A model generated the notes under the pieces. The model did no database searches. It saw nothing but the letters and a program-made list of their open reading frames with translations, and had not been told where the DNA came from. The position numbers and the translations under genes are program-made. 64,000 bases of DNA from Sphingobacteriaceae bacterium (GTDB taxonomy: Bacteria > Bacteroidota > Bacteroidia > B-17B0 > Aurantibacillaceae): the NCBI GenBank assembly GCA_002319075.1, contig NVQB01000001.1:2108001-2172000 (forward strand), in the 5' to 3' direction. Shown here in pieces: positions 1 through 64,000 of the stretch. Every line of letters begins with the position of its first letter. Position 1 is the stretch's first letter.

Positions 1-137
1 ATTAAAATCCACTTGCCTTGTTTCTTGCCATCCACATCAATTTTATTGATAGTGTCTTTGCCATTAAGCTCCCAGTTCTGGGATTTAACCAGCCCGGCGA
101 AACAAAACAAAAATAAAACGGCGACAAATTTCTTCAT
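1..137 (-). CDS. Secreted MORN-like protein, N-terminal fragment (cut by window edge)
   Basis: Only the first 45 codons are present; the reading frame runs off the window at base 1. It starts at the ATG complement at 135-137 with a clear export signal (MKKFVAVLFLFCFAGLVKSQ, cleavage expected just before the Gln). The mature part that follows contains the short stretch DGKKQGKW, which resembles one unit of the MORN-like/YwqK repeat seen in the large protein at 4463-7756. The rest of the protein cannot be seen, so the call goes no further than exported protein with a possible MORN-like repeat. Confidence 0.55.
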   Translation of the reverse strand, partial: MKKFVAVLFLFCFAGLVKSQNWELNGKDTINKIDVDGKKQGKWIL

Positions 138-255
138 GATCAATTATCAAATATAATTGTTTTTAATCTCACTCACTTATTTTTTAGATTAAAATTCAAA
201 ACTTATTTATAAATGTTAATATTTAACGGACGAAAGGAAATTTAACTGCGGGAGC

Positions 256-1338
256 TTACTTTTTAAGGAAAGGAATCTTGCAAACCTTTGCTTTAATAGC
301 TTTATCACGAATCATAATGTAAATTTCAGAATCTGCTTTTGCGAATTCGGTAGCTACATAACCCATACCTATGGCTTTATTAAGAGTGGGCGATTGTGTT
401 CCTGAAGTTACTTTACCAATCACCTTACCGTTAGCGTCGGCAATCGGGTAATCGTGGCGAGGAATCCCACGGTCAATCATTTCAAAACCAACTAGTTTTT
501 TTGAAACACCAGTTTGTTTTTGAGTTTCTATGTTTTTTCTGTTAGTAAAGTCTTTAGTGAATTTGGTAATCCAGCCTAATCCAGCTTCAATGGGAGAGGT
601 TGTATCATCAATGTCGTTTCCATACAGGCAAAAACCCATTTCTAAACGCAGAGTGTCACGCGCTCCTAATCCAATCGGACGAATATCGAATTCTTTTCCT
701 GCTTCAAAAATACCATCCCACATTTTGTTTGCGTGTTGGTTATCGAAATAAAGCTCGAATCCACCCGCACCTGTATAACCAGTATTGCTAATTACCACAT
801 TGTCGATACCATTGAATTTTCCCTTTACAAAGCTGTAATAAGGAATATCCGCCAATTTAACATCCGTTAGTTTTTGAAGAGCTGCAATAGCGTTCGGACC
901 TTGAACCGCCAATAACGAAGTATCATCCGAAATGTTTTTCATATCCACATTCCAGGTGTCGTTTTGTTTGATCCAGTTCCAGTCTTTTTCAATATTGCTG
1001 GCGTTAACTACCAACATATAAGTTTCTGCATCTATTTTATAAACCAAAAGATCATCTACAATGCCGCCATCGTTATTAGGTAGGCAAGAGTACTGGGCTT
1101 TTCCATCGGTTAAAACAGAAGCGTCGTTACTTGTTACTTTTTGAATAAGATCTAAGGCATGAGGCCCTTTCAAAATAAATTCGCCCATGTGACTAACGTC
1201 AAATACCCCGACACTGTTTCTCACAGCAGCGTGTTCTTCGTTTAATCCTTTATAAGAAACAGGCATGTTGTAACCTGCGAATGGCACCATTTTAGCGCCA
1301 AGGGAAATATGTTTTTCAGTTAGGGCTGTCGACTTCAT
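256..1338 (-). CDS. gcvT: Glycine cleavage system T protein (aminomethyltransferase)
   Basis: The T protein of the glycine cleavage system takes the aminomethyl group from the H-protein lipoyl arm and passes the one-carbon unit to tetrahydrofolate, releasing ammonia. The sequence has the family landmarks SHMGEF near the N-terminus, [15 protein letters not shown] in the middle and [13 protein letters not shown] further on, with the usual C-terminal beta-barrel region ending [11 protein letters not shown] chose the start [12 protein letters not shown] at 1338, giving 360 residues, the normal family size. An upstream in-frame Met at 1380 would add 14 non-conserved residues. No gcvH or gcvP is adjacent. 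Confidence 0.93.
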
Positions 1339-1378
1339 TTCAGATGTATGTTTTTTTGATAAGGGCATAAAAGTAAAC

Positions 1379-1412
1379 AAAAAAGCCTCAACTTTTGTGA
1401 AGCTGAGGCTTT
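1379..1412 (-). terminator. Intrinsic terminator downstream of the thiolase gene
   Basis: A 9-bp perfect stem (AAAGCCTCA at 1382-1390 with TGAGGCTTT at 1404-1412) is followed on the minus strand by a six-T run (plus-strand A at 1379-1384). It lies 21 bases past the thiolase stop and just ahead of gcvT on the same strand, so it should separate the two transcripts. Confidence 0.75.
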
Positions 1413-1432
1413 AAATTTTATACAAGGTAGTG

Positions 1433-2611
1433 TTAGTTCATATTTTCAATTACAAGTGCACTGGCACCGCCACCGCCGTTGCAAATTCCTGCAGCGCCGT
1501 ATTTAGCGTTGTTTTGTTTCAGAATGTTTATTAAAGTAACTATTACACGTGCCCCACTCGCTCCCAAAGGATGCCCGATAGAAACAGCGCCACCATTTAC
1601 GTTTACTTTCGCAGCATCGAGATTCATTAATTTGATGTTTGCTAAGCCAACAACGCTGAAAGCTTCGTTTAATTCGAAATAATCAATATCCGTCATTTTT
1701 AAACCTGCTCTTTCAACAGCTTTTGGAACCGCTAAACTCGGTGAGGTAGTGAACCACTCCGGAGCTTGTTCCGCATCCGCATAACCAATAATTTTTGCAA
1801 GCGGTTTTAACCCTAAAGCATCTGCTTTTTCTTTACTCATTAAAACTAAAGCAGCAGCGCCATCATTCATAGTACTTGCATTAGCAGCCGTTACAGTTCC
1901 ATCTTTCTGAAACACCGGTTTTAAAGCCGGAATTTTTTCGAAATTTACATTTTTATACTCTTCGTCTTCAACGAATTCTACATCGCCTTTTTTTGTTTTT
2001 ACAGTTACCGGAATAACTTCTTCTTTGAATTTTCCGGCGCTCCACGCTGCTGCCGAGCGTTTGTAAGACTCAATAGCGAAAGCATCCTGTTCTTCACGCG
2101 AAAAATTCATGTCTTTGGCACAAAGCTCTGCGCAATTTCCCATCGGCACATTTCCGTACACATCGGTAAGGCCATCTTTTGCTAAACCGTCGATTAGTTT
2201 GGCATCACCATATTTGTTTCCCCAACGCGTGCTGTCAGAATAAAAAGGAACCGAACTCATATTTTCCATTCCACCTGCAACAACGATATCGTTATCACCT
2301 AGTAAAATACTTTGCGCAGCTAATGAAATAGATTTCATGCCACTTGCGCAAACTTTATTTACCGTAGTACAATTTACGCTGTCTGGTAATCCCGCAAACT
2401 TAGCGGCCTGGCGCGCCGGCGCCTGACCAAGATTGGCCTGCATAACAGAACCCATAAATACCTCGTTTACTAATTTACCATCTAATTTTATTTTTTCAAT
2501 GGCTGCTTTAATAGCGCTTGCTCCTAACCTGGTAGCAGGCACTCCTGCTAAAGTTCCGCCAAAAGATCCAATGGCTGTTCTTACCGCCGATACTACATAT
2601 ACTTCTTTCAT
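1433..2611 (-). CDS. Acetyl-CoA acetyltransferase (thiolase II)
   Basis: The product is a 392-residue thiolase that condenses two acetyl-CoA molecules into acetoacetyl-CoA, or runs the reverse cleavage. The nucleophilic cysteine is Cys88 in NKVCASGMKS. The conserved histidine lies in GGAVSIGHPLGASG and the second catalytic cysteine in GICNGGGGAS near the C-terminus. The length is typical of biosynthetic (type II) thiolases. No 3-hydroxyacyl-CoA dehydrogenase or CoA-transferase is adjacent, so its pathway (ketogenesis, polyhydroxybutyrate, leucine or lysine breakdown) cannot be fixed from context. A terminator follows at 1379-1412. Confidence 0.92.
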   Translation of the reverse strand: MKEVYVVSAVRTAIGSFGGTLAGVPATRLGASAIKAAIEKIKLDGKLVNEVFMGSVMQANLGQAPARQAAKFAGLPDSVNCTTVNKVCASGMKSISLAAQSILLGDNDIVVAGGMENMSSVPFYSDSTRWGNKYGDAKLIDGLAKDGLTDVYGNVPMGNCAELCAKDMNFSREEQDAFAIESYKRSAAAWSAGKFKEEVIPVTVKTKKGDVEFVEDEEYKNVNFEKIPALKPVFQKDGTVTAANASTMNDGAAALVLMSKEKADALGLKPLAKIIGYADAEQAPEWFTTSPSLAVPKAVERAGLKMTDIDYFELNEAFSVVGLANIKLMNLDAAKVNVNGGAVSIGHPLGASGARVIVTLINILKQNNAKYGAAGICNGGGGASALVIENMN

Positions 2612-2811
2612 TGTGTGATTGTTCTAGTAATTTTTAAAAGTTGCCTAATTTACGGATAATTTCAGTTTTTTTCTTTTTGAAAGCCCCAGATAGGTAAGAA
2701 AATTAGTATTTCTTATGCTTTGCCAGGCTACAAAAGGCCCAGGAAAGGCCTCAAAATGAAACGAATAAAATAAAATGGCTATTTTTATAAACTTATAAGT
2801 GAAATTTAAAA

Positions 2812-3741
2812 ATGGAGGGTGTTGTAGTAAAGTCGACGGGTAGTAGGTATCTGGTAAAAGCCGGTGCTAAAATTTATGATTGTGTACTTAAGGGAAAGAT
2901 CCGCCTGGAAGACCGCAAGACCACCAATCCTATAGCTGTTGGAGATATTGTTGATTTTGACATCGAGGATAATGATGAAGCTTCCATCAAAAAAATCCAT
3001 CCACGTAAAAACTACATTATTCGCAAATCGATTAACCTGAGTAAGAAAACACAAATTCTCGCCTCCAATCTGGATCAAACTGTTTTAATTGCCACCCTTG
3101 TGTCTCCCCGCACCAGTCTTGGTTTTATTGACCGCTTTTTAATTACCGCTGAAGCTTACCGTATTCCGGCAAAACTTATTTTTAATAAATCTGATTTACT
3201 CACTGGAGAATCAGCGGAAATGCAAAAAGAAATTATCGCGCTTTATTCTAAAATTGGTTACGAATGCATTGAAGTAAGTAGTTACGACACAAAACAAATT
3301 GAAAGTTTACAAAGCATTTTTAAAGATAAAACCACGCTTATTGCTGGTCATTCAGGTGTGGGAAAATCTACTTTTGTAAATGCCTTGCAGCCCGGACTTA
3401 ACTTAAAAACCGGAGAAATTTCTTCGGCGCATGCTAAAGGAATGCATACTACAACTTTTGCTGAATTACATCCTCTGAGTTTTGGCGGAAGTATTATTGA
3501 TAGTCCGGGCATTAAAGAGCTCGGTCTAGTGGAAATGAAAAAAGAAGAGGTGGGACATTATTTTCCGGAAATTCGGGAACGTATGAACGCTTGCAAGTTT
3601 AATAACTGTATTCATGTTAACGAACCAAAATGCGCTGTTATAGCAGCTGTAGAAAGCGGAGACATCAGTGAAGAACGTTACACAAGTTACCTCGGAATTT
3701 TAAACGGAGAAGAAATGGATTGGAAAGAATGGGAAATATAA
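2812..3741 (+). CDS. rsgA: Ribosome small-subunit-dependent GTPase A
   Basis: RsgA is a late assembly factor for the 30S ribosomal subunit whose GTPase is stimulated by the ribosome. The 309-residue product shows the circularly permuted GTPase order of the family: G4 NKSD at 125-128, then the P-loop GHSGVGKST at 179-187, then DSPG at 230-233. An N-terminal OB-fold occupies about residues 1-70. The C-terminal zinc knuckle has Cys261, Cys266, His268 and Cys274. The ATG at 2812 places the OB-fold at the very N-terminus, as expected. It converges with rdgB, with 39 bases between the two stop codons. Confidence 0.95.
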   Translation: MEGVVVKSTGSRYLVKAGAKIYDCVLKGKIRLEDRKTTNPIAVGDIVDFDIEDNDEASIKKIHPRKNYIIRKSINLSKKTQILASNLDQTVLIATLVSPRTSLGFIDRFLITAEAYRIPAKLIFNKSDLLTGESAEMQKEIIALYSKIGYECIEVSSYDTKQIESLQSIFKDKTTLIAGHSGVGKSTFVNALQPGLNLKTGEISSAHAKGMHTTTFAELHPLSFGGSIIDSPGIKELGLVEMKKEEVGHYFPEIRERMNACKFNNCIHVNEPKCAVIAAVESGDISEERYTSYLGILNGEEMDWKEWEI

Positions 3742-3780
3742 CAACTCCATTCAAAATAATTCTCAAAACAAATTTACATA

Positions 3781-4371
3781 TCAAAGTGTGTTCAAATACT
3801 CTATTAGCTTTTTAACAGCAAGGGCGCGGTGACTAATTTGATTCTTCTCCTCAGCGCTAAACTCAGCAAAAGTTTTATCAAAACCGTCGGGAATAAAAAG
3901 TGGATCATATCCAAAACCATTATGACCTCGTGGAGACATGGCGATTGTTCCTTTTACTTCACCCGCAAAGAAATGCTCCTGTCCATTCTTGAGGAGAGTT
4001 ATTACTGTGACAAATCTTGCCCTGCGACTTTCTTTAGAGCTTAATTCCTGCAATAGTTTTTTATTATTGGCCTCATCATTTTTTGGTACACCTGCATAGC
4101 GGGCACTGTAAACGCCGGGAGCATTGTTCAACGCCTCTACTTCAAGTCCACTATCATCGGCAAATACTGCTGCCTCTTTGCCTTCCGACTTCAACCTATC
4201 TATTACGTACTTAGCCTTTAAAAACGAATTTTCTTTAATAGTGGTTCCGGGCTCGGGAATTTCCTCCAGAATTCCTGCTTCTTCAAGTCCTGACAGCTTG
4301 TATCTATCAGAAAGTAGCGGCGTTATTTCCTTAATCTTGTTTTTGTTGGCCGAAGCAAATAGAAGGTTCAT
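3781..4371 (-). CDS. rdgB: XTP/dITP diphosphatase (RdgB/HAM1 family)
   Basis: This enzyme hydrolyses non-canonical purine triphosphates (dITP, XTP, ITP) to monophosphates and keeps deaminated bases out of DNA and RNA. At 196 residues it has the usual length. Motifs visible in order are the nucleotide-binding SANKNK at 7-12, the catalytic acidic FADDSGLEV around 70-78, GFGYDPLF and the C-terminal SHR at 180-182, which recognises the purine. It is divergent from the exported-protein set that begins at 4463. Confidence 0.95.
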   Translation of the reverse strand: MNLLFASANKNKIKEITPLLSDRYKLSGLEEAGILEEIPEPGTTIKENSFLKAKYVIDRLKSEGKEAAVFADDSGLEVEALNNAPGVYSARYAGVPKNDEANNKKLLQELSSKESRRARFVTVITLLKNGQEHFFAGEVKGTIAMSPRGHNGFGYDPLFIPDGFDKTFAEFSAEEKNQISHRALAVKKLIEYLNTL

Positions 4372-4462
4372 AGACTATAGTTATTTGTGCTATTCGCTGC
4401 AAGATAAGCAGCATAAATTTAAAATATTACTTATTTTAGCAGAATTCCATTTTTACCCACTT

Positions 4463-7400
4463 ATGAAACACACACGCACTTATTCCCTGTTATTGGGCAC
4501 GATTTCTTTTTTTGCTACAACTTTTAACGCACAAAGCAATTTTAAGGAACTTGAACGTTCTTCAGTTATCATTAACCGTGGCATTGAGCTTCACGGCGAC
4601 AAAAAATACGAAGAAGCAATTACCGAGTTTAAAAAAGTTCACAGAAATGATTCTAATTACTACCTGGCTTCTGTAGAGATTTTAAATTCTTACCTGGCGC
4701 TCAAAAAAAACAACGAGGGTATTGCATTGTGCGATGAACTTCTGAAATTAAAAAATGATTACACGCCAAACATCCTGATTTATAAAGGCGACTTTTTAGA
4801 TCACATGGAAAAATATGGCGAAGCGGAAAAGATTTACGAAATGGGGGCAAAAGAATATCCGATAAATCACGTGTTCTATTATGCCATGGGAGTTAGCAAA
4901 TTGCATCAAAAAAAACCCGATCAGGCTTATACATACTTTATAAAGACCTTAAAACTAAATCCATTTCACTCGGCAAGTCACTTGCAATTAGGATTATTAG
5001 CCCGACGCAATAACTCTATTGTTGGTACTATGCTTGCTTACCAGTTTTCATTATTGTGCGATGCCTCCAGCAAAAGAGCCCAGGGCATTGTTGGCGATCT
5101 TGAAAAAATTTCAAAACTAGAACTGGAACCTGATACTATTTTGTCAATGAAGGTTTTTGAAACTGAAAATGATTTTACAGAGTTAGAAAGCATTATTAAA
5201 TCTAAAGTAGCACTGGGAAGCAAATACAAATCAAAAACAGATTTGCAATTTGATCTGGTAAAACAAATGCAACTTTTAATTGAAAACATTGGCAAATACA
5301 AGGATGTTAAAGGATTTTACAATGAATTTTATGGAGCCTTTTTCACCGAGCTCAATAATTCAAAATTTCTTGAACAATTTATTTATTTCAGTTTACGTGG
5401 CATGGAAGTTGAAAAAGTGAATAAATGGCTGGCAAAAAATAAGGCGGACGTTGACGTTTTTGAAACCTGGTGTTATAACTACATGTGCAAAACTCTGGCC
5501 AATTATCCTGAAAATTTAAATGGAAAAATTGTAACTGTACCACATTGGTTTCAACAAAATTTAATTGTGGCCGCAGGAGTGCAAAATGCGGAAAAAAACA
5601 ACGAAGGCTATTGGGTTTATTATTATAAAAACGGAATCAAAAAGGCTGAAGGTGAATTTGTAAATGGGAAAAAAAATAAAGTCTGGAAGTATTATACTCA
5701 AACCGGAGCTACCAAAGAAGAAACAGAATTCAGTAATGGTGCCGAAAAATTATATAAAAGTTTTTACGAGAACTCAAATCCCAGTGTAGAAGTTGCGATT
5801 GCCGACAACAAGATCACCGGTGTTAAAAAGGCTTATTTCTCTAACGGAAATATTGCCTCCAGTACCGAATATAAAAACGGAGAAATAAGTGGTACCGAAA
5901 CGCACTATTACAGAAATGGGTCTTTACGGTACTCCATAAAAAATGAAAAAAAGGTGATAAACGGCGACCTGGTGGAATACTTTGATAACGGAAGAATTTA
6001 TCAGAAAGTTTCTTTTGTAAATGATAATCGCGAAGGAGCATCAAAAACCTTTTTCAACAATGCAAACAATACCGTAGCTTCTGAAGGTGTTTATAAAAAG
6101 AATAAAGCTATAGGTGAGTGGAAAACCTATTACAGAGGTGGCAGCATTTACAAGCAAATGACCTACAATGAAGATGGTTTTTATGATGGCACAGTAAAAG
6201 AATTTCATGAAAACGGAAAAATTAAAACGGAGGAAGTTTATTCGGCGGGTAAACTTAATGGCCTTACAAAAGAGTTTACTGATGATGGCAGTTTATGGCA
6301 GGAATTTGCTTATAAAAAGGGCAAACTTCTTGAGTACAGAGCCTTTAAAAAAGATGGTACAAAAATCTGCGACAACAAGATCAATGGAAAAAATTTCCAG
6401 TTAGTGCTCTATCATCCTAATGGCAACAAACGACGTGAAGGAAAAGTAAGTGATGGTGAACTGGACGGAATTTGGAAAGATTACTCCAGCTTTGGTGTGT
6501 TAACGCGTGAAGCAAATTATAAAGAAGGACGATTTGACGGTAAATATCTGGAGTACCATACCAACGGAAAAGTGAGAAAAGAACGTCTCTATAAAGAAGG
6601 TACAGAAGACGGTTATTATAAATCTTTTTATTTGGATGGAACGCTGGAAACGGAGGGAATGATAGTAGAGGGCGAAAGTCAGGGTTATTGGAAAAACTAT
6701 TACAAAAACGGTAGTCTTGAAAGTAATACCTATTATCTAAACGATGATATGTTTGGCTGGAACGAATATTTTGACGTAAATGCAAAACTCTCCAGCGAAA
6801 ACTTATACCGTGAAAACTGCCTTGTAAAAATTGTTTATCACGATACAACAGGGTCCGTTTCTCAAAACATTGATCTGCCAGGTGGTACGGGACTAATTGA
6901 AAGAAAAACAATGGATGGCGTTGTGATCTTTAAAAAACAATATGTGAAAGATTATGCTGAGGGTACCTCCAAAAGTTTTTATCCTGATGGAAAAACAGAA
7001 ACCGAAGTGGAATATAAAAAAGGAAAACGGGAAGGAAAAGCATTTGCCTTCAATCCACTGGGTGGCCAAATAAGCGAGATCGGGTATTTTAATAACGAAA
7101 AAAACGGAAAGGAACTTGTTTATTTTGATAATGGTAAAGTTCAATCTGAATATTATTATGAGAATGGCAACATTAACGGTAAATGTTTTTTTTATTTCCA
7201 AAGTGGAAAAATTTTTAAAGATATAAATTATGATTACGGCGATACAGAAGGAGAATCAAATGTATATGATGAGTCCGGTGAACTGATTTACACACGTAAT
7301 TTTCACAACGACCTATTAATGAGCTACACCTACAAGGACACAAAAGGGCAGTTGCTTAAGCCAATGGAGATGCCTACAGGCGATAAGACAGTAATTTGTT

Positions 7401-7756
7401 ATTATCCAAATGGAAAAAAATCGTTTGAAGCAAATTATACGAATGGCGATTTAAATGGGAAACGGATTTTATATCATTCAAACGGAAAACTGATGGAGGA
7501 CACTGAATTTTATTTCGATGTTCAAAATGGGGTTTCAAAGGAATACTATTCAAATGGTAATCTCAGGATTCTTCAAAATTATTCCTACAACAGACTCGAG
7601 GGTAAATCTGAAAATTATTATGAGAATGGCACACTTAGATCTGAACAAAACTACAAAAATGGTGTTGAACACGGATGGTTCAAGTATTATGATGCTAATG
7701 GCAAATTGGTAAAATCAGTTTTATACTACAACGGAGATCCTATCGTTATTAAATAA
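4463..7756 (+). CDS. Exported TPR and MORN-like (YwqK-type) repeat protein
   Basis: This is a 1097-residue protein. I chose the ATG at 4463 because it gives a normal export signal (MKHTRTYSLLLGTISFFATT, cleavage after FNA); the frame is open further upstream, but there it only runs antisense to rdgB. Residues about 25-250 form TPR-like helical repeats. From about residue 380 to the end there is a long array of units of the form YYxNGxxKxExxYxxGxxxG, about 23 residues each, the MORN-variant repeat that databases often label 'YwqK family antitoxin'. No toxin is present, so that label should not be read as a toxin-antitoxin function. A weak -7-like TATTTTAG lies at 4432-4439. It is the first of four closely spaced genes; the next start is 11 bases after its stop. 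Confidence 0.8.
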   Translation: MKHTRTYSLLLGTISFFATTFNAQSNFKELERSSVIINRGIELHGDKKYEEAITEFKKVHRNDSNYYLASVEILNSYLALKKNNEGIALCDELLKLKNDYTPNILIYKGDFLDHMEKYGEAEKIYEMGAKEYPINHVFYYAMGVSKLHQKKPDQAYTYFIKTLKLNPFHSASHLQLGLLARRNNSIVGTMLAYQFSLLCDASSKRAQGIVGDLEKISKLELEPDTILSMKVFETENDFTELESIIKSKVALGSKYKSKTDLQFDLVKQMQLLIENIGKYKDVKGFYNEFYGAFFTELNNSKFLEQFIYFSLRGMEVEKVNKWLAKNKADVDVFETWCYNYMCKTLANYPENLNGKIVTVPHWFQQNLIVAAGVQNAEKNNEGYWVYYYKNGIKKAEGEFVNGKKNKVWKYYTQTGATKEETEFSNGAEKLYKSFYENSNPSVEVAIADNKITGVKKAYFSNGNIASSTEYKNGEISGTETHYYRNGSLRYSIKNEKKVINGDLVEYFDNGRIYQKVSFVNDNREGASKTFFNNANNTVASEGVYKKNKAIGEWKTYYRGGSIYKQMTYNEDGFYDGTVKEFHENGKIKTEEVYSAGKLNGLTKEFTDDGSLWQEFAYKKGKLLEYRAFKKDGTKICDNKINGKNFQLVLYHPNGNKRREGKVSDGELDGIWKDYSSFGVLTREANYKEGRFDGKYLEYHTNGKVRKERLYKEGTEDGYYKSFYLDGTLETEGMIVEGESQGYWKNYYKNGSLESNTYYLNDDMFGWNEYFDVNAKLSSENLYRENCLVKIVYHDTTGSVSQNIDLPGGTGLIERKTMDGVVIFKKQYVKDYAEGTSKSFYPDGKTETEVEYKKGKREGKAFAFNPLGGQISEIGYFNNEKNGKELVYFDNGKVQSEYYYENGNINGKCFFYFQSGKIFKDINYDYGDTEGESNVYDESGELIYTRNFHNDLLMSYTYKDTKGQLLKPMEMPTGDKTVICYYPNGKKSFEANYTNGDLNGKRILYHSNGKLMEDTEFYFDVQNGVSKEYYSNGNLRILQNYSYNRLEGKSENYYENGTLRSEQNYKNGVEHGWFKYYDANGKLVKSVLYYNGDPIVIK

Positions 7757-7767
7757 TCGTACTTACC

Positions 7768-9690
7768 TTGAAAACTTTATCTTTTTTTGTTCTGCTTCTG
7801 TGTACCAACGCCGTTTTCGCGCAGAAAGCGGATGTGAATTATTATTCCACAAAATATCCGAATACAGCCTATATTAATTTAGATAAATCTGAAAATACAA
7901 ACATTAGTATTACTAAAGGTGCTCTTGAGATTGTGCAACATCATCATGAGGAATTTATGATTTTAAAAAGCACGTTGAATTCGGTAAGAAGTAAAAAGGT
8001 TTATACAAGTTCTTTTATTAAAGTAAAAAATCTTACCGCGTTCATTCATATATACAATGGCAAAACACATAAAAAAGAAAAAATAACTTCTATACACCTT
8101 GAATCTGAGAATGATAATGACGCCACTTTTTACGATGATAATCAATCTTACACCATTAGTTTTTTAGAAGCTAAAGAAGGCGATATAATCGAAGTGGATT
8201 ACGATCAGCTTTTTGTAGAACCTCGTTTTTTCGACGTCACCTATTTTAGCAATTATTCTCCCGTTATTCATTCTAAAAGTACAGTTACCTATCCTATTAA
8301 CCTGGTAAACTTTAAAATCCGTGAAATAAATAATCAGAGTCTCGCGCTTAATTTCAGAGCCGACAGTACAAAAAAAACGAAAACACTCTCCTGGTCGGCA
8401 GATTCGATTTTACCTTTAACCAGCGAATATCTCGATGCGTCATACAGGTATAAAGCTTCCTATATTCTGATGGCGATTGAGAGTTACAAGTCGGCAGATT
8501 CTGTAGTTAAACTTGCAGGATCACTTGAAAATCTGTACAGTTGGTACCGGTTTCTTATTAAGAATGTAGATATTTCCACGGACGACTACCTGGTATCACT
8601 TACAGATTCTCTCTTAAAAAATTGTAACAGCGATCTTGAGAAAACTAAACAACTCTTTTACTGGGTGCAGAACAAAATTGCTTACCTCGCTTATGAGGAT
8701 GGACTCGGAGGTTATGTTCCCCGCGAAGCTTCAGTAGTTTGTAAAAGAAGGTTTGGCGATTGCAAAGATATGGCCAATTTGATTGTGAAAATGGGGCATA
8801 TTGCTAAACTTCCGATTTACCCTGCCTGGATTGGCACCCGCGACATTCCTTATCAATTCTCTGAATTTCCAGTTCCTTTTTGTGCTAATCATATGATTGC
8901 AGCTTATATTTCTAAAACAGATACTATATTTCTTGATGGTACAGGCAAGAGCCATCCGTTTCGCCTACCCACATCTATGATTCAGGGCAAAGAAGCCTTA
9001 ATTGGTATTGATAATATGCATTTTGCGATAGCCAAAGTACCATTTATTGAAAAAGAGAGAACGATCGAGCATGACAGCGTCATTCTTACCTTACTACCGA
9101 ATAATAGAATAGAAGGCTTAGGCTACTATCAACTTACGGGATATGAAAAAGTAACATTAAGTAACTACCTGGATAAAAAATCTTATCAGCTTCAAAAAAA
9201 TTATTTGAAAGCTATTCTTGAAAAAGGAAATAACAAATTTAAACTCGATACTTTTTACATCACCCAGCATGAGCTCGAAAAACCCCTGCTACTGTGTTAC
9301 AAGTTTGTAATCAGTGATTACGTTACGCAAACCGGCGAACAGACTTTTATTAATCTGAATTTCTTTAAAGATTATTTTGATAAACTTAATATGTCTAAAA
9401 GAAAAAACGCGATCGACTTTGATTATAAAACTATCCGTAAACTAACCGTAGCGATGAAGCTTGACGAAAATTACAGCATTGAGTATATACCTGAAAATAC
9501 TTCGTTTTCAACTGCTGTAATGGGATATGAATTAAATTATAAAGTGAAGGATCAAACACTGTATTTCACTAATGCGATTTCAATCGATCGCGCGACTATT
9601 TATTCTGAAGATTTTAAAGAGGTAAACCACATTGTAAGCAATTATAAAAAAACAAAATCCAATCTTGTTTCCCTAACCACTAAAAAATAA
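7768..9690 (+). CDS. Exported DUF3857 / transglutaminase-like protein (intact catalytic triad)
   Basis: A 640-residue protein with a signal peptide (MKTLSFFVLLLCTNAVFAQ). An N-terminal beta-rich DUF3857 region covers about residues 45-210 and a transglutaminase-like core about residues 280-400. The triad is recognisable as Cys332 in RRFGDCKDMA, His375 in CANHMIAAY and Asp390 in TIFLDGTG. The start is a TTG at 7768; no other start in the frame retains the signal peptide. Family members may act as a transglutaminase or a peptidase on a surface protein, but the substrate is unknown. It lies 11 bases after the MORN-repeat gene and 4 bases before its own paralogue, so co-transcription is very likely. 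Confidence 0.82.
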   Translation: MKTLSFFVLLLCTNAVFAQKADVNYYSTKYPNTAYINLDKSENTNISITKGALEIVQHHHEEFMILKSTLNSVRSKKVYTSSFIKVKNLTAFIHIYNGKTHKKEKITSIHLESENDNDATFYDDNQSYTISFLEAKEGDIIEVDYDQLFVEPRFFDVTYFSNYSPVIHSKSTVTYPINLVNFKIREINNQSLALNFRADSTKKTKTLSWSADSILPLTSEYLDASYRYKASYILMAIESYKSADSVVKLAGSLENLYSWYRFLIKNVDISTDDYLVSLTDSLLKNCNSDLEKTKQLFYWVQNKIAYLAYEDGLGGYVPREASVVCKRRFGDCKDMANLIVKMGHIAKLPIYPAWIGTRDIPYQFSEFPVPFCANHMIAAYISKTDTIFLDGTGKSHPFRLPTSMIQGKEALIGIDNMHFAIAKVPFIEKERTIEHDSVILTLLPNNRIEGLGYYQLTGYEKVTLSNYLDKKSYQLQKNYLKAILEKGNNKFKLDTFYITQHELEKPLLLCYKFVISDYVTQTGEQTFINLNFFKDYFDKLNMSKRKNAIDFDYKTIRKLTVAMKLDENYSIEYIPENTSFSTAVMGYELNYKVKDQTLYFTNAISIDRATIYSEDFKEVNHIVSNYKKTKSNLVSLTTKK

Positions 9691-9694
9691 GCAC

Positions 9695-11641
9695 ATGAAA
9701 TATATAGTGATTTTACTTTCATTTACCTGGTCTCTGACTGCACAAAACAACTACTATCATTCTAATTACAGCTGGGAGAAAAATCCAAAAGTTTACGTAC
9801 CAACCGCCGAAGAGAAAAAATCGGATATGGTGATCGTTCAACAGAAGAAAATTAATGAATTTGCTTATGACGCCGATGGACAAGCAATTCTTTATGAAAC
9901 CGTTCACATCATTTACCACGTAAATAGTACAAAAGCTATCGACGCTGTTAATAAAGGCTATATGGCCCTGGGAAGCATTCTTGAAGAGATTGATTTGAAG
10001 GCAAGATGTATTACACCTGAAAATAAAGTTTTGTATCTGAACAAATCCACCGTAAAAAGTGTAGATAACCTTGACGACGATGGTGCCTATAAAATATTTG
10101 CAATAGACGGAGTAGATGCAGGGTGCGATGTGGAAATATTATATATAAATAAAAAATCTTTTCATGCTTACGCTTATTTTTATCTTCAGCCCCGCTCTCC
10201 CCTGGCGTATTTTGAAACGCGCATCATTTCTCCTAAAAATCTTGTATTTGAAACTAAAACCTACAACGGGCTCGATAATTTTGTCAACGAAAAAAACGAC
10301 ACCACAAAAAATACCTGGGTACTGATAAAAAAAAATATACCTGCCGTGGAAAAAGAGAAATATTCGGTAGGCAAAGCAGGTGAAATGGGGTATGTATACC
10401 AGTTAGCCTATAACATGGATAGGAAAAAATCAAAAATCTACACCTGGGATATAATTTCGAGAGAGTATTATACCGCTCTTTATGCTCTTGAAAAAAATGA
10501 AACCAAACTGGTGGAAAAAATTCTTGACAAGAATAAAATAAGTAAACTATCTTCTTCTGCAGAAAAAGCAAAGGCACTTGATTCTTATATTAAAACAACT
10601 TATGAAATAAGTGAAAGTTATGGCTCGCTTACTTTCGAAAAAGGTTTAGATACCAAGAAGATGGGAAATTCCAATACCATGAAATTATATATTGGAGCAC
10701 TTAAATTTATGCAAATACCTTTCGAACTCATCCTTGCGCCCGAAAGAAGTGAACTTAAATTCGATTCAAAGTTCCCTTCCTATGTATACATGAAGGAATA
10801 CCTCATCTACTTTCCTGAAACCAATAAATATCTGTCACCTTTAAGTCTGTACAGTCGCTATGGCTTTGCCGATCCCGACATGTTGAGTAACGAAGGCTTG
10901 TTCATTAAAGAAGTTAATATAGGTGACATATCTTCGTCTACGGCGAAAACAAAAAGTATTTCAACCACTGACTATAAGGACTCCTACCATAACTCTGATG
11001 TAAAAGCAGTACTCGACTTTGATAACAAATCAGCCAAAATGGAAGTGAATCAAAATATTGCCGGGTACAACGCCTATTATCTTCAACCCATTTACAGGTA
11101 TTTAACTGTAGAACAAAAAGAAGAGCTTCATAAAAATTACTACCTCACCGAAAATTCGGAAGGCGTTAAAGATTTTGAAGTGAAAGGATTTGAGGAACAA
11201 GATCTTTTTGTAAAACCACTTCTAATAAAATTTACTATGGAGCAAAATGATTTCCTTGAAAGCGCAGGAAATAAATTCATTTTTAAAGCAGGCTTATTAA
11301 TCGGGCCACAAGCGGAATTATATCAGGAAGAAAAACGCAAAACACCTGCTCAGATGGACTATCCGCATTACCTAAGCCGTAATCTGGAAATAAATATCCC
11401 CACGGGCTTTAAAGCCACAAATTTAAAAGACCTGGTTATCGATAAAGTTTGTGTGCTCGAAGGCCAGGAAATCGCATCGTTTAAATCGTCTTATGAAATT
11501 AAAGACAATAAAATTCTCATAAAAGTATATGAGGATTACCGAGCAATAAATTATCCGCTGGATGTATTCGAAAATTTTAAAGCCGTTATAAATGCGGCCG
11601 CCGACTTCAACAAAAAAAATATCATTTTTGAAAAAATCTAA
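9695..11641 (+). CDS. Exported DUF3857-type paralogue with decayed transglutaminase site
   Basis: A 648-residue protein with signal peptide MKYIVILLSFTWSLTAQ and the same overall plan as its upstream neighbour: DUF3857-like N-terminal half, transglutaminase-like fold around residues 285-390, and a C-terminal beta-rich region. At the position of the neighbour's GDCKDM the sequence reads GNSNTM (residues 324-329), so the nucleophilic Cys is replaced by Ser326. The NHM histidine and the LDG aspartate are also not recognisable in the stretch SYVYMKEYLIYF...KYLSPLS. By sequence it should be inactive as a cysteine transglutaminase, although a Ser nucleophile cannot be excluded. A structural or partner role beside the active copy is my inference. 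Confidence 0.7.
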   Translation: MKYIVILLSFTWSLTAQNNYYHSNYSWEKNPKVYVPTAEEKKSDMVIVQQKKINEFAYDADGQAILYETVHIIYHVNSTKAIDAVNKGYMALGSILEEIDLKARCITPENKVLYLNKSTVKSVDNLDDDGAYKIFAIDGVDAGCDVEILYINKKSFHAYAYFYLQPRSPLAYFETRIISPKNLVFETKTYNGLDNFVNEKNDTTKNTWVLIKKNIPAVEKEKYSVGKAGEMGYVYQLAYNMDRKKSKIYTWDIISREYYTALYALEKNETKLVEKILDKNKISKLSSSAEKAKALDSYIKTTYEISESYGSLTFEKGLDTKKMGNSNTMKLYIGALKFMQIPFELILAPERSELKFDSKFPSYVYMKEYLIYFPETNKYLSPLSLYSRYGFADPDMLSNEGLFIKEVNIGDISSSTAKTKSISTTDYKDSYHNSDVKAVLDFDNKSAKMEVNQNIAGYNAYYLQPIYRYLTVEQKEELHKNYYLTENSEGVKDFEVKGFEEQDLFVKPLLIKFTMEQNDFLESAGNKFIFKAGLLIGPQAELYQEEKRKTPAQMDYPHYLSRNLEINIPTGFKATNLKDLVIDKVCVLEGQEIASFKSSYEIKDNKILIKVYEDYRAINYPLDVFENFKAVINAAADFNKKNIIFEKI

Positions 11642-11653
11642 TCGCTGCAACTT

Positions 11654-12712
11654 ATGATTAAAAAAATCCCGGCACTAGTCTCTCTAATTTTTATGTGCAT
11701 AACATTCAGTGCACAATCTAATTTTTCAAAATACTACTCAGAAGGAGCCCAGAGCATGGAGAAAGATGAGCTGAATGTGGCCATTGACAAATTCTCGAAG
11801 GCCATTGAAAATAAAGACGAAGCTCCGAATAATTACAAAATAGCAGATGCGTACATGTATCGCGGCTATTGCAAATACCTTCAGAAAAATTTTAAAAGCG
11901 CTGTTTCAGATATGGATGAGGCGCTCAAAGTAAAACCAGAATACGTTAAGGTATACGCGATGAAAAGTACAATTTACCTTACCAATAAAAAATATGAAGA
12001 CTGTATAAAGAGCTGCGACAAAGGCCTTGAGAAAAATGCAAACAACGACGAACTATTGTTTAATAAATCGCAGGCATTTTTTTTCATGAAAAAATATAAC
12101 GAGTCGCTAAAGCCACTCTTTATAATGCTTGCAAACAATCCCCGCGACAGCAAGGCTTTCACTTTTATCGGTGCAACATTCCTTCATCAAAAGATGTGGG
12201 ACAGCTCTATTGTTTACTTTTCAAAGGCGCTGGAGATCGATCCTCTTGATCTTATGTCACTTTACAACCGAGGCATCAGCAGGTCCTATACAAAAGATAC
12301 AGCGGCAGCTACCCGCGACATTTTAAGGGCAATGCAACTTGATACTGCAACTAAATTTGTAGGTTATAACAACCTTGCCTTCTATATGAAACTTGAGAAA
12401 AAAGATTTTACAGGAGCAATTGAGTACTTTGATAAAGCCATAGAACTAAATCCTGCATTTGCTTATGCTTATAGTAACAGAGGATTTGCCAAACTTAACC
12501 TTAACGATATTAAAGGAGCATATAAAGATCTGCGAAAGTCTCTCGAACTCGATAATACAAATTCTTATGCGTTCAAAAATCTTGGACTGATCTATTTAAA
12601 AGATGGTCAGAAAAAAAATGCCTGTGAAAATTTTAAGAAAGCCCTCGAGTTAGGTTATACCGACAGTTATGACGACGAAGTAGAAAAGCTTCTGAAAGAA
12701 AACTGCAATTAA
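11654..12712 (+). CDS. Exported TPR-repeat protein
   Basis: A 352-residue protein with a signal peptide (MIKKIPALVSLIFMCITFSAQ) followed almost entirely by tetratricopeptide repeats. Clear units include ADAYMYRGYCKYLQKNFKSA, SLYNRGISRSYTKDTAAA, AYAYSNRGFAKLNLNDIKGA and SYAFKNLGLIYLKDGQKKNA. It probably works as a protein-binding scaffold in the periplasm or at the outer membrane. It is the last gene of the four-gene set, 12 bases after its neighbour. Its TAA abuts the stop codon of convergent lptB with no base between them. No enzymatic domain is seen. Confidence 0.78.
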   Translation: MIKKIPALVSLIFMCITFSAQSNFSKYYSEGAQSMEKDELNVAIDKFSKAIENKDEAPNNYKIADAYMYRGYCKYLQKNFKSAVSDMDEALKVKPEYVKVYAMKSTIYLTNKKYEDCIKSCDKGLEKNANNDELLFNKSQAFFFMKKYNESLKPLFIMLANNPRDSKAFTFIGATFLHQKMWDSSIVYFSKALEIDPLDLMSLYNRGISRSYTKDTAAATRDILRAMQLDTATKFVGYNNLAFYMKLEKKDFTGAIEYFDKAIELNPAFAYAYSNRGFAKLNLNDIKGAYKDLRKSLELDNTNSYAFKNLGLIYLKDGQKKNACENFKKALELGYTDSYDDEVEKLLKENCN

Positions 12713-13438
12713 TTATTTCCTTAACTCGAAATTTTCGCCCAGATACACTTTACGCACTTGCTCATCGTTCGCAAGATCTTCTGCAGAACCACTCTTTATA
12801 ACGCTACCAGAATACAACAGGTAAGCTCTGTCTGTAATACTTAAAGTTTCATGCACATTGTGATCGGTAATCAGAATTCCAATATTTTTATCTTTCAGTT
12901 TTCGCACTACCTGCTGAATATCCTCAACAGCAATGGGATCAACTCCGGCAAATGGTTCATCCAGTAAAATAAATTTAGGGTCCGTTGCCAGGGCTCTCGC
13001 TATTTCGGTCCTGCGACGTTCTCCCCCGCTTAACTGGTCTCCCAGGTTTTTGCGCACATGATGCAATGCAAACTCATCCAGCAAACTTTCAGCTTTCATT
13101 TGCTGTTCTTTTTTGGTAAGCTTTGTCATTTCCAGAATGGCGTACAAATTATCTTCTATGCTCAATTTTCTAAAAACCGATGCTTCCTGTGGCAAGTAAC
13201 CAATCCCCAATTGCGCCCTTCTGTACATAGGTTCTTTGGTTATATCCATATTGTCGAGAAAGATCTTGCCGCTATTCGGTTTAACCATTCCAACAATCAT
13301 GTAAAAGGAAGTTGTTTTACCGGCGCCATTTGGCCCCAGTAATCCTACTATTTCTCCTTGCTGCACCTGAACCGATACCATGTTGGCAACTGTTCTGCTT
13401 TTGTATTTCTTTACAAGGTTTTCGCTTCTTAAAATCAT
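12713..13438 (-). CDS. lptB: LPS export ABC transporter ATP-binding protein
   Basis: LptB is the cytoplasmic ATPase of the LptB2FGC machine that drives lipopolysaccharide from the inner membrane across the periplasm. The 241-residue product has Walker [10 protein letters not shown] at 35-43, the Q-loop region [12 protein letters not shown], the signature LSGGE at 136-140, Walker B FILLDEP ending at 162 and the switch histidine in LITDHNVHE. The stretch [15 protein letters not shown] is characteristic of LptB rather than of amino-acid importers. It starts only 2 bases after the upstream DUF5686 gene, so the two are probably co-translated. Confidence 0.93.
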
Positions 13439-13440
13439 GT

Positions 13441-15903
13441 TTATAATGCTAACTGAAATCCAAATTTAAATCCAAAATTATCAATGGCGTTAGGCAGCTG
13501 GTAGTTCAAACGCCAGAAAGCATCTATCCTGAATACTTTGAAGATATTCTCAATACCTACACTCGCTTCAGCATACGGACCTTTATCAAGCGCCGACAAT
13601 GTTTTAGGGAAAAGAAGCGCATGCCTGTTTTTTTCATTCACTGTACCCCAAACTGCTTTTGCTGTTACTACCTCACGCCATTTTAATTTTCGTAACAAAG
13701 GTATCTTATTTAAAAACAATCCTTCAAAATGATGATAAATGGCCAGTGAAACAAACTGATCACTCGTAAATTCGTAATAATTCATCATATTAAAAGCCAT
13801 GTAATCGTAAATGTATGTCTGATTGCCGCCATGCAACTCCATCAAAGGATAGGGCACCACGCCCCATATCTTCCCGCCTTCCAGCACATAATCGGTATAT
13901 CCTAAAATTGGAGTTACCCTTAAACGGTCACTAACATTCACTACTAATTTATGATAATCGTATTCACCTTTAAAAGCATCCTGAAGAGATTTTGAATAAT
14001 TTAACTGTATGATGGGATAAGTAGTTCCTATGGACAAGCGTGTGAAACCTTCTCCAACGTATTTTTCTTTCCAGGCAAAACGCACGTTAATACGGGCCTC
14101 GGTATTGTTAATGCTTTCACGCTGACCAATTCCACCATCCGATTTTTCGTACAGGTATTGATTGGTACCAATGGTATTAAACTGTCTGCCGATCAAACTT
14201 AATTTTGTGATTAATCCCGGAAACCATTGCCGCTCATAATATCCCTGAACACTGCTCACACGCGTAAGATTTGTAAGTGGGCTCGACCTGAAGAAAGACG
14301 CAAGTACGTTATCCTGTGAGAACCCATTGGTACTCTGTCCCAGGATTTCATTGTCACTTCGATAATTCATCCCAACAATCTGCCGGCTTGGTTTCTTTGA
14401 AAGAAAACTCTTAAAGCCGAGCGCATATTTCCATTTCTCATCCTTTAAACCATAGGCCACATAACCGTTTAACTCGTACCATTTACTGAAAATGTCGCTG
14501 GTTCTTCCTCCAAAGCGCAGACGCAAACCTTCAATAGCGTTATAGGATACGAGATTTGTGTAGGGACCAATCTCAAAATTATTTACTTTTTTATAGCCTG
14601 CTACCAGCACATAAAAAATGTCTACCCAGGTTTTATATACCGGCAAAGACTGAATTGTGTCAATCATTTTAAAAATCTTCTGCTCCCGCTCTGTCAGGCT
14701 ATCGTGCCGGTTCTGGATCCAGAACTCGTCAGAACGAGTAGTTGCACTATCCAATACATCAATCTTATCAGAGAATTCGTAAAACTTATCCTCTTTAGGC
14801 TGATTTAATTTTATCTTTTTGTAAGAGGCGGTTTTCCGCCCATAAAATCCCAACGCCTTTTTTGTTGGGGCAAAGTCAATTACCAGTCGGTCTTTGCTCA
14901 TTGTCCAGGCACTATCCGAATACGTAAATTCCTGGATAATATTTGCTGTATTAATAAAATTAAGGTTAGCATCTTTGGGAAGGCTCATTTCCAGGCGCTT
15001 CACTCCCCAGGTGGTATCTGCTATCCAGATGTTTCCAGTAAAGCTTAGTTCCTGAACCCTTTTTGGTTTGAAGCTAATGTGGTAGATATATTGATTGTTC
15101 TCAAAAGCGCTGTCCTGCAAATAAAACTTATAATAGAATAAGGCATTTTCGCCTATAGGACTGGGCAATTGCTTGTTAAACACTAAAATATTGTTGTCGA
15201 AAATATTTACATTTTGATACATATCGCCTAAAACCTGCGACACACTTGAGTTTTCAATTCCCGTGATTTTGCTACCAATAACCACTTCCTTTTTTCTTTT
15301 TGGACTGCTTTTATAATAAAACTCTGATAAACTTTCAATAATAAAGAAAGGAAGCGACGGTTTTTCACCACTAAAGGAACTATCCACATTATCAAAAACA
15401 AAAGCTATCGGTTTAAGAATTTTTTTATCACGCATATCCTTGGGAATGCGCGTAAGATCGAACTCGAGCTTGTTATACACCTCATATTCATAAGCCTCCA
15501 GCCTGTTTCTGTCATTCTTGTACTTATTTGCGACACAATTGCGAATAATTCTGTGCGCGGGGTTATCACCGGCTTTAATTACTACTTCATCCAATGCAAC
15601 ACCTGCTTCCGCCATTGGAAAATTGATTTGCTGGTTGTTAAGGTCTTTTAAAGCGCGGGCCATGCGTTTATATCCCACATACACGGCAATTAAAGAATCT
15701 CCCAGCTTAGAAGTAGTTATACTAAAATTGCCATCAAAATCGGTTTGAGCCCCTATGGTAGTGCCTTTAATGATAACCGACACAAAAGGAAGCGCTTCTT
15801 TATTGCTTGAGGCAAAAACTTTTCCATGGATAACATATTGAGCCTTTTGCACAAAAGGAAACAAGCATAGAAGCACCAGGAAAGCGGCCTTTTTTAGTTG
15901 CAT
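13441..15903 (-). CDS. DUF5686 outer-membrane protein with carboxypeptidase-regulatory-like domain
   Basis: An 820-residue protein with signal peptide [22 protein letters not shown]. Residues about 24-110 form a carboxypeptidase-regulatory-like beta-sandwich ([31 protein letters not shown]), as found at the N-terminus of many Bacteroidota outer-membrane proteins. The remainder matches the DUF5686 pattern, and the alternating-residue strands plus the ending FKFGFQLAL suggest an outer-membrane beta-barrel. It has no TonB box or plug that I can see, so it is not an ordinary TonB-dependent receptor. Sitting 2 bases upstream of lptB, it may have an envelope role, but its function is unknown. Confidence 0.8.
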
Positions 15904-16290
15904 GCTTGTGTGCCTGATGTTTTAATGGCAAGCCATGAATACTTTCCGGAAGAAGTAAGACTTACGCTGGATTTGGCGATATGAGGGCGTTTATTGCTAA
16001 ACAAAAAAGTCATATAGATTCTAAAAATACAAAAAAAGAAAGAGTATCCTGCGTTTCAATAGCTAAATATCTTTCTGCGCCGCTCAACTTTGAGCTAACT
16101 TTAAGAAAGGCAGATTAACCGAACAAAATGGCAAGTGCAAAAGACCAGATTTAAGCCTTCTCAGGACGCTAAAAAAAATATCACTTTTACTTTAAAATAT
16201 CTGAAAGAAATCGTATTTTTCAGCCAAATATATTTTGTTATTCAGAATTTAGGTTATAATATTGCACGCAATCCAGTCATTTTTAATTTG
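15904..16290. other. 387-bp gap between divergent genes, no gene seen
   Basis: This stretch separates the DUF5686 gene (minus) from the secreted protein at 16291 (plus). I see no tRNA, repeat or convincing small gene. The frame of the downstream gene is open from 16135, but the added residues look non-coding and the signal peptide begins only at 16291. A near-consensus -7 box, TAACTTTA, lies at 16096-16103, and a TTTTTAATTTG stretch directly abuts the ATG at 16291. Confidence 0.5.
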
Positions 16291-17106
16291 ATGAAGAAAT
16301 TCATAGTATATATATTTTGCTTATTTGTGTTAACCAGCACAGTTAAATCACAAAATGTGATTATTCTGGAAGGTACATATCAAGGCAAAGTTCTATATGT
16401 ACAAAATCCTTATGGCCCGGGTGGAGTTGGTTTTTGTGTGACGGAAGTAAAGGTAAACGGCAATATTACAACAGACGAGTTAACTTCAAGCGCCTTCGAA
16501 ATTGATTTAAAACCACACAAATTAAATATAGGAGATAAAGTAGAGGTAAAGATTTTTCACAAAGAAGGTTGTAAGCCAAAAGTTTTAAATCCTGAAGTAT
16601 TAAAACCGAAAAGTACTTTCGAGATCATAGCTATGTCTGCTGACAAAGACGGTACTTTCAAGTGGTCTACAAAATCCGAAACAGGTAAGCTCACTTTTAT
16701 TATCGAACAATTCCGCTGGAACAAATGGGTTAAGGTAGGCGAAGTAGACGGCGTTGGAACTCCAACCAGTAACGAATATTCATTCAAAATTGCACCGCAC
16801 AGTGGTAAAAATTCATTACGCGTTCGCCAAACGGATTACAGCGGTCTACCACGTTTAAGTAAAGCCGCAGATTTTACCAGTGAGATTCCGGAAATTGATT
16901 ACGCTCCCCTAAAAACAAGTAAAGACATTAATTTTTTCGTAAAAGGAAAAGAAGATAAAACGGTAGAAACCATGTATGAGATCTATGATCAATACGGTAA
17001 CATCGTTAAAAAAGGATTCGGTTCAAAAATTGATGTAAGCAATCTTCCAAAAGGGGCTTATTTCCTGAATTTTGACAATAAGATGGGTGAGTTTGTAAAA
17101 AAATAA
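16291..17106 (+). CDS. Secreted protein with T9SS-like C-terminal sorting domain
   Basis: A 271-residue protein that I cannot assign to a named family. The ATG at 16291 gives a signal peptide (MKKFIVYIFCLFVLTSTVKSQ). The middle consists of beta-rich stretches with patterns such as FKWSTKSETGKLTFIIEQ and SGKNSLRVRQTD, resembling Ig-like folds. The last 50 residues (IYDQYGNIVKKGFG, then IDVSNLPKGAYFLNF and a Lys-rich end) follow the type A sorting-signal pattern of T9SS cargo, though this is shorter and less canonical than in the protein at 60582. A strong terminator follows. Confidence 0.65.
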   Translation: MKKFIVYIFCLFVLTSTVKSQNVIILEGTYQGKVLYVQNPYGPGGVGFCVTEVKVNGNITTDELTSSAFEIDLKPHKLNIGDKVEVKIFHKEGCKPKVLNPEVLKPKSTFEIIAMSADKDGTFKWSTKSETGKLTFIIEQFRWNKWVKVGEVDGVGTPTSNEYSFKIAPHSGKNSLRVRQTDYSGLPRLSKAADFTSEIPEIDYAPLKTSKDINFFVKGKEDKTVETMYEIYDQYGNIVKKGFGSKIDVSNLPKGAYFLNFDNKMGEFVKK

Positions 17107-17137
17107 TCCCCCTGTGGTTAAAAAAACTTATTTACAT

Positions 17138-17171
17138 CCCTCTTCCTCATAAGAAGAGGGTTTTTTATTTT
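17138..17171 (+). terminator. Intrinsic terminator after the secreted-protein gene
   Basis: An 8-bp perfect stem (CCCTCTTC at 17138-17145 with GAAGAGGG at 17153-17160) and a 7-base loop are followed by TTTTTTATTTT. It separates the upstream gene from the biotin-carrier/SOD unit. Confidence 0.85.
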
Positions 17172-17179
17172 AATAATTT

Positions 17180-17187
17180 TAAATTTG
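17180..17187 (+). promoter_or_regulatory. Candidate Bacteroidota -7 box (TAAATTTG) four bases before the biotin-carrier start
   Basis: The octamer matches the phylum's TAnnTTTG consensus exactly. It lies between the preceding terminator and the ATG at 17192. Transcription would be expected to start about 5-8 bases past the box, that is on or just after the ATG, so the message may be leaderless or translation may begin at a later codon. Confidence 0.45.
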
Positions 17188-17191
17188 TGTT

Positions 17192-17701
17192 ATGTATTCT
17201 CTAACCCTGAATGGAAATAAAACACTTAAGACGGATCTGACGCTTAAGGATACAACTTTTGAAGGAACTTTAAACGAGGCCCTTATCAAAGGAGATTTGA
17301 TGAAAATCAATGCCTACCAATACCATATTCTCTACAACAACAAATCTTATAATATAGAGGTTGTAAAGATGAACGCCGAAGACAAAACAGTGGTCTTAAA
17401 AGTAAACTCAGCAAAATTTACATTGCAGCTCAAGGACAAGTACGACGCCTTATTGCACAGCCTTGGTCTAGATAATCTCGCTACCAAAAAAGTAAATGAA
17501 GTAAAAGCACCAATGCCTGGAATGGTTTTAAGAGTGCTGGTAAATGAAGGTGACGAAATTAAAAAAGGCGATGCGCTGCTGGTACTCGAAGCCATGAAAA
17601 TGGAAAATATTATCAAGTCTCCTACCGATGGCACCATTAAAAAGATCGCTGCCATTACAGGAGTAGCCGTTGAAAAAAATCAGTTACTAATACAGTTTTA
17701 A
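17192..17701 (+). CDS. Biotin carboxyl carrier subunit (acyl-CoA carboxylase type)
   Basis: A 169-residue biotin carrier. The C-terminal domain (about residues 100-169) is a biotinyl fold with the attachment motif EAMKMEN, Lys136 being the biotinylated residue, preceded by KAPMPGMVLRV and followed by SPTDGTIKKI. The N-terminal 95 residues are the beta-rich leader common to Bacteroidota carriers that serve propionyl-CoA or other acyl-CoA carboxylases. The carboxylase and carboxyltransferase subunits are not in the window, so the substrate remains open. The SOD gene starts one base past its stop. Confidence 0.85.
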   Translation: MYSLTLNGNKTLKTDLTLKDTTFEGTLNEALIKGDLMKINAYQYHILYNNKSYNIEVVKMNAEDKTVVLKVNSAKFTLQLKDKYDALLHSLGLDNLATKKVNEVKAPMPGMVLRVLVNEGDEIKKGDALLVLEAMKMENIIKSPTDGTIKKIAAITGVAVEKNQLLIQF

Positions 17702-17702
17702 A

Positions 17703-18473
17703 ATGAGCGATAACAGAAGAGATTTTCTAAAAAAAGGAGCTTTGCTAGGCTTATCAGGATTAACCTCCGGCCTCATTGGCAAAAATAAGATAGATCACAT
17801 AGAACAAGTTTCTGAAATGATCAGTGGAGAAGGTAATTTATTTGTCCTTCCAAAATTACCTTATGCCTATAATGCTCTGGAACCTTTTATTGACCGACGC
17901 ACAATGGAAATTCATCACACAAAGCATCACCAGGCTTATGTAGATAAATTAAACGCAGCACTAAAAGACGCTCCAGCCAACACTATAGATTTTAACGTGA
18001 GCGATGCGGCTAAGTGTGGTAAAATTACTCCGGGAACTCCTGATGCCATTCGCAATAACCTGGGTGGACATTATAATCATAGTTTGTTTTGGACACTTAT
18101 GAAACCTAATCCGAAGGCTTTACCCAATTTACCAAAGGGAAAACTAAACGAAGCTATTCTAAAGAAATTCGGAACTTTCGACCATTTTAAAAGAGCTTTC
18201 AGTGATAAAGCTACAAGGTTGTTTGGAAGCGGATGGTGCTGGCTAGCGGTAATTGGAACGGAAATAATTATTACTACCAGCGAAAATCAGGATAACCCTT
18301 TAATGCAAATACAAGAAAGAGGAACGCCGGTTTTGGCTCTCGATGTTTGGGAACATGCTTATTATCTGAAATACCAAAATAAACGCGCTGATTATATCAC
18401 TGGCTGGTGGAACATTATTAACTGGGATAAAGCTGAAGCCTTATTTAACGCACCTCCCGAGGATAGACGCTAA
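17703..18473 (+). CDS. Superoxide dismutase (Mn/Fe family) with twin-arginine leader
   Basis: It converts superoxide to hydrogen peroxide and oxygen. The metal ligands expected from the E. coli MnSOD pattern are His71 (MEIHHTKHH), His126 (GGHYNHSLFW), Asp214 and His218 (DVWEHAYY). The residues NQDNPL (195-200) are of the manganese type, though cambialistic enzymes also occur. About 45 extra N-terminal residues begin with DNRRDFLKKGALLGLSG, which fits a twin-arginine (Tat) export signal with a short hydrophobic core. The enzyme is therefore probably periplasmic, unlike the usual cytosolic SOD. It forms a tight pair with the biotin-carrier gene. Confidence 0.9.
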   Translation: MSDNRRDFLKKGALLGLSGLTSGLIGKNKIDHIEQVSEMISGEGNLFVLPKLPYAYNALEPFIDRRTMEIHHTKHHQAYVDKLNAALKDAPANTIDFNVSDAAKCGKITPGTPDAIRNNLGGHYNHSLFWTLMKPNPKALPNLPKGKLNEAILKKFGTFDHFKRAFSDKATRLFGSGWCWLAVIGTEIIITTSENQDNPLMQIQERGTPVLALDVWEHAYYLKYQNKRADYITGWWNIINWDKAEALFNAPPEDRR

Positions 18474-18540
18474 TCAAATAAGCTCAATTTGTTGAATTTT
18501 TAACCAGAGATCTAATACTGCTTTCTGTGACACACTGAAT

Positions 18541-19623
18541 ATGACTCATAAGAATTTTAAAAATATTGATCGCGTTACTTATGGACGGGGATCTTTCTCA
18601 CAACTAGACGAAACTATTGCTCCCATCAGAAAAGAAAACAATAAGTATTTTGTTTTTATAGTGGACAATTATTTCAAAGGAAAACCTTTAAGTGATAAGT
18701 TACAAAACAAACCTGAAGATCTGGTTTATTTTGTAGACGTAGATTCTTACGAACCTACAACAGACCAGATTGACACATTGCGGGATGAGATCTTAGCCAA
18801 AAAAGGCCTGCCCAGCGGTATTATTGGTATTGGCGGCGGAAGCATTATGGACATTGCTAAAGCCTTGTCTTTAATGGTGACTAACGAAGGCTCGTCTACT
18901 TTATACCAGGGCCTAAATCTTATTAAAAAAGCTGGCATCTATCACTTAGGCGTTCCAACGATTTCGGGCACGGGCGCAGAGGTCTCTATGACAGCGGTAC
19001 TCACAGGTCCTGAAAAAAAACTGGGTCTAAAATGTGACTGGACCGTTTTTAACCAGGTGATCTTAGATCCTGAATTGATTGCAAGTGTGCCAACAGACTG
19101 GTGGTTTTATACCGGCATGGATACCTACATTCATTGCATTGAATCTCATAACGGTATCCGCAATAACGCATTTAGTTTAGCTTATGGTGATCAGGCTCTG
19201 CATTTATGCCGCGAAGTATATTTAAATGAGAAAGCCGGACAAACGCCTGAGAACGATGATATTTTGATGGTTGCTTCTCTCATGGGCGGACTAAGTCTGA
19301 CTTACAGCGAGGTGGGTGTTTGTCATGCTTTAAGTTATGGTTTATCAAAAATTCATGGTACGCGTCACTGTTATGCCAACTGTGTGATCTTCCAACATCT
19401 TGGTGACATCTATCCTCAGGGGCACAGCGAGTTTATGCAGATGATTAAAAAACACAAGATCACTTTACCACAAAATTTAAGCAAAGACTGGGACGAAGAA
19501 ACCCTTACAAAAATGGCAACTGTGAGTTACAATCTGCCTTTTATGTGGAACCATGCCTTTGGCGACAACTATAAGGAGATTGCAACAATGGATTATATTA
19601 AAGATTTGTTCAGGAGGTTGTAA
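18541..19623 (+). CDS. Iron-containing alcohol dehydrogenase, KdnB-like
   Basis: A 360-residue group III (iron-type) alcohol dehydrogenase. The nucleotide-binding GIGGGS lies at 96-101. The metal ligands expected for the family are Asp194 and His198 (GMDTYIHCIE), His262 (VCHALSYG) and His276 (TRHCYAN). Overall wording such as NFKNIDRVTYGRGSF and the short length recall KdnB, the 3-deoxy-manno-octulosonate 8-oxidase that works with the aminotransferase KdnA to make 8-amino-Kdo for lipopolysaccharide. I recognise this from memory of the family and no kdnA lies next to it, so it could also be a different alcohol dehydrogenase. Confidence 0.65.
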   Translation: MTHKNFKNIDRVTYGRGSFSQLDETIAPIRKENNKYFVFIVDNYFKGKPLSDKLQNKPEDLVYFVDVDSYEPTTDQIDTLRDEILAKKGLPSGIIGIGGGSIMDIAKALSLMVTNEGSSTLYQGLNLIKKAGIYHLGVPTISGTGAEVSMTAVLTGPEKKLGLKCDWTVFNQVILDPELIASVPTDWWFYTGMDTYIHCIESHNGIRNNAFSLAYGDQALHLCREVYLNEKAGQTPENDDILMVASLMGGLSLTYSEVGVCHALSYGLSKIHGTRHCYANCVIFQHLGDIYPQGHSEFMQMIKKHKITLPQNLSKDWDEETLTKMATVSYNLPFMWNHAFGDNYKEIATMDYIKDLFRRL

Positions 19624-19635
19624 ACTGAATTCAAA

Positions 19636-19673
19636 AAGAAGGGGGCTGAAACGATTCAGCCCCCTTCTTTTTT
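19636..19673. terminator. Bidirectional terminator between the alcohol dehydrogenase gene and nuoN
   Basis: A 15-bp perfect stem (AAGAAGGGGGCTGAA at 19636-19650 with its complement at 19655-19669) encloses the tetraloop ACGA. A T-run on the plus side and an A-run on the other side (AAAAAGAA upstream) let it serve both convergent transcripts: the gene ending at 19623 and the nuo operon ending at 19689. Confidence 0.9.
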
Positions 19674-19688
19674 ATCATACCCAGGTTT

Positions 19689-21080
19689 TTAAAAAGCGAA
19701 CATCTCCGCTACCATTCCCGGTGCTATACCAATTATCAATGTTAAAGCTGTAGTAAGAATAATCACCACTTTATTTGCGCCTTCCATAGCCACAGGAGCT
19801 TCTTCTTCCTGATCTTTAAAGTACATGGCAATGATTATTTTCAAATAGTAGTATGCACCTACTGCAGAAGTAATAACGGCTAATAACAACAGCCATTGGT
19901 ACTGAGTACCCATAACCGTTGTGAATACAAAATACTTCGCGAAGAAACCCGCGGTAATTGGAATACCTGCTAAAGAGAGCATAGCAATGGTCATACATAC
20001 CCCTAAGAAAGGATTGCGTTTTCCTAAACCGTTAAATGCAGAAATTGTTTCGTTTCCTTTTTTTGTAACGCTGTATAAAATTCCGAACGAAGTAATACTG
20101 CCGATAGAATAAGCCAGTGAATAATAAATAATCGCATCTAAAGAGATATTCGATCTAACGTTAGCCATAATAACCATAAGCATAAAACCCGCGTGGCTGA
20201 TACTTGAATAGGCCAACATACGTTTTACACTGTTTTGCATGGCCGCAGAGAAGTTCGCGATGATTAATGATAAAGCGACTACAACTGCTAAAATACCGGT
20301 CCACAAACCGCTGATCTCTCCAAAACCTACAAGGAATAAACGCATGAACGCTGCAAAAGCCGCCGTTTTAACCACAGTACTCATTAAAGCAGTAATCAAA
20401 GTAGGAGAACCTTCATAAACATCAGGCGCCCAGAAATGAAATGGGGCAGCAGACACTTTAAAACACATAGCTACTAGCATCATAACAACACCTACATAAA
20501 AAAACATTGGCATTTCTGCACCTTGTGTACTGATGTATTGACGAATCGCCATAATATCAAAACTTCCGGAAGCACCGTAAATTAAAGCTATGCCGAATAA
20601 TAAAAACGCACTGGCAAAAGATCCCATGATCAAATATTTAAAGCCCGCTTCGTTACTGCGCATGTCGCCCTTTTTACTCGCCGCTAAAACATACATAGGA
20701 ATACTCATGATCTCAATTCCTAAAAATAAAGTGGTCATGTTTGTGAAAGCCGTCAACATTAAAGCACCCACTAAGGCAAACAAAACAAGAGCAAAGTGAT
20801 CTACTAAATTAGATTCTTCTTCAAAATAATCGTTCGCCAGGATGAACCAGAAAAAAGCGGTAGCAAGAATAATTCCTGAGAAAGCGATTGCCGGTTTATC
20901 AAAAGAAATCATGTTATCGAAATAAGGCATACTTAATCCTTTCGACCATTCGAAATAGTTGAACGCGTAAGCTGCGACGATTCCGAGCAGAACTATCGGC
21001 AACAGCAATTTTTTAAATTTAAAAATCTCAGCCAGCATGGCTAATATCCCTAATCCACTAATTATAAAAAGACCTTTCAT
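19689..21080 (-). CDS. nuoN: NADH-quinone oxidoreductase subunit N
   Basis: NuoN is one of the three antiporter-like proton-pumping membrane subunits of complex I. The 463-residue product is almost wholly hydrophobic, with about 13-14 predicted helices. It carries the family hallmarks FHFWAPDVYEGSPT (proton-channel helix), the lysine-containing MLAYSSISHAGFML and GLGKRNPFLGVCMTIAMLSLAGIP. It is the last gene of the nuo operon and ends at the strong terminator 19636-19673. A 153-base spacer with a repeat element separates it from nuoM. Confidence 0.95.
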   Translation of the reverse strand: MKGLFIISGLGILAMLAEIFKFKKLLLPIVLLGIVAAYAFNYFEWSKGLSMPYFDNMISFDKPAIAFSGIILATAFFWFILANDYFEEESNLVDHFALVLFALVGALMLTAFTNMTTLFLGIEIMSIPMYVLAASKKGDMRSNEAGFKYLIMGSFASAFLLFGIALIYGASGSFDIMAIRQYISTQGAEMPMFFYVGVVMMLVAMCFKVSAAPFHFWAPDVYEGSPTLITALMSTVVKTAAFAAFMRLFLVGFGEISGLWTGILAVVVALSLIIANFSAAMQNSVKRMLAYSSISHAGFMLMVIMANVRSNISLDAIIYYSLAYSIGSITSFGILYSVTKKGNETISAFNGLGKRNPFLGVCMTIAMLSLAGIPITAGFFAKYFVFTTVMGTQYQWLLLLAVITSAVGAYYYLKIIIAMYFKDQEEEAPVAMEGANKVVIILTTALTLIIGIAPGMVAEMFAF

Positions 21081-21190
21081 ACGGTGATATTGTTTGTTTT
21101 TTATTTGTCGTATGGTATAACACTCTTCGCTTTCTTTTATCTTTCGAAAGATTGTTATTTCATATTTTTTTAATATTATTTATCCAGCAA

Positions 21191-21234
21191 CTTGTCATTT
21201 CGAGCGTAGTCGAGAAAGACAAGTGTCGAGAAAT
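21191..21234. repeat. Intergenic repeat element between nuoM and nuoN
   Basis: CTTGTC at 21191-21196 is inverted as GACAAG at 21218-21223 around TTTCGAGCGTAGTCGAG, and a second GTCGAGAAA follows. Read on the minus strand it gives CTCGACTACGCTCGAAATG, a form I recognise as a common Bacteroidota intergenic repeat. A related copy lies near 30593. Confidence 0.55.
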
Positions 21235-22694
21235 TATTTTATACTCATTAATACAACTTTCGTCGCTTCTTCTGCAATGTCATTTAAGGGTTTTGGATAC
21301 ACACCAAAAGCAATAATAACAGCACAAATAATAATTAACACGGCTTTATCCGTATTAGCTAGAGGACCAAAAACAATATTGGAATCTCTTCTTTCGCCCA
21401 ACATAATAGTTTGATAGCTGCGTAACATGTAAACGGCTCCTAGAATGATCGTGAGACCTGCGAAGGCTGCAATTACTGCACTGAACTGGTAAACGCCATT
21501 GATTAATAAAAACTCTCCCACAAATCCGTTAGTTAAGGGTAAGGCTACAGACCCTAAAACAATGATCAGGAACAACACTGCAAAGTTTCCATTCATACTT
21601 CTGATCCCGCCCAGTTGGTTGATCTCGCGGGTACCTGTATGTAAAAACAAAATATCTGCGATAAAGAATAAACCTACCACGTTTACACCATGCGATAACA
21701 TTTGCATTAGAGCTCCTTGAATACCTTGTTGATTCGCTGCCAAAATACCTGCTGAAATCAATCCCACGTGGGCAATAGAGGAATAAGCTATTAAACGTTT
21801 AAAATCTTTTTGTACAATAGCAATACACGAAGCGTAAACAATTCCGATCACTGAAAGTCCGATGGCCGTGCCGCCCCATTGTTCTAATCCTAAAGGAACA
21901 ATTGGTAACAACCATTTAATAACCCCGAAGGTACCCATCTTTAACATAATCCCTGAAAGAAGCATGGTTCCTTGCGTTGGAGCATTTACATAAGTATCGG
22001 GTTGCCAGGTATGAAAAGGAAAGATCGGCATCTTAATAGCAAATGCAATGAAGATCAACCAGAATAAAATGCCCTGTTGGTGCGCATTTAAACTTTTTCC
22101 CGCATTGTATAGATCTTGTATGGCCCACGAATGCGCGCCGTTTATGTTGGTGTGATTATACAAATAAATAAAGCCAACCAGCATAAATAACGACCCGAAT
22201 AAAGTGTAGACGAAAAATTTAAAAGTTATCGCGCCACGATTTTCTCCACCCCATGTTAAACAGATAAAATAAATTGGTATTAAAGCTAATTCCCAGAACA
22301 CATAAAACAAGAATCCATCATTAGCTACAAACACCCCAATCAGTGCCATTTGCATAACTAATATCAGTCCATAAAAATTCTGAACGTTTCTGTAGGTATT
22401 GCTATAAGAAGTCAAGATAATTAATGGAACCAGAAAAGTGGTTAGAAGTACCATCAAAATACTCAGGCCGTCAATGGCTACAGAAAAATGAATTCCAAGA
22501 GACTGAACCCAAACGCAATCAAACTTTAATAAGGCTGAATCAGGATTGTGTTTAAATTGGTACAAAGCTCCGAGTGAAATTATAAATTCAACCACACTCG
22601 CGGCCATGGCCAGGTTGCGCGCTCCGTTTCCTTTTGCAAGGAACACCAGGAAGGCTGCTAATAAAGGAAAAACTATTAATAAAGCTGTCAACAT
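21234..22694 (-). CDS. nuoM: NADH-quinone oxidoreductase subunit M
   Basis: Antiporter-like proton-pumping subunit of complex I, 486 residues with about 14 hydrophobic helices. Typical stretches are FYVFWELALIPIYFI with the essential glutamate, AIKMPIFPFHTWQPDTYVNAP and KRLIAYSSIAHVGLISAG. It lies 15 bases downstream of nuoL in the operon. Nothing unusual is seen in the protein itself. Confidence 0.96.
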   Translation of the reverse strand: MLTALLIVFPLLAAFLVFLAKGNGARNLAMAASVVEFIISLGALYQFKHNPDSALLKFDCVWVQSLGIHFSVAIDGLSILMVLLTTFLVPLIILTSYSNTYRNVQNFYGLILVMQMALIGVFVANDGFLFYVFWELALIPIYFICLTWGGENRGAITFKFFVYTLFGSLFMLVGFIYLYNHTNINGAHSWAIQDLYNAGKSLNAHQQGILFWLIFIAFAIKMPIFPFHTWQPDTYVNAPTQGTMLLSGIMLKMGTFGVIKWLLPIVPLGLEQWGGTAIGLSVIGIVYASCIAIVQKDFKRLIAYSSIAHVGLISAGILAANQQGIQGALMQMLSHGVNVVGLFFIADILFLHTGTREINQLGGIRSMNGNFAVLFLIIVLGSVALPLTNGFVGEFLLINGVYQFSAVIAAFAGLTIILGAVYMLRSYQTIMLGERRDSNIVFGPLANTDKAVLIIICAVIIAFGVYPKPLNDIAEEATKVVLMSIK

Positions 22695-22709
22695 AAAATC
22701 TATTTCTTA

Positions 22710-24596
22710 TTACATTAAAAAAGTTAGCAGAATAATCAGTACCACGCCCAGAGTCATGCTCATAAGGTAAAAACCAATGTTTCCATTTTGTAAATATCTT
22801 ACTGAAGAACCTATGCCTCTAACAGTACTGCCTACACCATTAACGATACCGTCAATAAACTGTGTATCCACGTGTTTGTAAAAGAATTTAGAAAGTCCAT
22901 CTAAAGGTCTGCGAATTACGGCATCATAAAATTCATCTACATAATATTTATTGTAAACCACACGTTGCCAAGGTCTGAGTTGCTCTTCTTTGTCAGCAGG
23001 CTTAACATTGTATTTAATGAACATACGGAAAGTAAAATAGATGGTTGCAAGCGCCGCGCTAAGTGCAATACCCATTAAAATCCATTCTGTTTCGTGACTT
23101 AAAGTCGAATAAGTCGGACGAAGAATTACAGATTCTAAATTATGATGCATCCAGTTTGGTAAATGCCAGAACTCTGGTAAACCTAATACGCCGCCCGCTA
23201 CAGAAAGAATAGCCAGGATAATTAAAGGAATAGTCATAGAAGCCGGCGATTCATGCAGGTGGTGTTCCTGGTCGTGCGTTCCTCTGAATTTTCCGAAGAA
23301 AGTAAGGAACAACATGCGGAACATATAAAATGCCGTCAGCATAGAAGCAAAAGTCCCTAATAGCCAAAGGATCGGACTGTGCTCGTAAGTGTGGGCGAGA
23401 ATTTCATCTTTACTGAAGAAACCGCTAAAAGGAAACACCCCGCTAATAGCAATAGTAGCAAGCAGCATAGTGCCGAAAGTAATTTTTATCTTCCCCTTTA
23501 ATCCTCCCATTTTACGAATGTCTTGCTCACCGCCCATAGCGTGAATAACTGAACCTGCTCCTAAAAACAAAAGTGCTTTAAAGAACGCGTGTGTAGTTAC
23601 GTGGAATACCGCCGAACTGTATGCTCCTACTCCAAGTGCAAGAAACATCAATCCTAATTGTGATACGGTAGAGTATGCAAGGATTTTTTTAATGTCTGTT
23701 TGAAAGACCCCGATAGTAGCTGCAAATAAAGCAGTGATCACCCCAACAATAGCCACTGTTTCGCTGGCTATTGGACTCATAGAGTAAAATACATTCGAAC
23801 GCACTACCATAAAAATACCGGCAGTAACCATGGTAGCAGCGTGAATTAAGGCAGATACAGGTGTTGGACCGGCCATCGCATCCGGCAACCAGGTATACAA
23901 AGGAAGCTGAGCTGATTTACCCATGGCTCCAATAAATAATAATAAAGCTATAGCAGTCACCGTCGAAGAACTTGCTGCACTTGGGTTGTCAAAAACCTCT
24001 GTGTAACTCACGCTTCCGTAGCTCACGAAGATTAAAATAATTCCCAATAAAAAACCAAGGTCACCAATACGGTTCATGATGAATGCTTTTTTTGCAGCAT
24101 TGTTATAAGCCGTGTTTTTATACCAGAACCCTATGAGTAAATAAGAACACAATCCTACTCCCTCCCAACCTACAAAGGTGATCAGGTAATTGTTTCCCAT
24201 TACTAATAACAACATAAAGAAAACGAAGAGGTTCAAATATGTGAAGAACCTGGCAAAACCGTCATCATCGTGCATATAACCGGTAGAATAAATATGAATT
24301 AAAAATCCAATTCCGGTAATGATCAATAAAAACACACTGGATAACGGATCGATTAAAAATTCAAAAGGAATTTTTAATGTGTCAGAATTAATCCATGAAA
24401 AAACATTTACTACTTGTTCCTTGTTTTGCGAAGCTTGTAACTCCACGAATACAAGTACTGAAACTACAAAAGACGCGAAGATTGCTAAAGACGCGATAGT
24501 ACCGCTTAATCCTTTACTTATTTTCTTTCCAAAAAATCCGTTAATAAGAAATCCTATTAATGGAAATAATGGAATGAGAGCTGCTAATTTGATCAT
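22710..24596 (-). CDS. nuoL: NADH-quinone oxidoreductase subunit L
   Basis: The distal proton-pumping subunit of complex I, 628 residues. It has LITFVGWEGVGLCSYLLIGFW, SAQLPLYTWLPDAMAGPTPVSALIHAATMVTAG (shown in parts: AQLPLYTWLPDAM and VSALIHAATMV) and KILAYSTVSQLGLMF. The C-terminal extension, which in this subunit forms the long lateral helix anchoring it to nuoM and nuoN, ends with a final hydrophobic helix. It lies between nuoK and nuoM in standard order. Confidence 0.96.
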   Translation of the reverse strand: MIKLAALIPLFPLIGFLINGFFGKKISKGLSGTIASLAIFASFVVSVLVFVELQASQNKEQVVNVFSWINSDTLKIPFEFLIDPLSSVFLLIITGIGFLIHIYSTGYMHDDDGFARFFTYLNLFVFFMLLLVMGNNYLITFVGWEGVGLCSYLLIGFWYKNTAYNNAAKKAFIMNRIGDLGFLLGIILIFVSYGSVSYTEVFDNPSAASSSTVTAIALLLFIGAMGKSAQLPLYTWLPDAMAGPTPVSALIHAATMVTAGIFMVVRSNVFYSMSPIASETVAIVGVITALFAATIGVFQTDIKKILAYSTVSQLGLMFLALGVGAYSSAVFHVTTHAFFKALLFLGAGSVIHAMGGEQDIRKMGGLKGKIKITFGTMLLATIAISGVFPFSGFFSKDEILAHTYEHSPILWLLGTFASMLTAFYMFRMLFLTFFGKFRGTHDQEHHLHESPASMTIPLIILAILSVAGGVLGLPEFWHLPNWMHHNLESVILRPTYSTLSHETEWILMGIALSAALATIYFTFRMFIKYNVKPADKEEQLRPWQRVVYNKYYVDEFYDAVIRRPLDGLSKFFYKHVDTQFIDGIVNGVGSTVRGIGSSVRYLQNGNIGFYLMSMTLGVVLIILLTFLM

Positions 24597-24631
24597 ATGT
24601 TTTTATTTACAATTTTATGCGGACCTAAATC

Positions 24632-24943
24632 CTAGTTTTTTAAATTTCCTAAAAGATCGGTATCAATACTTTTAATGTTTCTATAAATCATGGTTAAGAT
24701 GGCGAGGCCCACTGCAACCTCAGCTGCTGCAACTGCCATAATAAAGAATACAAACACTTGTCCGTTTGGATCTTTATGCAGCACACTAAAAGCAACCATC
24801 AATAAGTTAACCGCATTAAGCATTAATTCAATGCACATAAATAAAATGATCGTATTTCTGCGAGCCATTACTCCAACTGCTCCAATAATGAAGAGTACAG
24901 TGCTTAACAGCAGATAAAAATTTATTGAAATTCCGTTTATCAT
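24632..24943 (-). CDS. nuoK: NADH-quinone oxidoreductase subunit K
   Basis: A small three-helix membrane subunit of complex I, 103 residues. It carries the conserved membrane glutamates in [15 protein letters not shown] and [14 protein letters not shown], which belong to the proton path between the hydrophilic arm and the antiporter subunits. The length matches the family. It sits between nuoJ and nuoL. Confidence 0.95.
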
Positions 24944-25006
24944 ATTTTCTATTATCTATTATTTTTCGCTAAAGCTGTCTATTGGCTTTCAACTATAACT
25001 ATTAAT

Positions 25007-25519
25007 TTATTTAATTTCTTTCTTACCAATCATAATTGCACCCACTAAAGCTGATAATAATAGTATTGATACAATTTCAAAAGGGAATAAAAATTCATGA
25101 AATAATACGTGACCCAAATTTTTTACCAATCCGATATTTTCATGTCCATAAGAACTAAGTCCCAGCTGAGAGCTTCCTCTTAATGCTCCAACCAAAACGA
25201 TCAACAACATTCCTCCAAGCACACCAGAAATTATTTTGGAAACCAGTGTCCTTCTTGGTTCCGCGTCTTCATTTAAGTTCATAAGCATGATCACAAACAA
25301 AAACAACACCATGATAGCTCCCGCGTAAACTGCAATGTGCACCACAGCAAGAAATTGCGCATTCAATAAAAGATAATGCCCTGCAATGCAGAAAAAAGTC
25401 AGCACCAAATAAAGCACCGAGTTAACCGGATTACGGCTAAATACCACCATTAAAGCAAACATGATCGCCATAAAAGAAAGTATTCCGAAAATCCATTGTG
25501 TAATTGTGTAACCTAACAT
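25007..25519 (-). CDS. nuoJ: NADH-quinone oxidoreductase subunit J
   Basis: A membrane subunit of complex I with five hydrophobic helices, 170 residues. HIAVYAGAIMVLFLFVIML is the conserved third helix with its pi-bulge region, and the C-terminus ends in the short charged tail GKKEIK. About 60 bases on the downstream side and 80 on the upstream side separate it from nuoK and nuoI; the upstream gap contains a perfect palindrome. Confidence 0.95.
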   Translation of the reverse strand: MLGYTITQWIFGILSFMAIMFALMVVFSRNPVNSVLYLVLTFFCIAGHYLLLNAQFLAVVHIAVYAGAIMVLFLFVIMLMNLNEDAEPRRTLVSKIISGVLGGMLLIVLVGALRGSSQLGLSSYGHENIGLVKNLGHVLFHEFLFPFEIVSILLLSALVGAIMIGKKEIK

Positions 25520-25557
25520 ATTTTTATTATTTACAATTTTTTGATTTACAAATTGTC

Positions 25558-25575
25558 TCCCGATAGCTATCGGGA
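25558..25575. repeat. 18-bp perfect palindrome TCCCGATAGCTATCGGGA
   Basis: It lies in the nuoI-nuoJ spacer, 24 bases before nuoI's stop and 39 bases upstream of nuoJ's start on the minus strand. A one-mismatch copy occurs at 30631-30648, and the same outer arms recur at 34516-34544. No T-run follows on the minus strand, so it is not a simple terminator. Confidence 0.7.
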
Positions 25576-25599
25576 TGTAAATTTTTAAATCGGCAATTA

Positions 25600-26199
25600 T
25601 TAGTGTTTCCCTTTATTTAATTTTTCTGTGTGAAGTTCATTATGTTTTAATCCCGGGATTTTTTTGAATGCTAAAACTTCCGGAGTCTGACGTTTTGATA
25701 CATCAATACGTTGATCCATTTTCTCAACCAATTTATCTTTTCCGTAAATAAATCCATCACGTTCAAAATCCGAAGACACAATTCTATCCGTTAAGAAGAT
25801 CGCTTCTTTCGGACAAGCCTCTTCACAAAGTCCGCAGAAGATGCAACGCAACATGTTTATCTCATAAGTCTTTGCGTATTTTTCTTCGCGGTACAATCCC
25901 TCTTCTCCTTTTTTGCGCTCACCACTTTCCATGGTGATTGCTTCGGCAGGACAAGCCACAGCGCACATACCACAAGAAGTACAACGCTCTGCGCCGTTTT
26001 CATCACGTTTTAAAACATGTTGTCCACGGTAAATCGGTGCGAATTCACGCTTTTGTTCCGGGTACATAATAGTCGGTCTCTTTTTAAAAAGGTGACTGAA
26101 TGTAATGATCATGCCATTGATGATAGCCGGAAAATACATCTTCTCTACAAAGCTTTGTTCCTTATTAGAAACGACTACTTTTCTGTTCGTTAACTGCAT
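25600..26199 (-). CDS. nuoI: NADH-quinone oxidoreductase subunit I
   Basis: The 8Fe ferredoxin-like subunit of complex I, 199 residues. The two [4Fe-4S] centres (N6a, N6b) are bound by Cys73, 76, 79 and 83 (CTSCGMCAVACP) and by Cys119, 122, 125 and 129 (CIFCGLCEEACP). An amphipathic N-terminal segment (YFPAIINGMIITFSHLF) fits membrane attachment. It lies 10 bases after nuoH. Confidence 0.96.
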   Translation of the reverse strand: MQLTNRKVVVSNKEQSFVEKMYFPAIINGMIITFSHLFKKRPTIMYPEQKREFAPIYRGQHVLKRDENGAERCTSCGMCAVACPAEAITMESGERKKGEEGLYREEKYAKTYEINMLRCIFCGLCEEACPKEAIFLTDRIVSSDFERDGFIYGKDKLVEKMDQRIDVSKRQTPEVLAFKKIPGLKHNELHTEKLNKGKH

Positions 26200-26209
26200 T
26201 TCTAGTATT

Positions 26210-27265
26210 TTAAAATTTTATATTTCCTCTGAAATATTCTACAACTACGGTTAAAGCCAAGTTTAAAAGCGATAATGGTAATAAACTCTTCCAGCCTAAA
26301 TTCATTAATTGATCGTAACGAAATCTCGGGATTGTCCAGCGGATCCACATAAACACTGAAATAAATATTAAAGTTTTTGTGAAATAAGCCCCAAAACCGA
26401 TTAAAGAAATAATCCATGAACCTTCCTGTAATCCCAATGCATTGTATAATTCATGAGCAAAAGGGAAATTATACCCACCGAAATAAAATCCTGCCATTAC
26501 TGCTGAAGACACAAACATATTGATGTACTCTGCAAATAAAAACAATCCTAGTTTGAATGCAGAATACTCTGTGTGGTAACCACCAACTAATTCGGTTTCA
26601 CATTCGGCAAGGTCAAAAGGGGCGCGGTTAGTTTCAGCCAAAGCACACACAAAGAAAATTAAAAATCCAAGTGGCTGCCAAACAATGTTTGCTACACCTG
26701 CATCCTGTTTTGCAACAATCTCAGCGAAACTTAAAGTACCTCCCGAAGTAATGATTAAAGCAATAAGTGCAATACCCATAGCTAATTCATAACTGATCAT
26801 CTGTGCCGAAGAACGAATAGCTCCTAACAACGAATACTTATTATTAGATGACCAGCCACCGATCATAATCCCATAAACGCCAATAGAAGTAACTCCTAAT
26901 AAAAAGATTACACCCACGTTAATGTCGGAGATCTGCATGGCATAGGTCGTACCATTCATAATAGCCGGCGCACCCCATGGAATAAGCACTCCAGCCATAA
27001 TAGCCGTTACTATGAATAATCCAGGAGCTAATACGAATAAAAATTTATTCGAAACGTTCGGAATGATTTCTTCTTTAAACAACATTTTTCCACCATCGGC
27101 TAAAGGTTGCAATAGGCCCCAAACACCGGCGCGGCTAGGACCCCAGCGATCCTGCAGCAAACCTGCAAACTTACGTTCCCACCAGGTAGAGTATGCCGCA
27201 ATTCCTAATGAGACTGCAAAAACGGCCACACAGATCAATGATTTATATATGATAAATTCTAACAT
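26210..27265 (-). CDS. nuoH: NADH-quinone oxidoreductase subunit H
   Basis: A membrane subunit of complex I that forms much of the quinone chamber, 351 residues with eight or nine helices. Diagnostic stretches are ERKFAGLLQDRWGPSRAG, the acidic loop ETNRAPFDLAECETELVGG and HTEYSAFKLGLFLFAEY. The order and 11-base spacing from nuoG are as expected for one operon. Confidence 0.96.
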   Translation of the reverse strand: MLEFIIYKSLICVAVFAVSLGIAAYSTWWERKFAGLLQDRWGPSRAGVWGLLQPLADGGKMLFKEEIIPNVSNKFLFVLAPGLFIVTAIMAGVLIPWGAPAIMNGTTYAMQISDINVGVIFLLGVTSIGVYGIMIGGWSSNNKYSLLGAIRSSAQMISYELAMGIALIALIITSGGTLSFAEIVAKQDAGVANIVWQPLGFLIFFVCALAETNRAPFDLAECETELVGGYHTEYSAFKLGLFLFAEYINMFVSSAVMAGFYFGGYNFPFAHELYNALGLQEGSWIISLIGFGAYFTKTLIFISVFMWIRWTIPRFRYDQLMNLGWKSLLPLSLLNLALTVVVEYFRGNIKF

Positions 27266-27276
27266 CTTATTTAGTT

Positions 27277-28260
27277 CTATGGTTTTTTATCTAATGGCAT
27301 AAAGCCCAGCGCTTCTTGTTGTTTCATGATTTGAACCTTCAACTCGTTCAAATTCTGATAATGATTTTGAGAAATTACCGAGGCACGTGTTATAGGCGAT
27401 GGTCCTTCAATTACCCAGTCACTTTTTTGCTTGTGATCATAGCGGCAAGTATTACAAATAAATTCTTCTACTTCATCCCACTGATCTTTGCGTGCTGTAA
27501 CACGAACCACTTCTTCGCCTTTTAACCACACACGTGTTTTACCTGAACAGGTCGGACAGTTACGATGCGCATCTACTGGTTTTGTAAACCATACACGTTG
27601 TTTAAAACGGAATGTTTTATCGGTTAAAGCTCCAACCGGACAAACATCAATAACATTTCCAGAGAAATCGTTATCAATTATTTTTTCAATATATGTAGAG
27701 ATTTCAGAGGCATCGCCACGGGCAATAACACCATGCACACGGTTATCCGTAATTTGATCGGCGGTTTTTACACAACGGTAGCATAGGATGCAACGGTTCA
27801 TGTGCAATTTAATTTTATCGCCGATGTCGATCATTTCAAACTCGCGACGTTTAAATTCGTAACGCGTTTTTGCGGCCCCATGTCCGTAACCCAAATCCTG
27901 TAAGCTACACTCACCCGCCTGGTCACAAACCGGGCAATCTAAAGGATGATTGATCAATAAAAATTCAACAACACCTTTACGTGCTTCTAAGACTTCAGGA
28001 TTTGTAAAATTCTCAACCACCATACCATCCATTACCTCAGTTCTGCATGAAGCAACTGGTTTAGGCATTGGTGTTGGATTGGCAGTACTTCCCTGTGTAA
28101 CTTTTACAATACAAGTACGGCAATACCCGCCACTGGTTTTTAATTTGGAATAATAGCACATCGCCGGCGGTGCAACCTCAGCGCCAATCATGCGGGCAGC
28201 CTGAAGAATGGTTGTTCCCTTAGGCACATCAATTTCTTTTCCGTCTATAGTTACTTTCAT
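27277..28260 (-). CDS. nuoG: NADH-quinone oxidoreductase subunit G, short form
   Basis: An iron-sulfur subunit of the peripheral arm, 327 residues against roughly 700-900 in proteobacterial NuoG. It keeps the [2Fe-2S] ligands Cys35, 47, 50 and 72, the N5-type His105/Cys109/112/118 and the [4Fe-4S] ligands Cys157, 160, 163 and 207. After these the large molybdopterin-like domain is missing, but a remnant with CPTC (235-238) and CNTC (269-272) remains and could bind another metal. Short NuoG is known in Bacteroidota. The frame ends cleanly, so this is not a frameshift artefact. Confidence 0.93.
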   Translation of the reverse strand: MKVTIDGKEIDVPKGTTILQAARMIGAEVAPPAMCYYSKLKTSGGYCRTCIVKVTQGSTANPTPMPKPVASCRTEVMDGMVVENFTNPEVLEARKGVVEFLLINHPLDCPVCDQAGECSLQDLGYGHGAAKTRYEFKRREFEMIDIGDKIKLHMNRCILCYRCVKTADQITDNRVHGVIARGDASEISTYIEKIIDNDFSGNVIDVCPVGALTDKTFRFKQRVWFTKPVDAHRNCPTCSGKTRVWLKGEEVVRVTARKDQWDEVEEFICNTCRYDHKQKSDWVIEGPSPITRASVISQNHYQNLNELKVQIMKQQEALGFMPLDKKP

Positions 28261-28261
28261 A

Positions 28262-29239
28262 TTAATTACAATTCTTTTTAATGAGCTCTCCCGCTTCTAT
28301 ATCCGAAGGGTTTAGTATCAATAATTTTTTCCACGATTCACAAGCTGCTTTTTTCTGATCAAGCTTAAGGTGCATTTGCGCTTTATTAAACCACGCATCC
28401 TTATGATCAGGATTATATTTCAAACATGAATCAAATTTATGAAGTGCCGCTTCATATCTTCCGCTTGACAAAGTTTTCATACCCTCATCGAAAAAACGCG
28501 AAGCCTTTTGTTTCCGGTAATAAAGTGCCATCTTTTCAACGCCATCTGAACTACAATAAGTTTGTACAAATTCTTCCGCTTCTTGCTTACGAATATCTGA
28601 CTGTATCATTTTATTCCAGACCTCACAGGCTTTATCTTTTTCTCCCAATGCCATGTGCATCTTCCCTTTGTCAAACAAAGCGTATTTATTTTGCGGTTCA
28701 ATACTCAGACTTTTAACAAATTGTTCCTGCGCTTCTTTAAAATTACCTTGCTTTTCAAATTTATGACCTTCATTCCAGAATTGCATTGCCTGCTCATGTT
28801 TAGCTTGTTGCTCGGGAGACAATTTGGCTTGACCAGGAATTGCGCTTAACGTTCCAAGATTTTTAAAGGAAAAGGGAACTGTCATATAGACTTTTACCTT
28901 TTTATCTTTGTCTACACCCGATGTCCACAGGGGCATAGATTTTACGACACGCAGAGCTTCTTTATCTAAAGAAGATGAACCGGAACTCTTAAGGATCAAA
29001 GGATTAACTATATTACCATTTGTATCTACAAGGAATTTTACAAAAGCCTTTCCGCTTTCGCCACGTTCCCTGGCTTCTGCAGGAAATCTGGTGTTTTTAT
29101 TTATATACTCCATCATAGAATTCACTCCTCCGGGGAACTCCGGCATCTTATCTGCCAACACCAATGCAGAATCGTTCTGTGCTGATGTAAATCCAACAGA
29201 TAAAATACTGATAAATGCTATAAGGATGCTTTTTCTCAA
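28262..29239 (-). CDS. Exported TonB C-terminal-domain / TPR protein inside the nuo operon
   Basis: A 325-residue protein. It starts at a TTG (29237-29239) directly after nuoF's TAA and ends one base before nuoG, so it is embedded in the operon. The signal peptide is MRKSILIAFISILSVGFTSAQ. Residues about 30-128 match the TonB C-terminal domain (MPEFPGGVNSMMEYI, GKAFVKFLVDTNGNI, LDKEALRVVKSMP). Residues about 140-325 form two related TPR blocks, each ending in an unpaired Cys and sharing YALFDKGKMHMALG / DAWFNKAQMHLKLD. No N-terminal anchor like that of true TonB is present beyond the cleavable signal. Its role in or near complex I is unknown. Confidence 0.82.
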   Translation of the reverse strand: MRKSILIAFISILSVGFTSAQNDSALVLADKMPEFPGGVNSMMEYINKNTRFPAEARERGESGKAFVKFLVDTNGNIVNPLILKSSGSSSLDKEALRVVKSMPLWTSGVDKDKKVKVYMTVPFSFKNLGTLSAIPGQAKLSPEQQAKHEQAMQFWNEGHKFEKQGNFKEAQEQFVKSLSIEPQNKYALFDKGKMHMALGEKDKACEVWNKMIQSDIRKQEAEEFVQTYCSSDGVEKMALYYRKQKASRFFDEGMKTLSSGRYEAALHKFDSCLKYNPDHKDAWFNKAQMHLKLDQKKAACESWKKLLILNPSDIEAGELIKKNCN

Positions 29240-30577
29240 TTAAGCGACAATTTGATTTAATCTGTTATAATGCGAAATATCAACGAATTTTTTATTTCTC
29301 GCAATTTCTAAAAACTCATGCTTGAAATGACGAATTGCAGCTGCCACGGGCCATGCAGCAGCTTCGCCTAAAGGACAAATCGTTTTTCCTTCAATTTTAC
29401 TTTGAATGTCCCACAACAATTCTACATCACTTTCATTCGCAGTTCCATTTAAAAATTTCTTCAGGATCTTTTCCATCCAACCTGTTCCTTCGCGACAAGG
29501 AGAACATTGTCCGCAAGATTCGTGATGGTAAAAACGGGCAAACGTAAATAAATTTTTTACGATACTAGTGTCTTCATCCATTACGATAAATCCACCTGAA
29601 CCTAACATCGTGCCTGTTGCAAAACCACCGTCACCAAGACTTTCATAAGTCATTAAACGCGGTTCGCCTTTTGCTGTTTTTAAAATCAATTCTGTTGGAA
29701 GAATAGGTACAGAAGAGCCTCCTGCAACTACGGCCTTCATCTTTTTACCGTTGCGAATCCCGCCACAATATTCTTCGCTGTAAATAAATTCTTCAACGGG
29801 TACACCTAATTCAATTTCATAAACACCCGGCTTGTTAATATGTCCTGATGCAGAAATTAATTTAGTTCCTGTAGATTTTCCGATACCAATTTTTGCATAT
29901 TCTTCGCCACCCATCATCACGATTGGACAAACAGCTGCAATTGTTTCTACGTTATTTACAACCGTAGGGCAGCCCCATAACCCGGCAACAGCAGGAAACG
30001 GAGGCTTAATGCGTGGATTTCCACGTTTGCCTTCCAGCGATTCTAATAAAGCTGTTTCTTCTCCACAGATATAAGCACCACCACCTACTTGTACATGGCA
30101 ATCGTGAGAGAAATCTGTACCTAAAATATTTTTTCCTAATAAGCCAGCAGCATAAGCTTCCGCAATAGCAACTTCTAAAATACGCGCAACATAAAAATAT
30201 TCTCCGCGGATATAGATATAAGATGTTTTTGCCCCGAGTGCATAAGAAGAAGTAATCATGCCTTCAATTAAAGCATGAGGAATTTTCTCCATCAAATACC
30301 GGTCCTTAAAGGTTCCAGGTTCCGATTCATCTGCATTACAAACCAAATAACGAGGCACACCTTCAGGTTTTGCTAAAAAGCTCCATTTAAGTCCCGTCGG
30401 GAAACCAGCGCCCCCACGTCCACGCAGACCTGATTTTTTTACCTCATCCGTTACCTGATCAGGGGTCATGTTTTTCAGTGCTTTCTCTACTGAAGCATAA
30501 CCTCCATTTGAACGATAGACCTCCAGAGTGTGAATTCCCGGCACTTTATCGTTGTGTATTAATAATTTTTTACCCAT
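29240..30577 (-). CDS. nuoF: NADH-quinone oxidoreductase subunit F
   Basis: The NADH- and FMN-binding catalytic subunit of complex I, 445 residues. It shows the NADH-binding GLRGRGGAGFPTGLKW, the FMN-binding region GAYICGEETALLESLEG and the ligands for [4Fe-4S] centre N3 in CGQCSPCREGTGWM with a distal Cys in TICPLGEAAAWP. Its stop codon is immediately followed by the TTG start of the TonB_C/TPR gene. Unlike in E. coli, where nuoG follows nuoF directly, that extra gene intervenes. Confidence 0.97.
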   Translation of the reverse strand: MGKKLLIHNDKVPGIHTLEVYRSNGGYASVEKALKNMTPDQVTDEVKKSGLRGRGGAGFPTGLKWSFLAKPEGVPRYLVCNADESEPGTFKDRYLMEKIPHALIEGMITSSYALGAKTSYIYIRGEYFYVARILEVAIAEAYAAGLLGKNILGTDFSHDCHVQVGGGAYICGEETALLESLEGKRGNPRIKPPFPAVAGLWGCPTVVNNVETIAAVCPIVMMGGEEYAKIGIGKSTGTKLISASGHINKPGVYEIELGVPVEEFIYSEEYCGGIRNGKKMKAVVAGGSSVPILPTELILKTAKGEPRLMTYESLGDGGFATGTMLGSGGFIVMDEDTSIVKNLFTFARFYHHESCGQCSPCREGTGWMEKILKKFLNGTANESDVELLWDIQSKIEGKTICPLGEAAAWPVAAAIRHFKHEFLEIARNKKFVDISHYNRLNQIVA

Positions 30578-30592
30578 TACTCTAATTTTTAT

Positions 30593-30654
30593 GTCACTCT
30601 GAACGCAGTCGAAATTGTCATTCTGATCTTTCCCGACAGCTATCGGGAGAAGAA
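30593..30654. repeat. Composite intergenic repeat between nuoE and nuoF
   Basis: The spacer begins with GTCACTCTGAACGCAGTCGAA (positions 30593-30613), related to the repeat at 21191. It continues into GTCATTCTGATCTT, then TCCCGACAGCTATCGGGA at 30631-30648 (one mismatch to the palindrome at 25558) and AGAATGA, which is complementary to TCATTCT upstream. The right half can therefore fold into an extended hairpin. Confidence 0.6.
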
Positions 30655-30660
30655 TGATTT

Positions 30661-31242
30661 TTATAAAGTGTTTTTATAATCCTTATCTGTGTAACTTTTT
30701 AGCTTTCCTTCTGCTTTATAATCAGCCAGAATTTTATCTACCTTTTCGTAAGTTAGATTTTCGTGGAAGCTTGCCCCACACTGCATCATCGGTGCGGTTC
30801 CGCAAGACCCTAAACATTCTGCCACTTTTAAAGAGAACATTCCGTCTGCACTTGTTTCGCCCACTTTAATGTTCAGTTTTTTCTCGATGTATTTTACAAT
30901 ATCTTCTGCGCCATTTAACCAGCAAGAACTCGTCTGGCACACTTCAAGAACACATTTACCCATAGGTTTTAAATTGTACATCGTGTAAAAAGATGCCACT
31001 TCAAAAACTTCAATGGGTTTTACTCTTAAAATATCTGCAACATAATCCATTACCTCTGGACTTAACCAACCGCCAAATTCGGCTTGTGCAACGTGTAATA
31101 CAGGCAACATAGCCGACTTGCGTTTTTCAGGAGGATAATGTGAAATAATCGTTTCAACAGTAGCCATCGCTTCTTCACTGAATTTTATTTCAGCGCGCTT
31201 TGTCGTGTTAAACTCTTGTGTTCCGTGAACCTGTGAACTCAT
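30661..31242 (-). CDS. nuoE: NADH-quinone oxidoreductase subunit E
   Basis: A thioredoxin-like [2Fe-2S] (centre N1a) subunit of complex I, 193 residues. The four cluster ligands are in EVCQTSSCWLNG and AECLGSCGTAPMMQ. The helical N-terminal part (RKSAMLPVLHVAQAEFGGWL) is typical. The normal partner nuoF follows, separated by 83 bases that contain repeat sequence. Confidence 0.95.
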   Translation of the reverse strand: MSSQVHGTQEFNTTKRAEIKFSEEAMATVETIISHYPPEKRKSAMLPVLHVAQAEFGGWLSPEVMDYVADILRVKPIEVFEVASFYTMYNLKPMGKCVLEVCQTSSCWLNGAEDIVKYIEKKLNIKVGETSADGMFSLKVAECLGSCGTAPMMQCGASFHENLTYEKVDKILADYKAEGKLKSYTDKDYKNTL

Positions 31243-31263
31243 ATTCTAATAATTATAAATTTT

Positions 31264-31326
31264 GAATTTTAAATGTTGAATTTCGTTCCAATTCATTTAG
31301 CATTTAAAATTTATCATTCAACATTT
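31264..31326. repeat. AT-rich inverted repeat between nuoD and nuoE
   Basis: GAATTTTAAATGTTGAAT at 31264-31281 is answered in two pieces by CATTTAAAATT at 31301-31311 and ATTCAACATTT at 31316-31326. It fills most of the 87-base spacer. A partly duplicated imperfect hairpin is likely in the transcript; its role is unknown. Confidence 0.5.
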
Positions 31327-31329
31327 CTT

Positions 31330-32541
31330 TTAAGCGTCTAATTCTCCCGCAATTACATTCATACTGCTCATAGTAAGAATAGCATCTGACAATAAACCAC
31401 CTTTTATCATTTCAGGATAAGCCTGGTAATAAATAAAACAAGGTCTGCGGAAATGCAGGCGAAATGGTGTTCTACCGCCATCACTGATCAAATAAAATCC
31501 TAACTCTCCATTTCCTCCTTCTACACAGTGATAAACTTCGCCTTTAGGAATTTCTGTTTCACCCATCACAATTTTAAAGTGATAGATCAAAGCTTCCATG
31601 TTATTGTATACTTCTTGTTTTGGTGGCAAAAAGAAATCAGGCACATCGGCATGCGAAGGACCAGCCGGCAAATTTTTAATAGCTTGTTTGATGATCTCTA
31701 AAGATTGCCACATTTCTTCGTTACGAACCGTGAAACGATCGTAAGTATCACCGCTCGTTCCAACCGGAATTTTAAAATCAAAATCCTGGTATGAGCAATA
31801 AGGTGTAGCAACGCGTACGTCATAATCAACGCCAGCAGCACGAAGGTTCGGACCTGTAAAGCTATATTCTAACGCGCGTTCTGCAGTAATCGGACCACAG
31901 TTAATTGTTCTGTCCATGAAAATCTTATTGCGCATTAAAAGTTTGTTGAACTCGGTTAAGGCAGCAGGAAAATCTTTTACAAATGCATTAATGCGATCCC
32001 AGGTGATTTTACTCCACTCATTATCAAAACCACCAATACGGCAAATGTTGGTTGTTAAACGAGCTCCACAGATACTTTCGAAAATATCGTAAATATGTTC
32101 GCGCCATTGAAATAAATAGAGGAAGCCGGTTGTTGCGCCCGTATCTTGGCCAATAATGGTGTTACAGATAATATGATCGGCAATACGTGAAAGCTCCATG
32201 ATAATTACACGTAAATAATCTACGCGTTTCGGAATTTCTATCTGCAGCAATTTCTCGACAGTAGTATGCCATCCAATATTATTGATGGGAGATGAACAAT
32301 AGTTCATACGATCAGTAAGGGGTGTTATCTGCGCGTATGGTCTGCGTTCAGCTAACTTCTCAAAAGCTCTGTGAATATAACCGCAGGTAGGAACAGCATC
32401 GTGAATAATTTCACCGTCCATTTTTAATACATTCTGAAAAATACCATGCGTTGCAGGATGGGTAGGCCCAAGGTTCAGCGTGGTGTACTCTTTTTCAATT
32501 GTATCAGGAGGGGGTGTAATCGTATTTTCTTTTTTACTCAT
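31330..32541 (-). CDS. nuoD: NADH-quinone oxidoreductase subunit D
   Basis: The 49-kDa-type subunit of complex I, related to the large subunit of NiFe hydrogenases and forming part of the quinone site; 403 residues. It shows LGPTHPATHGIFQNVLKMDGE (seen as GPTHPATHG), the GYIHRAFEKL loop and VEGGNGELGFYLISDGG near the C-terminus. NuoC and NuoD are separate genes here, not fused as in E. coli; nuoC ends 23 bases upstream. Confidence 0.97.
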   Translation of the reverse strand: MSKKENTITPPPDTIEKEYTTLNLGPTHPATHGIFQNVLKMDGEIIHDAVPTCGYIHRAFEKLAERRPYAQITPLTDRMNYCSSPINNIGWHTTVEKLLQIEIPKRVDYLRVIIMELSRIADHIICNTIIGQDTGATTGFLYLFQWREHIYDIFESICGARLTTNICRIGGFDNEWSKITWDRINAFVKDFPAALTEFNKLLMRNKIFMDRTINCGPITAERALEYSFTGPNLRAAGVDYDVRVATPYCSYQDFDFKIPVGTSGDTYDRFTVRNEEMWQSLEIIKQAIKNLPAGPSHADVPDFFLPPKQEVYNNMEALIYHFKIVMGETEIPKGEVYHCVEGGNGELGFYLISDGGRTPFRLHFRRPCFIYYQAYPEMIKGGLLSDAILTMSSMNVIAGELDA

Positions 32542-32564
32542 TGTCTTGTGGTTCTTGAGTTAAA

Positions 32565-33065
32565 TTAACGTCCAAACATTTTATCCTCTTTGTCTTCGCG
32601 GGTTTGATCTTCCAAAGGATACTCTTTCCGCATTGGGAAAATATCCATTTCATCCACGTTTAAAATGCGAACTAAATTCGGATGGCCTGTAAAACGTACT
32701 CCGAAAAAATCATACGTCTCGCGTTCCATCCAGTTAGCACCAGCCCAAAGGTCAGTAGCTGTAAGAATTTCAGGTTTACTAATATCAAAAAATGTTTTGA
32801 TGCGTATGCGCATATTTTTTGGCATGTTGTGCAGGTGATAAATAACCCCGAGTTGTTTTTCGTCGGCGGTTTGCATGCCTGTAAGGTCTGTTAAGAAGTG
32901 AAAATTTAATTCAGGATCTTCTTTTAAAAATTTAAGAATCTCATGTGCCTTTGTATGATCAACTGTAAATACAGGAAAGTTGTATAACAACTCTGCTTCC
33001 AGGTGTAAGCCCGGGAACTGTGTCATCAGCTTCTCATTTACTTTGTCCAGTGTTTCTTTACTCAT
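32565..33065 (-). CDS. nuoC: NADH-quinone oxidoreductase subunit C
   Basis: The 30-kDa-type peripheral subunit of complex I, 166 residues. The conserved block WMERETYDFFGVRFTGHPNL and the ending FPMRKEYPLEDQTRED identify it. It carries no cofactor and joins the NuoB/NuoD core. It lies 21 bases after nuoB. Confidence 0.96.
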   Translation of the reverse strand: MSKETLDKVNEKLMTQFPGLHLEAELLYNFPVFTVDHTKAHEILKFLKEDPELNFHFLTDLTGMQTADEKQLGVIYHLHNMPKNMRIRIKTFFDISKPEILTATDLWAGANWMERETYDFFGVRFTGHPNLVRILNVDEMDIFPMRKEYPLEDQTREDKEDKMFGR

Positions 33066-33086
33066 ATTTGTTTTTTCTTCTGAGTT

Positions 33087-33650
33087 TTATTCGATTCCAA
33101 AACTGTTCATTAAATCCTTGTATTGCGGGGAGTGGCGTCTGCGACCGGATTCATTCTTCGCTAATTCCTGGATTTTCAAAATACCATCAATGATTTGCTC
33201 AGGACGAGGAGGACAGCCAGGAACATAAACATCTACCGGAATAATTCTATCAATACCCTGCAAAACACTGTAAGTGTCAAAAATCCCGCCACTACTGGCG
33301 CAAGCACCAACACTCAGTACCCAGCGTGGCTCTGCCATTTGCTCGTAAACCTGTCTTAAAGTAGGCCCCATTTTTTTTGCGATAGTTCCCATTACCATTA
33401 AAAGATCGGCCTGGCGAGGCGAAAAACTTAAACGTTCCATCCCAAAACGGGCCAGATCGTAATGAGACCCCATGGTTGCCATAAATTCGATCCCACAACA
33501 TGAAGTTGCAAAGGGAAGTGGCCATAGAGAATTAGCGCGTGCCATCCCAATAACCTCATCTACTTTAGTAGCGAAAAAACCAGGACCTTCAATGCCTTCC
33601 GGCGTTTTAGCAATCTCCAGTTTTGTTTTTTTTATAATTTCCTGTGACAT
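33087..33650 (-). CDS. nuoB: NADH-quinone oxidoreductase subunit B
   Basis: The subunit carrying the terminal [4Fe-4S] centre N2 that reduces quinone, 187 residues. The vicinal cysteines Cys51-Cys52 in [11 protein letters not shown] are its hallmark; the remaining ligands lie in [10 protein letters not shown] and VPGCPPRPE. The conserved arginine-rich loop [18 protein letters not shown] is present. It lies second in the operon after nuoA. Confidence 0.97.
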
Positions 33651-33652
33651 TC

Positions 33653-33720
33653 TTTTAAGTTTTTAGTTGTTAGTGCTTAGTTTTTAATGATTGAATATTA
33701 AAAACTCAAAACTAAACACT
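33653..33720. repeat. AT-rich inverted repeat between nuoA and nuoB
   Basis: AGTGCTTAGTTTTTAAT (33672-33688) is matched by an imperfect inverted arm, ATTAAAAACT...AACTAAACACT, at about 33697-33720, in which AAAACT is duplicated. It occupies nearly all of the 78-base spacer between the first two operon genes. Confidence 0.5.
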
Positions 33721-33728
33721 TATAATTC

Positions 33729-34100
33729 TTAATCTTCCCACTGCAAAGCTTTCTTTGAAAGCATGTAATAAAATCCTACCAGCAATAAGGCAATAAAGCT
33801 GAAAACTTCTATTACTCCAAGTAATCCTAATTCTTTAAAATTGGCCGCCCATGGATACATAAAAATAACCTCTATATCGAACAATACGAAAAGGATAGCA
33901 ACCAGGAAATACTTGATGGAGAAAGGCACGCGGGCGTTACCTTGCGTTTCGATTCCACACTCAAACGACTCTAATTTTACTTTTGTTTTGCGCTTTGGGC
34001 CTAGTGCGTGCGTTGCAATTAACGACACAACAGCAAATCCCACAGCAATTGTAAACATAATAAAAATGGGTAGGTAGTCTAGTGGTGAATCAGTACTCAT
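33729..34100 (-). CDS. nuoA: NADH-quinone oxidoreductase subunit A
   Basis: A small membrane subunit of complex I with three helices, 123 residues. The loop KLESFECGIETQGNARVPFSIKY (core FECGIE and RVPFSIKYF) and the helix AILFVLFDIEVIFMYPWA are diagnostic. It is the first gene of the operon; its promoter should lie in the 34101-34328 gap, where I find no exact consensus on the minus strand. Confidence 0.96.
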   Translation of the reverse strand: MSTDSPLDYLPIFIMFTIAVGFAVVSLIATHALGPKRKTKVKLESFECGIETQGNARVPFSIKYFLVAILFVLFDIEVIFMYPWAANFKELGLLGVIEVFSFIALLLVGFYYMLSKKALQWED

Positions 34101-34274
34101 AAAATTTGAAATTTTAGATTGTAAGATTAACCATTTTTAAATAAACCATCAAACATTCTACCCAAAAAATTGCTTAATTATATTCATTCTATTTAAGGTT
34201 AAAGCCTTGTGATGCCTGTGTTTAAAATGATTTGGGCTACGCTAACGAAGAGCGGAACGCAAAAAACTACAAAT

Positions 34275-34305
34275 TTTGCTATCCACTAATATTTAAGTAC
34301 TTTTG
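34275..34305 (+). promoter_or_regulatory. Consensus Bacteroidota promoter for tatA
   Basis: TTTG at 34275-34278 and TACTTTTG at 34298-34305 are separated by 19 bases, matching the TTTG-N19-TAnnTTTG pattern of the phylum's primary sigma factor. Transcription would start around 34312, about 17 bases before the ATG at 34329. Confidence 0.75.
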
Positions 34306-34328
34306 AAGAAGAATTTAAATCTATCAGA

Positions 34329-34514
34329 ATGTTTATATTAGGGATCTTAGGCGGTTTAGGCGCTACAGAAGTGATTGTAATCTTAGTAATTGTTTTATTA
34401 ATGTTTGGAGGTAAAAAAATTCCGGAATTAATGAAAGGTTTGGGTCGCGGGATCAAAGATTTTAAAGATGCCAGCAAAGGCGACTCTGAAAGCAGCGAAA
34501 TAGAAAAAAAGTAA
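34329..34514 (+). CDS. tatA: Twin-arginine translocase subunit TatA/E
   Basis: This subunit forms the protein-conducting element of the Tat pathway, which exports folded proteins. The 61-residue product has one N-terminal helix ([21 protein letters not shown]) with the FG hinge, followed by an amphipathic helix ([14 protein letters not shown]) and a short acidic/lysine tail. No tatB or tatC is adjacent. The window also contains a putative Tat substrate, the SOD at 17703. A consensus promoter lies just upstream. Confidence 0.93.
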
Positions 34515-34515
34515 T

Positions 34516-34544
34516 TCCCGATCCGCTGCGGTGGACTGTCGGGA
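34516..34544. repeat. Interrupted inverted repeat after tatA
   Basis: TCCCGA at 34516-34521 and TCGGGA at 34539-34544 share the arms of the palindromes at 25558 and 30631 but enclose a different 17-base centre. It directly follows the tatA stop; no T-run is present. Confidence 0.5.
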
Positions 34545-34609
34545 TATATGTAAATTTGAGGCGTTATTCTTTTGGATAACGCTTTTATTGTTTTTAAAAA
34601 CCAATTTTT

Positions 34610-36028
34610 GTGTATTCATTTTCAAGTATAAGTCAATTACAATCCGACCTAAAAGCAGGTAAGGTTAGCTGCAAAAGCCTTGTAGAACAAGCGATTTCAG
34701 AAATAGCTAAAAAAAAACAGTTAAATGCTTTTTTAGAGGTTTTTGAAAAATCAGCTCTTGAACAAGCAACTGTAATTGAAGAAAAAATTAAAGCCGGCAC
34801 GGCAGGTAAACTCGCAGGTGTTATTGTAGGGTTAAAAGACAACATCTGCTATAAGGGACATAAAGTATCTGCTTCTTCGAAGATTCTTGAAAATTTTGAA
34901 TCACTTTTTTCAGCCACTGTGGTAGAAAAATTATTAGCGGAAGACGCTATTATAATTGGCCGCTTAAATTGTGATGAGTTTGCCATGGGCAGTAGCAACG
35001 AAAACTCTGCGTTTGGAAAAGTGCTTAACCCATTAAACGAAAAATTTGTACCGGGTGGCTCATCCGGTGGCTCCGCTACTGCGGTTGCGGCAAACCTTTG
35101 TCATTTTGCTTTGGGATCTGATACAGGTGGATCTATTCGTCAGCCGGCCTCTTTTACAGGTACAGTAGGTTTTAAACCTACTTATGGAAGGGTATCCCGT
35201 TATGGTTTAATTGCCTATGCATCTTCTTTTGATCAAATTGGACCTATTACAAAAAATGTGGAAGACGCGGCCCTGATCATGGAATTGATCAGCGGAAAAG
35301 ATAGTCATGATAATACGACCTCTGCTGAAAAGGTAGGAGCTTATAGTGAAGAATTAAAGTCTGACAAAAAATATAAGATTGCCTATTTAAAAGAATGCAT
35401 GGATTCTGAAGGTCTTGATACTGAAGTAAAAAAAGCCATCTTTAAACATATTGAAATACTCAGGGCAGCGGGACATACTGTAGAAGCTATCGACTTTCCT
35501 TATCTCGATTACCTGGTTCCTACTTATTATGTTTTAACTACAGCTGAAGCCTCTTCTAATCTGTCTCGTTTTTCAGGAATTCATTATGGTCACCGTACCA
35601 CCAATGCCACCGATCTTGAGAGTACTTATAAAAAATCGCGCAGCGAAGGTTTTGGAAAAGAAGTAAAGAGGCGTATAATGCTTGGTACTTTTGTGCTAAG
35701 CGCCGGTTACTACGATGCTTATTACAGCAAGGGCCAGAAGGTGAGAAGAATGATAAAAGATAAAACACAGGAAATTCTGAAAGACTTTGATTTTATTCTC
35801 ACGCCATCAACGCCTGGAACAGCCTTTGAATTTGGAAAAAACAGTGCAGATCCCATTAAAATGTATCTTGAAGACATTTTTACTGTGCAGGCCAATATTG
35901 CCGGAGTTCCCGCCATATCAGTGCCATGCGGCATACATAGCAACGGTTTACCAATGGGCTTACAATTGATGGCCAACTATTTTGAGGAAGCCAAACTCCT
36001 GAATTTAGCTTCTAAAATTAAGCCTTAA
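34610..36028 (+). CDS. gatA: Asp/Glu-tRNA amidotransferase subunit A
   Basis: GatA supplies ammonia by hydrolysing glutamine so that GatB can convert Glu-tRNA(Gln), or Asp-tRNA(Asn), to the amide. The 472-residue amidase shows the Ser-cis-Ser-Lys triad: Lys76 (VGLKDNICYKG), Ser151 (PGGSSGGSATA) and Ser175 (SDTGGSIRQPAS). It starts at a GTG at 34610, which yields the normal N-terminus YSFSSISQLQ. gatB and gatC are not nearby, as is common where the subunits are scattered. Confidence 0.93.
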   Translation: MYSFSSISQLQSDLKAGKVSCKSLVEQAISEIAKKKQLNAFLEVFEKSALEQATVIEEKIKAGTAGKLAGVIVGLKDNICYKGHKVSASSKILENFESLFSATVVEKLLAEDAIIIGRLNCDEFAMGSSNENSAFGKVLNPLNEKFVPGGSSGGSATAVAANLCHFALGSDTGGSIRQPASFTGTVGFKPTYGRVSRYGLIAYASSFDQIGPITKNVEDAALIMELISGKDSHDNTTSAEKVGAYSEELKSDKKYKIAYLKECMDSEGLDTEVKKAIFKHIEILRAAGHTVEAIDFPYLDYLVPTYYVLTTAEASSNLSRFSGIHYGHRTTNATDLESTYKKSRSEGFGKEVKRRIMLGTFVLSAGYYDAYYSKGQKVRRMIKDKTQEILKDFDFILTPSTPGTAFEFGKNSADPIKMYLEDIFTVQANIAGVPAISVPCGIHSNGLPMGLQLMANYFEEAKLLNLASKIKP

Positions 36029-36140
36029 GAGCCTGCAAATTTTAGCATTTTAGTGTTAAAATTATGAACACAGGACAGAGCGTGTTTTTAATTATTCTAA
36101 ATTTACCGAATCTAATTTTCAACCATTTAAAAAAAATATA

Positions 36141-37076
36141 ATGAAAGTATCAGTTATTGGAGCAGGAAACGTAGGAGCTACATGTGCAGAATACATTGCC
36201 CTGAATCGCATTGCCAGCGAAGTAGTTATTTTAGACATTAAAGAAAATTTCGCAGAAGGTAAAGCATTGGATCTTATGCAAACCGCTACCTTAAACGGAT
36301 TCAATACCCGTATTACAGGAAGCACAAACGATTACAGCAAAACAGCAAACTCTAAAGTTGTGGTTGTAACCAGCGGTATTCCTCGTAAACCAGGTATGAC
36401 CCGTGAAGAATTAATTGGCATAAATGCTGGTATCGTTAAAACTGTAACTGAAAATGTTCTGAAACATTCTCCTGATGCTATTATTATCATTGTAAGTAAT
36501 CCTATGGATACAATGACCTACTTAGCTTTAAAAGAAAGTAAATTACCAAAAAACAGAATTATCGGAATGGGTGGAATTTTAGACAGCGCCCGTTTTAAAA
36601 CCTATTTATCTTTAGCATTAGACGCTCCTGCAAGCGACATTAACGGAGTGGTTATCGGTGGTCACGGCGATACCACTATGATTCCTTTAACACGTTTAGC
36701 TTCATACACTGGAGTTCCTGTTTCTCAATTTTTAGATGCTGAAAGTTTGAAAAAAGTTGCAGCTGACACAATGGTAGGTGGAGCAACTTTAACAGGTATG
36801 CTTGGAACCAGCGCCTGGTATGCTCCGGGAGCTGCAGTTGCTGCTTTGGTAAACAGTATTATTAACGATCAGAAAAAATTATTCCCTTGCTGCGTTGCAT
36901 TAGATGGTGAGTACGGACAAAAAGACATTTGCCTTGGCGTGCCCGTTATCATTGGCAAAAACGGTTGGGAAAAAATCGTTGACTACAAATTAACTGCCGA
37001 CGAACAAGCGGCATTCAACAAAAGCGCTGACGCTGTAAGAAGCATGAACAGTGTTTTAGCTGAAATGAAAGCTTAA
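36141..37076 (+). CDS. mdh: Malate dehydrogenase (LDH-like type)
   Basis: It interconverts malate and oxaloacetate with NAD in the citric acid cycle. The 311-residue product has the Rossmann motif GAGNVGA at 7-13, an NAD-selecting Asp32, substrate-binding Arg82, Arg88 and Arg151, and the catalytic His175 in GGHGDTTM. Arg at position 82 supports malate rather than lactate as substrate. It is monocistronic with a strong terminator downstream. Confidence 0.96.
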   Translation: MKVSVIGAGNVGATCAEYIALNRIASEVVILDIKENFAEGKALDLMQTATLNGFNTRITGSTNDYSKTANSKVVVVTSGIPRKPGMTREELIGINAGIVKTVTENVLKHSPDAIIIIVSNPMDTMTYLALKESKLPKNRIIGMGGILDSARFKTYLSLALDAPASDINGVVIGGHGDTTMIPLTRLASYTGVPVSQFLDAESLKKVAADTMVGGATLTGMLGTSAWYAPGAAVAALVNSIINDQKKLFPCCVALDGEYGQKDICLGVPVIIGKNGWEKIVDYKLTADEQAAFNKSADAVRSMNSVLAEMKA

Positions 37077-37093
37077 TCAAAATAACATTACAA

Positions 37094-37124
37094 AAACCCG
37101 TTCATTTACCGGACGGGTTTTTTT
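37094..37124 (+). terminator. Intrinsic terminator after mdh
   Basis: A 10-bp stem with one G-T pair (AAACCCGTTC at 37094-37103 with GGACGGGTTT at 37111-37120) and a T-run to 37124. An A-run on the other side may let it also serve the convergent gene ending at 37148. Confidence 0.85.
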
Positions 37125-37147
37125 ATGCTGTAAACATTCCTTAACTA

Positions 37148-37963
37148 TTAAAAAAGATAAGCAACTTTTACAAAAGCATTGAAGCGGTTTATTCCTCTCA
37201 CACGCATACCTGAATTTCTTTGAATGTACTCGTCTGGCTCAGGTTTGTATATATCAAAAGCGTCAACAACTCCTGCTGCCATTGCAGCCACATTCATCGT
37301 CCATCCGTAGTCAATTATCAAGTGCTTACCCACTATCCGGCAGTTTCCCATACCAAATAACATATCCGGAAACAGATAGCGTTGCTTTATATCTCCAAAA
37401 TCATTAAAGGTGATGTCTTCATAAGTGTAGGGATATGAACTGGTTTGTATTCTATCCTCTACTCTCATTTCATTAGGATTGTAGCTGGCCGTTCTCACAT
37501 TTAAAGTGGCCCCCAATAAAATATATTTACCCCAGGGCGCAACATACTTTCTTCGGAAAAGCTTGGTATAGAGCGCGAAATTTCTGGCTTTAATTTTAAT
37601 CTGTCCTTGAGGATCTGCCAGGTAGGGCGAAGTTCCATAACCCGCTATTTGGTACGTCGAGAAAGAGATATAGCCAGCGTTGTAATATTCCGATTTCATG
37701 TCTACCTGTCCGGTATTATTATAAGTAGATTTATATAGTTTAAAGGAAGCGCCAAGTGAAAAACGTTTTCCAAGAACCTGTTCGATGAAAAATTCATGCT
37801 GGGTGTTAACAATACTGGTGCCATAGTCTGCCAGAGCTGCAGTGATTGCAGGATTTATATTAAAGCCATAACCTATGGTAGTTTTCTTTCCCATATAGCC
37901 CGGAGCCTGTCCATGAGAGACTAAAGAACTTGCTACGATTAAAAAAAATAAAAATCTTCTCAT
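37148..37963 (-). CDS. Putative outer-membrane barrel protein, paralogue 2
   Basis: A 271-residue protein with signal peptide MRRFLFFLIVASSLVSHGQ and a C-terminus ending in aromatic Phe (VKVAYLF), as in many outer-membrane barrels. The body has alternating hydrophobic strands (TIGYGFNIN, FSLGASFKLY, YILLGATLNV). It is clearly related to the upstream neighbour: both share QAPGYMGK at the mature start, RRKYVAPWGKY/DRYLAPWGKY, SYNPNEM/SYNPDEM and the ending RFN-F--K--YLF. I do not recognise a named family. It is the third gene of a unit with an M48 protease. Confidence 0.65.
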   Translation of the reverse strand: MRRFLFFLIVASSLVSHGQAPGYMGKKTTIGYGFNINPAITAALADYGTSIVNTQHEFFIEQVLGKRFSLGASFKLYKSTYNNTGQVDMKSEYYNAGYISFSTYQIAGYGTSPYLADPQGQIKIKARNFALYTKLFRRKYVAPWGKYILLGATLNVRTASYNPNEMRVEDRIQTSSYPYTYEDITFNDFGDIKQRYLFPDMLFGMGNCRIVGKHLIIDYGWTMNVAAMAAGVVDAFDIYKPEPDEYIQRNSGMRVRGINRFNAFVKVAYLF

Positions 37964-37977
37964 GTTTCAACACTTCG

Positions 37978-38778
37978 CTAGAAGAGATATCCTATTTTGA
38001 GATAAAAATTAAATCTGTTTACAGCTGCCGATCTGTTTTTAGCTGTTCTTTCAATATAGTTGTCAGGAGTTATTTCATTAAGATCCAATGCATCTATAAA
38101 CATCTGCGTCATAGCCAGGCAACCAATGGTATACCCATAATCGAGCGTTATAGTATTCGCAATAACACGGCTGTTCCCGTTCCCAAAAAAGATATCTACC
38201 GATTTATAGGTTTGTCGTGTAGGGCCGAAGTCATTATAAAAATAATCCTGGTAAACATACTCTCCTGTCACAAAAGACTCAACACGCGTTTCACCAGCAA
38301 CACCCATTTCATCGGGATTGTAAGAAACGATACTTTGATTCAACGAAATTCCTAAGGTAAAATATTTGCCCCAGGGTGCCAGGTAACGGTCTTTAAAAAA
38401 TTTACCATACAGTTTATAATTCCGCCCTTTCAGCAGATAACTCCCGCTTGGATGAGAATTTATGCTCAGACTGTAAACCGATTGGTAGGCCTGATCTAAC
38501 ATAACACCTGCCTTATTGTTGTATTTATAGCGAAAAAACTGCGCAGACAAGCCTAGCGAGAATTTTTTATCCAGGGCACATTCTATAAATAGTTCGTGCA
38601 AAGTGTTGAAAGCATTGTCGCTAAAACCTCTTCCAATACTGTTAAACGCTGGGTTTGCATAAATGCCATAACCGGCAGAAAACCTTTTACCCATGTACCC
38701 CGGAGCCTGAGAACTCACCTTTAAAACTGAGCAACAAATTAAAAGCACCCAGCCAGCTTTTTTTATTCCTGACATCAT
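37978..38778 (-). CDS. Putative outer-membrane barrel protein, paralogue 1
   Basis: A 266-residue protein with signal peptide (MSGIKKAGWVLLICCSVLKVSSQ after an initial Met) and mature start APGYMGKRFSAGYG. It has the same architecture and C-terminal Phe (LKIGYLF) as the 37148 gene; the pair looks like a tandem duplication that has diverged considerably. Only 3 bases separate it from the M48 protease gene upstream, so they are very probably translated together. Function unknown. Confidence 0.65.
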   Translation of the reverse strand: MMSGIKKAGWVLLICCSVLKVSSQAPGYMGKRFSAGYGIYANPAFNSIGRGFSDNAFNTLHELFIECALDKKFSLGLSAQFFRYKYNNKAGVMLDQAYQSVYSLSINSHPSGSYLLKGRNYKLYGKFFKDRYLAPWGKYFTLGISLNQSIVSYNPDEMGVAGETRVESFVTGEYVYQDYFYNDFGPTRQTYKSVDIFFGNGNSRVIANTITLDYGYTIGCLAMTQMFIDALDLNEITPDNYIERTAKNRSAAVNRFNFYLKIGYLF

Positions 38779-38781
38779 AGC

Positions 38782-40944
38782 TTATTTTTTAATGGGGTGT
38801 TTTAATTCGTATAACATCTGGTAAGTTTTAGCATTTACCAAATCTTTTCGGTCTTTGGTTTTAAAGTATTCGTATTTGCGGTAGATAAGCTCGTTTTTAC
38901 GAATATCAAAAAGAAATCCGTAAAAATAAGTTCTCTTACTTCCGCTTATTGTAGTAACTGTGGCGATGCCGGTTTTTAAGACATAGGGCGTGCCGTATTT
39001 TTTAATGACATCTTCAATATCGTCGGTATTAAGAATTTTCAATTTTTCTTTATCCGTATCAAACTTCTCGTCAAACCAATCGTTTAGAACCGAATAATCG
39101 TTTATTTTATCTACTTCATTTGATTGTAATAAGTTCGGATCAATTGTAATTATTTCAAACTCTAGTTTTTGTGCGCATTCACTTAACGTTTTACTATAGC
39201 TTTCCTGCTTCTGATCAGAAGATATGTACTGTATCTCTTCCCGCTTTGTTTCATCCACTTTAATAAAAAAGGGCTCCAGTAATACCACTTTTTGAACTTT
39301 GATCGTTCCCTGCATGTTTTTTTTCCTGGAATAGGATGAGCTTGAACTATAGGAGTTGTAATTGCTTAAGCCCGAAGCTGATTCATCCAGGCCAGAACCA
39401 GGGAATTTTTCTGCGAATTCACGGTCATTCACAAAAAGATCAACAAAAACTTCTTTGTAATAAATCGTATCGTCGCTCCTGCTATTTCTTTCTTTTTGCA
39501 TGTTAGCAATCAATTCGGTTTTTGAACTGGTTTCTTTTGGAGCTTCTTCTGCAACGGCTGCCGTATCTTTTTTAATTACAGGTTCTTTTTTTGGAAGTTT
39601 TGCAAATTCACTTATTCCCCATTTTGTTCTTTTCATCAGGCTAAACAAACTATCTGAAACAGCAGACAAAGATTTATTTTCAGGAAATTTTTTGTGTGCC
39701 CTGTAAACATAGTTGAGCGACAAAATAGTCCATTCGTTCTCAGGCATTTTTGAAATGAGATGGTACAACTGCTGCGGGTAACTTTCTACTTCTCCGTATG
39801 CGGTGAAGCCATTTTCAAGATTAGATTCGTTGCTGTAAGTGATTTCACCTTTGTCATAAAGCGCTATAGCATACAAACATTTTGATATTACTTCGGCAAG
39901 ATATTCGTTAGCGGGATATTTTAAAGACATAATATACGCTGCATACAAAGCATTCGGATAGTCTCTGCTTTTTAGATAAAGTCTGCATAACTCCATACGC
40001 GAAAGATCACGCATGTATTCAAATTTATCCTGACCCAGAACAGAATTAACACGGTTAGTATTATCGCGGTTGCTCACAATATCACCGATTGCTTGTTTAC
40101 GCTTTTTGGTATTGGGGTGTGTTTGTTTTGTGTCGTCTTCGTTCGAATTATCCTTGATGGCTGAAACCTGAGGAAGAAAATAACTTTTTGGCAAAACGTA
40201 GTTTGGACTTTCGAAATATGATTTTTTAAATTCAACCAACTCAAAAGGCAAGTGCGCGTATTGAAGCATATCAAAAGCCTTTTCTGCCTGCTTAAGATTG
40301 TAAATAGAACGTTCGTAAAGTTTAAATCCTTCAATATCTGCCTCACTTTCATTCTCTTTTGAATACTGACATTTTTCTATCAGCCTGTCTTCATTGTGAC
40401 CGTTATAATTCTTCTGGTCAATCTCAGCATTTTTTACATAACTATTAATGTGATGTTGTTTTGTGTAATGGGAAATTTCGTGACAGATAATAAAAGCAAG
40501 TTGCGCTTCTGTTTCCGCCTGTGCGATTAAACCGATATCAATAAAGATATAACCTTTGTCAAAACTATAAGCATTAACAATCGAAGACTTTAATGTAAAA
40601 ACATTTAACTGTTTCCTAAGCGTTGGGTTATCTTTAAGAATAACGTCCGTTATTTTATTCAGGTAAACAGTTATCTCATCATTAATAAGAGTGTTGCCAC
40701 TTCTAACAATGCGTTCAATCTGATAATTGGAAGCGGTAAGGAATGTGGACTTCAGACCTTTGTCAGTTTCCTTTTTATTTTTTAATTCGGTAATATCTTG
40801 TTTAATGACGTTCCTGATATTCTGTGTAAATACAGCAGGTAATTCGCCTTTAGATTTAAGAGGTTCATAATCTTTTTTAAGGTTTTGTTGCGCTGTGCAA
40901 ATGACCGAAAAAAGGAGCAACAAGTGTGTGAGATGTTTCATCAT
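38782..40944 (-). CDS. Exported M48-family zinc metalloprotease
   Basis: A 720-residue protein with signal peptide (KHLTHLLLLFSVICTAQ). The zinc-binding HEISH is at 155-159, preceded by AQLAFIIC and followed by the third-ligand region ESEADIEGF around 199-207, as in M48 peptidases of the BepA/LoiP type. The long C-terminal part contains TPR-like helices (RLYLKSRDYPNALYAAYIM), a Ser/Tyr-rich low-complexity linker near 527-545 and a mixed alpha/beta end. BepA-like enzymes assist or degrade outer-membrane barrel proteins. Two putative barrel genes follow directly, which suggests, as inference, that the protease acts on or with them. Confidence 0.82.
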   Translation of the reverse strand: MMKHLTHLLLLFSVICTAQQNLKKDYEPLKSKGELPAVFTQNIRNVIKQDITELKNKKETDKGLKSTFLTASNYQIERIVRSGNTLINDEITVYLNKITDVILKDNPTLRKQLNVFTLKSSIVNAYSFDKGYIFIDIGLIAQAETEAQLAFIICHEISHYTKQHHINSYVKNAEIDQKNYNGHNEDRLIEKCQYSKENESEADIEGFKLYERSIYNLKQAEKAFDMLQYAHLPFELVEFKKSYFESPNYVLPKSYFLPQVSAIKDNSNEDDTKQTHPNTKKRKQAIGDIVSNRDNTNRVNSVLGQDKFEYMRDLSRMELCRLYLKSRDYPNALYAAYIMSLKYPANEYLAEVISKCLYAIALYDKGEITYSNESNLENGFTAYGEVESYPQQLYHLISKMPENEWTILSLNYVYRAHKKFPENKSLSAVSDSLFSLMKRTKWGISEFAKLPKKEPVIKKDTAAVAEEAPKETSSKTELIANMQKERNSRSDDTIYYKEVFVDLFVNDREFAEKFPGSGLDESASGLSNYNSYSSSSSYSRKKNMQGTIKVQKVVLLEPFFIKVDETKREEIQYISSDQKQESYSKTLSECAQKLEFEIITIDPNLLQSNEVDKINDYSVLNDWFDEKFDTDKEKLKILNTDDIEDVIKKYGTPYVLKTGIATVTTISGSKRTYFYGFLFDIRKNELIYRKYEYFKTKDRKDLVNAKTYQMLYELKHPIKK

Positions 40945-41165
40945 TTAAGTGTGGAAGGTAAATATATTAATTTTAATTAATCTCCCGCGTGCACAGCGAA
41001 TTCGTATAGAACTTTCGTTTTAACAGGAATACAGTCTTTGAAAAGAGAAGATGACAGATCATGGGTTTTGAAAAACTTAAATATAATTAATTCCTTAATC
41101 CCAAAAGCGCAGAACCCATATATTATAAGCGTTTTAACGTTTAGATTTTGCTTACTTTTGCCGAA

Positions 41166-42767
41166 GTGCCTGTAAAAAAAATATTCTTCTTTTTTCTCCT
41201 GGCTTGCGCTGCTAAAGCTCAATATCAGCCTATGGCTAAAAATGCCTTTATGAACCAGGGTATGCAGGAAGCATTTGATTACTGGAGCATTTCTAAACCT
41301 AACACTACCTTTCACTCTGCTTTTAAGCCCTACCTGAGCAGCACTTTCGCCGATGCCACCGATTCTGTGGTGCCGTTTCAATTTTATTCTTTTAAGAATT
41401 TCTTTCTTAGTAAAACGCTTAATGAAAAACCGCAAAATGTAAACTGGCTCAATTTACAGGTCCACCCGATTCTTGATTTTCAGGCAGGTGCCGATTTTCT
41501 TACAAAAAAAGCTGTAATATCAAGTCTTGGAGGCATTCACATAAAAACCAACATCAATAATGATTTTACTTTTGCAGGTACTATTTACGGTGGCAAAAGT
41601 TCTTTCCCCTTTTTTATCGACACTGGTTTGGCCGCTCAAAAAATTATTCCGGAGTCTGGTCAAGCCTATGGCTCCAATGCTAGTGGCTACTCCTTTTTTG
41701 ATTACACAGGCTATATTTCATACTCGCCAAAAAACAACAAGGTTTTTAACTTTCAGGCAGGGCGCGACAAACACTTTATAGGCGATGGCTACAGAAGCGT
41801 ACTCTTAAGCGATTACGCGCCAGCCTATCCCTTTTTTAGAATCAATACGAATATCTGGCGACTACAATACAACGTATGGTACACCATTATGAATGATGTA
41901 AGTACCGCTAATGGAAGACAAAAAAGTTTCAACAATAAGTATGGCACCTTTCATTATCTCAGTTATAATGTGGTAAAAGGATTTAATATCGGACTTTTCG
42001 AAAACATTGTCTGGCGGGGCACAGACACAAGCCAGGCCAGAACCTTTGAAGTAAACTATTTAAATCCCATTATTTTTTTCCGGCCACAGGAGTATTCGGT
42101 AGGCTCGCCGGATAACTCTTTTATTGGTTTAAACTTGAATGTAACTCTTCTTAAGACTATAAAACTCTACGGACAATTAGGTCTGGATGAATTTTTATTA
42201 AAAGAAATAAGAGCGCGTAATGGCTGGTGGGCTAACAAACAAGCCTGGCAGCTCGGTGCAAAATACATAAATGCATTTGGTGTGGAAGGATTAAAATTGC
42301 AGGTAGAATACAACCAGGTAAGGCCTTACACATACACTCATGGATTAGTAACGCAAAATTATTCGCATTATGGCAAGGCCCTGGCGCACCCTCTGGGTGC
42401 CAATTTTAAAGAAGTTTTGGGATTTATAACTTACAGAAAAAAAAGGTCAGAATTTAGCTGGCAGGGAATGTACGCGAGCATAGGTAAGGATAGTGCAGGA
42501 ACGCATTCAAACGTTGGGCAAAACATCTTTTTATCTTACAATACGCGAACATCGGATTACGGAAACTTTACAACGCAAGGCGTTAAAACTACACTAATGC
42601 AAAGCCAGTTAAAATATACCTGGTACATTATCCCCAATCTTAATATGCGTCTGGAATTGGCTTACATTCAACGTTCAGAAAAAAATAACAGAGGTTACCT
42701 CCTTCAAAATCCTTTTATTTATATAGGTTTTAAAACCAGTTTCTGGAACGTTTACCGCGACTTTTAA
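41166..42767 (+). CDS. RemB-like gliding-motility / Wzi-like outer-membrane protein
   Basis: A 533-residue protein. I take the GTG at 41166, which gives MPVKKIFFFFLLACAAKA as signal peptide; a TTG at 41148 would lie ahead of a -7-like box. The body resembles RemB of Flavobacterium, a gliding-related surface protein with a Wzi-like barrel. Typical stretches are NFQAGRDKHFIGDGYRSVLLSD (seen as GRDKHFIGDGYRS), APAYPFFRINT, NIWRLQYNVWY and EVNYLNPIIFFRPQEYSVG. The assignment comes from remembered family patterns, so a general capsule-assembly Wzi-like name is the alternative. A possible -7 box TACTTTTG sits at 41153-41160. Confidence 0.65.
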   Translation: MPVKKIFFFFLLACAAKAQYQPMAKNAFMNQGMQEAFDYWSISKPNTTFHSAFKPYLSSTFADATDSVVPFQFYSFKNFFLSKTLNEKPQNVNWLNLQVHPILDFQAGADFLTKKAVISSLGGIHIKTNINNDFTFAGTIYGGKSSFPFFIDTGLAAQKIIPESGQAYGSNASGYSFFDYTGYISYSPKNNKVFNFQAGRDKHFIGDGYRSVLLSDYAPAYPFFRINTNIWRLQYNVWYTIMNDVSTANGRQKSFNNKYGTFHYLSYNVVKGFNIGLFENIVWRGTDTSQARTFEVNYLNPIIFFRPQEYSVGSPDNSFIGLNLNVTLLKTIKLYGQLGLDEFLLKEIRARNGWWANKQAWQLGAKYINAFGVEGLKLQVEYNQVRPYTYTHGLVTQNYSHYGKALAHPLGANFKEVLGFITYRKKRSEFSWQGMYASIGKDSAGTHSNVGQNIFLSYNTRTSDYGNFTTQGVKTTLMQSQLKYTWYIIPNLNMRLELAYIQRSEKNNRGYLLQNPFIYIGFKTSFWNVYRDF

Positions 42768-42849
42768 ACAAATTTTACATTTGAAAGCCAATTCCGGACT
42801 TTTTTCGGGTAAATTCCTTGAAATAGCGGGTACTAAACTGTTAATAAAT

Positions 42850-42879
42850 TTTGTACATCAAACAAAAAACCTATATTTG
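42850..42879 (+). promoter_or_regulatory. Consensus Bacteroidota promoter for the yceD-rpmF pair
   Basis: TTTG at 42850-42853 and TATATTTG at 42872-42879 are spaced by 18 bases. The expected start of transcription is near 42886, about 17 bases before the ATG at 42903. Confidence 0.75.
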
Positions 42880-42902
42880 CAGTCCTTTTTAAAAAAGAGG
42901 TT

Positions 42903-43451
42903 ATGGGGAAAAGTCAATACATAATACAATTTGGCGGATTACCTGTTGGTTTACACGATTTTGAATTTGATGTAGACGATTCGTTCTTTAATACAGTTGA
43001 AAATAGTGAGGTTCAGAAGGCTGATATCCAGGTAGACGCTACACTGACCAAGCAAAACAATTTATTGCAGATGCACTTTAATATCTACGGAACCGTAGGT
43101 TTGGATTGTGACCGTTGTCTGAAGTATTTTGATTTTCCTATAGAAGCCGAAGGAGATCTTGTGATCAAGCACGGTAACCCTTCAGAAAGCACCGATGAAA
43201 TATTGGTAATTCCCGAAGGACAGGAACAATTTGACGTTTCTCACTATTTATATGAATATATTATTTTAGCCATACCAGCGCGCCGTGTTCCCTGCGAACT
43301 TGATGATCCCGATCGTGAAAGTTTTAAATGTGATTACGAAACGCTGGATAAACTAAATAATCTGACAACGGATACTTCGGAAGAAAGTCCCGCGCCGGAA
43401 AACAACCCCTTGTGGGAAAAACTAAATAAAATAAAATTTAATAAAAATTAA
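42903..43451 (+). CDS. YceD/DUF177 family protein upstream of rpmF
   Basis: A 182-residue protein of the YceD (DUF177) family, which is found next to the L32 gene in most bacteria and is linked to 23S rRNA maturation. The conserved core reads NIYGTVGLDCDRCLKYFDFPIE (core GLDCDRCL), followed by VSHYLYEYIILAIP and RRVPCELDD. Cys69, Cys72, Cys131 and Cys143 could form a metal site. It lies 11 bases before rpmF and has its own consensus promoter. Confidence 0.9.
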   Translation: MGKSQYIIQFGGLPVGLHDFEFDVDDSFFNTVENSEVQKADIQVDATLTKQNNLLQMHFNIYGTVGLDCDRCLKYFDFPIEAEGDLVIKHGNPSESTDEILVIPEGQEQFDVSHYLYEYIILAIPARRVPCELDDPDRESFKCDYETLDKLNNLTTDTSEESPAPENNPLWEKLNKIKFNKN

Positions 43452-43462
43452 ACTAAGAAATC

Positions 43463-43648
43463 ATGCCAAATCCTAAACGCAAAATGTCGCGCTCTCGTAG
43501 AGATTCACGTCGCGCAACATACAAAGCACCATCAATGACTATTTCAAAAGATTCAACTACAGGCGAAGCGCATTTGATGCACCGTGCACACTGGTTCGAA
43601 GGAAAACTTTACTACAAAGGAAATGTAGTAATGGAGAAAAAAGCATAA
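43463..43648 (+). CDS. rpmF: 50S ribosomal protein L32
   Basis: A 61-residue ribosomal protein with the classic start [21 protein letters not shown]. It lacks the four cysteines found in zinc-binding L32 forms, so it is the zinc-independent type. It follows yceD directly and precedes a terminator, so the pair forms a short ribosome-related transcript. Confidence 0.96.
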
Positions 43649-43680
43649 GCAAAGTTTCTTTTATTTTTAATATTATTAAG

Positions 43681-43709
43681 AAAGCAGGTAGATTATGCCT
43701 GCTTTTTTG
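43681..43709 (+). terminator. Intrinsic terminator after rpmF
   Basis: An 8-bp stem (AAAGCAGG at 43681-43688 with CCTGCTTT at 43698-43705) followed by further T residues. It separates rpmF from the sensor kinase gene. Confidence 0.85.
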
Positions 43710-43737
43710 CTATACTTGAGGCCTTAACCCGGTATTC

Positions 43738-44985
43738 TTGAAAAAAGCTCTTAATGCATTGATTGTTTTAGGTGTAGAAGACACTCAATCTTCCTATGAA
43801 AAGAGGCGTATTAAAACCACCAATCTTATTAACCTTCTTGTTGTTTTCCTGATTCTTGTTGGATACAGCAACTACTTTATCATTCACAGCGACTTCGCAT
43901 TTGTTCCGGTAACTTGTTTCTTGTGCCTTTCTTTAGTTTCCATTTTTTTAAACAAGGTCCGACACACAACAGCATCCTTCCTGCTATTCACCATCAATAT
44001 AAATCTTTCTATTTTTTTTATAAACGAATACTATCCCTTCGAAACCGGGTCTTACCTGTTTTATTTTCCCCTTATAGTAAGTATAGTACTCCTTAATAAT
44101 CCAAGTTTCAAGAACAAATATTCGGTCATTCACTTTTCTATTTGCGCGGGCTTTTTTATTGGCGGGCTTTTGCTAGACTTCCCTGCGCTCCGTTTAACTA
44201 CCCTCACACCTGCTCAAATAAGACTTTTGTGGTATTTCGACTTAGTAATGGCAACCATGCTTACCGCCGTTCTAACGTTTTTACTCACCCGCATTATCTA
44301 TAAACAAAACCAGGAAATTATTATTCAGAATGATGATCTTAAAAAAGCAAAAGAGATCGTTAATGTTTCGCTCAAAGAAAAAGAGGTGCTGCTGGCAGAG
44401 TTACATCACCGTGTAAAAAATAATCTGGCGATTATTTCCGGACTATTGAATTTGCAGAAAGATGCCATTGAAAACGAAGAGGCCAAACAGGTTTTAAGCG
44501 ATAGTAAAACCCGTATAATGAGTATGGCCCTGGTGCACAAAATGCTCTACGAAAATGTTGAACTCAAAAATATTAACCTTGGCAAATATGCTTCTGAGCT
44601 CCTGAATGAATTATTATACTCGTATAACCTTATAAAAGTAGTGAAAGTGAACGAAGACTTCGATGCCGTAAATATACCGGTCAGTAAATCTATTCCGCTT
44701 GGTTTGATACTTAATGAGGTTATAACCAATTGCATTAAATATGTGTATAAACCTTGCGAGGAATTAAACGGTGTATTCAACATTAGTATAAAATTAAAGG
44801 AAGGTCAGGTTGTTTTAATCATGAAAGACAACGGTTTAGGTTTTCCTAAAGACTTTAATGTAGATTCTGAAAATCAGTCCCTTGGCATTTATCTTATCAA
44901 AACATTAGCCGAACAGATTGATGGGAAAGTACGGTTCTCAAATGAGGCCGGAGCAAAAATTGAGTTAAATTTTTCCCACAATTAA
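43738..44985 (+). CDS. Membrane sensor histidine kinase (HisKA_2 type)
   Basis: A 415-residue sensor kinase. The N-terminal 185 residues hold about six membrane helices with almost no periplasmic domain. A short coiled linker (about 186-218) leads to the dimerisation/phosphoacceptor region ELHHRVKNNLAIISGLLNLQ (residues 221-240, phospho-His 223 or 224), the HisKA_2 form. The ATPase part shows NEVITNCIKYVY, DNGLGFP and GIYLIKTLAEQ. The start is a TTG at 43738; TATACTTG at 43711-43718 could be its -7 box. No response regulator is adjacent, so it is an orphan kinase. It sits between rpmF and plsX, genes that usually adjoin. Confidence 0.88.
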   Translation: MKKALNALIVLGVEDTQSSYEKRRIKTTNLINLLVVFLILVGYSNYFIIHSDFAFVPVTCFLCLSLVSIFLNKVRHTTASFLLFTININLSIFFINEYYPFETGSYLFYFPLIVSIVLLNNPSFKNKYSVIHFSICAGFFIGGLLLDFPALRLTTLTPAQIRLLWYFDLVMATMLTAVLTFLLTRIIYKQNQEIIIQNDDLKKAKEIVNVSLKEKEVLLAELHHRVKNNLAIISGLLNLQKDAIENEEAKQVLSDSKTRIMSMALVHKMLYENVELKNINLGKYASELLNELLYSYNLIKVVKVNEDFDAVNIPVSKSIPLGLILNEVITNCIKYVYKPCEELNGVFNISIKLKEGQVVLIMKDNGLGFPKDFNVDSENQSLGIYLIKTLAEQIDGKVRFSNEAGAKIELNFSHN

Positions 44986-45071
44986 ATTTTATAAATGCAA
45001 GCCTATTTAAGGTGTTTTTAAGCATATAAAATTGTATTATTGTGCTTTAGTTAAAGTTTTATGTATAAAAT

Positions 45072-46010
45072 ATGAAGATTGGCTTTGATATTTTAGGCGG
45101 GGACTTCGCTCCAAAAAATTGTCTTGAAGGACTAGTGATGGCTTCGAAAGAGTTACCAGCCGACGTTAAATTGGTTTTGATTGGTGATAGCAATGCCGCT
45201 AAAGAGTACTTTACAAAAAATGGAGTAAACCCAGATCAATTTGACTACGTACATACTACCGAAACTATTGAAATGGGAGAACACCCCACAAAAGCTTTTT
45301 CTCAAAAACCCAATAGCAGCATCTCTTTGGGATATAAACTATTAAAAGAAAAAAATATCGACGCTTTTGCGAGTTCTGGCAATACAGGCGCAATGCTTGT
45401 AGGAGCCATGTTTACAGTTAAAGCGATTCCTGGCGTAATTCGTCCCTGCATTACCTCTATACTTCCTAAAGAAAATGGAGGATTTGGTATTGTGCTTGAT
45501 GTAGGAACAAACGCAGATTGCAAACCCGATGTATTATATCAATTCGGAATTTTAGGATCTATTTGTGCGCAGGAAGTTTATAAAATAAAAAATCCAAAAG
45601 TTGGCTTGCTCAATATTGGCGAAGAACCTGAAAAGGGAAACCTTGTAACCCAGGCTACTCATGCCTTAATGAAGGATTCTAAAGATTTTAATTTTGTAGG
45701 AAACATCGAAGGTCGCGAAGTGTTTTCAGATAAAGCAGATGTAGTAGTTTGCGAAGGTTTTGTAGGAAACATCCTTCTTAAAACGGCGGAAGCTTTTTAC
45801 GACGTAATAAAAACACGTAACCGCAGCGACGAGTATTTCGATAAATTTAATTACGAACTCTACGGAGGAACACCAGTTCTGGGAATCAATGCCAATGTAT
45901 TAATTGGCCATGGTATCTCCAGCTCCCTGGCTTTTAAAAACATGTTGTTGCTGGCTAAAGATGTAGTGGATGCCAAGCTGAACGACAAAATAGAACAAAT
46001 TTTTCAATGA
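45072..46010 (+). CDS. plsX: Phosphate acyltransferase PlsX
   Basis: PlsX makes acyl-phosphate from acyl-ACP for the PlsY step of phospholipid synthesis. The 312-residue product shows the opening MKIGFDILGGDFAPKN, then ASSGNTGAMLVGAMF, VGLLNIGEEPEKGN, FVGNIEGREVF and GFVGNILLKTAEA, all characteristic. Its TGA overlaps the first ATG of fabH, so the two are translationally coupled. Confidence 0.96.
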   Translation: MKIGFDILGGDFAPKNCLEGLVMASKELPADVKLVLIGDSNAAKEYFTKNGVNPDQFDYVHTTETIEMGEHPTKAFSQKPNSSISLGYKLLKEKNIDAFASSGNTGAMLVGAMFTVKAIPGVIRPCITSILPKENGGFGIVLDVGTNADCKPDVLYQFGILGSICAQEVYKIKNPKVGLLNIGEEPEKGNLVTQATHALMKDSKDFNFVGNIEGREVFSDKADVVVCEGFVGNILLKTAEAFYDVIKTRNRSDEYFDKFNYELYGGTPVLGINANVLIGHGISSSLAFKNMLLLAKDVVDAKLNDKIEQIFQ

Positions 46011-47014
46011 TGATGAAAGCTGCAATCACAGCCGTGGCAGGGTATTTGCCGGAAAACATTCTTACTAATAAAGATCTCGAAAAAATGATTGATACCACGG
46101 ATGAGTGGATCACTACCCGCACCGGGATCAAAGAAAGACACATAGAGAACGATCCGAATAAAGCTACCTCCGATATGGGCGTAGAAGCTGTAAAACTTCT
46201 CTGCAAAAAAAGCGGGCTTAAAGTAGAAGAGATCGACCTTTTAATTTGTGCAACAGTAACGCCTGACATGACTTTTCCCGCAACCTCCAACCTTATTTGC
46301 GCTAAACTCGGGGCTAATAAAGCATGGGGCTTCGATCTTGGCGCCGCCTGTTCAGGATTTATTTATGCTCTTACTACGGGTGCTCAATTTATAGAAACAG
46401 GTCGTTACAAAAAAGTTGTGGTTGTTGGTGCCGACATGATGAGCCGCATTATCGATTACACCGATAGAACCACATGCGTTATTTTTGGCGATGGTGCCGG
46501 AGCCGTTTTATTAGAGCCTACTACAGAAGATGTTGGGATCAAAGATTTTATTTTACACTCCGATGGAAACGGAGCAACACATTTACATATGAAAGCTGGA
46601 GGTTCTTTAAGACCACCAAGCCACGAAACCGTGGATGCACGGATGCACTTTGTTCACCAGGAAGGACAGGCTGTTTTTAAACATGCCGTTTACAACATGG
46701 CTGAAGTAAGCGCAAAAATTATGGAGAAAAATAATCTAACTGCAGAGGATGTTACCTGGTTAGCAGCGCACCAGGCTAACAAACGCATTATTGATGCTAC
46801 ATCTTCCCGCATGGGTATTGGATCTGAAAAGGTGATGATGAACATCGAACGCTACGGAAATACCACTGCAGGAACTATTCCCCTATTACTTTGGGATTAC
46901 GAAAAGCAATTGAAAAAAGGAGATAATATTATACTCTCCGCTTTTGGTGGCGGCTTTACCTGGGGGGCAGTGTTCCTGAAATGGGCATACGACGGAAGTA
47001 AAACCGGAAAATAA
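46007..47014 (+). CDS. fabH: Beta-ketoacyl-ACP synthase III
   Basis: FabH starts fatty-acid chains by condensing an acyl-CoA primer with malonyl-ACP. The catalytic triad is Cys115 (LGAACSGFIYAL), His255 (LAAHQANKRII) and Asn285 (YGNTTAGTIPL). Three successive ATG codons (46007, 46010, 46013) can serve as start; the first overlaps plsX's stop. The 335-residue length is standard. A terminator follows. Confidence 0.95.
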   Translation: MMMKAAITAVAGYLPENILTNKDLEKMIDTTDEWITTRTGIKERHIENDPNKATSDMGVEAVKLLCKKSGLKVEEIDLLICATVTPDMTFPATSNLICAKLGANKAWGFDLGAACSGFIYALTTGAQFIETGRYKKVVVVGADMMSRIIDYTDRTTCVIFGDGAGAVLLEPTTEDVGIKDFILHSDGNGATHLHMKAGGSLRPPSHETVDARMHFVHQEGQAVFKHAVYNMAEVSAKIMEKNNLTAEDVTWLAAHQANKRIIDATSSRMGIGSEKVMMNIERYGNTTAGTIPLLLWDYEKQLKKGDNIILSAFGGGFTWGAVFLKWAYDGSKTGK

Positions 47015-47037
47015 TTTTTCTTACATACTAACCTTTT

Positions 47038-47064
47038 AAAAGCTCCGCGATACGGAGCTTTTTT
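47038..47064 (+). terminator. Intrinsic terminator after fabH
   Basis: A 10-bp stem (AAAAGCTCCG at 47038-47047 with CGGAGCTTTT at 47053-47062), five-base loop and a T-run to 47064. Confidence 0.88.
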
Positions 47065-47161
47065 ATTTTAGATACCCCCAATTTCGCCGAACAAGCTATT
47101 TTTGACCCTCAAATTCAGCTATTTAACACTGTTATAGAGGCATTTTAACTTATTTATAGTT

Positions 47162-47169
47162 TACATTTG
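47162..47169 (+). promoter_or_regulatory. Candidate -7 box TACATTTG before the redoxin gene
   Basis: An exact TAnnTTTG match lies 21 bases before the ATG at 47191. The -33 element is weak (a TTTT stretch near 47143). It sits after the fabH terminator, so the redoxin gene probably has its own transcript. Confidence 0.55.
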
Positions 47170-47190
47170 TATGTAACTAAATCATAGGCT

Positions 47191-47811
47191 ATGAAGCATA
47201 AAAAATCTCTAATTGTTATACTACTGGCTCTGTGTACCGGCCTTTTCTCATTCAGTAATTTTCTTCCTCCACTTGAAGAGCTCGCCTTAAATGCTGCTAT
47301 TCCACTGCCTGATTATAAAATGAAGGATGTTTCGGGTAAAGACATTAGTTTGAATGAAGCAAAAACTCAAAAGGGCTTGCTTGTTATTTTTTCATGTAAC
47401 ACTTGTCCTTACGTTAAACTTAGCGCCAGCCGCATCAAAGATTATTCTGATTATTGCCAGTCTAACGGAATTGGTTGTGCCATAATCAACAGCAATGAAG
47501 CTCAACGTAGCGAAGATGATAGTTATGCTGAAATGGTAAAGTATTATGGCTCACAACACTTAAAGTGTATATACGCGGTTGACGAAAAAAGTCAACTGGC
47601 CAACGCTTTCGGAGCTGGGCGCACCCCCCAGTGTTTTTTATTTAATGCAAAAGGACTTATTTACAAAGGTGCTATTGACGATAATGTAAAAGATCCGTCG
47701 GCGGTTAAAGATCCGTACCTAAAAAATGCCCTTACTGCTTTGAGCAAAAACGAAATTCCAAAAACGCAGGAAACCAAATCTATCGGTTGCACCATTAAAC
47801 GTATTGAATAA
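47191..47811 (+). CDS. Exported thioredoxin-fold redoxin
   Basis: A 206-residue protein with an N-terminal hydrophobic signal (KKSLIVILLALCTGLFSFS). The thioredoxin/AhpC-TSA-like fold carries a CxxC at Cys69-Cys72 (FSCNTCPYVKLSASRI), followed by NSNEAQRSEDDSYAEMVKYY and GAGRTPQCFLFN with the cis-proline region. The pattern matches the 'thioredoxin family / redoxin domain' proteins with CNTCPY found in many bacteria. A disulfide reductase or peroxide-related role outside the cytoplasm is likely, but the partner is unknown. Confidence 0.83.
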   Translation: MKHKKSLIVILLALCTGLFSFSNFLPPLEELALNAAIPLPDYKMKDVSGKDISLNEAKTQKGLLVIFSCNTCPYVKLSASRIKDYSDYCQSNGIGCAIINSNEAQRSEDDSYAEMVKYYGSQHLKCIYAVDEKSQLANAFGAGRTPQCFLFNAKGLIYKGAIDDNVKDPSAVKDPYLKNALTALSKNEIPKTQETKSIGCTIKRIE

Positions 47812-47843
47812 GTATTTCTCGACTAGGCTCAAAAGGATAATAA

Positions 47844-48086
<243 letters not shown>

Positions 48087-48095
48087 AATTTATAT

Positions 48096-50120
48096 ATGTC
48101 ATCAGCTACGACACAACTCACTTTCAAAGAATTAATACTTCAGGGAATTCCTTCTGAATTGCCTGCTCATAAAACGCCTGAGCAAAACATAAATCATGCT
48201 CCCAAGCGTAAAGACATTCTGAATGCCGATGAAAAAAAATTAGCCATCAGAAATGCTCTGCGTTATTTTGATAAAAAACACCACGCGGTTTTAGCAAAAG
48301 AATTTGCTGAAGAACTTAAAACTTATGGGCGAATTTACATGTACCGTTTTCGCCCGGATTATAAAATATACGCCCGCCCTATTTTCGATTACCCACATCA
48401 ATCCAAACAAGCGGCTGCTATTATGCACATGCTTAGCAATAACCTCGACTATGCCGTTGCGCAACATCCTCAGGAACTAATTACTTATGGCGGAAATGGC
48501 GCTGTGTTCCAAAACTGGGCACAATACCTTTTAACCATGCAGTATTTAGCAACTATGACCGATGAGCAAACACTCGTGCTCTATAGCGGACATCCAATGG
48601 GGCTTTTTCCGGCACCGAAGGATTCTCCACGTGTAGTAGTTACCAATGGGATGATGATTCCGAACTATAGCAAGCCCGATGATTGGGAAAAATTTAACGC
48701 ACTTGGTGTAACACAATACGGACAAATGACTGCGGGAAGCTTTATGTACATTGGTCCCCAAGGCATCGTACACGGCACTACCATAACCGTTATGAACGCT
48801 GCCCGTAAAAAATTTAAAACAGAAGAGGAGCGTCGCGGCAAACTATTTGTCACCTGCGGACTCGGTGGCATGAGTGGCGCGCAACCAAAGGCTGCGAAAA
48901 TTGCCGGACTTGTTTCTATTACTGCTGAAATAAATCCAAAAGCTGTTAAGACCCGCCATTCACAAGGTTGGGTGGATGAAGTTTTTACCGACCTCGACAA
49001 ATTAATGGCCCGTACCAAAAAAGCACAACAAAACAAGGAAGCTGTTAGTTTAGCTTATGAAGGTAATGTGGTTGATCTCTGGGAGCGCCTGGAGAAAGAC
49101 TCCATAAGCGTTGATATTGGAAGCGATCAAACTTCATTGCACAATCCCTGGGCGGGCGGATATTATCCTGCAGGGTTAAGTCTCGAAGAGAGTAATAAAC
49201 TGATGGCCGAAAAGCCTGAGCACTTTAAAAAAGAAGTTCAGAAAACGCTTGTTCGTCATATAAATGCCGTAAATGCTTTGGCTAAAAAAGGCATGTACTT
49301 TTTCGATTATGGAAATGCATTTTTGTTAGAAGTTTCCCGCGCAGGCGGTGATGTATTTGCAAACAAAGAAAATGGTGAGTTCAAATACAAATCGTATGTT
49401 CAGGATATCTTAGGGCCCATGTGTTTCGATTATGGCTTTGGTCCTTTCCGTTGGGTGTGCGCATCTGCAAAACCCGAAGATCTTGCTGTAACTGATAAAT
49501 TAGCAGAAGAAGTTCTCGAGGAGATCTATAAAACTGCGCCTAACGAAATTAAACAACAGTTACATGATAATATTGTGTGGATCAAAGAGGCGCAACAAAA
49601 TAATTTGGTAGTGGGTTCACAAGCACGTATTCTTTATGCTGACAGTGAAGGACGTATTAAAATTGCGCAGGCGATAAACAAAGCGATCAAAGAAGGGAAA
49701 ATTTCTGCACCAGTTGTTTTAGGACGCGATCACCATGATGTAAGCGGAACCGACAGCCCTTACCGCGAGACTTCTAACATTTATGATGGAAGTAAATTTA
49801 CAGCGGACATGGCCGTACAAAACTTTGTTGGAGATTCGTTCAGAGGTGCCACATGGATCAGTCTCCACAATGGTGGTGGTGTTGGTTGGGGTGAAGTTAT
49901 TAATGGTGGTTTTGGCCTTGTGTTAGATGGAAGTGCAGAAGCAGAGCGTAAATTAGAACAAATGCTTTTCTGGGATGTGAATAATGGGATTGCCCGTAGA
50001 AGTTGGGCCCGCAACGATGAAGCGCTATTTGCTATAAAACGCGAAATGGCCCGCCGTCCTGATTTAAAAGTGACGCTTCCCAATTTGGTGGACGATAAAA
50101 CACTGGAAGGTTTGATTTAA
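48096..50120 (+). CDS. hutU: Urocanate hydratase
   Basis: HutU converts urocanate to imidazolone propionate, the second step of histidine breakdown, using tightly bound NAD. The 674-residue product belongs to the longer form of the family. Recognisable parts are QELITYGGNGAVFQNWAQY (core YGGNGAVFQNW), LYSGHPMGLFP, GTTITVMNAARKKF, the NAD-site CGLGGMSGAQPKAAK, GPMCFDYGFGPFRWVCAS and SLHNGGGVGWGEVINGGFG. The other hut genes (hutH, hutI, hutG/ftcD) are not in the window. Confidence 0.95.
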   Translation: MSSATTQLTFKELILQGIPSELPAHKTPEQNINHAPKRKDILNADEKKLAIRNALRYFDKKHHAVLAKEFAEELKTYGRIYMYRFRPDYKIYARPIFDYPHQSKQAAAIMHMLSNNLDYAVAQHPQELITYGGNGAVFQNWAQYLLTMQYLATMTDEQTLVLYSGHPMGLFPAPKDSPRVVVTNGMMIPNYSKPDDWEKFNALGVTQYGQMTAGSFMYIGPQGIVHGTTITVMNAARKKFKTEEERRGKLFVTCGLGGMSGAQPKAAKIAGLVSITAEINPKAVKTRHSQGWVDEVFTDLDKLMARTKKAQQNKEAVSLAYEGNVVDLWERLEKDSISVDIGSDQTSLHNPWAGGYYPAGLSLEESNKLMAEKPEHFKKEVQKTLVRHINAVNALAKKGMYFFDYGNAFLLEVSRAGGDVFANKENGEFKYKSYVQDILGPMCFDYGFGPFRWVCASAKPEDLAVTDKLAEEVLEEIYKTAPNEIKQQLHDNIVWIKEAQQNNLVVGSQARILYADSEGRIKIAQAINKAIKEGKISAPVVLGRDHHDVSGTDSPYRETSNIYDGSKFTADMAVQNFVGDSFRGATWISLHNGGGVGWGEVINGGFGLVLDGSAEAERKLEQMLFWDVNNGIARRSWARNDEALFAIKREMARRPDLKVTLPNLVDDKTLEGLI

Positions 50121-50138
50121 TTTGTAGTGATTTGCTCG

Positions 50139-51152
50139 ATGAAAAAAATCTATTTTTGCTTCCTGGTAATTACTTTTTTCACGCGAGCTTTTTCGCAGGG
50201 CAGGAACATAAATAAACTTACGCTCGAAACAACCTATTCACAAGTCGAGATTCACAAATCGCTGAGAGACCTTATAACACAAGCTGAGAAATCGTCTTAT
50301 TTTGATGATGCGTTTTTTAATGGTCTGCTTAAAAAAATAATGCTGGACAAACAATTCAGCGCGAAAGAAAAAGTGCAGCTCTTTTATTTGATGCAGAAAC
50401 AATTGGGTTTTGCTTTTGTGGGTGTCAATTATCTTCCTCCAAAACAAACCTATTTTAATTTTTTTTCGGGCGAAGTTCTTACCTGGCAAAAAACCCGCTT
50501 AAGTTTGCGTGAATTAAAATACGATCCCGCAGAACTTCTTGCTTTGCTAGATTCAAACTGGAAAAGCGATCCAATTGTGGCCTCCAATGCTTTGCTACTT
50601 TCTACTCTTTTAAATTCAGAAGCCACTGCCAAAGCTTTGCAACAGTATAGTAATTATGAAGTTATATTACAGGCAAAAAATCCCGATATCCTGAATCACT
50701 ATTTATGTTTGAGTGCCGCAGTAAAACAAGACACCATCGTTACTGCCAATCTTGCTAAAAATGCTCTGCGTTTTACATCCGAAAATTATATTGAAGATGC
50801 ACTTTGCGCTCTGTATTCAAAAAACAACTCTGTTATCACTATTAAAACTTACATTTTGCAAGAGGCAAATTCTCAAAATGATCTGAGCATTCAAACCGCT
50901 CTGGCGGCTCTCTATAGCAAAGTGCCGCCGGCAACCTTCGGAAAAAGCGTTCAAAGTTTTATAGAAGAAAGCAAAGACAAATGGAAGAAAGAACTTCTAA
51001 AAAACATTCTCGCTAATAAAATTCCATTCAATTACAGTCTCGCTAACAAAGAACAAATTGTCACCAAAACCTGGGAGGGTGTTACGCTAAGTCTATACAA
51101 TGATGGAGCGCTCATTAGCAATGGGACTTTATTGGAGTTTGATGAGAATTGA
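50139..51152 (+). CDS. Exported protein of unknown function
   Basis: A 337-residue protein that I do not recognise. The ATG at 50139 gives the signal peptide MKKIYFCFLVITFFTRAFSQ; a GTG at 50127 is an unneeded upstream alternative. The mature part is rich in alpha-helical segments of about 30-40 residues (PIVASNALLLSTLLNSEATAKAL, then HYLCLSAAVKQDTIVTANLAKNAL), resembling HEAT-like or TPR-like helical repeats. The last 30 residues look beta-rich. It begins 18 bases after hutU, but a shared function with histidine breakdown is not evident. The stop codon is followed by a run of eight C residues. Confidence 0.6.
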   Translation: MKKIYFCFLVITFFTRAFSQGRNINKLTLETTYSQVEIHKSLRDLITQAEKSSYFDDAFFNGLLKKIMLDKQFSAKEKVQLFYLMQKQLGFAFVGVNYLPPKQTYFNFFSGEVLTWQKTRLSLRELKYDPAELLALLDSNWKSDPIVASNALLLSTLLNSEATAKALQQYSNYEVILQAKNPDILNHYLCLSAAVKQDTIVTANLAKNALRFTSENYIEDALCALYSKNNSVITIKTYILQEANSQNDLSIQTALAALYSKVPPATFGKSVQSFIEESKDKWKKELLKNILANKIPFNYSLANKEQIVTKTWEGVTLSLYNDGALISNGTLLEFDEN

Positions 51153-51235
51153 CCCCCCCCATTTCTTTAATATCCCCCCAAAAGAGTTCCTGAAAAGCCA
51201 GCTTTTTTTGATATTTTTAAGGCTCATTATTAGTT

Positions 51236-53377
51236 ATGAAAAAATTTATTTATACCTCCGCGCTTGTCGTAGTATCGGCGCTTACTGCTTTTGCACAAGA
51301 CAAAACTTTAACCATTCAGGAAGCTGTTTTAAAAGGACGCACAAGTCTTGCGCCAAAACGTTTATCTAATCTTGGATTTATTTCCGATTCTAAAAAGATT
51401 GCCTACATCGATAAAAACGAACTAATAATTCTAAACGGCCAGGATGGAAAAATAATTTCATCCATGTCGACAGTAGCCTTTAATAAGGCTTTGGCTGCGG
51501 GTGGCATGGACACTGTTTCGGGCTACGAAGGTTTAAAATGGAAAAACGAAAACGAATTTTATTTCAAACATAAAAAAGGAGAATCACTTTATACTATCGA
51601 TAAAAAATCCATTTCAAAATCGGAACGCAAACAGTCAGATGCTGCTTTGGAAAATCTGGATGAGTATAAAGAAGGAGAAATTTTTGCACACGTAGCAAAT
51701 AATAACGTTTACGTTTACGTCAATGGCGAGTCTACACAAGTTACCAAAGATGGCTCTTACGAAATAGTAAACGGAAAAAGTGTGCACCGCGATGAGTTCG
51801 GCATACACAAGGGTACCTACTGGAGTCCGAACGGAAATTTTTTAGCTTATTACAGAATGGATCAAAGCGATGTAACGGATTATCCTGTAATCGACTGGAC
51901 AAGTTATCCGGCCAAAAACGTAAATATCAAATATCCAATGGCTGGTAACAAAAGTCATTATGTAACATTGTTTGTTTACGATTTAAAGTCTAAAAAAAGC
52001 ACCTTGATTAAAACAGAAGGTCCAAAAGAACAGTACCTGACGAATGTTTCCTGGAGCCCCGATGAAAAGAAAATTTACATCGCTGTTCTAAACCGCGAAC
52101 AAAATCACTACAAGCTAAACGAATACGATGCCGCTACGGGAGCTTTCATCAAAACATTATTCGAAGAAAAAGACGAAAAATATACCGAGCCTTCCAATCC
52201 AATGCTCTTTGTAAAAAACAATCCAAAACAATTTATCTGGCAAAGCCGCAAAGATGGGTTCAATCATTTTTACTTATATAACGTGGATGGAAGTCTTGTA
52301 AAGCAACTCACCAAAGGCAACTGGGAAGTAAAAACTGAAAATGGTTTCGATGAAAAAGGAGAAAATTTATTTTTTCATGCTAACGAACAAAGTCCGGTGA
52401 ACCAGGATTTTTATTCTGTGAATTTAAAATCCGGAAAAATGACTCGCTTAACCAAAGATAACGGTTTTCACACTGTTGCTTTAAGCAAAAAAGGAGATTT
52501 TTTTATCGACAACTTTACGTCCTGCTACACACCACGTGAATACAGGATCATTCAGCCAAACGGAAAATCCTCTACGATCTACAAAGCTGAAAATCCTTTA
52601 AAGGATTATAAAACGGGCAAATGGAATTTGTTCACGATTAAAAATAGCGAAGGAACTGACTTGTATTGCCGCATGTTTAAACCGGTAGATTTTGACAGTA
52701 CTAAAAAATATCCGGTGCTTGTATATCTCTATAACGGTCCGCATTCGCAAATGGTCACTAACACCTGGATGGCCGGCGGAGAAGTATGGTACCAATACAT
52801 GGCAGAAAAAGGATTTATCGTTTTTACTTTAGATGGCAGAGGAACTTCCTACCGCGGGAAAGCATTTGAGCAGGCTATTCACAGACAAGTAGGAACTAAA
52901 GAAATGGAAGACCAGTTAAAAGGTGTGGAATATTTAAAATCATTGCCGTATGTTGACGCTAACCGTTTAGGCGTGCATGGCTGGAGCTACGGAGGTTTTA
53001 TGACTACTTCCTTAATGACAAGTCACGCAGGAGTGTTTAAAGTAGCTGCTGCTGGCGGTCCGGTAATAGACTGGAGCTACTATGAAATTATGTACGGAGA
53101 ACGTTATATGGATTCTCCGCAGGAAAATAAAGAAGGGTATGATAAGAATAATCTATTAAATCATGTAGATAAATTAAAAGGAAAACTCTTAATGATTCAC
53201 GGAGCACAAGATGATGTAGTTGTTTGGCAACATAGCATTATGTACCAAAAGAAAGCCGTAGACAAAGGCGTGCAATTGGATTATTATGTTTATCCCGGAC
53301 ACATGCACAATGTGCTTGGAAAAGACCGCGCGCATTTGATGGAAAAGATCTGTAATTATTTTATAGATAATCTCTAG
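51236..53377 (+). CDS. Dipeptidyl peptidase IV-like serine peptidase (S9)
   Basis: A 713-residue exported peptidase that should remove X-Pro or X-Ala dipeptides from peptide N-termini. A signal peptide (KKFIYTSALVVVSALTAFAQ) precedes a beta-propeller region (about residues 40-460, with repeats such as NGNFLAYYRMDQSDVTDYP) and an alpha/beta-hydrolase domain. The triad is Ser584 (HGWSYGGF), Asp659 (HGAQDDVV) and His689 (YPGHMHNVLG). The substrate-binding glutamates are not in the usual EE pair form that I could identify with certainty. A near-consensus -7 box TATTTTTA is at 51212-51219. Confidence 0.92.
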   Translation: MKKFIYTSALVVVSALTAFAQDKTLTIQEAVLKGRTSLAPKRLSNLGFISDSKKIAYIDKNELIILNGQDGKIISSMSTVAFNKALAAGGMDTVSGYEGLKWKNENEFYFKHKKGESLYTIDKKSISKSERKQSDAALENLDEYKEGEIFAHVANNNVYVYVNGESTQVTKDGSYEIVNGKSVHRDEFGIHKGTYWSPNGNFLAYYRMDQSDVTDYPVIDWTSYPAKNVNIKYPMAGNKSHYVTLFVYDLKSKKSTLIKTEGPKEQYLTNVSWSPDEKKIYIAVLNREQNHYKLNEYDAATGAFIKTLFEEKDEKYTEPSNPMLFVKNNPKQFIWQSRKDGFNHFYLYNVDGSLVKQLTKGNWEVKTENGFDEKGENLFFHANEQSPVNQDFYSVNLKSGKMTRLTKDNGFHTVALSKKGDFFIDNFTSCYTPREYRIIQPNGKSSTIYKAENPLKDYKTGKWNLFTIKNSEGTDLYCRMFKPVDFDSTKKYPVLVYLYNGPHSQMVTNTWMAGGEVWYQYMAEKGFIVFTLDGRGTSYRGKAFEQAIHRQVGTKEMEDQLKGVEYLKSLPYVDANRLGVHGWSYGGFMTTSLMTSHAGVFKVAAAGGPVIDWSYYEIMYGERYMDSPQENKEGYDKNNLLNHVDKLKGKLLMIHGAQDDVVVWQHSIMYQKKAVDKGVQLDYYVYPGHMHNVLGKDRAHLMEKICNYFIDNL

Positions 53378-53447
53378 GCCTTTCAACACACTTCGGAAAA
53401 TTTTGTCAGGTTAAATCAGGACAACTTTTCCAGGGTTAAAGAGGGAA

Positions 53448-54329
53448 TTACCAGGCTTCGAAATTCGTAACTGCATGGCGCAGGTCTTTATTCCTCATGT
53501 TAAAGCTAAGCATCAGTTGCCAATAATCTAAAGTGTTATCCGGCATTAAAGAGCTAATATAACTCTTATAACTTACCTGTGCAGTAAACAAATCTGTTCT
53601 CACACCCGCATTGTAGCCTACAACGTCGGAAGCGCGTGTCGCTCCCATAATAAAATGTTTGTAAACCAAAAAATTAGCCGAAATTAAAGCATTGGATCGG
53701 GCGGGCTCCGATGACAACTGTCCGGAAAAATTAACATGAAAGTTTTCGGTTAAGTTAAGATTGTACGACGCGTGAAAACTATGTTTAAAATAAAAAAACC
53801 TGCTTGAGTTAGCCCCGGTAGCCGGCAGGTAATCAATACTGGAAGAGTTAAACCCAGCATAAAAATTTTTATAGTTCACTAATACACCGTATCCAATCGC
53901 ATAATTTTGTTCGCTTTGCCAACCTCTTTGAGGACTATACATCCAGGTATAATTTATTTCTCTGCGCAATACTCCACCCTGTAAAGAAGGGACAATTTTT
54001 AATTTTTCACCTACTTTAAAATGGCGGGAATAAATTAAAGTTGCATTTTGAATTCTTAATACATCACCCATACTCTGATAATTATACAAGAGCCCTATTC
54101 CGCTTTTCAGAGAAGGTAAATAACAATCAAAAGCATTGCTAAAATTATACATTCTATAACCACCTTTCGATGGAAGTTCAGCAAAAGCTTGATTTCTGAC
54201 CCCGCCATTAGTTCCGGCGAATGAAGGGTTAACGTTTAAGAGGGCCTGATAAGGGATATTTGAAGTGGTTTGCGCTAAGCCATTTTTTACCAAAACGAGG
54301 CTGAACATTACTACAATGATCTTTTTCAT
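53448..54329 (-). CDS. PorP/SprF family type IX secretion-associated protein (copy 4)
   Basis: A 293-residue outer-membrane protein of the PorP/SprF family, whose members help T9SS cargo, especially those with type B sorting domains, reach or anchor at the surface. The signature NPSFAGTNGGVRNQ follows the signal peptide (MKKIIVVMFSLVLVKNGLAQ). Later strands read SGIGLLYNYQSMGD, NFYAGFNSSSIDYLPA and NFHVNFSGQLSSEPA. I use the ATG at 54329 for the signal peptide; an in-frame Met at 54347 overlaps the upstream gene. It is the last gene of a four-gene array, 11 bases after copy 3. Confidence 0.85.
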   Translation of the reverse strand: MKKIIVVMFSLVLVKNGLAQTTSNIPYQALLNVNPSFAGTNGGVRNQAFAELPSKGGYRMYNFSNAFDCYLPSLKSGIGLLYNYQSMGDVLRIQNATLIYSRHFKVGEKLKIVPSLQGGVLRREINYTWMYSPQRGWQSEQNYAIGYGVLVNYKNFYAGFNSSSIDYLPATGANSSRFFYFKHSFHASYNLNLTENFHVNFSGQLSSEPARSNALISANFLVYKHFIMGATRASDVVGYNAGVRTDLFTAQVSYKSYISSLMPDNTLDYWQLMLSFNMRNKDLRHAVTNFEAW

Positions 54330-54340
54330 AATTTTCTGAT

Positions 54341-55243
54341 TTACCATTTTTCAAAATCCGTGATACTCTGGCGCTTTTCCTTATTTCTTAAATTAAAGCT
54401 AAGTAACACTTGCCAGGTGCCATTAAATTCATCAGGAGTCAATCTGCTAAGATCCCTTTGATAACTTCCTTGTACTATAAAATAGTCTGACCGAAATCCC
54501 ACGTTCATACCGGAGTTGGATCTTTCATGTGAAACACCATATATTAAATGTTTGAAGCATAAAATATTTATAGAACCCTTTGCCAAAGTATATCCGGGCG
54601 TTTGGATGAGTTGTCCGAAAAAATTCACATGTAAATTATCTCTGAGATTAAGATTGTATGAGAGGTGCCAATTCTTAGCCACTGGTATGCGTTCCGTGCT
54701 AAAAAAGCCTGCGTCAGGTGTATTCAGGTTAAAAACACTTAATCCGGCATAGAGATTTTTATAATTCACGAGCAATCCGGCATGCAGTGCAAAATACTCC
54801 ACACGGATCCACGGTGAACCATTCACTGCAAATACACTGCCCTGGTACCTGCCAAGGAATATTTCTTTCGATGTATATTCAGCCTGAACTGAGGGAATGA
54901 TCTTCAAGTGCTCTTTGATGTTAAAATATTTCGCATAGGCTAGACTCCCTGATACCGTTCGGTTGGTACTGTTGTAAGTAGAATAGTTAACACCTAGCCC
55001 TATACCACTTTTTATCGAAGATAGATAGGTGTCAAAATTATTAGTAACATCCAAATATGTTAAGGCATCAGAAGCTGGAACGCGTATTGAAGACTGATTG
55101 CGAATCAACCCGTTACTTCCTGCAAAGGAGGGGTTCAAATCCAATAAAGACTGATAGTGCACGTTGGATGGCGCTTGTGCGTAGCTGAATGCAGCCATCA
55201 GACTAAAACATCCTAACACTATAGATTTTAAAAACTTCCTCAT
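54341..55243 (-). CDS. PorP/SprF family type IX secretion-associated protein (copy 3)
   Basis: A 300-residue member of the same array with signal peptide MRKFLKSIVLGCFSLMAAFSYAQ and signature NPSFAGSNGLIRNQ. Barrel-like strands (SGIGLGVNYSTYN, NLYAGLSVFNLNTPDAGF, NLHVNFFGQLIQTPG) line up with the other copies. The start at 55243 lies 4 bases past copy 2's stop; an upstream Met at 55261 would overlap copy 2. Confidence 0.87.
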   Translation of the reverse strand: MRKFLKSIVLGCFSLMAAFSYAQAPSNVHYQSLLDLNPSFAGSNGLIRNQSSIRVPASDALTYLDVTNNFDTYLSSIKSGIGLGVNYSTYNSTNRTVSGSLAYAKYFNIKEHLKIIPSVQAEYTSKEIFLGRYQGSVFAVNGSPWIRVEYFALHAGLLVNYKNLYAGLSVFNLNTPDAGFFSTERIPVAKNWHLSYNLNLRDNLHVNFFGQLIQTPGYTLAKGSINILCFKHLIYGVSHERSNSGMNVGFRSDYFIVQGSYQRDLSRLTPDEFNGTWQVLLSFNLRNKEKRQSITDFEKW

Positions 55244-55247
55244 AAAA

Positions 55248-56171
55248 TCACCATTTTTCAAAACTTACAGGAACCTCGCCTGCTTGTTTTCTGTTAAGAC
55301 TTAAACCCAGAGCTACTTGCAAAGCGTTTGACGGATTTGCGGCAAGCTTGCTATAATAAATAATATATCCTGCGCTAACACTAAAATAGTTATTACGGTA
55401 TCCAAGATTAAAAAATGCTGCATCATCAAAAGCGTAACCGAATCCTGTAGTAACATGTTTAAGAAACACAGCATTTGCGGTAAGTTGTAAACTATTATAT
55501 CCGAGCTGAGTAGAAGCCAAACCAGAAAATTGGATAAGTGTTTTTTGATTTAAAGGAATTGCGTACGATACATTAAACGTGTAACGACGTGGAAGCTTTT
55601 CTGATCCAAGAACTCCCTGGTCTGGTTCATTGATATGGTAAACTGTTCCTCCAATGAATACATTTTTATAATTAACCAACAAAGCAGCACTCCCGTCAAT
55701 ATTATTTTTTTTAGATACAGGTGCGCTTCCATTGGGATTCCACAGAATGTAAGAATTTCCAAGAGTTAATCTCTCAACATCCACTTGTTTTTGAAAAGCT
55801 CTTATTTGTATAGACGGAATAATTTTCAGTCCACTTTCCTTACATGCAAAAATGGGTGCGTAAATAAGATTTAGCGCTGATGTACGAAACATTCCATGAT
55901 AAAGATCGTTTACCATGCCGGAGATCGCAATGCCGCCATGAAGCCTTTTTACGTACCCGTCTAGCCCATTGTAATAGGTTACGTCGTCGGAAGAACTGCC
56001 AGGTTGCAGACTCGTGTACAAAGTTTGATTTCTCAGGGAACCATTACTTCCAGCAAAAGAGGGATTTGTGTAAAGTAAGGATTGATTCGGGTTTAAGAAT
56101 ATCTGATCTTGTGACAAACCGATAAATGAGCCACACAAAAAGGCTAACAAGTATATTGATTGTTTTTTCAT
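55248..56171 (-). CDS. PorP/SprF family type IX secretion-associated protein (copy 2)
   Basis: A 307-residue member with signal peptide MKKQSIYLLAFLCGSFIGLSQ and signature NPSFAGSNGSLRNQ. The strands GGIAISGMVNDLYHG, NVFIGGTVYHINEPDQG and LIQFSGLASTQLG align with copies 1, 3 and 4. It starts 18 bases after copy 1 and ends in the same motif (VSFEKW) that closes copies 2 and 3 and, with variation, the other two. Confidence 0.87.
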   Translation of the reverse strand: MKKQSIYLLAFLCGSFIGLSQDQIFLNPNQSLLYTNPSFAGSNGSLRNQTLYTSLQPGSSSDDVTYYNGLDGYVKRLHGGIAISGMVNDLYHGMFRTSALNLIYAPIFACKESGLKIIPSIQIRAFQKQVDVERLTLGNSYILWNPNGSAPVSKKNNIDGSAALLVNYKNVFIGGTVYHINEPDQGVLGSEKLPRRYTFNVSYAIPLNQKTLIQFSGLASTQLGYNSLQLTANAVFLKHVTTGFGYAFDDAAFFNLGYRNNYFSVSAGYIIYYSKLAANPSNALQVALGLSLNRKQAGEVPVSFEKW

Positions 56172-56189
56172 AGCTGCAATTTTTAAAGA

Positions 56190-57122
56190 TTAATAATTTT
56201 CGAAATTGCTGCCGGATTTAAATTGTTCTTTGCTTGGAAAACTAAATGACAGATGACCTTCCCAGGAACCCATACCCATTCCGTCTTTATAGATCGTAGC
56301 ATCGTAGCCCGCTTGAACTGTAAAAAAACGAGCTCTGAAGCCCAGGTTTACAGCAGCTCCTTTATCACCGAGACAGGCCGCTCCAACAATAAAATGATTT
56401 TTAAATATAGCATTCACGCCAGACTGACCATAGAAAAAGTTATTCTGATAATTACCCCTGCAGAAGGCCTGCAAATTAACTTGTTCAGAAAGATGAAAAT
56501 TATAAGAAATGTAGCTGGCAAAACGGAATGGCAACTTATTTGATCCCATCAAACCGATGTCAGGTTGGTTTAAATTAAAAACAGAAACGCCTGCATACAA
56601 ATTCTTCTTATAATTAACGAGCATTCCCGCGCTTATATTCAGATAGGATTTGTTTTGAGCCGGGATGATAGCGAAATTTGTCCAGTTCTTCCCATAACGG
56701 GGATCAATCATGTCACCGAAATTTAAATTGCCTCTGTCAAGACTCTTATGACCGTAGCCCAGCTGAACAGAGGGAATGACTTTTAAATCTCCGTCCTTAA
56801 AATTCAAATACTGCGCATAGCTAATAGAAAATAATGAACTCTTTAAAGTGCCGTGGGCTGCATCGTCCGATAACAAAGAGACTGCCACGCCTGCTTTCAA
56901 AGGTTTGATATAAGCGTCGAAAGTGTTCTGATAGGTGACGAAATTAGTGGATAAATTGGGCCATTGATGCCTATAGGATAATTGGTTACGCACACCTCCA
57001 TTGCATCCAGCAAAAGATGGGTTCAAAGATACGAGAGACTGATTTGTGTTTAAATAATAAGGATCCTGAGCGTTTGCAAAATACATGCAAGCCGTTGCAA
57101 GCAATAAAACCAGATTTTTCAT
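56190..57122 (-). CDS. PorP/SprF family type IX secretion-associated protein (copy 1)
   Basis: A 310-residue first member of the array with signal peptide MKNLVLLLATACMYFANAQ and signature NPSFAGCNGGVRNQ. The strands AGVAVSLLSDDAAHG, NLYAGVSVFNLNQPDIG and VNLQAFCRGNYQNN are typical. I start it at the ATG 57122; the in-frame Met at 57158 would place coding sequence inside a strong hairpin (57132-57162) and spoil the signal peptide. Of the four, this one keeps the closest family wording. Confidence 0.88.
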   Translation of the reverse strand: MKNLVLLLATACMYFANAQDPYYLNTNQSLVSLNPSFAGCNGGVRNQLSYRHQWPNLSTNFVTYQNTFDAYIKPLKAGVAVSLLSDDAAHGTLKSSLFSISYAQYLNFKDGDLKVIPSVQLGYGHKSLDRGNLNFGDMIDPRYGKNWTNFAIIPAQNKSYLNISAGMLVNYKKNLYAGVSVFNLNQPDIGLMGSNKLPFRFASYISYNFHLSEQVNLQAFCRGNYQNNFFYGQSGVNAIFKNHFIVGAACLGDKGAAVNLGFRARFFTVQAGYDATIYKDGMGMGSWEGHLSFSFPSKEQFKSGSNFENY

Positions 57123-57131
57123 GGCAAGGAG

Positions 57132-57162
57132 TTTTTTGAGTACTTTAAAATTACTCAAAAAA
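57132..57162 (-). promoter_or_regulatory. Perfect 11-bp hairpin just upstream of the PorP/SprF array
   Basis: TTTTTTGAGTA at 57132-57142 and TACTCAAAAAA at 57152-57162 enclose a nine-base loop. In the minus-strand transcript the hairpin ends nine bases before the ATG at 57122. It is followed by A residues, not T, so it does not look like a terminator for pepP. A role in translation initiation or RNA stability of the array is a plausible inference. Confidence 0.5.
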
Positions 57163-57203
57163 CTTAAAGATCCTAATTCTTTAACACTACTGGGGCGGCA
57201 GTG

Positions 57204-58508
57204 CTAAGCCATAGCTTTTGTCTTACTCATTAATTCTTCAATCTCATCTGCTTCAACTGGAATATTTTTCATGAGATCCAGCTGGCCGTTTGTAGTAACA
57301 AGGAAATTATTTTCTATACGAATACCTAAACCTTCTTCCTGAATGTAAATGCCCGGCTCCACCGTAAACACCATGCCTGCCTGGATCGGCTCCTGGAAGA
57401 ATCCAACATCGTGCACATCTAATCCTAAAAAATGACTGGTACCATGCATAAAATATTTTTTGTATGCTGGCCAATTCGCATTTTGTTCTTTTACGTCTTC
57501 TGTTTTTAATAAATTCAACTGCAACAATTCTTCCGTCATCAACTCACCTACTTCTTTGTTGTATTTATCAAAGGTTTGTCCAGGCACCAACAATTTGGTT
57601 GCTGCTTTGTGAACACGCAAAACTGCATTGTAAACTTCCTTCTGACGTTTTGTGTATTTTCCGTTTACCGGAATAGAACGGGTTAAATCACTTGCGTAAT
57701 TTGCATACTCAGCAGCTACGTCCAATAATATTACGTCTCCGTCTTTACATTGTTGGTTATTTTCTACATAGTGAAGAACACATGCGTTCTTACCACTAGC
57801 TACAATGGGTCCGTACGCAAAACCCTGAGAGCGGTTACGCACAAACTCATGAATTAATTCCGCTTCAATTTCATATTCCCAAACCCCAGGCTTAATAAAA
57901 CCTAATAATCTGCGAAATCCTTTTTCTGTAATGTCACAAGCTTGTTGAATCAAGTCAATTTCCTGCGTGCTTTTGATAGCACGTATGCGGTGCATGATTG
58001 GCGCGCTGCGTTCAATTTTATGCAAGGGATATTTTGCAATGATTGTTTTATTAAAGCGGTCTTGCGCTGTTTCTGCATCGATATACCGGCGTGTGTGCTC
58101 ATTACTATTCAGATAAATATTTTCGGCCTGTATAAAAAAAGCTTTCATGATTTTTTCAAATTCATGATGCCAATATATATGCTCTATTCCGCTTACTTCT
58201 GTTGCCTGCGTTTTATTTAGTTTAGCACCTTCCCAGATGGCAATAAGTTCACTGGTTTCTTTTACAAATAAAATTTCTTTGTGTTTACCATCTTTTACGT
58301 CTGGAAAAATAACAAGAATCGTATCTTCCTGATCAATTCCTGTCAGATAAAATAAATCCGCATTCTGTCTGAAACCCATGCTGCCATCGGCATTTGTAGG
58401 CATAATATCGTTGCTTACAAAAACAGCCAGCGAATTTGGCTTCAAATGATTTTTGAATTTATTTCTATTTTCTCTGAATAAACTATTGTCGATGGCCTGG
58501 TATTTCAT
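57204..58508 (-). CDS. Aminopeptidase P family metallopeptidase
   Basis: A 434-residue M24 'pita-bread' peptidase that should remove an N-terminal residue preceding proline. The dinuclear metal ligands are Asp263 (ILLDVAAEY), Asp274 (YASDLTRSIPVNG), His359 (HGTSHFLGLDVHD), Glu384 (TVEPGIYI) and Glu399 (GIRIENNF). The N-terminal creatinase-like domain (residues 1-170) is complete. There is no signal peptide, so it acts in the cytoplasm. The PorP/SprF array lies downstream on the same strand, about 80 bases away. Confidence 0.93.
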   Translation of the reverse strand: MKYQAIDNSLFRENRNKFKNHLKPNSLAVFVSNDIMPTNADGSMGFRQNADLFYLTGIDQEDTILVIFPDVKDGKHKEILFVKETSELIAIWEGAKLNKTQATEVSGIEHIYWHHEFEKIMKAFFIQAENIYLNSNEHTRRYIDAETAQDRFNKTIIAKYPLHKIERSAPIMHRIRAIKSTQEIDLIQQACDITEKGFRRLLGFIKPGVWEYEIEAELIHEFVRNRSQGFAYGPIVASGKNACVLHYVENNQQCKDGDVILLDVAAEYANYASDLTRSIPVNGKYTKRQKEVYNAVLRVHKAATKLLVPGQTFDKYNKEVGELMTEELLQLNLLKTEDVKEQNANWPAYKKYFMHGTSHFLGLDVHDVGFFQEPIQAGMVFTVEPGIYIQEEGLGIRIENNFLVTTNGQLDLMKNIPVEADEIEELMSKTKAMA

Positions 58509-58675
58509 ATGTTTTAATTATTGTTTTAAATGTCATATAATTTAACCAGTTTAGTCGTTTGTTTTGTGTTTTGGCAAACATGGTTATTTCATACTGAAAA
58601 TTTATTGGTTTTTTGAAAATCTTATAATTTAGAAGAATACTAAATTACTTATTTAAGCCCTGAAAACAAATTGAC

Positions 58676-59848
58676 TTAACGGAGAACAGCAATTTTATTT
58701 TGTTTGCAGTCCGTTAAAAAAGTTTCATTAACCCCATTCGGGGGATAGATTGTTTCTTCGTGAAAAAAATCGTCTGAATCTTTGTAATAAGTTATGATCC
58801 ACTCTTCACCCGAAATACGAAAACTAACAAACTGCGAAACGGGAATAGTCCACGTTTTTCGGTTTTTAAAAAAGATAAATCCTCTTTTAAATACAATAGT
58901 TTTTAAATCAAATGTGATGTTGGCCGCGTTGTAATCGAACCAGGTGTAAATAATGACAGCCATCACGAAGAGAGCAAGCGTTATGGGATCCACAATTTTT
59001 CCGCCCACCATATTGTATACAAGCACAGCAACAACAAAACCCCAGAGTTTAGAACTCCAGTGTTTAAAAAAACTTGTTTTTGTTTCCAGTTTATGGAAGC
59101 CTGGTAAAAAAGCATTTTGTGCAGCAAAAAATTCTTTGCGAATGCCTATTTGTGTTTTGGTTGCTTTCAAAGATTGATTTAAAAGAATTCCGGTAGCGTA
59201 ATACAGAGTTGGGTAATTTTCTTTTATTTCTTCTGGTGATTCAAAATAGTGTTCGATGCAGACACTCAAAAATTCGTTGATATTTGTTCCCCCATAACTT
59301 CTGAAAATTGTCTCCTTTTTATTGCGGATATCGTTAAAAGCATCACTGGCGCAGGCAATCCACTTATTAAAATAATTGTCTACAAAATAATCCTGCTCAT
59401 GACCTTTAATACTGTTAAATCTCAGTGCATGCGAAAATTCGTGCAGGCCCAGATTCATGTTGTCATCGTTTATCTCATAACCGCGGATAAAACTTTTCCA
59501 ACTCAATTTAATATAGCCTTGCAAATTTGTTTCGCCGTTGAATTTTAAATCTCCTTTAGCGTTATCAAAATTAGAAGGGTGCAATTGTATTTCTTCGAAA
59601 TAATTTAGCTGCCATACTTCGAGGCCCAAAGTGAGTTGTACAGCACTCGCCGCAACCAAAGCTTTTACACGGTTATCTGGCTTAAAATCATCAGCGCCAC
59701 TGATTACCTTTTCTGAAATAAACATCAGACAACGCTCTACAAACCTTTGTCGGTAAACCTTTTCCAGCGTATTGTAATACCTGAAATAGGTACTGTAAAA
59801 CACATCTAATTCACTGGGATTTAGCTCTATATCGGGTGCGGATGTCAA
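58676..59848 (-). CDS. MtfA-like zinc peptidase with C-terminal membrane and PH-like part
   Basis: A 390-residue protein. The N-terminal 250 residues resemble MtfA (M90) peptidases: HEFSH at 136-140 within MNLGLHEFSHALRF is the zinc site. About residues 268-312 contain two membrane helices (LWGFVVAVLVYNMVGG and ITLALFVMAVIIYTW). The last 75 residues form a beta-rich segment (ITFDLKTIVFKRGFIFFKN, TWTIPVSQFVSFRI) like the PH-like/YcxB-type fold. E. coli MtfA is about 265 residues and lacks these parts. The start is a TTG at 59848. No mlc/ptsG-type partner lies nearby, so a link to glucose control is not implied. Confidence 0.78.
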   Translation of the reverse strand: MTSAPDIELNPSELDVFYSTYFRYYNTLEKVYRQRFVERCLMFISEKVISGADDFKPDNRVKALVAASAVQLTLGLEVWQLNYFEEIQLHPSNFDNAKGDLKFNGETNLQGYIKLSWKSFIRGYEINDDNMNLGLHEFSHALRFNSIKGHEQDYFVDNYFNKWIACASDAFNDIRNKKETIFRSYGGTNINEFLSVCIEHYFESPEEIKENYPTLYYATGILLNQSLKATKTQIGIRKEFFAAQNAFLPGFHKLETKTSFFKHWSSKLWGFVVAVLVYNMVGGKIVDPITLALFVMAVIIYTWFDYNAANITFDLKTIVFKRGFIFFKNRKTWTIPVSQFVSFRISGEEWIITYYKDSDDFFHEETIYPPNGVNETFLTDCKQNKIAVLR

Positions 59849-59904
59849 TTTTATAAATTTACTAAAAAAAGCGGCTTTTTTTAAAGCTGTTTAAATTAAA
59901 AACT

Positions 59905-59912
59905 TATCTTTG
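59905..59912 (+). promoter_or_regulatory. Candidate -7 box TATCTTTG before the DUF5606 gene
   Basis: An exact TAnnTTTG match lies 25 bases before the ATG at 59937. The -33 element is weak. It lies in the 88-base gap between divergent genes. Confidence 0.6.
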
Positions 59913-59936
59913 CTTACTTAAGAATAAAAATAAATT

Positions 59937-60485
59937 ATGATTGATTTAACAGGAATTATCTCTATTTCAGGCCAACCGGGCTTATATAAAATTGTTGCTC
60001 AAAGCAAGAATGGTATTATCGTGGAAGGGCTTACAGACAAAAAACGTTTAAACGTTTATGCTTCTACAAAAGTTTCTACATTATCTGATATCAGCATGTT
60101 TACAACAGGTGATGATAAACCTATTGAAGAAATTATGACTTCTGTTTTTGAAAAAGAAAAAGGTGGTCCCGCTATTGATAACAAAGCCGACGATAAAGCT
60201 ATCGAAAAATATTTCTCTGAGGTTCTTCCTGATTATGATAAAGATCGCGTGTATGTAAGTAATATGCGTAAACTTTTAACCTGGTATAACGGCCTTCAAA
60301 GCACAGGTAGCTTAAAAGAAAAAGAAGAAGCAAAAGAAGGGGAAGAAAAAGCACCTAAAACTGCTGCGGTAAAAGCTGAAGAAAAGGCAAAAGTGAAAAA
60401 AACAGCAACTAAAGATTCTTCTAAAGCTAAAACAAGTGTTGGTGTTAAGAAAACAACCGGCGTTCGTAAAACAGGTACAGCTTAA
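59937..60485 (+). CDS. DUF5606 family protein with Lys/Ala-rich tail
   Basis: A 182-residue cytoplasmic protein. The first 120 residues match DUF5606, a conserved Bacteroidota family of unknown function (LTGIISISGQPGLYKIV, VEGLTDKKRLNVYASTKV, YDKDRVYVSNMRKLLTWY). Residues about 125-182 are a low-complexity basic tail rich in Lys, Ala and Thr, similar in composition to histone-like tails. Such a tail suggests nucleic-acid or ribosome contact, but this is inference. It forms a single-gene transcript with its own promoter box and terminator. Confidence 0.85.
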   Translation: MIDLTGIISISGQPGLYKIVAQSKNGIIVEGLTDKKRLNVYASTKVSTLSDISMFTTGDDKPIEEIMTSVFEKEKGGPAIDNKADDKAIEKYFSEVLPDYDKDRVYVSNMRKLLTWYNGLQSTGSLKEKEEAKEGEEKAPKTAAVKAEEKAKVKKTATKDSSKAKTSVGVKKTTGVRKTGTA

Positions 60486-60508
60486 TTTAAGCTTTCAAAT
60501 ACTATTAG

Positions 60509-60539
60509 AAAAGCCATCTTCAAAGGATGGCTTTTTTTT
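60509..60539 (+). terminator. Intrinsic terminator after the DUF5606 gene
   Basis: A 10-bp stem (AAAAGCCATC at 60509-60518 with GATGGCTTTT at 60526-60535) with a seven-base loop and T-run. Confidence 0.88.
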
Positions 60540-60581
60540 ATACTAAAGATTTCTTTCGTTCGTTGTACAAAAAACCCAATT

Positions 60582-61769
60582 ATGAAGTTTCTTTTTACAC
60601 TTCTTCTATGTTTTCAATTTCTTTCGGCACAGGTCTGGCTTCCAATTGATGATTATCCTGGCTTAAAACGCGACGACGGAGTTGCTGTTGTAGTTGGTAA
60701 CAAAGCTTATGTAGGAACGGGATTGGTGGAATGGGCACTCACTCTCGACTTTTGGGTAATGGATTTGAATACATACACATGGAGTTATGGAAAAGCAATG
60801 CCTGATAATTCTAACCGCCAGTATTCCTGTGCTTTTGCAGGTGATGGGTGTTATTACGTTTTTGGTGGAATTGCAAACGGAGGCGCTAATAAAGACATGT
60901 TTAAATATGACGTGGCCTCAAACAGCTGGAGCCTTGTGACGGCGAAACCAGGCTTGGGCATAAGCGGGGCAGCTTGTATGAATTTTGGTGACAAAGTAAT
61001 TATTAGTGGGGGAAAATTTCAAAACGACAAATCCAGCGCAGAAGTATGGGAATACACAAAAAGCACAGATACATGGGTACAAAAAAATGATTATCCGTTT
61101 TCCGGAAGATGGCGTGCAAGTGCCACCGTTCTTAATAACACAGGCTACCTTATTTTTGGTAGAGATAGTGGAGGCGCTTTACGTAAAGAATTTTATAAGT
61201 ACACTCCCTCAACCGATAGCTGGACAAAAATCATGGATTTCCCCGGCGCAAGGGGGAGAAATTATGCTTCTTTAAATGTAGCGCATGGAAAGCTCACTGT
61301 ATTTGGTGGTATTGATTCGCTGGAAAATTTCTATAAGGATATCTGGTATTTTAATGAAACAACAACAAGCTGGTTGCAGGGGCCCGACCTTCCTGCTGCA
61401 GGCCGCAAGGGAGGAATGAGCTGGGCTTATGGCAACGATTTATTTTATACCTGCGGCATTGCCGGTGGTTTGCGTGTTACAGAAACATGGAAAACGGATG
61501 TGCCGCTTGGCATTAAAAAAGATACAGAACAATCCCTTTTTACTGTGTATCCAAATCCTACAAATGGAAAAATAACCCTCTCCCTTCCGTCGAACGCCTT
61601 TGGCAACCTGGCGTGTAGCATTTACGATATTTTTGGAAGAACTCTAGGTAAATTAGATCTGGCCTCCCAATCGGAGCTTGACCTCAGTAATTTTACAACT
61701 GGAATTTATTTTTTGAAATTCTATTCTGGAAACGAGCTGGTAGAAACAAAAAAACTGGTCAAAAATTAG
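60582..61769 (+). CDS. Secreted kelch-repeat protein with T9SS type A sorting domain
   Basis: A 395-residue protein with signal peptide MKFLFTLLLCFQFLSAQ. Residues about 25-305 form six kelch-type blades, each with a Gly-Gly pair and Tyr/Trp pattern (YYVFGGIANGGANKDMFKYD, GDKVIISGGKFQNDKSSAEV, GKLTVFGGIDSLENFYKDI). The C-terminal 80 residues are a textbook T9SS type A sorting domain: FTVYPNPTNGKITLSL, CSIYDIFGRTLGKL, LDLSNFTTGIYFLKF and a Lys-rich end. It should be exported across the outer membrane and attached to or released from the surface. Ligand unknown. Confidence 0.92.
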   Translation: MKFLFTLLLCFQFLSAQVWLPIDDYPGLKRDDGVAVVVGNKAYVGTGLVEWALTLDFWVMDLNTYTWSYGKAMPDNSNRQYSCAFAGDGCYYVFGGIANGGANKDMFKYDVASNSWSLVTAKPGLGISGAACMNFGDKVIISGGKFQNDKSSAEVWEYTKSTDTWVQKNDYPFSGRWRASATVLNNTGYLIFGRDSGGALRKEFYKYTPSTDSWTKIMDFPGARGRNYASLNVAHGKLTVFGGIDSLENFYKDIWYFNETTTSWLQGPDLPAAGRKGGMSWAYGNDLFYTCGIAGGLRVTETWKTDVPLGIKKDTEQSLFTVYPNPTNGKITLSLPSNAFGNLACSIYDIFGRTLGKLDLASQSELDLSNFTTGIYFLKFYSGNELVETKKLVKN

Positions 61770-61771
61770 AC

Positions 61772-62314
61772 CTATTTATCTTTGTAAATTACCATGTTAA
61801 TAATGCCTTTACTTGGACTTGAGTTATCACTTAAGGTTACTACAAAAGGCTTTCGTTTTCCTTCAAAACAATTATATACTACGTAGCCTTTGTCCTCAGT
61901 AGGATTCGGCAGCTTGTTCGCATAATAATCTTTAAAGTCACAAAATAAATAAGAACTTAACTCCAAATCATTGGTAGTAATCTGAACATTTATTTCTTCC
62001 AGACTATCTTTACTAAAAGCATAATCGATAGAATAATCAGTAGTGCTATCGGCCTTAAATTCATAATACAAATGGCCTTCAGATTCTTCGGTTGGAGGAA
62101 CTTGTTCGATTTGTTTTATGAGCGTGGGACTTGTATTTAGTTTAACCCCTCTAAAAACACCATCCGGGGAGCGGATAATTTCATCCAGCAAAATGTGAAA
62201 ACCAGGAAAAACACGAGGTTTGACAACTGGCGCCTCTTTCTTCTCCTGGTTGCATCCCACTGCAAAAAGCAGCAGAATCATCATAGAATAGGTTATTTGA
62301 GAGAATGCGCGCAC
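61772..62314 (-). CDS. Putative lipoprotein of unknown function
   Basis: A 180-residue protein with a lipobox (LLFAVGCNQ, Cys21 with the GTG start). I take the GTG at 62314 because it supplies a basic N-terminus (MRAFSQ) and a full-length hydrophobic stretch; the ATG at 62284 would leave only ten residues before the Cys. The mature part has a beta-rich pattern (GHLYYEFKADSTTDYSIDYAF, EINVQITTNDLEL). No family is recognised. It is convergent with the kelch protein gene and its stop lies 2 bases from that gene's stop. Confidence 0.7.
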   Translation of the reverse strand: MRAFSQITYSMMILLLFAVGCNQEKKEAPVVKPRVFPGFHILLDEIIRSPDGVFRGVKLNTSPTLIKQIEQVPPTEESEGHLYYEFKADSTTDYSIDYAFSKDSLEEINVQITTNDLELSSYLFCDFKDYYANKLPNPTEDKGYVVYNCFEGKRKPFVVTLSDNSSPSKGIINMVIYKDK

Positions 62315-62371
62315 TGTTTAAATTTCAAGGTAAATATAGTTATAAAATTGCCGGTGCTTTTAAATAAATAG

Positions 62372-62421
62372 AAAAACCCGCAAGATACTTTTTAGCCTTA
62401 GACTGTGGGTAATTTTGCGGG
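62372..62421 (-). terminator. Probable terminator of lysS
   Basis: CCCGCAA at 62377-62383 pairs with TTGCGGG at 62415-62421 across a 31-base loop. On the minus strand the stem is followed by TTTTT (plus-strand A at 62372-62376). The long loop makes it weaker than the other terminators in the window. Confidence 0.55.
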
Positions 62422-62466
62422 CTTTTTCTTTCCATTAAATGTGTTCAATACAAAACAATGAGATCA

Positions 62467-64000
62467 TTATTTACCAGTCTCAGCAGCTTCAGCAGAGGTT
62501 ACAACCTCAGGTCGCATTTGAGGAAAAAATAAAACCTCCTGTATGTTTACGTTATTTGTAAAAAGCATAGTCAGACGGTCGATTCCAATGCCGATGCCCG
62601 CTGTAGGCGGCATACCGTATTCAAGCGCCCTTAAAAAATCATGGTCGATAAACATCGCTTCATCATCACCCCGTTCCATTAATTTAACCTGCTCTTCAAA
62701 ACGTGCACGCTGATCAATCGGATCATTTAACTCACTGTATGCATTTGCAATTTCTTTGCCATTTACCATTAACTCGAAACGCTCAACCAAACCTTCAATA
62801 GTTCTGTGTTTTTTTGTCAGCGGACTCATCTCTACAGGATAATCAGTAATAAAAGTTGGTTGGATATAATTTCCTTCACATTTCGCACTAAAAATTTCAT
62901 CTACCAATTTCCCTTTACCCATGCTGGTTTCGGTGTGGATATTTAGTTTTTTACAAACATCGCGAAGGCCATCTTCATCCAATGCTCCGATTTCGAATCC
63001 GGTAAATTCTTTAATAGACTCGTACATGGTTACGCGTTTAAATGGCGCTTTAAAATCAATCTGCTTGTCGCCAACCGTTACCTCTGTAGTGCCATAAAGA
63101 TCCATAGCAACTTTCTCAAGTAATTTTTCAGTGAAGCTCATCATCCAGTTATAGTCTTTGTAAGCTACATAAAATTCGAGAATAGTGAATTCAGGATTAT
63201 GTGTACGGTCCATTCCTTCATTTCTGAAATCTTTTGCAAATTCAAATACACCCTCAAATCCACCAACGATAAGACGTTTTAGGTAAAGCTCATTGGCAAT
63301 ACGCAAATAAAGTGGCATATTTAAAGCGTTGTGATGTGTAATAAACGGGCGAGCCGTTGCACCACCGGGAATACTCTGCAGGATAGGAGTTTCAACTTCC
63401 AGCATGCCCGCATTGTTTAAACTTTGACGGATAGAATTTACAAGCTGTGTGCGTTTTTTAAAAGTATCGCGCACTTGTGGATTGATAATTAAATCCACGT
63501 AACGCTGACGGAATCTGAATTCAGGGTCACTTACCTCATCAAAAGAGTTCCCACTATCGTCTGTTTTTACAACAGGTAATGGCTTCAACGATTTACTTAA
63601 TAATTTTAAAGAAGTTACGTGAATAGAAATTTCTCCCGTTTTAGTAGTAAATACGTACCCCTGTACCCCAATAATGTCACCAAAATCAATAAGTTTTTTC
63701 CAAACAATATCGTATAAGGATTTATCTTCTCCAGGACAAATATCATCTTTACGCACATACAACTGAACACGGCCGGTTGCATCCTGGATCACAGCAAAGC
63801 TTGCCTTGCCCATATCACGCACACTCATTAAACGGCCCGCAATAGAAATATCTTTGTAATTTAATTTATCGCGTTCGTAATTTTCCTTTATATCTAAAGC
63901 ATTTGCATTTACTTTAAATTCTTCTGCAGGATACGCATCGATACCCATAGCGGTTAATTCGCTTAATTTTTGTCTTCTTAATACCTCTTGTTCGCTTAAT
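62467..64000 (-). CDS. lysS: Lysyl-tRNA synthetase, class II (N-terminus beyond window edge)
   Basis: It charges tRNA(Lys) with lysine. The first internal Met is at 63948, but the frame stays open to the window edge and encodes LSEQEVLRRQKLSELTAMG, the usual start region of Bacteroidota LysS, so only a few residues are missing. The OB-fold anticodon domain covers about the first 160 residues (ISIAGRLMSVRDMGKASF). The class II motifs include RFRQRYVDLI, FRNEGMDRTHNPEFT with the motif 2 arginine, and GIGIDRLTML (motif 3). A weak terminator follows the stop. Confidence 0.95.
   Translation of the reverse strand, partial: LSEQEVLRRQKLSELTAMGIDAYPAEEFKVNANALDIKENYERDKLNYKDISIAGRLMSVRDMGKASFAVIQDATGRVQLYVRKDDICPGEDKSLYDIVWKKLIDFGDIIGVQGYVFTTKTGEISIHVTSLKLLSKSLKPLPVVKTDDSGNSFDEVSDPEFRFRQRYVDLIINPQVRDTFKKRTQLVNSIRQSLNNAGMLEVETPILQSIPGGATARPFITHHNALNMPLYLRIANELYLKRLIVGGFEGVFEFAKDFRNEGMDRTHNPEFTILEFYVAYKDYNWMMSFTEKLLEKVAMDLYGTTEVTVGDKQIDFKAPFKRVTMYESIKEFTGFEIGALDEDGLRDVCKKLNIHTETSMGKGKLVDEIFSAKCEGNYIQPTFITDYPVEMSPLTKKHRTIEGLVERFELMVNGKEIANAYSELNDPIDQRARFEEQVKLMERGDDEAMFIDHDFLRALEYGMPPTAGIGIGIDRLTMLFTNNVNIQEVLFFPQMRPEVVTSAEAAETGK

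Follow-up and report, generated by a model that had tools for sequence, protein, structure and literature searches.

A gene slot between nuoF and nuoG in a Bacteroidota complex I operon that probably exchanges cargo, with a likely periplasmic TonB_C-TPR passenger

In the genus studied here, the complex I operon probably has a variable cargo slot at the junction between nuoF and nuoG, and the occupant of that slot in the window (the whole 64,000-nucleotide stretch of DNA that we analyzed) is probably a co-expressed periplasmic passenger. We observed the position and direction of the inserted genes, their turnover, and scars of insertion. Genes would enter and leave this junction in the sense orientation while nuoF and nuoG are kept open, and would thereby ride the operon transcript. 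The window protein is very probably not a complex I subunit. The features discussed are located in Table 1; G and L numbers denote genomes and loci, respectively.

Table 1. Location of the slot, its occupant, and the surrounding operon in the window
Feature	Position	Strand	Evidence
Gene for a putative exported TonB_C-TPR protein of 325 aa, which occupies the nuoF-nuoG slot	28262..29239	-	ORF, Pfam, full-length homologue at the G016 junction
Predicted signal peptide, about residues 1-20	29180..29239	-	Sequence reading and crude hydrophobicity rule
TonB C-terminal domain, residues 49-126	28862..29095	-	Pfam PF03544, NCBIfam TIGR01352, AlphaFold, Foldseek
TPR block 1, residues 147-230	28550..28801	-	Internal duplication and TPR match
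TPR block 2, residues 242-325	28265..28516	-	Internal duplication and TPR match
nuoF stop TAA and abutting TTG start, same frame	29237..29242	-	Sequence; recurs in other loci
nuoF, upstream wall of the slot	29240..30577	-	ORF, Pfam
nuoG of 327 aa (short form), downstream slot wall	27277..28260	-	ORF, Pfam
nuoA to nuoM, slot-containing operon; a nuoN-sized ORF ending at 19689 comes after	21234..34100	-	ORFs

The TTG start codon of the window gene at 29239 abuts, in frame, the nuoF stop codon TAA at 29240-29242, and nuoF and the TonB_C-TPR gene share a reading frame across the stop. At the other end, the stop codon of the gene ends at 28262 and the nuoG ATG starts at 28260, leaving one base between them. 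These coordinates confirm the tight packing described in the initial annotation. The next possible starts lie at residues 26-28 and 32, beyond the signal peptide, and the TTG is therefore needed to retain it. A TTG immediately after the nuoF stop is also found at L129, L134, L148, and L136, whereas it lies 1 base past the stop at L124 and 6 bases past it at L132. In several other species, too, a TonB_C gene begins with TTG or GTG at the nuoF stop or close to it, and the same junction in G016 carries a homologue that spans the full length of the window protein (48-49% identity). Because such starts recur and a full-length homologue exists, the arrangement is not due to chance. The gene may be translated by re-initiation at the abutting TTG. 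Read-through of the stop to yield a NuoF fusion was rejected, as the signal peptide would then end up within a cytoplasmic protein, and the TTG of L124 is out of frame. Promoter-like sites for the window gene showed no excess over shuffles, and no terminator-like site was found inside the gene on its own strand. The gene had previously been held to be necessarily expressed with complex I. The position behind that claim stands, and because the gene is locked in the operon in sense, co-expression would be the natural expectation.

The window protein adds a new member to a domain family already known. In it, the Pfam TonB_C model matched residues 49-126 with 64.6 bits (cut-off 24.6), and Pfam TPR families matched best over stretches such as 156-184, 257-302, and 281-313. 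An 84-residue block occurs twice in tandem to form the TPR tail (32% identity between the copies, E = 4e-16), and the same two-cysteine pattern closes each block. The paired cysteines would suit an oxidizing periplasm if, as predicted, the protein resides there. When modeled using AlphaFold with a seven-row alignment, the protein had a mean pLDDT of 73, with 10-residue means of 80-96 over residues 31-120 (TonB_C) and lower values in the helical repeats. Foldseek matched it to solved TonB C-terminal domains, namely 6i97_D (E = 7.8e-4, 1.6 Å over 77 columns), which is in complex with the receptor FoxA, and 5lw8 (E = 2.3e-4), as well as to many TPR proteins. The signal peptide call relied on visual inspection and a crude hydrophobicity rule; the rule serves as a hint only, since it labeled 25 of 64 sense insert ORFs as exported and was surely wrong for two HepT-like ones. 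The Pfam matches, the duplication, and the signal peptide seen by eye agree with the earlier description of an exported-looking protein with a TonB_C domain and two TPR blocks.

Reading of the sequence revealed neither a membrane anchor for ExbB/ExbD nor a periplasm-spanning linker in the window protein; it has a cleavage-like site between TSA and Q, and only about 28 residues precede the TonB_C domain. In the local neighborhood, no exbB or exbD lies beside the gene, which has nuo genes on both flanks. The product is thus predicted to be exported and to remain soluble in the periplasm, with its TonB_C domain free of a membrane tether and followed by the two TPR blocks. Judging from its folds, its likeliest place of work would be the periplasm or the outer membrane, where the TonB_C fold could dock β-strand or TonB-box partners and the TPRs could bind a second protein.

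We searched 40 genomes of the genus with the window nuoF and nuoG and found both in 39 (G013 matched neither). Stretches of up to 20 kb were taken per locus, the gaps at nuo junctions were measured, and gaps of more than 300 bases were counted as inserts; the window nuo genes were named by Pfam (F, G, and H) or by eye (all others). Most of these genomes consist of tens to hundreds of contigs. The nuoF-nuoG junction was closed in 37 genomes, including that of the window; G002 and G045, in which it is split over contigs, are counted among the 39 but not the 37. An insert was present at 22 of the 37 closed junctions. The other 15 had gaps of -4 to 144 bases, nine of them -4 to 1. The nuoF and nuoG frames were open in 36 of the 37 genomes; the exception, L158 (G003), has a broken nuoF frame and a gap of 838 that is overstated (686 by another measure). 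Inserts at the remaining junctions numbered 0/32 (nuoA-nuoB), 1/37 (nuoB-nuoC), 3/37 (nuoC-nuoD), 6/38 (nuoD-nuoE), 5/39 (nuoE-nuoF), 0/38 (nuoG-nuoH), 0/37 (nuoH-nuoI), 2/36 (nuoI-nuoJ), 11/36 (nuoJ-nuoK), 0/35 (nuoK-nuoL), and 0/33 (nuoL-nuoM), which brings the pooled operon to 50 of 435. Examined as a hotspot, nuoF-nuoG holds differing gene contents between the same core genes, far above the other junctions.

General looseness of operons in the genus was rejected by comparison with three control operons, in which the same measure detected inserts at 2 of 1,362 junctions overall: 0/925 in the S10-spc-alpha region (35 loci), 1/197 in the atp operon (37 loci), and 1/240 in the alternative complex III operon (35 loci). 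The rplB control covered 35 of 35 matching genomes (a weaker second match in G048 was left out), the atp control 37 of 39 (without G011 and G021), and the alternative complex III control 35 of 35 (second copies in G009, G017, and G018 were left out). As only three control operons were measured, others may also contain such slots.

TonB_C genes occupy 14 of the 37 closed nuoF-nuoG junctions (13 detected by HMM, plus L146, where the gene had been masked by a longer overlapping ORF). Two more lie on the nuoG side of the split junctions in G002 and G045, giving 16 of 39 genomes. The other 8 of the 22 inserts hold only non-TonB_C genes. Occupants were identified by Pfam in ten representatives and by similarity or eye in the others; these eight inserts hold lipoprotein genes (L120, L126), nucleotidyltransferase/HepT genes (L121, L123, L158), ORF6N genes (L123, L156) or, in L133 and L145, four-helix-bundle genes whose family match is broken by a stop. 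An additional gene accompanies TonB_C at L124, L129, L132, L141, and L146. At L047, the slot encodes a TonB_C protein, a lectin-like T9SS-type protein, and a second TonB_C protein, and L146 combines TonB_C with a lectin-like protein related to that of L047 (46% over 295 residues; lectin match below the Pfam cut-off). Separately, we noted slot genes with TonB_C-TPR-TonB_C (L050) and TonB_C-TonB_C (L068) architectures, suggesting domain shuffling among slot residents.

The nearest relative of the window, G001 (91% identity over the nuo proteins), carries a DUF6252 lipoprotein gene in its slot and no TonB_C gene. Because L132 has both a TonB_C gene and a lipoprotein related to that of G001, loss from a shared array is one route to this difference. 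The initial annotation had reasoned that absence from all close relatives, together with signs of recent insertion, would argue for a passenger. The gene is indeed missing from G001, but its homologue sits at the G016 junction, and TonB_C genes recur across the genus as counted above; nor, among close relatives, does a TonB_C gene accompany complex I wherever complex I is present.

TonB_C was found in 14 of 22 slot inserts compared with 0 of 28 inserts at other nuo junctions (27 of the 28 HMM-scanned; Fisher P = 3.4e-7, although the genomes are related and hence not independent). Across the nuo inserts, 64 of 67 ORFs are in sense, and a homologue in another insert was found for 55 sense ORFs and for none of the three antisense ORFs; an 8,464-base nuoI-nuoJ insert was excluded from the ORF and HMM sets. 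No integrase or transposase was found in the window insert, which consists of the single TonB_C-TPR gene, or among 10 representative insert products.

The presence of TonB_C at nuoF-nuoG was mapped on two trees. A nuo tree with 51 rows (39 genus genomes and 12 named loci) required at least 14 changes, 13 of them forced by well-supported branches, and shuffled labels gave a mean of 16.4, with 75 of 500 shuffles as low as 14. An independent ribosomal-protein tree (35 genomes) required at least 10 changes, 8 of them forced (shuffled mean, 11.9; 88 of 500 as low as 10). Compared with sampled paralogues elsewhere, the slot TonB_C domains group together (5 changes; shuffled mean, 18.6; 0 of 500 as low), yet they are not one clade. 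The domains nearest to that of the window, as judged over few columns, are those of L124, L052, L047, and L043, all located in the slot. In trees of 107-113 columns, TonB_C conflicted with the species tree for three groups (AU P = 0.0003, 0.02, and 0.006), which had been chosen from the species tree after the first TonB_C tree was viewed; a single vertical copy at the slot was rejected on these tests. The data allow that genes move between species' slots or that an old array was thinned differently, and probably both happen. The window gene would then come from fast-evolving TonB_C lineages that live mainly in the nuoF-nuoG slot and that either moved between species or were differentially lost from a former array.

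Two inserts retain copies of the start of nuoG. In L121, a copy of 33 bases (31 identical) lies between two nucleotidyltransferase/HepT pairs, and in L123, one of 35 bases (32 identical) lies downstream of the final HepT gene. Next to the L123 copy come 41 bases, 38 of them identical to the 3' end of the ORF6N gene of that locus; this stretch is the remnant of a lost second ORF6N insertion before nuoG. The copies span the first 28-35 bases of nuoG and may show how cargo lands before nuoG. New cargo would probably land through short homology to the slot walls and, at times, leave a copy of the nuoG start behind, although scars are present in only 2 of 22 inserts. Each copy (L121, offset 638-671; L123, offset 1811-1897) also gives rise to a short open frame, of about 10 and 14 codons, respectively. 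By the same measure, wall copies were absent from the other 20 of the 22 slot inserts, the window's included, from 27 scanned inserts at other nuo junctions, and from 20 slot inserts of named loci. A copy of the nuoF tail was found in none of the 22 slot inserts or the 20 named-locus slot inserts. Over these sets, the search for slot-wall duplication on insertion yielded nuoG-start copies in L121 and L123 alone.

In G002 (L135, L136), the contig bearing nuoG opens with 30 bases resembling the nuoF end of the other contig (28 identical, with a different stop codon), and distinct slot genes follow each of the two nuoF 3' ends. Copying of the nuoF end, or a mixture of strains in the assembly, could account for this. 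Whole slot contents may be swapped by recombination in the flanking nuo genes. Identity profiles of 14 chosen pairs showed no clear recombination breakpoint at nuoF/nuoG and no clear peak of the kind that recent exchange would leave.

Four pairs of short TonB_C slot residents had dN/dS values of 0.09, 0.13, 0.18, and 0.35, compared with 0.003-0.05 for nuoF and nuoG in the same pairs. By these ratios, the short residents are functional and under purifying selection, yet fast-evolving. Synonymous sites between the window gene and its G016 homologue are saturated and give no ratio.

Other junctions hold different cargo. A four-helix-bundle gene is present in 10 of 11 nuoJ-nuoK inserts, and 15 of 114 matches to this family fall in nuo operons. 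At nuoJ-nuoK of L120, L124, L125, L128, L148, L155, and L158, S23 genes of about 440-470 bp are flanked by inverted-repeat-like ends seen by eye (TTTACAATTT ... AAATTGTAAA). A different pair of ends occurs at L126, L129, and L141, and short remnants at L127 and L144 point to decay of earlier insertions. Toxin-antitoxin-like pairs lie at nuoD-nuoE of L060 and L068, which presumably resemble DUF433/DUF5615, and at nuoE-nuoF of L121 (DUF2442/DUF4160 by Pfam), L123, and L061. An O-methyltransferase-like gene is found at nuoC-nuoD in three species (L121, L135, L156), and the 8,464-base nuoI-nuoJ insert of L158 contains three large sense ORFs (1,724, 512, and 533 residues) with signal-peptide-like starts. 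Elsewhere in the window, two adjacent, similar exported proteins encoded on the minus strand (37148-37963 and 37978-38778) look by eye like tandem duplicates and sit beside a protease-like gene (38782-40944).

Beyond the genus, we examined 66 named loci with nuoF below 90% identity, including L054 (= G041), which is still within the genus; eight named loci that duplicate genus genomes were left out. Here too, nuoF-nuoG was the junction most often filled (12 of 61), followed by nuoE-nuoF (8 of 64). Only 1 of the 12 filled slots was of the TonB_C kind, a double TonB_C protein at L068. The comparison of nuo operons suggested in the initial annotation thus places a TonB_C gene at this junction in 16 of 39 genus genomes and in 1 of these 12 filled slots. 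In other lineages, nuoF-nuoG of L056, L057, L059, and L083 encodes exported proteins of about 286-290 residues that look outer-membrane-like by eye, with that of L083 more distant from the rest.

These observations can be read in other ways. TonB_C might be an ancestral operon member with a respiration-tied job, such as coupling envelope receptors to the energized state, that was lost many times independently without exchange of cargo. Its confinement to nuoF-nuoG among the nuo junctions, the TTG or GTG with which many longer members begin at the nuoF stop or close by, and its presence in deep-branching members are all consistent with this account, and arrays with two TonB_C genes, as in L047, could explain the tree conflicts through differential loss. 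We nevertheless consider it unlikely: it has to accommodate at least 14 changes (nuo tree) or 10 changes (ribosomal tree), the conflict with the species tree, unrelated genes at the same junction, and the insertion scars, and 9 of 15 empty slots have gaps of -4 to 1 bases, which would seldom be expected from independent deletions. A steady resident with many independent losses retains some probability.

The other possibility put forward in the initial annotation, that the protein partners complex I from the periplasmic side in assembly or docking, now appears quite improbable. The gene does lie inside the operon in sense, short TonB_C relatives in the slot are under purifying selection, and TPR tails are common in assembly factors. 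However, 23 of the 37 closed junctions, including that of the nearest relative, lack TonB_C (15 are empty and 8 have other genes only) while nuoF and nuoG are retained; the dN/dS of the relatives (0.09-0.35) indicates far faster evolution than that of nuoF/nuoG (0.003-0.05); and NuoF and NuoG are cytoplasmic. Operon position is therefore no proof of a partner role. We regard as very improbable a functionless, neutral passenger tolerated because it is sense-oriented and terminator-free. Such a passenger would match the turnover, which is near that of shuffled labels, the many other occupants (two of which, the L133 and L145 four-helix-bundle genes, have their match broken by a stop), and the lack of a sense-strand terminator-like site inside the window gene, but not the intact 325-codon frame with its domains, the full-length homologue, or dN/dS values of relatives well below 1. 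The passenger alternative already raised in the initial annotation fits best in a wider form, that of a cargo slot.

Large core-complex operons are usually thought to resist intrusion. In this genus, the ribosomal, ATP synthase, and alternative complex III operons do so (2/1,362), whereas the complex I operon does not (50/435). We tentatively propose, as a possibility less likely than not, that the complex I operon of these Bacteroidota is an expression dock. Genes for exported envelope proteins and toxin-antitoxin-like pairs would be exchanged there in the sense orientation, the nuoG start would be kept or copied so that the operon goes on working, and the dose of cargo would follow respiratory expression. 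On this tentative proposal, nuoF-nuoG would be the preferred slot, with nuoJ-nuoK, nuoD-nuoE, and nuoE-nuoF as lesser ones. If this is true, respiratory operons would be integrase-free loading sites for adaptive genes. Our results raise the questions of why one core operon, and mainly one of its junctions, tolerates or attracts cargo swapping and whether cells gain from tying exported proteins to respiratory expression.

Extra genes between nuo genes have precedents: the complex I clusters of Paracoccus denitrificans and Rhodobacter capsulatus, each a single described cluster, contain unidentified reading frames. The inserts described here are likewise genes of unknown role between nuo genes, but their occupants vary by species within one genus, and they come with counts and control operons. 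The window protein has the same fold and motif as the TonB/HasB C-terminal domain (PF03544; PDB 6i97, 5lw8, 2m2k). Unlike TonB/HasB, it has a cleavable-looking signal peptide, no visible membrane anchor, and a duplicated TPR tail after the domain, and its gene is flanked by nuo genes instead of exbB/exbD. TonB itself, as laid out in a paper on TonB and TolA (PMC12204202), comprises a membrane helix, a spanning region, and the C-terminal domain; by sequence reading, the window protein lacks the first two. The four-helix-bundle (S23) family PF05635, found at other nuo junctions and in the slots of L133 and L145, is the family of the 23S rRNA intervening-sequence elements covered in a paper on the Coxiella IVS (PMC4990558). 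Here, it lies in a protein operon instead of rRNA, and it is not the family of the window gene. Titles and abstract openings in the open-access literature searched did not name variable genes in the Bacteroidota nuo operon. The closest parallel is with horizontal-transfer hotspots that lie between core genes, for which Oliveira et al. (2017, PMC5635113) proposed flanking-gene recombination as the mechanism where integrases are absent. Like those hotspots, nuoF-nuoG is one site between two core genes with rapid gene turnover and, as is often the case there, no recognizable mobile element. Unlike them, it lies within a tight core respiratory operon and contains between one and a few genes, and every nuo-insert ORF with a homologue in another insert is in sense. 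The slot is thus a known type of hotspot in a new setting, inside the complex I operon.
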